In this document: positions 1-36,496 of the stretch, piece after piece | Layout: every line of letters starts with the position of its first letter | Position numbering within the stretch: position 1 is the first letter of the stretch | DNA from: Picochlorum sp. 'celeri' | Lineage: Eukaryota; Chlorophyta; Trebouxiophyceae | Assembly: GCA_010909725.1 (NCBI GenBank) | Contig: JAACMV010000021.1 | Coordinates: 1 to 36,496 of the forward strand | Direction: 5' to 3' | DNA: 36,496 bases | Notes under the pieces: model-generated | The model's database searches: none | What the model saw: only the letters and a program-made list of their open reading frames with translations | What the model was told of the DNA's origin: nothing | Position numbers and translations under genes: made by a program

Positions 1-206
1 AAATCTTCACAGAAGAAGAAATACAACACTAAAATGGGACATATATATTAATTAATTTCTCTGTAATAATAATAATGTGCCAACCAGGAGCCAGACGAGA
101 ATCTTCTTCTCCAGACGGGACCTTTTGAATTCAAAGGAGATGGCATTAATGCCATTGCTGCAATGGATCCGATTCATGATTGCCGTATCCATATAGGATT
201 GTATTA

Positions 207-713
207 TTACAGATTCGGTGTAGAAATATCATTCGTAAGATTATATAACCCCAGCGCAGGCCCGATGAAACGGAAGCCCACCCAGGCAGCTACCAGCAAC
301 ACCAACCCTCCAATAGTCAGCTGGGTAGACCAGTACAGAATACCTCGTTCGCCCAAGTACAACTCGGTCGCCTTTTCAATCGGATCCATCTCATCCCATC
401 CTTCTGGGAACAACGACCCCTTCTTCCATTCAGCTCGCCCACCTCGCCGTTCAGCACCAGGAGAGTTGCCCACCTCTTGCTGCTGAGCATTCTGCATCTT
501 TCCGGATCTCAGTCGGGATTCAAACGCCTCTACTCTCTCTTCTTCTGCAAGTGCACTACTATCGCTGGTATCACCGTCTTTTTCACCTGCAGCCCTTCGC
601 ATACGAGTATTCCTAGATAGTGTTCTTGTTGAACGAGAAAGACCCACACAGCCAGACACGGCATGCTGCTGTCCACGCAACGCCACAGGGGGTTGTGCCT
701 TTGTTACCAACAT
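207..713 (-). CDS. Plastid-type single-helix membrane protein, 168 aa, family unnamed
   Basis: The single-exon frame starts at an ATG at 713. Residues 1-45 are rich in Ser, Arg and Ala and poor in acidic residues, like a chloroplast transit peptide. An acidic, polar linker follows. The conserved-looking part is the C-terminal third: a stretch with the words EGWDEMDPIEKATELYLGER (about residues 104-123), then one hydrophobic helix (about 131-155) and a short tail. The amphipathic lead-in plus one transmembrane segment suggests an integral thylakoid or inner-envelope protein facing the stroma. I recall similar wording in plant plastid proteins but cannot name the family safely. The gene is divergent from the coiled-coil gene that starts at 962. 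I am fairly sure it is real and plastid-targeted; its function is unknown. Confidence 0.6.
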   Translation of the reverse strand: MLVTKAQPPVALRGQQHAVSGCVGLSRSTRTLSRNTRMRRAAGEKDGDTSDSSALAEEERVEAFESRLRSGKMQNAQQQEVGNSPGAERRGGRAEWKKGSLFPEGWDEMDPIEKATELYLGERGILYWSTQLTIGGLVLLVAAWVGFRFIGPALGLYNLTNDISTPNL

Positions 714-870
714 TTTTTAAATTGTTATTGCAGTGTCCTATGATCCTGGGTATCGAGGGAGCTCATCTACATTCTCAATCTTTTGGAATCATCGTCGTCT
801 TGTTGAGATTGGTTCCCATCACACATGCTTGTTGATGGGTTGATACATATAAATAGATATAAATACTCTT

Positions 871-880
871 TATATAAGGA
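871..880 (+). promoter_or_regulatory. TATA box of the coiled-coil gene
   Basis: TATATAAGGA lies 82 nt before the ATG at 962. The identical decamer precedes the small secreted gene (6114-6123) and occurs in the 3' UTR of each family-1 LINE copy, which supports it as a real host core-promoter element. Confidence 0.5.
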
Positions 881-961
881 ATACGGGTTTGGACGCATTG
901 ATACAGACGTCCAACCGTGACGACAGCGTTTGGAAAAGATATAAAGATACCAGCAAAAATA

Positions 962-2481
962 ATGGTGGACACAGAGACGGCAAGGGAGATTGACTCGCTG
1001 AGGTGCGATGTGTCAGTTCAGGGAACGTTGTTGAATTATGCCAACAAGGTGGTGGAAACGGAGAAGAAAAAGGTCGCTGTGGTGGCACATGATTCAAAAA
1101 TAGTTTTAAATTCTTTATTGGAGGATATACAGGAGGTGCGGGTTGTTGTAGGCTTTTATTGGGGCGGTGTCGTTAGTTGGTTGTTGCGGTGTTTTGGCAT
1201 TCATCTATAATGACAGGGCTTGTGTCTTTTCTTTTCTGCGATAACTGCTGCTTGATGTCGTAAATATGTATGTGTGATGTTCAGACGAAACGTCGTGGGG
1301 CACGGGAGGAAGCCTGGCTGAGGTTTCTGGTGAGCAAGTATGAGGTTGCTCAGCATGGCATGGAGAGGGATAAGATGCATGATAATATCAAATACAATGC
1401 TGCTGTTGATAGTTTGAGTCAGCAGAAGGAATTGATAGGTCAGTTGATGCGATACATGGCTGCGGATAGGGAGGTGGGTAGGTGTATTGCAGGGCAGAAT
1501 GCCGTCTTGTTGAAAGAGCTGCACCGGATGATGGACGTGGCTCGTTCCACGTGTGGTCGGTTGAGCAAGGCTCGGCACATGGTGGAAAGCTTGAAGAAGG
1601 AGCTGGGTATGAAGGATGACATGCTGCATCAGCTGCAGAATCAGATGATGCTCACAAGGACACAGTATGATGAGAGGATGCACCTGTTGGACTCTGATCT
1701 GCGGAGGGCCCAGTCTCGAGCGAATGAGCCACATAGTGACACGACATTTTTGGATACTATGATGAAAGAGTGCGGTGTTTCCAGCAAGGATGAAGTTGTG
1801 AAGAGGGTGAAGGGGTATGAAGGGTTGGAGAAGGAGGTTGCTCGATTGAAAAAGGCGTGTCAGGAGCAAGAAAAGAAGAGGAAAGAGGCAGAAAAGACGG
1901 TAAAAGAGCAGAAGAAGGATATCACGGCGAAATCAAAGCGCATCACATCGTTGGAGGAGTCTCTCAAGGCGCAGACGCAGATGACGCCGTCCGCACCAAA
2001 AGCAGTCACACATGCCATGCAGGCTGTGGGCAACCTTGTGGATCAGCTCGGGGCAAGTCCCATGAGTGGAGCGTCGAAGAGTTTCGCGGATACAGAGAGT
2101 ATAGGTAGTAGGAACAAGAGAAGAAAGCGTCGAATCAGTAATTCAGTGACAAAGAGGGATGGTGATGATGATGTGTCTCATTGGAATCCAGACTCCTCAG
2201 CTGCTCCGAGTGACAAGGAAAATGCACCTCAGATTCTACGAGATCCCAGCAAGGCCCTGTCCTTTGCTACGAGGGCGAATGATAACACCACAACAGAGAA
2301 GAATAAGATTACAAAGAAGGGTGTGGTGGCGTCGAGCGGGGTCTCTGCCGCTGCTGCTCCACAACCAAAGAGACGGTTGCTGTCCGTCACAACCCATCAT
2401 CAGAATAAGAACAATACCGGTGCCCTGCCGAGATTAAAGCCAGGCAGCGGATTCTCGATTCCAAAGCTTTCTCAGAAATAA
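962..2481 (+). CDS. Coiled-coil protein with basic, low-complexity C-terminus
   Basis: I chose the ATG at 962 because the upstream in-frame codons begin with GTG, not ATG. An intron at 1136-1284 (GTGCGG..TTCAG, 149 nt) joins in phase 0, giving about 456 aa. Exon 1 (58 aa) and the first half of exon 2 are helical and charged. Residues roughly 150-310 form a long heptad-rich coiled coil dense in Lys, Glu and Gln (for example EQEKKRKEAEKTVKEQKK). The C-terminal 150 residues are disordered and basic, with a likely nuclear signal (RNKRRKRR) and a DKENAP stretch, ending in a GSGFSIPKL tail. The pattern suggests a structural scaffold, perhaps nuclear or cytoskeletal. I recognise no family. The next gene starts only 55 nt after the stop. 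Confidence 0.65.
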
Positions 2482-2487
2482 CCAAAT

Positions 2488-2535
2488 AGAGATTATTATA
2501 GAGAGATTATTGTATAGAGATTATTGTATAGAGAC
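2488..2535 (+). repeat. Short tandem repeat, three imperfect copies
   Basis: Three head-to-tail copies of about 14-16 nt, of the form AGAGATTATTGTAT, fill nearly all of the 55-nt space between the coiled-coil gene stop and the ATG at 2537. It may carry the polyadenylation signal of one gene or the promoter of the next. Confidence 0.6.
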
Positions 2536-2536
2536 A

Positions 2537-3517
2537 ATGGTAGTCCTCCAAGCAGTCACGAGGCATGTGAGCCCGTCTCTGTGCTCCACACCGCACCTGC
2601 CCCGTTCTCGCAATGTACTACACCATCCTACTAGAAGTATACAAGTCAAATCACGTGAGAGCGATAAAGAGCTTTCTATGGAGGAAATTTTGGAAGAGTG
2701 CGACGACATTGAGGCAGAAATTAATGTGGCGGATTTCGACAATGTCTCCGTGCATCTGACGGAAGAACAGGATGATGAGTACGTTTGATTAAATATGGGC
2801 CCATGCATCATGCATGCTGACATGTCTCATGTGTGTAGAGTGTTGGAGTGGGCTGGGTACATGCAGAAGGACCTGGAACAGGAACCTCCGTCCTCGGCGA
2901 GCAGCGTCGGTGTCCCGGAAGCGCAGGATGTGGAAGAAAAGGTAATTTTCAGAGACAATATCGCTGGGAGTAGCTCAAATCCTGTCGTACAGGAGTCCTC
3001 GGCTGCCAGGTTTTTCGATGGAGACAGTCTTCCCCTCGCCCCAGACAGAGGCAATGTGTCAGAGTGGGATCTGCGTGCTTCCATGGAAACAAAACGGTGG
3101 TTTGAACGCGACTATGAGCAGTGGCAGAAGCATAATGAAGAGACTGTAGGGAGCTATCCGTTCGTTGCGTCGGACTGGAGGACGGACCTTAGGATACAAG
3201 AGTCCTTGGATCCTGCAGAAGTAGACTACAAAGAATGGACTATGAAGGAAATCTGGGACCTCATCACGCAGAACGGCGAGGCCGCCGATCCACGAGATAT
3301 TCCATTTGAGGTGAGAAAGCCTGGATCGCGGACAAATTTTGTAGCTGAAGGGTACGTGCACCATCCCGGTGTTCCAGAATGGTTGGAGGCCCAGGGGAAA
3401 CTGATGCACGAACAGGATGCCAAGGATATTGTTGATGACGAGGCCGAGGCAGCTCTGCTCACCTCTGAATTTTCTGATTTCGACAATGATTTTGATTTTT
3501 CTAATGAAGATGATTAA
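2537..3517 (+). CDS. Acidic protein with putative plastid transit peptide, function unknown
   Basis: Two exons, 2537-2778 and 2839-3517, are joined across a 60-nt intron (GTACGT..GTGTAG). The join restores one 306-aa frame (921 nt). Residues 1-45 resemble a plastid transit peptide: Arg, Ser, His and Pro with few acids. An acidic region rich in Glu and Asp follows. The most conserved-looking block is in the C-terminal half, around YKEWTMKEIWDLI followed by ADPRDIPFEVR. It ends in an Asp/Phe/Asn tail (FDNDFDFSNEDD). I see no transmembrane segment and no catalytic motif I can name. The tryptophan-rich block and acidic tail would suit a soluble plastid protein of a larger complex, but that is inference. 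The stop codon overlaps the stop of the convergent PAC4 gene. Confidence 0.6.
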
Positions 3518-3933
3518 CAAATATGTTTGACCAGCGCTGCGAATATCTGTTGCTTCATGCTCTCTGTGACCGAGGCATCCTGTGGTGGAATGTTGTACGA
3601 GGCCACAACAGAGGTGCCACTCTTTCGACACAACATGTCCGACAGCCGTTTCGAATCCGCATTCATCTCACGACTCGATAATACGATTGTCGATGCCGGA
3701 GGCGTTGTCTGCAGAATTTGTGATACCTTGTCAAACATCATCAATCTGCAGAGAAGAAGGGCACCCATACTCAAGAAACACACCTCTTCTTGCCCTATGC
3801 CAGGCACAGCCACACTCATGGAATCCAATGATCCCATGCCTACATACACATATGTCTGCTTCTCTAATGCCAAGATCTGAACGAATACCCTCACCGTGCC
3901 CTCTTCAAATTCGAGAGTCAGTGTTTGAATCAT
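3514..3933 (-). CDS. PSMG4: Proteasome assembly chaperone 4 (PAC4/PSMG4)-like
   Basis: PAC4 pairs with PAC3 in the cytosol to help assemble the alpha ring of the 20S proteasome. The frame has the family order: an N-terminal strand pair (TLTLEFEEGTVRVFVQILAL), a strand ending YVYVGMGSLDSMSVAV, then a C-terminal half around SKRLSDMLCRKSGTSVVAS that continues into YNIPP. The last part matches the Arg-Lys-x(n)-Val-x-x-SYN region of PAC4. I start at the ATG at 3933; the upstream in-frame TTG at 3948 is not a normal start. Without splicing, a hydrophobic 25-residue bulge sits where PAC4 proteins have a short loop. A GT..AG segment at 3709-3783 is exactly 75 nt, and removing it gives 114 aa, close to the roughly 120 usual for the family. 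That intron is inferred. Confidence 0.65.
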   Translation of the reverse strand: MIQTLTLEFEEGTVRVFVQILALEKQTYVYVGMGSLDSMSVAVPGIGQEEVCFLSMGALLLCRLMMFDKVSQILQTTPPASTIVLSSREMNADSKRLSDMLCRKSGTSVVASYNIPPQDASVTESMKQQIFAALVKHIC

Positions 3934-4186
3934 GTTGAAACGTTTCAAAGAAACAGAGGCTGGGTTCAGTCCTCTTTCGATCCAAATGCAATGCCCCTCC
4001 TTCTTCTCAGTATTTATTTATTATTTACTGCAGTATTCATGTGAAAAAAGACTCCGTATCCATTTGCGTCACCCGGACTTTTAGAAAATTTTCTTGCCAG
4101 AATACTGTCGTATGTACGTACTATATCAACGGATAATAGTAAATAATATATACCGGTATGTATATAATAATATAGATCTCATCAGC

Positions 4187-5990
4187 TCAGTTGGCAGAAG
4201 ACGTGACATATTCAAACCATCTGTCTGTGCCAAAGTATGATCTGGCAGTTGAGAGTTTTGGAGACAGTAGCTCCCATTGTTCCTCTAGATACTGAGGGTT
4301 CAAGTCTTCCCACTGATTCACGATGAGTATCGGAAATCCCTGCCGAGCAAGATCATGATAGGCTGATACGTTTTGAGCGATTGGAATGGTCAAGACCAGT
4401 AATGCCTCAACAAATTTTGGACTTTGAATGCCATTTCCTGAGGGACACAGCATGAATTTGTAATGCCTCAGTTCGTTCCACCAATGACGAGGCTGTACAG
4501 AGATTTTGCTGATCCATGGTGTGTTGTCAACAAATGATTGGGCTTCCACCCTTGACGGTAACCAATCGAGGCCAGGCTGCATTTTGCCCCATGAAGCGAT
4601 CAAGAGGTTTGGCTTATCTTGTATGGATGCTCTGATGATTGCTTCTCGTATATTCTTTTCATTATGCTTCTGTGTGTAGTGAGGCAGCAGACCCATTGGA
4701 AAGGTATCGATGGTCTCATGCGGTATATCCTTGGCCTCATACTTGACCGTGTCAAAATATTCAACAAGTTTGGTCAAGTTGGTTGTGTGCATCAGTTTTG
4801 AAAGGTTGGTGTCTTCACCACCTATCAAAAGAGTTCTTCCGTTGAAATCACGAATGGTATCTAATTCCTGTATGAGCAAATTTACGCTGACTGCTTTGGC
4901 CTCACAAAAGACATGCTTCGGAGTTGCAATTCTCTTCCTCACACCTCTTTCCTGTTGTATGGGCCCCCTGCTATAAACAAGCCAATCAAAGATAGAGAGT
5001 GCCAGAGGAACTCTGTTGATTCGAACCCTGTGTGGGCAATGGCATCCACAATGGAATGTGATGAACTCACCATGCGATGAACCATCCAGGTGGATTTCCA
5101 TTCAGCTGATGTGATGTACCCATACCGACGTGCCTCCTCGTATACCTTTTCTGCCATGGATTCATCCAAAGACAAGAGTTTTAACCATGTCACTCGACCA
5201 GCATGACCACTATCCTTGGGCGATGGATGAGGATCCCTTGGCCTGTGTGGCAAATTCAGTGCCATTGTCAAATCATCTATTGATACATCCTCGGAGTGTA
5301 TCAACGTTGCATTTGGAAAATTCATTCGAATCATCGCATTCCAGCGATAGTAGTATTCCATTCCCAACCGAATTCTATCATCAAGAGACCCAAGTCTATC
5401 ATGCACAACCATCCTCTCCTCCCCAGACGTGGCAGTTTCAAAAAACTCCCATGACATCCGATCTCTTTTGATACCAGGCCCTCTGAGCACGCCCTTCCCG
5501 CAGAAACACCGAGACACACTATCACATCCAATGGGTTGCGGACGAGGTGAACAACCGGGCCAAACGGTTGGAGACCCCCTTTCAAAAACCGTGTCCGCAG
5601 TGCCTTTGATTGCTCAGATTCAAACGGAATATTCGATTGATTATAGGCCCCATATAGCCATGATACAGATACATGACCAATTTCCATTTCCTCATGCAAT
5701 GCAGGAATGCCGTGGGCCTCGAGAAGCTCTTTCACAAACATGGTTCCTGAAGGTCCACAACCAGTGACAAGAGGAACTTGTTCGTGCCTCGGCTTGTTGA
5801 CATTGTCCTGAGATTGTCTATCAAGAGCGATTCTCGTATTTGTAATGATGGATGTGTCCCTGGACAGTGCGATTAGACCGGGAAACACGAGGAGCACAGA
5901 AAGCAATACCCCAAAGAGAAGGCGTTGACCCCCGTCAAAGCATTTGCTTCTAGGCCTCGAGAAGACCCCTCCACAGACCACCATATTCAC
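4187..5990 (-). CDS. Membrane-anchored sulfotransferase fused to exostosin-like glycosyltransferase
   Basis: Three exons (5990-5516, 5462-5027, 4970-4187) join through two small introns (about 54 and 56 nt) into one 1695-nt frame of 564 aa. The exact splice points are inferred from phase and GT/AG ends. Residues about 22-43 form an N-terminal signal anchor, so the protein is probably a type II Golgi protein. Next is a sulfotransferase-like domain: the PAPS 5'-phosphosulfate loop appears as VTGCGPSGTMFVKELLEAHG, and the 3'-phosphate motif as VHLVRNPLDVI. The C-terminal half resembles an exostosin/GT47-type domain, with CEAKAV, IASWGK, the segment KFMLCPSGNGIQSPKFVEAL, and VNQWEDL near the end. 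One protein would then both extend and sulfate a secreted polysaccharide. The domain calls are from motif memory; the donor sugar is unknown. Confidence 0.6.
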
Positions 5991-6113
5991 AACTCAAGAG
6001 TAAAATGCGAATCATCATCATGTATACATTTTACGACTACAGCGTTAAGCCGTATGGGACATATTTATTTTGTCATGGCCATGGCGCCATCATGGCATGG
6101 CCTTTTTTCTTTC

Positions 6114-6123
6114 TATATAAGGA
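6114..6123 (+). promoter_or_regulatory. TATA box of the small secreted-protein gene
   Basis: TATATAAGGA lies about 147 nt before the ATG at 6270, identical to the box before the gene at 962. The 279-nt space at 5991-6269 separates this gene from the divergent sulfotransferase fusion and shows nothing else I can name. Confidence 0.45.
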
Positions 6124-6269
6124 ACAGGCCGCGGTGTCGATCATCAGCCAATAATACAGTAATTGGCAACATACTGATGTTGTTGCATCAAAAGTAAATA
6201 AAATAGTATTGAGTGAGAACATCGACGTAGGGTGTTAATTCGTGCATCTCCTTTTCCACGGACGAACGA

Positions 6270-6536
6270 ATGAGAGTCTCTTTGTTTAGTAAAGTTTTGC
6301 TTCTGTACGTGCTTCTCTTTGTGCAGCACAGTATGGGAGATGATTGCCCTTTCACGTGCTCGGCGGACAGTGACTGCCAGTGGGTAGCGGATAATGTGGG
6401 GGCATCTCAGACATGCCAGGATGGATGCTGCGCCCCCTCTCCAGATGATTTTGACATGGAAGGAGATGCTACATCTGCTGCAACAGCAAGGCTGACTGTT
6501 GCTTTGCTTCTTCTTTGTGCTTTTGTTGCTGTCTGA
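6270..6536 (+). CDS. Small Cys-rich secreted, possibly GPI-anchored protein
   Basis: This is a single exon of 88 aa. Residues 1-23 are a classic signal peptide: MR, then a run of Leu, Val and Tyr, ending near SMG. The mature part is short and Cys-rich, with six cysteines within about 30 residues (around DDCPFTCSADSDCQW and CQDGCC). It is followed by a Pro/Asp/Glu spacer and a C-terminal hydrophobic tail of about 17 residues (LTVALLLLCAFVAV at the very end) after small residues ATSAAT. Signal peptide, short polar body and terminal hydrophobic tail together fit a GPI-anchor precursor, and the cysteines suggest a disulfide knot. No family is recognised; the WAP-like spacing is too weak to claim. 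It is probably a surface protein. Confidence 0.55.
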   Translation: MRVSLFSKVLLLYVLLFVQHSMGDDCPFTCSADSDCQWVADNVGASQTCQDGCCAPSPDDFDMEGDATSAATARLTVALLLLCAFVAV

Positions 6537-6792
6537 AAACAGAGTTTTCCCGCTCTCTTTTTCCAGTGAGAATGAAATGAAAACACACTTGTGTATCATG
6601 TAATACCACGACGTACCCAGCAGCGTATACAATGTCCTTCACCAACTCCTCTGATCAGCTCCTGTAGCCTGGGCAGATTCATCTCTCAGGATCCAGACTG
6701 TTCGCATTCAAGGAAGGTTTCTGCGAATATACCCATTCATACATACATTAAAAACTATTTTTACTAGTATAGTACACGCGTATGCATCCCAA

Positions 6793-7593
6793 ATGCCCTC
6801 GGATCGCGGTATCGCCTTTCTGGGTACCTCTGACGACATTTTGAAATCCGTTGCGGAAGAACTCTCGAATCTCCAACCTACGCGTGGTGTATACTGCATA
6901 GATAATAAATACTATAGTGCTTCTGTGCCTATTCGATTCGATTCAGATGTGGAGGTGCTCGTAGAGGAGGTGTTTCAGGGTGTAGAGGCACTGGTTGTTG
7001 TGATTGATGCTGGCTCAAAGGACTATTTATTCGATCGGTTTGCTCCTTGGTGGGAGGATACGCTGAAAGCTTATCAGGGTACATCTGTGGAGATATCGTT
7101 GGTGTTCTGCCGTGGTATGAATATGGGTCAGGAGGAGCATGCTCCTTTTCTGGTGCAGGCACGAGATTGGTGCGTGGATCAGGGATTTGAGCTCATCGAA
7201 GAGCAACGGTATGATGAGCAGGGTATTGCTGATTGCGAGACTGGTGTTGTGCGTTTAGAGGATGCTCTTCAGGCGCACATGTGGCCGGGGGCGGTGATGA
7301 AGTCCCATATGCATGGTGAGGTGAATCCTTCTGCCAGCAGCGACACGGATGATGAGGATGATCGCCTCGTGATGGAGGCTATATTTGGTCGACTAGGTAC
7401 GTGTTTACATACATGTATCATTTGTGCGTATCAAATAGGCAATGCTGTTGAGTTCATGTGTATTTTCAAATGGCATGCAGCGGATGTATCCAAGAATGCG
7501 AGCAGAGAGGACATGCTTCAGATAATTGAGGATCTGATAGATGAGCTCAACTTGGACGACGAGGATGGGCAACAGGAGTCAGAGGGCCGGTGA
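6793..7593 (+). CDS. AAGAB: Alpha/gamma-adaptin-binding protein p34 (AAGAB)-like
   Basis: AAGAB/p34 is a cytosolic chaperone that stabilises adaptins while AP-1 and AP-2 clathrin adaptor complexes assemble. The N-terminal domain (about residues 1-160) is of the pseudo-Rab type: strand ALVVVIDAGSKDYL, strand EISLVFCRG, then ARDWCVDQGFELIE, a match to the p34 family WC..xxFELIE block. A later motif near RLEDALQAHMWPGAVMK is also family-like, followed by an acidic linker and the C-terminal helix DMLQIIEDLIDELNLDDE. An 84-nt intron at 7397-7480 (GTACGT..TGCAG) is a multiple of three with no stop, so the raw frame reads through it. Splicing gives 238 aa and joins the helix to the domain. The stop lies 24 nt from the end of the convergent YidD gene. 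Confidence 0.7.
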   Translation: MPSDRGIAFLGTSDDILKSVAEELSNLQPTRGVYCIDNKYYSASVPIRFDSDVEVLVEEVFQGVEALVVVIDAGSKDYLFDRFAPWWEDTLKAYQGTSVEISLVFCRGMNMGQEEHAPFLVQARDWCVDQGFELIEEQRYDEQGIADCETGVVRLEDALQAHMWPGAVMKSHMHGEVNPSASSDTDDEDDRLVMEAIFGRLGTCLHTCIICAYQIGNAVEFMCIFKWHAADVSKNASREDMLQIIEDLIDELNLDDEDGQQESEGR

Positions 7594-7617
7594 TGATCCA
7601 CCACGTTCATTCGCTGG

Positions 7618-8206
7618 TTATTTTAAGAATGATGTCATCCACCCTAAACCTCGCGGTGGCCAGACTGCAGGATCATACCCAGAGTCGCCCCAAGGAGTAC
7701 ACCGTAGCAGCCTCCATGCCGTCATGATCGTTCCCTTTCCCACACCATATTCAGTGTACGCTTCCATGGCATACGAAGAACAGGTGGGCACAAATCGACA
7801 CGAAGGAGGCAGGATGGGAGATATAGCAGTCTTATAAAACCGAAGCATACTCAATGCAATCCTGTACAGCATGCGCACAACAACATGAAAGAATGCGCCA
7901 TAGTAGTATGGCATATCATCCCGCGTACCTGACGCCAACCTTTTCCTGATTCGGTACATCTTCATCCACAGAGGGTTCTCCCTTTGTCTCTGGAGGGACT
8001 GACTGAAGTGGTTGAAGGGCACGTCTCTGCTGCTGTTTCAAGCGCATACATTCCAAGCAGCTCGACGTAACCAAACGATTCTGCTCTCTACATTCTCTTC
8101 TTCTGAGGTTTCTACGACGCAGTGCTATTGGTGCAAGACTGGGAGAGAAGAAGGAAGAACTAGAAGCAGAACACGTGGGTACTTTATGGACAATGTCGAC
8201 TGCCAT
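7618..8206 (-). CDS. yidD: Plastid-targeted YidD family protein
   Basis: YidD is the small membrane protein insertion efficiency factor that works beside the YidC/Oxa1/Alb3 insertase. In algae and plants it is nuclear-encoded and acts in the chloroplast. A 67-nt intron (7862-7928, GTACGC..TACAG) joins two exons in matching phase to give about 173 aa. Exon 1 (ATG at 8206) encodes a Ser/Arg-rich transit peptide and acidic linker. Exon 2 encodes the complete YidD core: LRFYKTAISPILPPSCRFVP, then TCSSYAMEAYTEYG and a downstream LRCTPWGDSGYDP, including both signature Cys-containing blocks. The upstream in-frame GTG at 8224 is not used. The gene is convergent with the AAGAB gene and divergent from the MATE gene, with 346 nt between their starts. 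Confidence 0.85.
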
Positions 8207-8224
8207 GATGCTCGTGCATACCAC

Positions 8225-8552
8225 TGTATAGTATATAATTAATTATTTTACATCAATGGTACTCTCGTGTGCGTTTGAGAGCGGACAGGAATGAAATTGT
8301 TCAAATTCTTATAGTAGCTAATGAAGGAACAGGCAAGAAAGTCGAGAAGCATGAGGGTTCAGAGGTGGGTTCGGAAGAGTATACACATGCATTAATTGTT
8401 TACATTATGAGATTCATACGATATCGACCCCGTAATATCATTTGAGGGGCAGAGAAAGTAATCGAACGACCCTGAGCCATGTGGCACAAGTTTTGGGCTT
8501 TTGCCCCGATGGATGTCGACGAATATGAACACGATTCGTACTGCTTCTAAAT
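8225..8552. other. Divergent intergenic region between yidD and MATE genes
   Basis: 328 nt without a gene. It presumably holds two promoters, but I see no clear TATA box, tRNA or repeat. Confidence 0.4.
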
Positions 8553-10219
8553 ATGGTGTCGAGAGTCACGTGGGGCAGTAGAAGGGATCATTTCTTTCGT
8601 GAAAGCAGCAGCAGAGGAAGAAGAAGAAGAACAACAACGGTCATTGCAAGGGCAAAGACAGTGTCATCGAAAGAATTGCGGGCTCTTGACGCTCAGAACG
8701 TACGATTTGTTGAGCGAATGAAGCCAGGGGATTTTGAAATTAGCGCAGGCGTTTTACAGGCGTACTGGGGCATTGTTCCTGGCAAAGGCTCCCCTTCCAG
8801 TGCTCAAGTGTACTGAAGATGAGGAGATTGCGAGGCTGTTTTTCCCAGCGTTACTCGCACTAGTATTAGAACCTGTTCAGGCTCTGATAGATACGTCTAT
8901 TGTAGGGCGATTGGGGCCATCGGAGCTGGGTGCTGTGGGGTTGGGTACGGTGGTGTTTCAGTTTGCCCTTGGGACACTCGGTGTGTTCATCTTTGGAACG
9001 ACACCATTGGTCGCCGATCACGCGTCGTCAAAGAATCTTGCAATGGCTTCCAAAGTTACGAGCAAAGGAGCGAGGGTAGCATTGCTCTTTGGCATGGTGA
9101 TGCAAGCTGTGCTCATGATGGCATCACCCCATGTGATGGGGTTGGTGTCGAGCGATGCCCATATAGCCAGTCTGGCGAGCGGATACCTCGAAGCTCGGTG
9201 TTGGGGTATACCAGCTGCGTTGATTATGATGGTTGGGATAGGTGCGGCTCGTGGTCACAAGGATATGGTATCCCCTTTTGTAGGGTCAGCATTGTATGGC
9301 TTGTTCCTGGGATTGTTTGATGTGCTCTTTGTCTATGGTTTAGACATGGGGGTGGAAGGAGCTGGCTACGCTGCCTCAATATCGCAGTGGATTGGTGCAT
9401 GTACTGTCCTGTACATGCTTCACCGGAAGGGTCAGCTGATGCTTGAAGATCTCGTCGACATGCCCACTGTGTCAGATGCCATGCCATACGTGAAGATGGC
9501 GCCATCACTGGCCTTGGGGCAGGCTGCAGTTTTCATGCCCATGTTGGCATCTAGTTCAATAGCTACGAGCTTAGGTCCGAATAATTTAGCTGCTCATACT
9601 GTGTTACGTCAGATTAGCAGTTTCTGGTTGCAGTTGTTCATGGCTTACAATGCAACTGCCCACAGCATGGTGGCATCGTCTCTGAGCAAGAGAACAGCCC
9701 AGGGGATGGGCACCGCAGCAGAGATCATGGAAAGAATATGCCATCTCGCAGTTTTGACGAGTATTCCTCTCGGTATTGGTCTTTATGCCCTCGAAGGGCA
9801 AATTCCATTTATTTTTACAGATAGTTTGACAGTGAATAAGGACGTTGTCGGGGTGTTGCCTCTGCTCCTCATACTCATGGTATGTCATCATGATTCTCTT
9901 CTTCTTCATATTGGTTGCACACATCCTTATCATTCTATATCTCTTTTATTGACATGTGTAGCCTCTTGATGCCGTGGGTTTATCGCTTGAAGGTGGAATC
10001 CTGGGAGCAGCAGACACCACATGGATTGCAACACGTTCTGCAGCTGCAAGCATGTGTTCCCTGATAGCGCTTGGTGCATTTGCTGACGATTTATTCACTA
10101 TCTGGATCAGCCTAAAATTGTTTAATATTTCGACGCTGGGTTTAGATTTGTTTCGGTTCATGAGCCCGACGGTGGGCAAAGTGGGAAGTGGCACAGGTGC
10201 ACCTGTCAAGACAGAGTAG
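8553..10219 (+). CDS. MATE (DinF-type) transporter, probably plastid envelope
   Basis: MATE proteins export organic anions or cations by proton or sodium antiport, using twelve helices. Three exons (8553-8699, 8749-9879, 9962-10219) join at phase 0 into 1536 nt, 511 aa. The first intron (49 nt, GTACGA..GCGCAG) is inferred because it corrects a frame change; the second (82 nt, GTATGT..GTGTAG) is clear. Residues 1-45 are Arg/Ser-rich, like a plastid transit peptide. Repeated hydrophobic helices follow, with family wording such as [20 protein letters not shown] near the start of the core and [20 protein letters not shown] in the second half. This is close to the DinF/EDS5 branch, some of whose plant members are in the chloroplast envelope. 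The last codons overlap the convergent fumarate reductase gene by 14 nt. Confidence 0.75.
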
Positions 10220-11796
10220 AGGAGACTGCAGCACGGCCTGCAATCGAGCCAAAGACGATGCACTCCAGCAAACTGTTCCCTCCAAGCCTATTGCGCCCGT
10301 GAACACCTCCTGTCACTTCTCCCGCGGCATATAGATGCTTGATCGGCTTATTCGAAGAGTCCAAGACACGGGCAGAGGTGTCAATGGCCAGGCCTCCCAT
10401 TGTGTAATGAACAGATGGCGTAATCTTTGCAAACAGAAAGTCTCCATGTACATTAAATTTGTGTATCTTAGGCCTCCAAATGCATGACAGATCCACACTC
10501 TCTTGAGTCGACGCAATCGCATTGAGGTCAGTCACAGTTTTCACGAGATTGTTTTGGGGCATTCCCAATGTCTTTTCCAGTTCAGACAATCCTCCAGGGC
10601 ACTCCTGGATCAATTTTTACCTTTGTAAAACTTCATCGCGGAGCCTACCTTTTCTTCAATGTGTTTGTCGAGAATGAGATACGCACTTTTTCCTGGGAGC
10701 GAGAGGATTGCTTGGGCGACCTTGTCTCTTGTGTCCAGTTCATTCACAAACCGTGTCCCTTGCTGCGACACAAGAATACCACCGAGGCCTCGAAGCTTTT
10801 CCGGGGCTAAAACCTGCATGAACAACTTTTCATCATCATTCAGCACGATAAACAGCACAGGATGCGACCATGTAGACGCCATACCTTTGTCTCAGCCTCT
10901 GGAGCCAATGGATCTATGAATGATGTTGGATGGATTTGTACTTGATCTACATATCTCACCTTGGCTCCTACTTGTTCGCCCAACACAATCCCATCACCTG
11001 TGCTAAAGTTTCCATTCGTCGTTGTGATTGGACGCATCGTCACATACTTTGACAACCACTGGAAATTGTGGCCAAATCCACCTGCAGCCAGAATCACACC
11101 ATGTGTTGCATACGCAGCAACACGGGTGCCATCCTGTGTCTTGTACAAACACCCTCTGACCATTGGAGAAGATTCGCTACTTTCTTCTCCGTCAAGTACT
11201 ATGAGCTTTTCAACAGAGCTTTGCGTGCGTATATGAACATTCTCCAGCGCTTCCACAGCTGCTTTCAACTGACTCACAATTGTCCACCCAACTGCCCCCG
11301 TCGTTACCGTATGCGTCCTTGCCTCTGAGTGACCCCCTAACTGAACAAGATGAGACGAAAACGGCACTCCGATCTTTTTCAAGAAGTCGACCGCCATCCC
11401 ACTCTCCCTCACCAACACGTCCACCAAACCTTCATCACTCAACCCACCACCAGAGCGTTTCACATCATCAACAAACGCCTTCATGGCCTTCTCATCCGTT
11501 CCATCATCCAATGCATTCATACCAGAAGACGCCTTAGCACTATTACCGCCAACCGTGGCTGCTTTCTCGAGGACAAGGATCCTAGCAGACGGTGCTGCTT
11601 CCGCAGCGTGTACTGCCGCACTCAGGCCAGCCGATCCCGAACCAACAACAACCAGATCCCAATCTTCTATCTTTTGATTATTTTGAGCCGAGTCCGAGGA
11701 ATCATCGCGAAGGAGCTGTTGGACTGCCACGGCAACCAAAACGATCCCGAACGCTGAAGAAACCAATAAAACCTTTTTGTTCGTTCTATCAGCCAT
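10206..11796 (-). CDS. FAD-dependent fumarate reductase (OSM1/FRD type), with one frameshift
   Basis: This soluble flavoprotein family reduces fumarate to succinate. ATG at 11796 is preferred over an in-frame start 13 codons upstream. Residues about 8-27 are a hydrophobic anchor or signal, suggesting an organelle intermembrane or ER location. The FAD-binding Rossmann motif is [20 protein letters not shown], with [18 protein letters not shown] after it. Further on come IHPTSF and a C-terminal GLAID...[20 protein letters not shown] block, typical for the family. One intron at 10814-10884 (71 nt, GTATGG..TGCAG) is clear. At about 10614-10618 the frame breaks inside a run of five A (minus strand). 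One more base there would restore FYKGK..LIQEC and the downstream domain. This is either a homopolymer error or a real lesion; no proper intron fits. Confidence 0.75.
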
Positions 11797-11835
11797 GCAT
11801 GATTTGATTATGTATATAGAAAGTAGTATGGTCAT

Positions 11836-12052
11836 TAAGTACGGTTGTAATCGCGGAAGAGCCGTAGGATATCGCCACGAGGTCAGGAATCATCTGTAAA
11901 TAAAACATTAAAAAGTCAGCAACGTTGACCAAATCACGTATAGATGGCCATACACTCCTTCTGATACCAACGAATATTTCATTTCATAGGATAATGACAG
12001 TACAGGGTCGTGTGGAGTCATTGTGGCACGTGGAGGTGCGTGTGAGGTGACA
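11836..12052. other. Intergenic region between fumarate reductase and WD40 genes
   Basis: A divergent spacer of about 217 nt, AT-rich near 11,896-11,915 (AATAAAACATTAAAAAG). I see no RNA gene or repeat in it. Confidence 0.35.
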
Positions 12053-13636
12053 GTCATGGTAGCAGAGCAAATATTTGAGGGAAACCTTGTGCTCCTTGGG
12101 CCGTACTTGTGCTTGTTCTGTCATATTCCTGTACAATATCTACATTATTGATGCAGTTGGGTAGTAACAGGCGAGTTCAGGCGTTGAAATGTTTTAGGGA
12201 CAAATACCTGCTGTGTGGGTATGGAGACTGTCCCTTGCCCACACGGGGGAAGACGTCTTCGGATGGTATTGATGTGGACAAGCCTCGAGATGTTCAAAGC
12301 ACTGGCATTTTGGTGGTGGATTGTCGTGACGGCAGGATTGTATGTGATGTGAGTGTGCCAGTTCAGAAGGGGAGTTCTCGTGATGATATTGTCTCCCTGG
12401 AAATCAAACCAATAGAGGAAGGTGTAGAAGTGATTTTTGTGACATCCAAAGGATACGTATGGAAGGCGCATCTCGACGTCGGAGACGAGGAGTTATCGCT
12501 GAGATCAATCGACTATATGGGGAATTTCATTGATGCGGGCAGAGAAGATTCACCCATGGAGGCTGTGGTAGAGGATGCTTTGTCAGAGCCTACCCGGCAG
12601 CATGACGAAGAAAAAGATCACATGGATGAGGTTGTCGTTAATCACACTGGGCCAAGGTTTATTCCGCAGCTCGGATATAGAGGGCCAATGGATGGATACA
12701 CATATTGGGCACCACCAAATGGGGAGCAAGGCTACTACAGAGACGATGTCATGCAGGGCATTATGAATCAAAAAACGGTACATGAAGATGGAGAGGAGGA
12801 GTCTGACGACGTGAGATGTGATACTCTGGAGACTGTGTACAAGAGTTTTATACGGTGTTTGTTGCCCTTGGGAAGTGCGTCATCTGAGTGCATCATTAGT
12901 TCGCGGGGCCCAGAGGACGGTGTTTTGTATCTTTGCTCTTGGAAGCTGCTAGAAAACGGGAAATCGTTGTTCTCGTGTGAGAAGGGACTATTGGGTCACG
13001 CGAGCGGGGTGCTGTGTCTTGCTGCATCTCCTGATGGTACATACGTTGTATCAGGCTCATACGACCAGACTATTCGCGTATGGGATACCCGTACTTGGAA
13101 ATGTCTAAAAGTATTAAAAGGTCATGGTGGTGGCATCAAAAGCTTGGTGTTTACTCGAGACGGATCTCTGCTGTTTTCAACCTCCTCTGACAACACTATC
13201 AGGGTATGTGGACGTGTGATATGCCCATGTGCAACGAAATGCATCATTTGAACTTTTATTCTATCTGTAGGTATGGTCTACATCCACGTGGATGTGTATG
13301 AGACATTTGCATGGCAGGCATGAGGATGCAACTTGGCCTGTCTGCATGGATATTCATGAGCCCAACGGGAACGGAAGGCCTAGGTTCCTTGTGTCTGGAT
13401 CGAACGGGTTATTTGGAGGAAGCACGTTAAAAATATTCGATATCGATTCTGGAAATTGTCTGGTAACATTTGCGCAGCTGCGTTTCGATCATAAAGGAAG
13501 CTGCACAGCACTTTGCATTGCAGCCGATGGCAGCACAGTATTCACTGCAGCAAGCGATTCTACCCTCGCCGGTTGGGCATGTAGCTTTGAGAACAAGGAG
13601 AAGAAACCTCTGTTGCGTGGTGGGTTTTTTGGCTGA
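12053..13636 (+). CDS. WD40-repeat protein
   Basis: WD40 propellers serve as protein-binding scaffolds. The clear repeats are in the C-terminal half: LGHASGVLCLAASPDGTYVV..GSYDQTIRVWDTRTW, then LKGHGGGIKSLVFTRDGSLL..SSDNTIR|VWSTSTW, then a degenerate blade ending IKEAA-region and DSTLAGW. The intron 13,204-13,270 (67 nt, GTATGT..CTGTAG, phase 0) splits the second blade exactly before VWS. The N-terminal 250 residues have weak blade-like pairs and an acidic insert (DEEKDHMDE). The start is uncertain. The frame is open from 12109 without an early ATG (first ATG 12151); an ATG at 12056, spliced by a GTGCTC..TGCAG intron of about 74 nt, would add 11 residues. The C-terminus is also uncertain, because a run of six T at 13,625-13,630 may hide a 30-residue acidic tail ending at 13,718. 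Confidence 0.65.
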
Positions 13637-13908
13637 CAGAGAAAAACTCCCCAAGAGGGATTTGGAACCCATGGTGAAGTGGCTTGATGAAGCAAGTGAA
13701 GAGGAGGAGGACGAGTAGAGCAGCTATGACTACAATCTTCGTTGGCGACATACTTGTATAAAAGCTTGCATTCCATGTTACAATATGCACTGCCGCATGT
13801 AATAAACCAATCGAAAGTTGACGAAGAGAGCGTTTGTTTCCGTATTTAAGAAACTCCCTGGAAATTCGTGGTTCGACTTTGTATATGTGAACAATTCCTT
13901 ACAGGCAT

Positions 13909-14022
13909 GATTCGTTCATACCATCCAGAATACACCCGATCCCGTCCGATCTCGGAGTTAAGCTGGATTGGGCCGGACCAGTACTGTGGACAGAGATGAC
14001 ACGGGAAGCCCGGTGACGAATC
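13909..14022 (+). rRNA. 5S ribosomal RNA gene
   Basis: This is a 114-nt gene with the terminal stem GATTCGT (13909-13915) pairing with ACGAATC (14016-14022). The interior carries the eukaryotic 5S words CATACCATC, ACACCCGATCCCGTCCGATC, TCGGAGTTAAGC and GTACTGTGG. The internal RNA polymerase III promoter is visible: box A AGTTAAGCTGG at 13956-13966 and the box C region around 13,985-14,005. It lies as a single copy between the WD40 gene and the LINE array. It encodes the 5S RNA of the large ribosomal subunit. Confidence 0.9.
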
Positions 14023-14026
14023 TTTT
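14023..14026 (+). terminator. RNA polymerase III terminator of the 5S gene
   Basis: TTTT follows immediately after the closing stem of the 5S RNA, the standard Pol III stop. Confidence 0.75.
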
Positions 14027-14205
14027 GTGCGGCGTCGGGTGTATCCCACAGGCGCTGGTAGAGAGGAGGGAAGCCCGAGGAAGGGTGAGCTTCGCCAGGC
14101 ACTTGAGGAAAGCGAACGAATGACTTTTCTTTCTTGGAGAGACGTTTTTTGGATTTTTTTTGTTTTCTCAGAATTTGCGCCCTTTTTTCGGTTTGTTTTT
14201 GCAAA
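14027..14205. other. T-rich spacer between the 5S gene and the LINE array
   Basis: The first half is GC-balanced with no feature I recognise. The second half (about 14,120-14,205) is rich in T runs, including TTTTTTTTG and CCTTTTTTCGG. It is the probable landing zone of the first LINE, whose poly(A) tail (as T on +) starts at 14206. Confidence 0.4.
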
Positions 14206-14445
14206 TTTTTTTTTTTTTTTTTTTTTTTTTTGGTTCTGTAAGCTACAAAGAAGTGAGAAAATCTCGACTGACACGGAGTTGGCCTGCCTGGCCACTCCAA
14301 ATGCAGGTGGTCCTCCCAGCAGGGCTCCTGAATCAAGAGAACCTTGACCAGATGGAGCTCTGCCACATGTGCATGAAGCCAACCATGCACAGGTGCCCAG
14401 ATACCTGCCCAGGTGATGTGGGGGTTGCACCCACTAAAAACTCAC

Positions 14446-14455
14446 TCCTTATATA
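14446..14455 (-). promoter_or_regulatory. TATA box in the 3' UTR of LINE copy A
   Basis: TATATAAGGA on the minus strand, about 220 nt before the tail and pointing out of the array towards the 5S gene. It is the same decamer as in host promoters at 871 and 6114. Confidence 0.45.
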
Positions 14456-15495
14456 CCACAGTCCACGTGTTCCACAGAGCGCCTCGGCGTGGGGTCTCTG
14501 AGAGGAGTCTCAGAAACCTCACTGGAAGTGCTCCGTGAGAACTGCCGTACCCAGGGGGCGTCGGCTCTTGGGGTAGTGGGTGCCTCAGCATGACTCTCCA
14601 AAAGAGCTGAGGCCTGTGGTTGAGAGCCACCATGATCTTCCAACGAAAGACCATGGGCACCACTTGACTCTCGGTGACCTATGTTGTGAGGGGAGGTTGC
14701 CTCCTCCCTCGCCCTGTCCCGTGCCTCCATCAAAGACACCACTTCCTCTGATCCCCACAGCTTTCCCATATGGGTGGGCATACTAATCCCCAAAAATGGG
14801 CTTGTGGCGATGCACAGGGGGACAGGGGCTTGAGTAACATGCTCGGAGGATGCTGTAGGAGCAAACTCTGGATGTTCTCCTCTGGCTGACCCCAACAACC
14901 ATGCCAAGGGTCCACTCCAGTTTCCTGATGAGCGGTGATGGCCTTGGCGATCCAATCTCCCAGCACTTGGTCGCGAATCACCGCGTATGCCGGGCAGTGA
15001 AGCAAGAGATGTTCGAGAGAGTCCTCCGTGTGGCTTTCGCAGCTGGCGCACCAGGAGCGATAGGAGGGAGGAAGCAGCCGAGCTCGAGAGCCTCGGGCAG
15101 CATTCCAGATCCCTCCTGTGCGGGGCCCGTGCCAGCCAGTGAAAGCCACGAGAGTACCCCTCCGCAGTCGAATATGAAAGATAATTATTTGTAGATGAAT
15201 AATTAGCTTCCACATAGGCGTTGTACCCTGAAGAGTGGCTCCTGTCGGTGGCGAGGTGGCGTTCCCACGTGATGAATTGGACCTGTTTGGCGAGTTGCTT
15301 GGGGGTCTTGTCGAGGGGCGAGAATCCATGTCGATTCTGTAACCTCGTCATGAAGGCCTTGGTGCGTTGGACCAGCGTGTGTTTGCCCCTCCTGGCTGGG
15401 AGGCTAAACAGGGTGCCAATCCAAGTCCCAAGGTCTGGCCACTTCCTCCAGGCTCGGGCTGCTCTCCCTGCAGCGATGGCAGGGAGGGTGGGGAG
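14449..15495 (-). pseudogene. LINE copy A, C-terminal polyprotein fragment
   Basis: This fragment encodes the region after the reverse transcriptase, starting near LPTLPAIAAGRAARAWRKW, then the Cys/His knuckle region (CASCESHTEDSLEH followed by HC) and the 3' end PWVRQFSRSTSSEV. It lacks endonuclease and RT. One frameshift is seen: the knuckle word is read in an overlapping frame (14,730-15,329) relative to the C-terminal tail. The frame is open upstream through the A-tail of element B, so a read-through product with a short poly-Lys would be possible. It has no function by itself as far as I can see. Confidence 0.7.
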
Positions 15496-15779
15496 TTTTT
15501 TTTTTGGTTCTGTATGTAAACAAAGAAGTGAGAAAATCCGGATGACACTGGGTTCGTCTGTACATGACAGATGGTTCCCCCTCATGATGGAGTCTCCACC
15601 ATGACTCGGTATACTCTTCCCTACTGTGCCCGAGGTGACTAGATACCATTCCAGGTGATGTGGGAGTTGCACCCACTAAAGCAAACCCGAGGTCGCCGTG
15701 CCTGCTCCTCATCTGGGGGTGTTGTGGACATCGATGCCGCGTCCGTTCGGGATCCGCGATTTTCAGCAGCCCCTCCAAT

Positions 15780-15782
<3 letters not shown>
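15496..15782 (-). mobile_element. Element B: internally deleted LINE relative (family 2), non-autonomous
   Basis: It has a ten-T tail (15496-15505) and the 3' end TTCTCACTTCTTTGTTTACA on the element strand, plus a 3' UTR shared with the insert inside copy D up to about 15,681. It then jumps to about 100 nt (15,682-15,782) that resemble the 5' coding region of copies C-E in diverged form (GTGCCTGCTCCT, CCGTTCGGGAT and CCGCGAT on +). So a sister-family element has lost nearly its whole body. It carries no full ORF. It abuts the tail of copy C. Confidence 0.65.
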
Positions 15783-15821
<39 letters not shown>

Positions 15822-16029
15822 GTTCTGTAAGCATACAAAGAAGTGAGAAAATCTCGACTGACACGGAGTTGCCTGCTGCCTCAAATGCAGGTGGTCCTCC
15901 CAGCAGGGCTCCTGAATCAAGAGAACCTCGACCATGTGGAGCTCTGCCACGTGTGCATGAAGCCAACCATGCACAGGTGCCCAGATACCTGCCCAGGTGA
16001 TGTGGGGGTTGCACCCACTAAAAACTCAC

Positions 16030-16039
16030 TCCTTATATA
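16030..16039 (-). promoter_or_regulatory. TATA box in the 3' UTR of LINE copy C
   Basis: TATATAAGGA on the minus strand, about 210 nt upstream of the tail and pointing towards element B. Confidence 0.45.
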
Positions 16040-16102
16040 CACAGTCCACGTGTTCCACAGAGCGCCTCGGCGTGGGGTCTCCGAGAGGGAGTCTCAGAAA
16101 CC

Positions 16103-18392
16103 TCACTGGAAGTGCGCCGTGAGAACTCTGCCGTACCCAGGGGGCGTCGGCTCTTGGGGTAGTGGGCGCCTCAGCATGACTCTCCAAAGAGCTGAGGCCT
16201 GTGGTTGAGAGCCACCATGATCTTCCAACGAAAGATCATGGGCACCACTTGACTCTCGGTGACCTATGTTGTGAGGGGAGGTTGCCTCCTCCCTCGCCCT
16301 GTCCCGTGCCTCCATCAAAGACACCACTTCCTCTGATCCCCACAGCTTTCCCATATGGGTGGGCATACTAATCCCCAAAAAATGGGCTGTGGCGATGCAC
16401 AGGGGGACAGGGGCTTGAGTAACATGCTCGGAGGATGCTGTAGGAGCAAACTCTGGATGTTCTCCTCTGGCTGACCCCAACAACCATTGCCAAGGGTCCA
16501 CTCCAGTTTCCTGATGAGCGGTGATGGCCTTGGCGATCCAATCTCCCAGCACTTGGTCGCGAATCACCGCGTATGCCGGGCAGTGAAGCAAGAGATGTTC
16601 GAGAGAGTCCTCCGTGTGGCTGTCGCAGCTGGCGCACCAGGAGCGATAGGAGGGAGGAAGCAGCCGAGCTCGAGAGCCTCGGGCAGCATTCCAGATCCCT
16701 CCTGTGCGGGCCCGTGCAGCCAGTGAAAGCCACGAGAGTACCCCTCCCGCAGTCGAATATGAAAGATAATTATTTGTAGAGGAATAATTAGCTTCCATAT
16801 ATGCGTTGTACCCTGAAGAGTGGCTCCTGTCGGCTGGCGAGGGTGGACGTTCCCACGTGATGAATTGGACCTGTTTGGCGAGTTTGCTTGGGGGGTCTTG
16901 TCGAGGGGCGAGAATCCATGTCGATTCTGTAACCTCGTCATGAAGGCCTTGGTGCGTTGGACCAGCGTGTGTTTGCCCCTCTGGCTGGAAGGCTAAACAA
17001 GGTGCCAATCCAAGTCCCAAGGTCTGGCCACTTCCTCCAGGCTCGGGCTGCTCTCCCTGCAGCGATGGCAGGAAGGGTGGGGAGTTCCAGCTCAGTGGAT
17101 AGTGTCGCGGACGCTATCGTATGAGTGGCCTTGCCCCTGACAGCCATGTTGAGAGCCATGGAGAGCACTCGTTGGAGCGGTTGCATCGCGGTGCGCCCGC
17201 TCGAGCCAAACAGTTCGCCTCCGTATGCCAATTGAGGGATCAGTTGTCCCTTGATGGCCAGCAGCTTGCTCTTCAGGGGGATAGAGGGCGTCGCCAGCAT
17301 AGGTCGCATGGCTCGGAGCGTCGCCAAGCCTTTGGCACGTCTGTCGAGGATGATGTCCCTCACGTCGAGGCGTGGGGTGACAACAATCCCGAGATACGTG
17401 TACTTGTCGACTACTGGAATGGTACCGCGTTGGATGGTGAAGGGGCCAATGGTGGGTCGAGGCAGCTGTGTAGAATCACCTACGCCCAGTGCCATGACGC
17501 CACACTTGGCGTGTCCCACCTCCATGCCGAAGCGGTCACACCAGTCTCCGAGCGTGTTGAGCGAGTCCTGCAGCTCTGCTTCTGACTCGGCCAGGATGAC
17601 TGTGTCGTCTGCGAAGAGCAGGCCAGGAATACGAGGGTCTTCATCAGCGTGCGGGTCGCGAAGATTCGGGACCGTCACGCCTCGGATCCCATCCAGTGCC
17701 GAGTCGATGAAGAGATCGAACAGGACTGGGCTCAACGTATCGCCTTGCTTGACGCCTCTATGCAATGGGAACGTACCTGTGGAAGTAAGAGTACCTGCAG
17801 AGCATTTGAAACCAGCGTGAGAATACAGCGTGGAGATGAAGTTCAAACACGCGCCGTTGATCCCCCGAGAACTAAGTACATGAAGAAGGCACCGATGGGG
17901 GACCATATCGAATGCCTTCCTCAGATCTATAAATGCAGCAAAGGTGACCTGGTCCACTTGGCGTCGGCGGAGGGCAATCTCGTAGAGCGTCGCAGCTTGA
18001 GCTGGGCATTCCTGTAGTCTCCTGAATCCAGCTTGTTCCTTTCTGAGTCCTCTGGGTCCTTCTATAAGATGTGTGTGCAGCCTGTCTGATATCACCCTGG
18101 TAGTGAGTTTGAGGAGGCAGTCGATGAGTGAGATGCCTCGGTGATTATCCAACAGCGTAGCATCTTTGTGTGGCTTGGGGATGCTAATGATCAGGCTGCT
18201 GTGCATGTCTTCTGGGATGTCGCCATGAAAGATAGAGTTGACGGCTTCCAGTAGCATTCTTCCCATTGGCGTTGTGGGTTCCAACCTGGGGTGTCTTCTT
18301 TGCAGAGTTTGTACACCTCGTTGGTGATGCCATCCATTCCTGGTGCTTTGCCTGTTGCGGATGTGGCGAGAGCTGCTTGTATCTCCGGCCAC
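16103..18392 (-). pseudogene. LINE copy C reverse transcriptase and C-terminus (frameshifted)
   Basis: The main RT frame (16938-18392) has the canonical blocks: SIPKPHKDATLLDNHRGISL, EQAGFRRLQECPAQA, FIDLRKAFDMVPHR, GVKQGDTLSPVLFDLFIDS and the catalytic GLLFADDTVILAE (FADD at about 17,604-17,615). The thumb follows (KSKLLAIKGQLIPQLAYGG). Near 16,980 one C is missing relative to copy D, which moves the C-terminal part (RAKAF..HGF region and the CASCDSHTEDSLEH knuckle) to another frame (16103-17020). An extra CT pair near 16,131 then causes an early stop. At least three lesions counting the one near 18,290, so this copy cannot make a full protein as sequenced. Confidence 0.85.
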
Positions 18393-20090
18393 GTGATGTC
18401 TCTATTCAGTTCCAAAACAGTTGGTCGCTGTGGCAGGGGGCATCGCTCGGCCCAGGACGCAAGGGTGGTGGTGTCTGCGTCTCCTGCCAATGTGCTGTAG
18501 TGCTGCTCCGTCGTGTGCAAGATGGCTTCGTTGCTCAATTGCAGCTGATTATTTGGTCCTTTCACGGGCTGCAGTGTCTGTGGGCGTCTCTGTTTGCCTT
18601 GTAGGATATTGATGAACTTCCAGAAGATGGGACTGGAAGGTCCTGATGCTGCAGCCCGGTGCACAAATTTGTGAAAACTGGATGTCTGGTCACGCCTGAC
18701 CAATCGCCTCGCTTCCTGGTGTAATGCCTTATATGTTGCCATCGTATCTGTGTTGAGGTTTCTGTACATCTCCAGTCGCGCCTTGTTTCGTTTCCGTAGC
18801 ACTGTGCGCGTTCTGTGTGCAAGCTTTCTGATGGGCTTTTCTCGATGGCATGTGGTCTGGAAGCATTCTTGCTGGTCAACAATCCTGTGCAATGTGTCTT
18901 TGAATTTCCCTGTAAAGCTTTCTGCGTGTGTGTCGTCCGAGTCTGTGTGTTCCGAAGCCTCCATCTCCTCCGTAGTCTGTAGCAAGTCGTCCCAATAGTT
19001 GTGCTCCGTAATGTCTTTGGCAGTCCCTATGTGATCCAGCCGCAGTTTCTTCCTTGGTGGCGGCGGGATATCGCGTTGTCCTTCGTATCTACATTTCACA
19101 GCGAGTGGCCAGTGGTCTGAGGATGCTTCTGTGGTGAGTACCCTGGCTGAGAGCAGTTGAGCCCGGGCATGTTCGTTCACCAGAATGTGGTCTATCGCGC
19201 TTCCTTGTGTGTACGGCCTCCAGAATGTCGTGGCATCTCCTCGCACTGGCAGCAAATCTAATGGCCATCCTCTCCGTGCTATAAGTGTGCTCATGGCCTC
19301 CAAGTCGTGATTGAAGTCCCCCATGATGACGATGGGAGTCCCCGGTCGTTCCGCTGTGATCCTGTGTATGTCTGCATCCAGTTTGTTCAACGTCTCACGC
19401 CGATCGTCTCTCAGATGCTCCCCTGGTACATATATGGTGGCGATGTAGCAGGTGACTGGCATCAATTGGTGCACTTGGGCCCATATGATGTTGGGATGGG
19501 CATACACTTCTCTGAGCTCTGTCGTGGGCAAGCTCCTGTGTGTCACTAGTGCTACTCCTCTGACCCCTGGCCCCGTCTTGTACCTCTGTATGACGTTATA
19601 GTGGCTGAAGGCCAGCGGGAAGGAGTCTTCTTCAACCTGATGTTCTTGCAGCCCCACCACTCCGAATCTGCGAGCTTTAAAGCGCCAATTGAGCTCGCCT
19701 CGTTTGTTGGCAGCCGTGGTGATGTTCCATGTGGCAAGAACGTTGAAGGGTTTCGATCCTTGGCGTGCGTTGTTCTCCTCGGTTCGGCTGCTCCGACCAT
19801 CGCCTGCTCCTCCTCTTCCTTGGCGGGCCCAAGGGAATCCAGCCCCAACTCGGCGGGTCCGAGTATGTCCAGCTCCAGTGTCTTCCAGCCCGTGTCGTCG
19901 TGCCTGCTCCTTCATTCTGCGCCTGTAGTTTTTGTGGCGTCGAATATGCCACTTCCGAGCCGTTCGGGATGCCGCGATCTGGCTGATCAGCCCTGCGGGA
20001 GCACCCTCGATCCAGACGTCAAAGCGGACCCGTTGGTCAATCCTTTGCCTAGCCGCTCGAACTTGTTTCACGTGACGAAGTGTAGCCGCA
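18191..20090 (-). pseudogene. LINE copy C endonuclease and start of RT (frameshifted)
   Basis: This is an APE-type endonuclease with all the key motifs: LATWNI (Asn), GLQEHQ (Glu), YVPGEH, IVIMGDFNHDLEA, GSAIDHILVNEHA and SSDHWPLAVKC (catalytic His). The enzyme nicks target DNA so that the 3' OH primes reverse transcription. A charged linker follows, then the first RT block GKAPGMDGITNEVYK. A single-base deletion near 18,290 (+ strand CCTGGGG, where copies D and E have CCTAGGGG) shifts the frame away from the rest of RT. The frame stays open to the truncated 5' edge; the first start-like codon is a GTG at 20071. Relative to other LINE classes the EN/RT wording fits an L1-like element, not RTE; that is a judgement by eye. 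Confidence 0.85.
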
Positions 20091-20322
20091 TTTTTTTTTT
20101 TTTTTTTTTTTTGGTTCTGTAAGCATACAAAGAAGTGAGAAAATCTCGACTGACACGGAGTTGGCCTGCTGCCTCAAATGCAGGTGGTCCTCCCAGCAGG
20201 GCTCCTGAATCAAGAGAACCTTGACCAGATGGAGCTCTGCCACATGTGCATGAAGCCAACCATGCACAGGTGCCCAGATACCTGCCCAGGTGATGTGGGG
20301 GTTGCACCCACTAAAAACTCAC

Positions 20323-20332
20323 TCCTTATATA
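20323..20332 (-). promoter_or_regulatory. TATA box in the 3' UTR of LINE copy D
   Basis: TATATAAGGA on the minus strand, about 220 nt before the tail, reading towards copy C, which starts at 20090. Confidence 0.5.
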
Positions 20333-23300
20333 CCACAGTCCACGTGTTCCACAGAGCGCCTCGGCGTGGGGTCTCTGAGAGGAGTCTCAGAAACCTCACT
20401 GGAAGTGCTCCGTGAGAACTGCCGTACCCAGGGGGCGTCGGCTCTTGGGGTAGTGGGCGCCTCAGCATGACTCTCCAAAAGAGCTGAGGCCTGTGGTTGA
20501 GAGCCACCATGATCTTCCAACGAAAGACCATGGGCACCACTTGACTCTCGGTGACCGATGTTGTGAGGGGAGGTTGCCTCCTCCCTCGCCCTGTCCCGTG
20601 CCTCCATCAAAGACACCACTTCCTCTGATCCCCACAGCTTTCCCATATGGGTGGGCATACTAATCCCCAAAAAATGGGCTGTGGCGATGCACAGGGGGAC
20701 AGGGGCTTGAGTAACATGCTCGGAGGATGCTGTAGGAGCAAACTCTGGATGTTCTCCTCTGGCTGACCCCAACAACCATTGCCAAGGGTCCACTCCAGTT
20801 TCCTGATGAGCGGTGATGGCCTTGGCGATCCAATCTCCCAGCACTTGGTCGCGAATCACCGCGTATGCCGGGCAGTGAAGCAAGAGATGTTCGAGAGAGT
20901 CCTCCGTGTGGCTGTCGCAGCTGGCGCACCAGGAGCGATAGGAGGGAGGAAGCAGCCGAGCTCGAGAGCCTCGGGCAGCATTCCAGATCCCTCCTGTGCG
21001 GGCCCGTGCCAGCCAGTGAAAGCCACGAGAGTACCCCTCCGCAGTCGAATATGAAAGATAATTATTTGTAGAGGAATAATTAGCTTCCATATATGCGTTG
21101 TACCCTGAAGAGTGGCTCCTGTCGGCGGCGAGGTGACGTTCCCATGTGATGAATTGGACCTGTTTGGCGAGTTGCTTGGGGGTCTTGTCGAGGGGCGAGA
21201 ATCCATGTCGATTCTGTAACCTCGTCATGAAGGCCTTGGTGCGTTGGACCAGCGTGTGTTTGCCCCTCCTGGCTGGAAGGCTAAACAAGGTGCCAATCCA
21301 AGTCCCAAGGTCTGGCCACTTCCTCCAGGCTCGGGCTGCTCTCCCTGCAGCGATGGCAGGAAGGGTGGGGAGTTCCAGCTCAGTGGATAGTGTCGCGGAC
21401 GCTATCGTATGAGTGGCCTTGCCCCTGACAGCCACGTTGAGAGCCATGGAGAGCACTCGTTGGAGCGGTTGCATCGCGGTGCGCCCGCTCGAGCCAAACA
21501 GTTCGCCTCCGTATGCCAATTGAGGGATCAGTTGTCCCTTGATGGCCAGCAGCTTGCTCTTCAGGGGGATAGAGGGCGTCGCCAGCATAGGTCGCATGGC
21601 TCGGAGCGTCGTCAAGCCTTTGGCACGTCTGTCGAGGATGATGTCCCTCACGTCGAGGCGTGGGGTGACAACAATCCCGAGATACGTGTACTTGTCGACT
21701 ACTGGAATGGTACCGCGTTGGATGGTGAAGGGGCCAATGGTGGGTCGAGGCAGCTGTGTAGAATCACCTACGCCCAGTGCCATGACGCCACACTTGGCGT
21801 GTCCCACCTCCATGCCGAAGCGGTCACACCAGTCTCCGAACGTGTTGAGCGAGTCCTGCAGCTCTGCTTCTGACTCGGCCAGGATGACTGTGTCGTCTGC
21901 GAAGAGCAGGCCAGGAATACGAGGGTCTTCATCAGCGTGCGGGTCGCGAAGATTCGGGACCGTCACGCCTCGGATCCCATCCAGCGCCGAGTCGATGAAG
22001 AGATCGAACAGGACTGGGCTCAACGTATCGCCTTGCTTGACACCTCTATGCAATGGGAACGTACCTGTGGAAGTAAGAGTACCTGCAGAGCATTTGAAAC
22101 CAGCGTGAGAATACAGCGTGGAAATGAAGTTCAAACACGCGCCGTTGATCCCCCGAGAACTAAGTACATGAAGAAGGCACCGATGGGGGACCATATCGAA
22201 TGCCTTCCTCAGATCTATAAATGCAGCAAAGGTGACCTGGTCCACTTGGCGTCGGCGGAGGGCAATCTCGTAGAGCGTCGCAGCTTGAGCTGGGCATTCC
22301 TGTAGTCTCCTGAATCCAGCTTGTTCCTTTCTGAGTCCTCTGGGTCCTTCTATAAGATGTGTGTGCAGCCTGTCTGATATCACCCTGGTAGTGAGTTTGA
22401 GGAGGCAGTCGATGAGTGAGATGCCTCGGTGATTATCCAACAACGTAGCATCTTTGTGTGGCTTGGGGATGCTGATGATCAGGCTGCTGTGCATGTCTTC
22501 TGGGATGTCGCCATGAAAGATAGAGTTAACGGCTTCCAGCAGCATTCTTCCCATTGGTGTTGTGGGTTCCAACCTAGGGGTGTCTTCTTTGCAGAGTTTG
22601 TACACCTCGTTTGTGATGCCATCCATTCCTGGTGCTTTGCCTGTTGCAGAGGTGGCGAGAGCTGCTTGTATCTCCGGCCACGTGATGTCTCTATTCAGTT
22701 CCAAAACAGTTGGTCGCTGTGGCAAGGGGCATCGCTCGGCCCAGGACGCAAGGGTGGTGGTGTCTGCGTCGCCTGCCAATGTGCTGTAGTGCTGCTCCGT
22801 CGTGTGCAAGATGGCTTCGTTGCTCAATTGCAGCTGATTATTTGGTCCTTTCACGGGCTGCAGTGTCTGTGGGCGTCTCTGTTTGCCTTGTAGGATATTG
22901 ATGAACTTCCAGAAGATGGGACTGGAAGGTCCTGATGCTGCAGCCCGGTGCACAAATTTGTGAAAACTGGATGTCTGGTCACGCCTGACCAATCGCCTCG
23001 CTTCCTGGTGTAATGCCTTGTATGTTGCCATCGTATCTGTGTTGAGGTTTCTGTACATCTCCAGTCGCGCCTTGTTTCGTTTCCGTAGCACTGTGCGCGT
23101 TCTGTGTGCAAGCTTTCTGATGGGCTTTTCTCGATGGCATGTGGTCTGGAAGCATTCTTGCTGGTCAAGAATCCTGTGCAATGTGTCTTTGAATTTCCCT
23201 GTAAAGCTTTCTGCGTGTGTGTCGTCCGAGTCTGTGTGTTCCATGTCAGCCTCCATGTCCTCCGTAGTCTGTAGCAAGTCGTCCCAATAGTTGTGCTCCG

Positions 23301-23994
23301 TAATGTCTTTGGCAGTCCCTATGTGATCCAGCCGCAGTTTCTTCCTTGGTGGCGGTGGGATATCGCGTTGTCCTTCGTATCTGCATTTCACAGCGAGTGG
23401 CCAGTGGTCTGAGGATGCCTCTGTGGTGAGTACCCTGGCTGAGAGCAGGTGAGCCCGGGCATGTTCGTTCACCAGAATGTGGTCTATCGCGCTTCCTTGT
23501 GTGTACGGCCTCCAGAATGTCGTGGCATCTCCTCGCACTGGCAGCAAATCTAATGGCCATCCTCTGACAGATGGTTCCCCCTCATGATGGAGTCTCCACC
23601 ATGACTCGGTATACTCTTCCCTACTGTGCCCGAGGTGACTAGATACCATTCCAGGTGATGTGGGAGTTGCACCCACTAAAAACTCACTCCTTGGACAACA
23701 GTCCACGTGTTCCACTGAGCAGCCCCACAGAGTGTGGGGGGCTCGATGAGAACTGCCATACCCATTGGGCTTCGGCTCTTGGGGTAAGAAAAGTGGTGAA
23801 GTATCACCGGTGGAGCAGGAGGTGGTCAACCAGGAGGTCAACGCCTGCGTGCCAACAGCCCGAAGGCCTCTCACTAGGCCATGAGTAACAGCCAGACCAA
23901 CCCAAGAAGGGCGGTATGGGTGCTCTCCTTCACTGCCCCCAGTCCGTGCTATAAGTGTGCTCATGGCCTCCAAGTCGTGATTGAAGTCCCCCAT
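20326..23994 (-). CDS. LINE copy D polyprotein: endonuclease C-half, RT, Cys/His knuckle (1222 aa frame)
   Basis: The open frame begins at MGDFNHDLEA, which is an internal endonuclease motif and not a natural start. Residues 18-143 come from the 378-bp insert, in frame. The endonuclease then continues with SAIDHILVN (near 170) and SSDHWPL (near 200). RT runs from about 452 (GKAPGMDG) through FIDLRKAFDMV and GVKQGDTLSPVL to FADD at residues 698-701. A Cys/His knuckle, CASCDSHTEDSLEHLLLHC, occupies 1023-1041. The end is the 3' coding tail PWVRQFSRSTSSEV...VEHVDC. All catalytic RT residues are present. The N-terminal half of the endonuclease is in another frame because of one missing base near 24,020. 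RT activity might survive; target nicking would not. Confidence 0.85.
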   Translation of the reverse strand: MGDFNHDLEAMSTLIARTGGSEGEHPYRPSWVGLAVTHGLVRGLRAVGTQALTSWLTTSCSTGDTSPLFLPQEPKPNGYGSSHRAPHTLWGCSVEHVDCCPRSEFLVGATPTSPGMVSSHLGHSREEYTESWWRLHHEGEPSVRGWPLDLLPVRGDATTFWRPYTQGSAIDHILVNEHARAHLLSARVLTTEASSDHWPLAVKCRYEGQRDIPPPPRKKLRLDHIGTAKDITEHNYWDDLLQTTEDMEADMEHTDSDDTHAESFTGKFKDTLHRILDQQECFQTTCHREKPIRKLAHRTRTVLRKRNKARLEMYRNLNTDTMATYKALHQEARRLVRRDQTSSFHKFVHRAAASGPSSPIFWKFINILQGKQRRPQTLQPVKGPNNQLQLSNEAILHTTEQHYSTLAGDADTTTLASWAERCPLPQRPTVLELNRDITWPEIQAALATSATGKAPGMDGITNEVYKLCKEDTPRLEPTTPMGRMLLEAVNSIFHGDIPEDMHSSLIISIPKPHKDATLLDNHRGISLIDCLLKLTTRVISDRLHTHLIEGPRGLRKEQAGFRRLQECPAQAATLYEIALRRRQVDQVTFAAFIDLRKAFDMVPHRCLLHVLSSRGINGACLNFISTLYSHAGFKCSAGTLTSTGTFPLHRGVKQGDTLSPVLFDLFIDSALDGIRGVTVPNLRDPHADEDPRIPGLLFADDTVILAESEAELQDSLNTFGDWCDRFGMEVGHAKCGVMALGVGDSTQLPRPTIGPFTIQRGTIPVVDKYTYLGIVVTPRLDVRDIILDRRAKGLTTLRAMRPMLATPSIPLKSKLLAIKGQLIPQLAYGGELFGSSGRTAMQPLQRVLSMALNVAVRGKATHTIASATLSTELELPTLPAIAAGRAARAWRKWPDLGTWIGTLFSLPARRGKHTLVQRTKAFMTRLQNRHGFSPLDKTPKQLAKQVQFITWERHLAADRSHSSGYNAYMEANYSSTNNYLSYSTAEGYSRGFHWLARARTGGIWNAARGSRARLLPPSYRSWCASCDSHTEDSLEHLLLHCPAYAVIRDQVLGDWIAKAITAHQETGVDPWQWLLGSARGEHPEFAPTASSEHVTQAPVPLCIATAHFLGISMPTHMGKLWGSEEVVSLMEARDRAREEATSPHNIGHRESSGAHGLSLEDHGGSQPQASALLESHAEAPTTPRADAPWVRQFSRSTSSEVSETPLRDPTPRRSVEHVDCGI
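23566..23943 (-). mobile_element. 378-bp fragment of LINE family 2 inserted in copy D
   Basis: Copies C and E read CATCCTCT directly followed by CCGTGCTAT; copy D has 378 extra bases between them. The insert, on the element strand, contains a diverged version of the 3' coding end (PQEPKPNGYGSSHRAP) and a 3' UTR identical for over 100 nt to element B. It stops before the last roughly 60 nt and has no A-tail. It lacks the TATA box (CTCCTTGGACAAC on +). No target-site duplication is visible. Confidence 0.75.
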
Positions 23995-24679
23995 GATGAC
24001 GATGGGAGTCCCCGGTCGCTCGCGGTGATCATGTGTATGTCTGCATCCAGTTTGTTCAACGTCTCACGCCGATCGTCTCTCAGATGCTCCCCTGGTACAT
24101 ATATGGTGGCGATGTAGCAGGTGACTGGCATCAATTGGTGCACTTGGGCCCATATGATGTTGGGATGGGCATACACTTCTCTGAGCTCTGTCGTGGGCAA
24201 GCTCCTGTGTGTCACTAGTGCTACTCCTCTGACCCCTGGCCCCGTCTTGTACCTCTGTATGACGTTATAGTGGCTGAAGGCCAGCGGGAAGGAGTCTTCT
24301 TCAACCTGATGTTCTTGCAGCCCTACCACTCCGAATCTGCGAGCTTTAAAGCGCCAATTGAGCTCGCCTCGTTTGTTGGCAGCCGTGGTGATGTTCCATG
24401 TGGCAAGAACGTTGAAGGGTGTCGATCCTTGGCGTGCGTTGTTCTCCTCGGTTCGGCTGCTCCGACCATCGCCTGCTCCTCCTCTTCCTTGGCGGGCCCA
24501 AGGGAATCCAGCCCCAACTCGGCGGGTCCGAGTATGTCCAGCTCCAGTGTCTTCCGGCCCGTGTCGTCGTGCCTGCTCCTTCATTCTGCGCCTGTAGTTT
24601 TTGTGGCGTCGAATATGCCACTTCCAAGCCGTTCGGGATGCCGCGATCTGGCTGATCAGCCCTTCGGGAGCACCCTCGA
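23961..24679 (-). pseudogene. LINE copy D endonuclease N-terminal half
   Basis: It carries LATWNI, GLQEHQVEEDSF and the YVPGEHLRDDRRE block of the APE endonuclease, then goes out of frame near 24,020 just before GDFN. Upstream the same frame is open through the A-tail of copy E (a poly-Lys run) into the 3' UTR of copy E, up to 24902. A transcript starting in copy E could therefore be translated into this copy, if a non-ATG start were used. Confidence 0.7.
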
Positions 24680-24917
24680 TTTTTTTTTTTTTTTTTTTTT
24701 TTTTTTTGGTTCTGTAAGCATACAAAGAAGTGAGAAAATCTCGACTGACACGGAGTTGGCCTGCTGCCTCAAATGCAGGTGGTCCTCCCAGCAGGGCTCC
24801 TGAATCAAGAGAACCTCGACCATGTGGAGCTCTGCCACGTGTGCATGAAGCCAACCATGCACAGGTGCCCAGATACCTGCCCAGGTGATGTGGGGGTTGC
24901 ACCCACTAAAAACTCAC

Positions 24918-24927
24918 TCCTTATATA
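24918..24927 (-). promoter_or_regulatory. TATA box in the 3' UTR of LINE copy E
   Basis: TATATAAGGA on the minus strand, about 220 nt upstream of the tail, reading into copy D. Confidence 0.5.
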
Positions 24928-27749
24928 CCACAGTCCACGTGTTCCACAGGGCGCCTCGGCGTGGGGTCTCCGAGAGGAGTCTCAGAAACCTCACTGGAAG
25001 TGCGCCGTGAGAACTGCCGTACCCAGGGGGCGTCGGCTCTTGGGGTAGTGGGCGCCTCAGCATGACTCTCCAAAAGAGCTGAGGCCTGTGGTTGAGAGCC
25101 ACCATGATCTTCCAACGAAAGATCATGGGCACCACTTGACTCTCGGTGACCTATGTTGTGAGGGGAGGTTGCCTCCTCCCTCGCCCTGTCCCGTGCCTCC
25201 ATCAAAGACACCACTTCCTCTGATCCCCACAGCTTTCCCATATGGGTGGGCATACTAATCCCCAAAAAATGGGCTGTGGCGATGCACAGGGGGACAGGGG
25301 CTTGAGTAACATGCTCGGAGGATGCTGTAGGAGCAAACTCTGGATGTTCTCCTCTGGCTGACCCCAACAACCATTGCCAAGGGTCCACTCCAGTTTCCTG
25401 ATGAGCGGTGATGGCCTTGGCGATCCAATCTCCCAGCACTTGGTCGCGAATCACCGCGTATGCCGGGCAGTGAAGCAAGAGATGTTCGAGAGAGTCCTCC
25501 GTGTGGCTTTCGCAGCTGGCGCACCAGGAGCGATAGGAGGGAGGAAGCAGCCGAGCTCGAGAGCCTCGGGCAGCATTCCAGATCCCTCCTGTGCGGGCCC
25601 GTGCAAGCCAGTGAAAGCCACGAGAGTACCCCTCCGCAGTCGAATATGAAAGATAATTATTTGTAGATGAATAATTAGCTTCCACATAGGCGTTGTACCC
25701 TGAAGAGTGGCTCCTGTCGGTGGCGAGGTGGCGTTCCCACGTGAGGAATTGGACCTGTTTGGCGAGTTGCTTGGGGGTCTTGTCGAGGGGCGAGAATCCA
25801 TGTCGATTCTGTAACCTCGTCATGAAGGCCTTGGTGCGTTGGACCAGCGTGTGTTTGCCCCTCCTGGCTGGGAGGCTAAACAAGGTGCCAATCCAAGTCC
25901 CAAGGTCTGGCCACTTCCTCCAGGCTCGGGCTGCTCTCCCTGCAGCGATGGCAGGAAGGGTGGGGAGTTCCAGCTCAGTGGATAGTGTCGCGGACGCTAT
26001 CGTATGAGTGGCCTTGCCCCTGACAGCCATGTTGAGAGCCATGGAGAGCACTCGTTGGAGCGGTTGCATCGCGGTGCGCCCGCTCGAGCCAAACAGTTCG
26101 CCTCCGTATGCCAATTGAGGGATCAGTTGTCCCTTGATGGCCAGCAGCTTGCTCTTCAGGGGGATAGAGGGCGTCGCCAGCATAGGTCGCATGGCTCGGA
26201 GCGTCGCCAAGCCTTTGGCACGTCTGTCGAGGATGATGTCCCTCACGTCGAGGCGTGGGGTGACAACAATCCCGAGATACGTGTACTTGTCGACTACTGG
26301 AATGGTACCGCGTTGGATGGTGAAGGGGCCAATGGTGGGTCGAGGCAGCTGTGTAGAATCACCTACGCCCAGTGCCATGACGCCACACTTGGCGTGTCCC
26401 ACCTCCATGCCGAAGCGGTCACACCAGTCTCCGAACGTGTTGAGCGAGTCCTGCAGCTCTGCTTCCGACTCGGCCAGGATGACTGTGTCGTCTGCGAAGA
26501 GCAGGCCAGGAATACGGGGGTCTTCATCGGCGTGCGGGTCGCGAAGATTCGGTACCGTCACGCCTCGGATCCCATCCAGTGCCGAGTCGATGAAGAGATC
26601 GAACAGGACTGGGCTCAACGTATCGCCTTGCTTGACGCCTCTATGCAATGGGAACGTACCTGTGGAAGTAAGAGTACCTGCAGAGCATTTGAAACCAGCG
26701 TGAGAATACAGCGTGGAGATGAAGTTCAAACACGCGCCGTTGATCCCCCGAGAACTAAGTACATGAAGAAGGCACCGATGGGGGACCATATCGAATGCCT
26801 TCCTCAGATCTATAAATGCAGCAAAGGTGACCTGGTCCACTTGGCGTCGGCGGAGGGCAATCTCGTAGAGCGTCGCAGCTTGAGCTGGGCATTCCTGTAG
26901 TCTCCTGAATCCAGCTTGTTCCTTTCTGAGTCCTCTGGGTCCTTCTATAAGATGTGTGTGCAGCCTGTCTGATATCACCCTGGTAGTGAGTTTGAGGAGG
27001 CAGTCGATGAGTGAGATGCCTCGGTGATTATCCAACAGCGTAGCATCTTTGTGTGGCTTGGGGATGCTAATGATCAGGCTGCTGTGCATGTCTTCTGGGA
27101 TGTCGCCATGAAAGATAGAGTTGACGGCTTCCAGTAGCATTCTTCCCATTGGCGTTGTGGGTTCCAACCTAGGGGTGTCTTCTTTGCAGAGTTTGTACAC
27201 CTCGTTTGTGATGCCATCCATTCCTGGTGCTTTGCCTGTTGCAGAGGTGGCGAGAGCTGCTTGTATCTCCGGCCACGTGATGTCTCTATTCAGTTCCAAA
27301 ACAGTTGGTCGCTGGGGCAAGGGGCATCGCTCGGCCCAGGACGCAAGGGGGGTGGTATCTGCGTCTCCTGCCAATGTGCTGTAATGCTGCTCCGTCGTGT
27401 GCAAAATGGCTTCGTTGCTCAGTTGCAGCTGGTTATTTGGTCCTTTCCACGGGCTGCAGTGTCTGTGGGCGTCTCTGTTTGCCTTGTAGAATATTGATGA
27501 ACTTCCAGAAGATGGGACTGGAAGGTCCTGATGCTGCAGCCCTGTGTACAAATTTGTGGAAACTGGATGTCTGGTCACGCTGACCATCGCCTCGCTTCCT
27601 GGTGTAATGCCTTGTATGTTGCCATCGTATCTGTGTTGAGGTTTCTGTACATCTCCAGTCGTGCCTGGTTTCGTTTTCGTAGCACTGTGCGCGTTCTGTG
27701 TGCGAGCTTTCTGATGGGCTTTTCTCGATGGCATGTGGTTTGGAAGCAT
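24921..27749 (-). CDS. LINE copy E reverse transcriptase and C-terminus (942 aa frame)
   Basis: This frame covers the complete RT: GKAPGMDGITNEVYK, FIDLRKAFDMV, GVKQGDTLSPVLFD, FADD at residues 418-421 (26,487-26,498), thumb, the CASCESHTEDSLEH..HC knuckle and the same C-terminal tail as copy D. It has no internal stop, so RT could be functional. The N-terminal 100 residues of the frame are out of register with copies C and D: the linker words appear partly in this frame and partly in the overlapping one at 27433-27762. The junction to the endonuclease is therefore broken by two or more single-base indels. Confidence 0.85.
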   Translation of the reverse strand: MLPNHMPSRKAHQKARTQNAHSATKTKPGTTGDVQKPQHRYDGNIQGITPGSEAMVSVTRHPVSTNLYTGLQHQDLPVPSSGSSSIFYKANRDAHRHCSPWKGPNNQLQLSNEAILHTTEQHYSTLAGDADTTPLASWAERCPLPQRPTVLELNRDITWPEIQAALATSATGKAPGMDGITNEVYKLCKEDTPRLEPTTPMGRMLLEAVNSIFHGDIPEDMHSSLIISIPKPHKDATLLDNHRGISLIDCLLKLTTRVISDRLHTHLIEGPRGLRKEQAGFRRLQECPAQAATLYEIALRRRQVDQVTFAAFIDLRKAFDMVPHRCLLHVLSSRGINGACLNFISTLYSHAGFKCSAGTLTSTGTFPLHRGVKQGDTLSPVLFDLFIDSALDGIRGVTVPNLRDPHADEDPRIPGLLFADDTVILAESEAELQDSLNTFGDWCDRFGMEVGHAKCGVMALGVGDSTQLPRPTIGPFTIQRGTIPVVDKYTYLGIVVTPRLDVRDIILDRRAKGLATLRAMRPMLATPSIPLKSKLLAIKGQLIPQLAYGGELFGSSGRTAMQPLQRVLSMALNMAVRGKATHTIASATLSTELELPTLPAIAAGRAARAWRKWPDLGTWIGTLFSLPARRGKHTLVQRTKAFMTRLQNRHGFSPLDKTPKQLAKQVQFLTWERHLATDRSHSSGYNAYVEANYSSTNNYLSYSTAEGYSRGFHWLARARTGGIWNAARGSRARLLPPSYRSWCASCESHTEDSLEHLLLHCPAYAVIRDQVLGDWIAKAITAHQETGVDPWQWLLGSARGEHPEFAPTASSEHVTQAPVPLCIATAHFLGISMPTHMGKLWGSEEVVSLMEARDRAREEATSPHNIGHRESSGAHDLSLEDHGGSQPQASALLESHAEAPTTPRADAPWVRQFSRRTSSEVSETPLGDPTPRRPVEHVDCGI

Positions 27750-28863
27750 TCTTGCTGGTCAAGAATCCTGTGCAATGTGTCTTTGAATTTTCCTGTAAGG
27801 CTTTCTGTTTGTGTGTCGTCTGAGTCTGTGTGTTCCAATGTCACCTCCATGTCCTCCGTAGTCTGTAGCAAGTTGGTCCCATAGTTGTGCTCCGTAATGT
27901 CTTTGCAGTCCCAATGTGATCCAGCCGCAGTTTCTTCCTTGGTGGCGGCGGGATATCGCGTTGTCCTTCGTATCTACATTTCACAGCGAGTGGCCAGTGG
28001 TCTGAGGATGCTTCTGTGGTGAGTACCCTGGCTGATAGCAGTTGAGCCCGGGCATGTTCGTTCACCAGAATGTGGTCTATAGCGCTTCCTTGTGTGTACG
28101 GCCTCCAGAATGTCGTGGCAATCTCCTCGCACTGGCAGCAAATCTAATGGCCATCCTCTCCGTGCTATAAGTGTGCTCATGGCCTCCAAGTCGTGATTGA
28201 AGTCCCCCCATGATGACGATGGGAGTCCCCGGTCGCTCCGCTGTGATCCTGTGTATGTCTGCATCCAGGTTTGTTTCAACGTCTCACGCCGATCGTCTCT
28301 CAGATGCTCCCCTGGTACATATATGGTGGCGATGTAGCAGGTGACTGGCATCAATTGGTGCACTTGGGCCCATATGATGTTGGGATGGGCATACACTTCT
28401 CTGAGCTCTGTCGTGGGCAAGCTCCTGTGTGTCACTAGTGCTACTCCTCTGACCCCTGGCCCCGTCTTGTACCTCTGTATGACGTTATAGTGGCTGAAGG
28501 CCAGCGGGAAGGAGTCTTCTTCAACCTGATGTTCTTGCAGCCCACCACTCCGAATCTGCGAGCTTTAAAGCGCCAATTGAGCTCGCCTCGTTTGTTGGCA
28601 GCCGTGGTGATGTTCCATGTGGCAAGAACGTTGAAGGGTTTCGATCCTTGGCGTGCGTTGTTCTCCTCGGTTCGGCTGCTCCGACCATCGCCTGCTCCTC
28701 CTCTTCCTTGGCGGGCCCAAGGGAATCCAGCCCCAACTCGGCGGGTCCGAGTATGTCCAGCTCCAGTGTCTTCCGGCCCGTGTCGTCGTGCCTGCTCCTT
28801 CATTCTGCGCCTGTAGTTTTTGTGGCGTCGAATATTGCACTTCCGAGCCGTTCGGGATGCCGC

Positions 28864-28865
<2 letters not shown>
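27750..28865 (-). pseudogene. LINE copy E endonuclease, broken by many small indels
   Basis: All endonuclease motifs can be followed, but in three alternating frames: KARRFGVVG and LATWNI in 28441-28865, TELREVYAHPNI and YVPGEHLRDDRRE in 27974-28435, and SSDHWPLAVKCRYEGQ in 27841-28065. Compared with copies C and D there are extra bases (CCCCCCATG, GCAATCTCC, CAGGTTTGTTTC on +) and lost ones (CTTTGCAGTCC on +). Either the copy is decayed or this part of the assembly is poor; the same indel density continues to the window end, favouring the latter. Confidence 0.75.

Positions 28866-28896
<31 letters not shown>
28866..28896 (-). mobile_element. Poly(A) tail of a further LINE copy (F), rest lost in gap
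   Basis: Thirty T followed by one G, exactly as the tail and first base (GGTTCTG) of the other copies, and then the assembly gap. The array therefore continues beyond copy E for an unknown length. Confidence 0.75.
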
Positions 28897-28996
28897 NNNN
28901 NNNNNNNNNNNNNNNNNNNNNNNNNNNNNNNNNNNNNNNNNNNNNNNNNNNNNNNNNNNNNNNNNNNNNNNNNNNNNNNNNNNNNNNNNNNNNNNN
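28897..28996. other. Assembly gap of 100 N
   Basis: Exactly 100 N, a conventional placeholder for a gap of unknown size. It lies between the LINE array and the MRD1 gene and hides the 5' end of MRD1. Confidence 0.98.
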
Positions 28997-31257
28997 GTAG
29001 CGACTGCAGGGCCCAAAGAGACGAGGGATGGGACAGTGCCTACGGGACAAATTACTCGACAAGGTAGGATCGATGAGTGTTTTTGATGAATGAGATTGTT
29101 TTGTTTTTAATAGTAGAACATGTTATGGTGTCTGTAGTGGGCGAGGAGGATCCAGAATTGGCAGAGTTCTTGTCATTGATGCAGCCACGCCATAAGAAGG
29201 CGATTTGGTCGAATGAAGATGCGTTTGTTCAGGAACAAAATGGTCTTACGGTGCAAAATAAGCAATCTTTGGATGTTGTTGACGATGGAAGTGCCTCTGA
29301 TGGGGAATACGAGGATGTAGAGAAGGCGACAGAAGATGTGCCACGTCCTGCACCACACAATGTTGGTGTTGATGGTGTTGTTGTGGATGCTGGTGTATCT
29401 GACTTGGACTATTTGAAATCACGAATGACTTCCAAATTTTCTGACGATGAGGAAGAGTCTGGAGGCTCGGATGAAGAGCCTGCCTCTGGAGCACCATCAG
29501 CAGCGGAGCAGGATGAGGATGCCACAACAGAGGATGGTCACAAGTCGTTGCCCCTGAAAGAGGGTGGTGGCACAGATGAAGTAGACATTATCGATGATTC
29601 AGAGGCTAAAGATAAAAGCAGTGACGATCAAATTGGTCTCATTTCGCAAACAAGGCGTTTATTTGCAAGGAATTTGCCATACTCTGCTGGTGATGATGAT
29701 GTCAGAAACTTGTTTGAACAGTATGGAGACTTGGAAGAGGTCCATATTGTAATCGATAAGGCGACGAGGAAAAGCAAGGATACGCGTTAATCACATTTGT
29801 GGAACCAGAGCCTGCTGTGAAAGCCTTCGAGGCTCTTGATGGCTCCATCTTCATGGAAGACTCCTGCACATCTTGCCAGGCAAATCAGCTCCACAGCATG
29901 AGGACAGACCCATAGATGATTCTCATGGAACAAGCAGCTACAAAAAGGAAAAGGAGACAAAATGAAGAAAGAAGAGGCGACGAATAGAGCAGCATGGAAC
30001 ACTCTCTTCATGAGGGCAGACACTGTGGCAGATGCCGTGGCAGATATGTATGACATGCCCAAGTCGGCCTTACTGGACCCATCGGCATCAGATATGGCAG
30101 TAAGGCTTGCTTTAGGAGAAGTAAAGGTCATCAACATGACAAAAGAGCATTTAGAAGAGCATGGAGTGCATGTCACTGCACTGGAGGATGCTGCTCAGTC
30201 ATCAGGCAAATCCAAGAAGAGGGACGCTGTCAAACGCAGCGATTGCGTTCTCATCGTCAAGAATTTACCCTATACATTGGATGAGGATGAGCTAAAGGCA
30301 ATGTTCAGCAATATAGGCCCAATTCTGAGGTGGGTTTTGCCTCCTTCACATGCACTTGCTATTGTGGAGTTAGCAGCAGCCATGATGCCAGCAATGCATT
30401 CAAAAAGCTTGCATTCAAAAGATACCGCAGCGTACCAATATACTTAGAATGGGCTCCCAGAGACATCTTTTCATACCATAAGAGCAGCAAGTCTTCCATG
30501 GAGAAGGCACCCACAGGGCTAGACACAAGCCAAAAGGAGACGCCCAAGGTTGACCCAGTGGGAGCAGCCCTGACGAGCCTTCAGAATGGAGCAGATGAAT
30601 CGGCGGACTCTTCGACAATCTTTGTTAAAAACATTGCATTCAAGACAAAGAAACAGAGTTTCGAGAAACATTTTAGGACACTGTCAGATCTTGTGGCGGG
30701 GAGTTGAAGAGTGCCAAGATTGCCCAAAGGAAACTGAAAGACGGCAAGCAGGTCTCCGCTGGGTTTGGTTTTGTAGAGTGTTCAGCGAGGATGTCGCGCG
30801 ACGGGTCATCGATGCTCTCCAAGGCTCGTCCTTGGATGGCCACAACCTTGTTCTCCAGCTTTCCCAAGGAACTGCTTCTTCACTCCCTCAGGAACAAGCC
30901 AAAAAGGCAGCCCCAGACACCAAGGCAGCGTCGTCCAAAGTTTTAATACGCAATGTCGCATTTGAGGCAACTAGGGCAGACCTCGTGAATTTGTTCACCC
31001 CGTTCGGCGAGGTGAAGAGCTGCAGACTCCCACGAAAGTTTGATGGCAACCACAGAGGCTTTGCCTTTCTAGAGTTTGCGAGCAAACAAGAAGCCAAAGC
31101 AGCAGTCGCAGCAGTTGCAGGATCCCACTTGTATGGACGCAGGCTCGTCATTGAGTGGGCCGAGGAAGAAGATTCGATAGAGCAGATGCGTGAAAAGACG
31201 AGCAGGAAATTCGACGGTGGCCAAGGCTCCAGGCAGAAACGCGTCAAGAGTGCATAA
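28997..31257 (+). CDS. MRD1: MRD1/RBM19 multi-RRM ribosome biogenesis protein, 5'-incomplete, frameshifted
   Basis: MRD1/RBM19 is a nucleolar protein with five to six RRMs that binds pre-rRNA and drives early 18S processing. The window has the end of an exon (28997-29063), a 74-nt intron (29064-29137, GTAGGA..CTGTAG) and the rest. The diagnostic linker ELAEFLSLMQPRHKKAIWSN is at the start of exon 2. Four RRMs follow by their RNP words: TRRLFARNLPYSAGDDDVRN, DCVLIVKNLPYTLDEDELKA, STIFVKNIAFKTKKQ and KVLIRNVAFEATRADLVNLF, the last with GFAFLEFASK. The C-terminus is basic. RRM1 is missing, presumably in the gap. At least six single-base frame breaks occur (near 29,778, 29,850, 29,960, 30,371, 30,690 and 30,782), each repairable by one extra base. 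That suggests sequence error more than decay. Confidence 0.8.
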
Positions 31258-31342
31258 TAAAACAACAAATTTGCGTTACGAACGAAACAAAAAGCTATTA
31301 AAACAGGTAAAAGTAACAACTACATCCAATACACCTCTCAGA

Positions 31343-32013
31343 ATGAGCTCTTTCGTAGAGAAACTCCGTCGCATGTCAACTGGTACGTCAGCCTCGTATC
31401 CCCAGACTCGCTCAATATCACCTATTCACCGTCATCCTATTTTTTCATATCGCAGGAAACAAAACAGATGACTCGCAAGCAGCAAGTACGTAATACATTG
31501 TCTGGGTTTGGTTTCGGAAATGTAGATCGTTGCCTGTCGTGGCGGTCCCCGCATGATCAGCATATTTTGCAGTCTGGGATAGTTCATTGTCCTAACAGTA
31601 CCATATATAATTTCGGTTGTGGGCAAAAAGACGCGATTGGTCGCGATGTCGGACTGACGCCATTCCTCTCACGTGACATGTGCAGGTCCACGAAACAATG
31701 TTTGGAGCAGCACCTTTGATCCGGGGCGCAATGCTAACATGAAAAAGATGGGATCGTCATACTATGACAAACCAGCTGCTGGCGATAGCACTACAGTATG
31801 GGACCAGCACCTGGAGGCGCAGAAGCAGGCTGCCCCTCAATCTCCCACGTCTGCGAACAACCAAGTCGGACAAAAGACCATTGACAAGGAGGATCTACAG
31901 AAGATGATGACTCCATCGAATGTGAGGCAGCGATGCAGAAGGTTGACCCATCTGGCACTGGTAAGATTGATTTTGACCAATTCATGTCTCAGCTCCGTTC
32001 TGTCCAAAATTAA
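31343..32013 (+). CDS. Dormancy/auxin-associated (DRM1/ARP) family protein with EF-hand-like tail
   Basis: Three exons: 31343-31382, 31456-31485 and 31686-32013. The introns (31383-31455 and 31486-31685) both have GTACGT and CAG ends and correct phases. The core NNVWSSTFDPGRNANMKKMG followed by YYDKP and STTVWDQHL mirrors the NVW..F.PGSN....MG...DKP......YDW signature of the plant DRM1/ARP family. Members are small, disordered, stress- or dormancy-linked proteins of unknown mechanism. The C-terminus adds AAMQKVDPSGTGKIDFDQFM, an EF-hand-like loop (Asp, Ser, Thr-Gly, Ile at the right spacing) but with Gln where the last acidic ligand is normal. A one-base frame break near 31,905 separates the two parts. 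If it is a sequence error, the protein is one chain of about 131 aa. Confidence 0.6.
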
Positions 32014-32072
32014 GTGGTCGACCTTCTTCATGCCATATTTTGAATTTTCAAGTTTTTTTTGTAACATGCTGA

Positions 32073-33519
32073 GTGATAGGTAAACGTGTGGCACGTGAGC
32101 GTGTCCGACGACTGTCGTTGGGTAGAAAAACAATTCAATGCCGAAAATTTTCAACGTCGAATGCCACATGGACGCGTTGTAGTTTCTTCGAGAATTATGA
32201 GATGCTCAAAACAATCAAAGGTATTGAGATTCGCCTTCCAACGACAGGCCTTGCTGACAGGGTGTGCTTGCGTGTCAGCAATGCTCTGTATCTGAAGGGT
32301 TCTGTGTTGGTGACTGCCGCACATGGGCTATCAAGGAATGGGACCAATGATGATGTATGCGATCAGAAGTGGGACAGTGTGGTGGGTCTGAATCTCACCT
32401 CTACACTGGAGGGGCTTGGAATATTGTCAAAGCATGAGAATTGTTTTGCAAATGCTATGGAATGGAACGGCATTCGTACGTACGGGGGATGAATTTGCAA
32501 TCATATGCAGTGAAAAAGGCCGCAATGTCCGTGCGCCTCGCCATCCTCAGGGGTTTTGTATCCCATGTCTTTGTTGGTATGAAGCAGCCACGATTGGGAT
32601 TCATTCTGGATGTCACCGACGCCACTCGAGATCATCGAGACTTGTTTGAGCGGCTACAAGGTATATCGATTGTTGGTATTGGAAAAGGCACAGGCAGTGA
32701 GGGTATATTCCTGCTGCCTGATCCATACATGATTGCAGGAGTGGCATTCAATGAAATGGTTACAGGAGTCATCCCCCGCGATTTACATGGGTTTGGAAAT
32801 GTGCGTCCATATGTTTTTTCGTGGTTGAGGTGACGTCTCGTCGATCTATTCATCATGTTTTTCATACCTGTTGCAGATCTGTCGCCGTCTTACAATTCAA
32901 AGACACTGAGTGCCGTGCCATGGATGGACCGACAGAGCAAGCTGCTCTACAGAGGATCGTGTCATCCCACCATCAATGCCAGTGAAAGGCAAGGTCACTA
33001 TCTGCTACGTGGTGAATTCTGTAAAACTCTCCAGAATCAGGAAAGTAGCGGAATTGATTTCAAACTGCGGTCCTCAGACACCCAGGCATGCTCTCAGCAT
33101 GCAGCGGAAACATTGCTTGTTGGAAATTGCTTGCCATGTTGTTCAAACTCCAGCCTCAAAGTCAACTACATGGCGCAAAATTTCAAGTATCAGCTGATCT
33201 TAGACGGGTATGGGCCGTCTTACGAGTCGGGGATCTGGAAATTCTTGTCCTGTGGCACTGTTTTCAAAGGAGAGCATCCATCAGGAAAAAGCTCGAGTTG
33301 TTTTGGAACCAATTTGTCGAGGAAGGGGTGGACTTCATCAGCGTCTTTCCTAGCACCATGGTTCAAAAATTCAAAAACTGTCTTCAGAACGAGCAGAGGT
33401 GCCAGGCAATTGCCCAGCGTGGGTGCTCCAAGATGCATAGGATTGTCAGTTGGGACTTCATGATCCAATACACCCGCGACGTTGGTCGCCAATTGAACGA
33501 TGTGTGGCATTCGCGCTGA
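32073..33519 (+). CDS. GT90/CAP10-like glycosyltransferase, broken into several frames
   Basis: GT90 enzymes (CAP10, POGLUT, KDELC) add glucose or xylose to proteins or glycans in the ER/Golgi. Pieces in changing frames line up in family order: GIFLLPDPYMIAGVAFNEM, then VPWMDRQSKLLYRGSCHPTI (the W..R..KLL.RGS block), then KYQLILDGYGPSYESGIWKF followed by LSCGTVFK (nucleotide-sugar block), then the C-terminal CQAIAQRGCSKMHRIVSWDF and MIQYTRDV. An intron probably lies at about 32,829-32,876 (GTGACG..TTGCAG). The N-terminus (from about 32,200, words GIEIRLPTTGLADRV) is not recognised and the start is not fixed. At least four frame changes occur. The cause may be sequence errors or a true pseudogene. 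It is the last gene before the rDNA. Confidence 0.55.
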
Positions 33520-33534
33520 GCATCTTTCCTCCAT

Positions 33535-34732
33535 TACATCATAGTGTTTTACGTATCATTACCTGTAATATGACACATAGGAGAAGAGATTATTCCGTGG
33601 TTCTGCATGGCGAGGTGGTGCATTTCATGGTGGCCAAAGGCATGCAGGGGCGTGGCCCCCGTCCATCCCTCCTCCAGGTCTGCGTCAGGGGAGAGGCGGC
33701 ATTCGGCGGCCCTGTGACGCCGAGCTATCGCTCGGATACCCGTGCAGACAAACGAGGGATGTTTGGCCCGTGTGGGAGCAGGAGTCCGCCGGGCGGGTGT
33801 GGATAGTCCGTGCCACCAACTTGCATTCAGAAGTGTTGGCCATTCAGAGGGATCCCCCCGTCATTCCGATTCTCACATTGTCTCGGACGGATCGTCGGCC
33901 GGTCCAAAATTTCCAGACCGACGAGCAAAGAGCGGCCGATCGAAGCAGCCGCGTGACCGGACACGGTTGCGCGGTTGACGACGAGTGGTCCTCTCTGTTC
34001 CAGCGAGCGGCCGCCTGTCCCCGTTTTTGGAGATGTCTGTCTCCGAGGGGGTGCGTGCGGCCTCGTAGCTGATGAGCGACGGTGGGTCTCGGCGGGTCGA
34101 GTCGGACGGCGGTTCGTGCCGCCCGATCGCTCCCCCCGAGTGCAACGAACCCAATCATCGCCTGCTCGGCCCTTCTGCCTTCTCATCGAGAGGAAAGAGA
34201 GGCCGTGCACTTTTGGACTCCCCAGGCCTGTCTCAGTGCCTGGCGCGAGCCCCCGGATGAGGCGCTTGTGTCGCTACACGATGTGCACACGTTTGCCACA
34301 GGCCCTATGAAGCCAGTCCGTGTCGCACTCGCTGCGTCGCCTATTGGGCGGTCGCTCGGCGGTGCGTCATTGCTGGCGCGACAGTCCGCTCCTGCGGGAG
34401 GCTGCGCCCGACTCGCGTTCCGGTGCTCGTCCGGCGTGTCGCGGCCCGCTTGGTCTCCGCATCGTTGGAGTTTGCGCTGGTGGAAGAGTCAGCGAGGCCT
34501 GTGTGGTGCGGCGTGTTTCTGCTCGTTCGTCGACTTGCACTTTATTGTCATGGTCGTCGTCTCGTGGTCTCCGCGCGCAGCATCTCGGTCGTCGTGATGC
34601 TGCTTCTGTTGAATCGTACATAACGACACGACTTCGCTCCGCCGTCGCCCTAGGTGCGTCGGCGCGTGCTGGCGTGGTGGCCCCTCTCGACGATTTTGTA
34701 TCAATGTCGTCGCGTGGTGGCGTTACGATAGC
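33535..34732 (+). other. Probable rDNA intergenic spacer and 5' external transcribed spacer
   Basis: About 1.2 kb upstream of the 18S gene. GC content rises sharply from about 33,600, with many CG-rich words (GCGTCG, GTCGTCG) and only chance ORFs on both strands. The Pol I promoter should lie here, but I cannot place it by eye. No subrepeats are obvious. Confidence 0.55.
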
Positions 34733-35637
34733 TACCTGGTTGATCCTGCCAGTAGTCATATGCTTGTCTCAAAGATTAAGCCATCATGTCTAAGTATAAA
34801 CTGCTTTATACTGTGAAACTGCGAATGGCTCATTAAATCAGTATAGTTTATTTGATGGTACCTACTTACTCGGATACCCGTAGTAATTCTAGAGCTAATA
34901 CGTGCGTACATCCCGACTTCTGGAAGGGACGTATTTATTAGATAAAGGCCGACCGGGCTTGCCCGACTCGCGGTGACTCATGATAACTTCACGAATCGCA
35001 TGGCCTCCGCCGCCGGCGATGTTTCATTCAAATTTCTGCCCTAATCAACTTTTGATGGTAGGATAGAGGCCTACCATGGTGGTAACGGGTGACGGAGAAT
35101 TAGGGTTCGATTCCGGAGAGGGAGCCTGAGAAACGGCTACCACAATCCAAGGAAGGCCAGCAGGCGCCGCAAATTACCCAATCCTGACACAGGGAGGTAG
35201 TGACAATAAATAACAATACCGGGCCTTTGGTCTGGTAATTGGAATGAGTACAACCTAAACACCTTAACGAGGAATCAATTGGAGGGCAAGGTTCTGGTGC
35301 CAGCACCGCCGCGGTAATTCCAGCTCCAATAGCGTATATTAAGTTGCTGCAGTTAAAAAGCTCCGTAGTGGATTTCGGGTGGGGCCTGCCGGTCCGCCGT
35401 TTCGGTGTGCACTGGCCGGGCCCACCTTGTTGCCGGGGACGAGCTCCTGGGCTTTATTGTCCGGGACTCGGAGTCGGCGAGGTTACTTTGAGTAAATTAG
35501 AGTGTTTCAAAGCAGGCCCACGCTCTGAATACATTAGCATGGAATAACACGATAGGACTCTGGCCTATCTTGTTAGGTCTGTAGGACCGGAGTAATGATT
35601 AAGAGGGACAGTCGGGGGCATTCGTATTCATTGTCAG

Positions 35638-35669
<32 letters not shown>

Positions 35670-35676
35670 TACTGCG

Positions 35677-35724
<48 letters not shown>

Positions 35725-35864
35725 GCTCGAAGACGATTAGATACCGTCCTAGTCTCAACCATAACGATGCCGACTAGGGGATCGGCGGGTGTTTTTTGAT
35801 GACCCCGCCGGCACCATTATGAAGAAATCAAAGTTTTTGGGTTCCCGGGGGAGTATGGTCCAAG

Positions 35865-35904
<40 letters not shown>

Positions 35905-36496
35905 CGTGGAGCTGCGGCTTAATTTGACTCACACGGGAAAACTTACCAGGTCCAGACATAGTGAGGATTGACAGATTGAGAGCTCTTTCTTGATTCTATG
36001 GGTGGGGGTGCATGGCCGTTCTTAGTTGGTGGGTTGCCTTGTCAGGTTGATTCCGGTAACGAACGAGACCTCAGCCCTGCTAACTAGTCACGCGTGCTCC
36101 GGCACGCGGCGGACTTCTTAGAGGGACTATTGGCGACTAGCCAATGGAAGCATGAGGCAATAACAGGTCTGTGATGCCCTTAGATATGTTCTGGGCCGCA
36201 CGCCGCTACACTGATGCATTCAACGAGCCTCTCCTTGGCCGACAGGTCCGGGTAATCTTTGAATCTGCATCGTGACGGGGGATTAGATTATTGCAATTAT
36301 TAATCTTCAACGAGGAATGCCTAGTAGGCGCAAGTCAATCAGCTTGCGTCGATTACGTCCCTCGCCCTTTGTACACCACCGCCCGTCGCTCCTACCGATT
36401 GGGTGTGCTGGTGGAAATGTTCGGATTGGCGGCTTTGGGCGGTTTCCGCCCTCGGCTGTCGAAAAGTTCATTAAACCCTCCCACCTAGAGGAAGGA
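34733..36496 (+). rRNA. 18S ribosomal RNA gene, 3' end cut by window, many indels
   Basis: It begins with the universal 5' end TACCTGGTTGATCCTGCCAG and continues through all SSU landmarks (ATTAGATACCGTC, AAACTTAAAGGAATTGACGG, TTGTACACCACCGCCC) to CCACCTAGAGGAAGGA, about 40-60 nt short of the usual 3' end. The V2 and V4 wording (GGCCGACCGGGCTTGCCCGA, GTTTCGGTGTGCACTGGC, ACTCGGAGTCGGCGAGGTTA) is of chlorophyte type. About twenty single- or two-base indels hit sites that are nearly invariant. An example is the 530 loop, where CCAGCAGCCGCGG is read as CCAGCACCGCCGCGG. This is either a degenerate edge copy of the rDNA array or an error-rich contig end. No intron is present. Confidence 0.95.

What the first reader, a model, noticed from the sequence alone, without database searches (positions are those of the whole stretch)
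14206..28896. Head-to-tail LINE array that seems to grow by inserting into its own poly(A) tails
Seen: at least six units (A, B, C, D, E and the tail of F), all on the minus strand. Each 5'-truncated end sits directly on the poly(A) tail of the next unit, with no spacer and no visible target-site duplication. Inference: the endonuclease nicks inside an existing A/T tract, so the new copy's tail merges with the old one. The duplication is then just more A, and repeated rounds give a tandem array. Zepp of Chlorella and ZeppL at green-algal centromeres are described LINE clusters of similar build, so this may be a centromere- or telomere-type element in another lineage.
Basis: partly seen in the sequence, partly recalled or inferred. 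Interest (0 to 1): 0.75.

Follow-up and report, generated by a model that had tools for sequence, protein, structure and literature searches.

The report
Self-stacking LINE arrays by 5S genes
In what appears to be the genome of the tiny green alga Picochlorum celeri, a jumping gene stacks copies of itself head to tail beside 5S ribosomal RNA genes, probably because the run of A's that each copy leaves behind is nearly the only such landing pad in the genome; it resembles known algal centromere elements but is not found once per chromosome.

Summary
The array is real in the assembly: at five of five junctions a truncated unit sits directly on the next unit's poly(A) tail, with no spacer and no TSD. 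Corrections: unit B is mostly a short element sharing the LINE 3' end, unit D holds a piece of it, and F is only a tail running into a gap. The assembly fits the phased diploid Picochlorum celeri genome (inferred). The LINE is about 4.5 kb, young, with APE endonuclease and RT. Its 51 located 3' ends (LINE and SINE) lie on 10 of 30 contigs, so a one-per-chromosome centromere is not supported. Two array bases lie within 200 bp of a 5S gene, one with a 15-bp TSD. Of 64 runs of 20 or more A's in 27.4 Mb, 58 lie in these loci, which makes insertion into self-supplied tails plausible. Template jumping, recombination and misassembly stay open: some units are identical or mosaic across arrays, and the window's contig may be redundant. 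Zepp/ZeppL are the closest known kind, and nested insertion is in print for them. New here: 5S anchoring, a partner SINE, and scarcity of other long A tracts.

The parts
13825..13839 (+). Intact counterpart of the 15-bp target duplicated at the second (beta) array site; 83-69 bp upstream of the 5S gene
   Evidence: AGAGAGCGTTTGTTT here; AGAGAGCGTTTCTTT at C9:9329 and C9:14723
13908..14024 (+). 5S rRNA gene, 181 bp before the array's host-side end
   Evidence: Rfam RF00001, 93.9 bits, cut-off 38
14206..14231 (-). poly(A) tail of unit A, at the junction with host DNA
   Evidence: 26 T on + strand
14232..15495 (-). LINE unit A, truncated to the last ~1.26 kb
   Evidence: 97-98% identical to C, D and E
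15496..15782 (-). unit B: 10-A tail, last ~175 bp of a SINE-like element sharing the LINE 3' end, then ~100 bp of other origin
   Evidence: 3' end GGTTCTGTATGTAAACAAAG; the C1 counterpart has a different 5' part
15783..15820 (-). poly(A) tail of unit C
   Evidence: 38 T
15821..20090 (-). LINE unit C, starts at position 227 of the full-length yardstick
   Evidence: same start at C21:50441 and C10:600796
18191..20071 (-). open frame of unit C with the endonuclease domain
   Evidence: 626 aa, PF03372 E=2.9e-12
20091..20112 (-). poly(A) tail of unit D
   Evidence: 22 T
20113..24679 (-). LINE unit D, starts at position 307
20326..23994 (-). open frame of unit D with the reverse transcriptase domain
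   Evidence: 1222 aa, PF00078 E=5.8e-30
23566..23942 (-). 380-bp internal piece of the SINE-like element inside unit D, without its ends and without a TSD
   Evidence: 99.5% to C1:23289-23668, part of a ~767-bp insertion with a 12-bp TSD
24680..24707 (-). poly(A) tail of unit E
   Evidence: 28 T
24708..28865 (-). LINE unit E, starts near position 340
   Evidence: position counted by hand
24921..27749 (-). open frame of unit E with the reverse transcriptase domain
   Evidence: 942 aa, PF00078 E=8e-30
28866..28895 (-). poly(A) tail of unit F; its body is lost in a gap
   Evidence: 30 T, then G, then N 28897-28996

Best explanation
A young, poly(A)-tailed LINE with an APE endonuclease and RT moves by target-primed reverse transcription. 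A first copy lands in spacer next to a 5S rRNA gene (shown at two sites, alpha and beta; that 5S genes attract it is inferred). It leaves a tail of about 20-40 A's. Long A tracts are otherwise almost absent from this genome (shown), so the tail is the best place for the next LINE or SINE RNA to prime. The new copy sits in the old tail and its target duplication is just more A's (inferred). Repeats of this build head-to-tail arrays of 5'-truncated units. Recombination or gene conversion then shuffles the units (inferred from identical and mosaic units). The arrays are not centromeres in the one-per-chromosome sense.
For: Junctions: nine different LINE start points lie directly on tails in the sequence held (227, 252, 307, ~340, 510, 526, 784, 3237, ~3244; two of the positions counted by hand), so many separate events. 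TSDs appear where the target is not an A tract: 15 bp at beta (C9:9329/14723), 17 bp for the SINE in C9, 12 bp for the SINE in C1. A tracts: 64 runs of A>=20 in 27.4 Mb; 47 lie at a LINE/SINE 3' end, 11 within 6 kb of one, 6 elsewhere; in the 313,658 bases held, 35 such runs, none classed as unrelated. 5S: alpha base 181 bp downstream, beta site 68 bp upstream of a 5S gene; a ~50-bp piece of 5S upstream flank lies at the host side of the array in ten places. Youth: 21 units differ by at most about 2.6%, some not at all; one copy has an uninterrupted 1313-aa frame with both domains. Literature: as I read Ohshima's Table 3, of 15 green-algal L1 families only L1-1_CR and Zepp end in (A)n (PMC3747384, passage); these are the two described as self-clustering (PMC8226300, PMC3446292, passages).
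Against: Insertion into a tail was not caught in the act: I have no clean allelic pair of empty and filled tail. The two SINE insertions with TSDs and the third LINE site (C16:1117597, next to ...GAGGGTC) lie at targets that are not T-rich, so a T-tract endonuclease is not shown. The TSD-flanked SINEs carry 16-30 extra A's at their 5' end, which template jumping explains better. In C26, the likely other phase of C9, the outer copies of both the beta and the SINE repeat are missing. C1 unit E and the unit at C21:41497-45515 are identical over 3460 sites, and others look mosaic, which points to recombination or chimeric assembly. The 5S genes on C5 and C20 have no LINE near.
Confidence: 0.5

Rival explanations
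1. Template jumping: during one insertion the RT runs off the 5' end of one RNA and continues on the poly(A) tail of a second, so whole head-to-tail stretches are laid down at once with a TSD only at the outer ends.
For: The SINE insertions with visible TSDs have A30 (C9) and A16 (C1) between TSD and SINE 5' end, as if the RT had jumped onto another tail and stopped. LINE pieces of 361 bp (C21, C1) and 295 bp (C10), followed in C21 and C10 by A9/A10, sit between a tail and a full-length copy. End-to-end jumping by the R2 RT is known (title of Bibillo and Eickbush in the reference list of PMC2881922; paper itself not seen).
Against: Units of one array look to be of different age: C1 unit A differs by at least 5.6 per kb from all 20 other units compared, while C1 unit E is identical to units in other arrays; gene conversion could mimic this. 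The C1 and C21 arrays differ in the middle but not at the visible ends.
Confidence: 0.25
2. Recombination: a few junctions arose by insertion and the arrays then grew and spread by unequal exchange, gene conversion and segmental duplication.
For: Identical units across arrays; the junction at position 227 seen three times; a 484-bp spacing of SINE and LINE 3' ends twice in C12 (14105/14589 and 20567/21051); a 4.8-kb beta flank at about 99% in eight places.
Against: Nine different LINE start points need about as many insertion events, unless some are assembly errors.
Confidence: 0.15
3. Assembly artefact: dispersed or allelic copies were strung together or duplicated by the assembler.
For: PacBio reads with N50 9,250 bp (PMC7225527) against ~4.3-kb units; the window's contig ends in an N gap inside the array; the C1 version of its host flank equals a second, inverted copy on C1 (0 of 1465 substitutions) and its two phases differ at only 11 of 14,196 sites, as a redundant haplotig would; C12 and part of C25 have mirrored coordinates; unit D in the window holds a SINE piece without ends; C26 lacks the outer repeats seen in C9.
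Against: Tail-to-truncated-body junctions recur in arrays at both the alpha and beta sites, and the SINE and beta insertions in C9 and the SINE in C1 have proper TSDs.
Confidence: 0.1

Closest known systems
Zepp of Coccomyxa subellipsoidea C-169 (formerly Chlorella vulgaris)
   Same: poly(A)-ended LINE of a trebouxiophyte alga in clusters of nested, mostly 5'-truncated copies (PMC3446292, PMC8226300, PMC3747384, passages)
   Different: [quoted passage not shown] Here: three inferred chromosome pairs and small contigs, several clusters on one chromosome, array bases beside 5S genes. Sequence kinship untested
ZeppL-1_cRei (L1-1_CR) of Chlamydomonas
   Same: poly(A)-ended L1 with localised clusters and a SINE (SINEX-3_CR) sharing its 3' end (PMC8226300, PMC3747384, passages)
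   Different: present at all 15 mapped centromeres and apparently absent elsewhere; not the pattern here
TRE5/TRE3 L1-clade elements of Dictyostelium
   Same: insert upstream (TRE5, opposite orientation, also 37-41 bp upstream of 5S genes) or downstream (TRE3) of Pol III genes (PMC5911963, passages)
   Different: those use mainly tRNA genes; ARAGORN found none in the ten sources scanned here, and only two independent 5S-side sites were seen
HeT-A/TART/TAHRE telomeric arrays of Drosophila
   Same: head-to-tail non-LTR arrays (PMC10088271, passages)
   Different: here the arrays are internal to scaffolds

Membership tests
Zepp/ZeppL | LINE with APE endonuclease and RT | tested here: met
   PF03372 and PF00078 in one 1313-aa frame
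Zepp/ZeppL | ends in poly(A) | tested here: met
   30 LINE/SINE tails of 16-40 A's in the sequence held, and two SINE tails of 9-10
Zepp/ZeppL | clusters of nested or tandem, 5'-truncated copies | tested here: met
Zepp/ZeppL | one cluster per chromosome, absent elsewhere | tested here: not met
   3' ends on 10 of 30 contigs; four cluster regions each on C1 and C21. Gaps and unplaced contigs could hide some
Zepp/ZeppL | RT phylogeny groups with Zepp | not testable with these tools
Zepp/ZeppL | CENH3-bound | not testable with these tools
   needs ChIP
Pol III-gene-targeted L1 (TRE-like) | recurrent insertion at a set distance from Pol III genes | tested here: inconclusive
   two independent sites, +181 and -68 bp of 5S; 5 of 7 5S genes over the cut-off have the LINE within 200 bp, but several are copies of one locus, and only 47 of 904 candidates were scored
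Telomeric non-LTR arrays | located at chromosome ends | tested here: not met
   LINE 3' ends on C1 at 14-93 kb and 390-395 kb, on C10/C16 at about 600 kb and 1.12 Mb; on chromosome-scale contigs only C15/C27 lie within ~5 kb of a scaffold end. CCCTATA repeats at seven scaffold ends

The most novel reading that the evidence does not exclude
Self-clustering of poly(A)-tailed algal LINEs is an emergent result of A-tract scarcity: in a genome almost free of long A runs, each insertion creates the next landing pad. This neutral rule would explain the Zepp, ZeppL and Picochlorum clusters alike and how LINE-based centromeres can start, with Pol III (5S) loci as one kind of seed.
Probability: 0.3. Interest if true: 0.7.

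Novelty: new variant of a known kind. Interest (0 to 1): 0.48.

Why it matters
Zepp-type clusters are taken as centromeres, and why they cluster is open: Blanc et al. weigh a neutral hot spot against a function (PMC3446292, passage). A genome where nearly every long A run belongs to such elements, and where clusters do not follow a one-per-chromosome pattern, offers a simple, testable neutral cause and separates clustering from centromere function. The 5S seeds, if confirmed, would add an algal LINE to those found beside Pol III genes.

Tried and rejected
Centromere reading: rejected on distribution. Telomere reading: no exact TTTAGGG triple repeat; CCCTATA at seven scaffold ends. tRNA targets: ARAGORN, in its bacterial setting, found none in nine loci and the window; it may miss tRNAs with introns. 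A HeT-A-like '5' tag' reading of the A9/A10 before full-length LINEs was dropped, since these A's follow short LINE pieces; for the SINE 5' A runs it stays open. Viral-contig scan for relatives: none, and the tool may leave out records near the window's genome. Comparison with Zepp: not possible. A weak tRNA-like Rfam match in the SINE (24.9 bits, cut-off 40) was not pursued. Higashiyama 1997 and Yamamoto 2003 were not held, so Zepp's mechanism is taken from passages of Craig 2021 and Blanc 2012. Papers: PMC7225527 seen as part 1 of 2 of the whole text; PMC11005252, PMC3446292, PMC8226300, PMC11092101, PMC5911963, PMC12636532, PMC3747384, PMC10088271 and PMC2881922 as passages; others as listings only. 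The search on HeT-A promoter tags found no paper. The listings and the passages show no account of LINE arrays in Picochlorum; da Roza 2024 gives 1.25% LINEs and 12 Hi-C centromeres for another Picochlorum without linking them in those passages. One search used 21 LINE units held over at least 1.2 kb; SINE copies, the C25 copies of C12 and 3' ends held over less were left out. Searches scored only part of their candidates (40 of 66, 48 of 139, 47 of 904), so their counts are lower bounds. Pairing of contigs into phases is inferred from matching coordinates.

Full report
Source. The window is the first 36,496 bases of contig C21 (1,036,242 bases) of a 27,412,692-base, 30-contig assembly. Size and contig number, and an 18S gene at 34,733-36,496 that I read as green algal from recall, fit the phased diploid Picochlorum celeri assembly of Becker et al. 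2020 (27.43 Mb, two phases of 15 scaffolds). The name is inferred. C1 and C21 behave as the two phases of one chromosome; C10/C16, C15/C27, C9/C26 and C12/C25 look like further pairs from matching coordinates.

Observation. Five of five junctions in the window are a truncated body directly on a T-run, all in one orientation, with no TSD seen. The LINE encodes an APE-type endonuclease and an RT; a copy on C1 has a 1313-aa uninterrupted frame. With the natural copy at C21:45912-50414 as yardstick, full length is about 4.5 kb. RT relatives include a 99% match on a 3.1-kb JGI contig, an 84% match labelled Picre1 (which I read as Picochlorum renovo), a 39% match whose cut-off name begins Picoc, mostly unnamed proteins, and chytrid (Batrachochytrium) proteins. 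LINE-1 ORF2 protein is the best PDB match.

Partner SINE. Unit B and the piece in unit D come from an element of about 767 bp that shares the LINE 3' end. It is complete in C9 with a 17-bp TSD and in C1 with a 12-bp TSD; in C26 the outer repeat is missing. Nine of the 49 exact 3'-end matches are of this type, all in array loci. The two TSD-flanked copies have A30 and A16 at the 5' end.

Distribution. The 3'-end pattern occurs 49 times (40 LINE, 9 SINE) and two more 3' ends were found by similarity. All are on C1, C21, C10, C16, C15, C27 and the small contigs C9, C26, C12, C25. One further 279-bp fragment at 90% lies on each of C5 and C20. This is not one cluster per chromosome.

Where arrays start. 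Site alpha: 181 bp downstream of a 5S gene in the window; the paralogous site without the element is seen at C26:14931. In the inverted copy on C21 the array begins only 43 bp from the 5S gene, with about 140 bp of spacer gone. Site beta: in the 5S upstream region, with AGAGAGCGTTTCTTT at C9:9329 and C9:14723, the second copy 68 bp from the 5S gene. A piece of this upstream flank lies beside the array in ten places, mostly copies of one another. Site delta: inside another tailed repeat, about 1.6 kb from a broken 5S copy on C16. Against targeting: of seven 5S genes above cut-off, those on C5 and C20 have no LINE near, and several loci are copies. If alpha and beta are two of three independent host sites, the chance of lying within 200 bp of seven 5S genes is about 2e-7, a figure computed after seeing the pattern.

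A tracts. The assembly has 64 runs of 20 or more A's: 47 at a LINE/SINE 3' end, 11 within 6 kb of one, 6 in other places. Of the 11, two are the gap-side tails (F), three the SINE 5' runs, and six sit at the delta repeat, two of which were read as that repeat's own A run. In the 313,658 bases held, chosen partly for LINEs, all 35 such runs belong to these elements or repeats. So they supply nearly all long A tracts. As I read Ohshima's Table 3, only two of 15 green-algal L1 families end in (A)n, L1-1_CR and Zepp (passage), and both are described as self-clustering.

Age and shuffling. Twenty-one units compared: up to about 2.6% substitutions; C1 unit E and the C21:41497-45515 unit identical over 3460 sites; C and D differ by 17-18 per kb between the phases although they hold the same place. 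Arrays are therefore shuffled by recombination, or the assembly is chimeric there. The window's contig may be a redundant copy: the C1 version of its flank is identical to the inverted copy on C1 (0 of 1465 substitutions), and its two phases differ at 11 of 14,196 sites, while the C21 inverted copy differs from the window at 25 of 1749.

Verdict. A Zepp-like self-stacking LINE in (inferred) Picochlorum, probably growing into tails that it makes itself, with template jumping a serious rival. It is not shown to be a centromere or telomere element. The mechanism class is in print (PMC8226300, PMC3446292); the 5S seeds, the SINE and the A-tract scarcity are what this adds.

Noticed in passing
ends of C3, C5, C6, C7 (both), C8, C15: Seven of 12 CCCTATACCCTATACCC matches lie at scaffold ends, perhaps the telomere repeat; three on C2 and C6 do not, and two are on contigs of unknown length.
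   Followed up: partly
window 8001-14066 and C21/C1 about 55-61 kb: This stretch recurs inverted near 55-61 kb of C1 and C21. Among the 20 contig starts fetched, C1's shares no match over 800 bp with another, unlike most long contigs, so this contig may be wrongly placed.
   Followed up: partly
C16:1115850-1117597 and C15:959575-960300 (L036, L040): Another tailed repeat with 3' end ...ACACGGCTC(A)n follows a broken 5S copy head to tail and holds a LINE insertion; its 5' head resembles the SINE's by eye.
   Followed up: partly
C9:14620-14649, C1:24017-24032: Runs of 30 and 16 A's at the 5' end of TSD-flanked SINE copies: template jump, transcription start in a neighbour's tail, or part of the SINE.
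   Followed up: partly
C10/C16 606-611 kb, C1/C21 84-89 kb, C9/C26, C12/C25: A flank of at least 4.8 kb at about 99% identity in eight places, with different LINE arrays attached; segmental duplication or assembly copies.
   Followed up: partly
C21:36497-41496: 5,000 bases after the window read N; content unknown.
   Followed up: no
C3:11488, C3:15492, C23:11494, C6:562969, C28:546042, C30:784238: The six A>=20 runs not at these loci; owners unknown.
   Followed up: no
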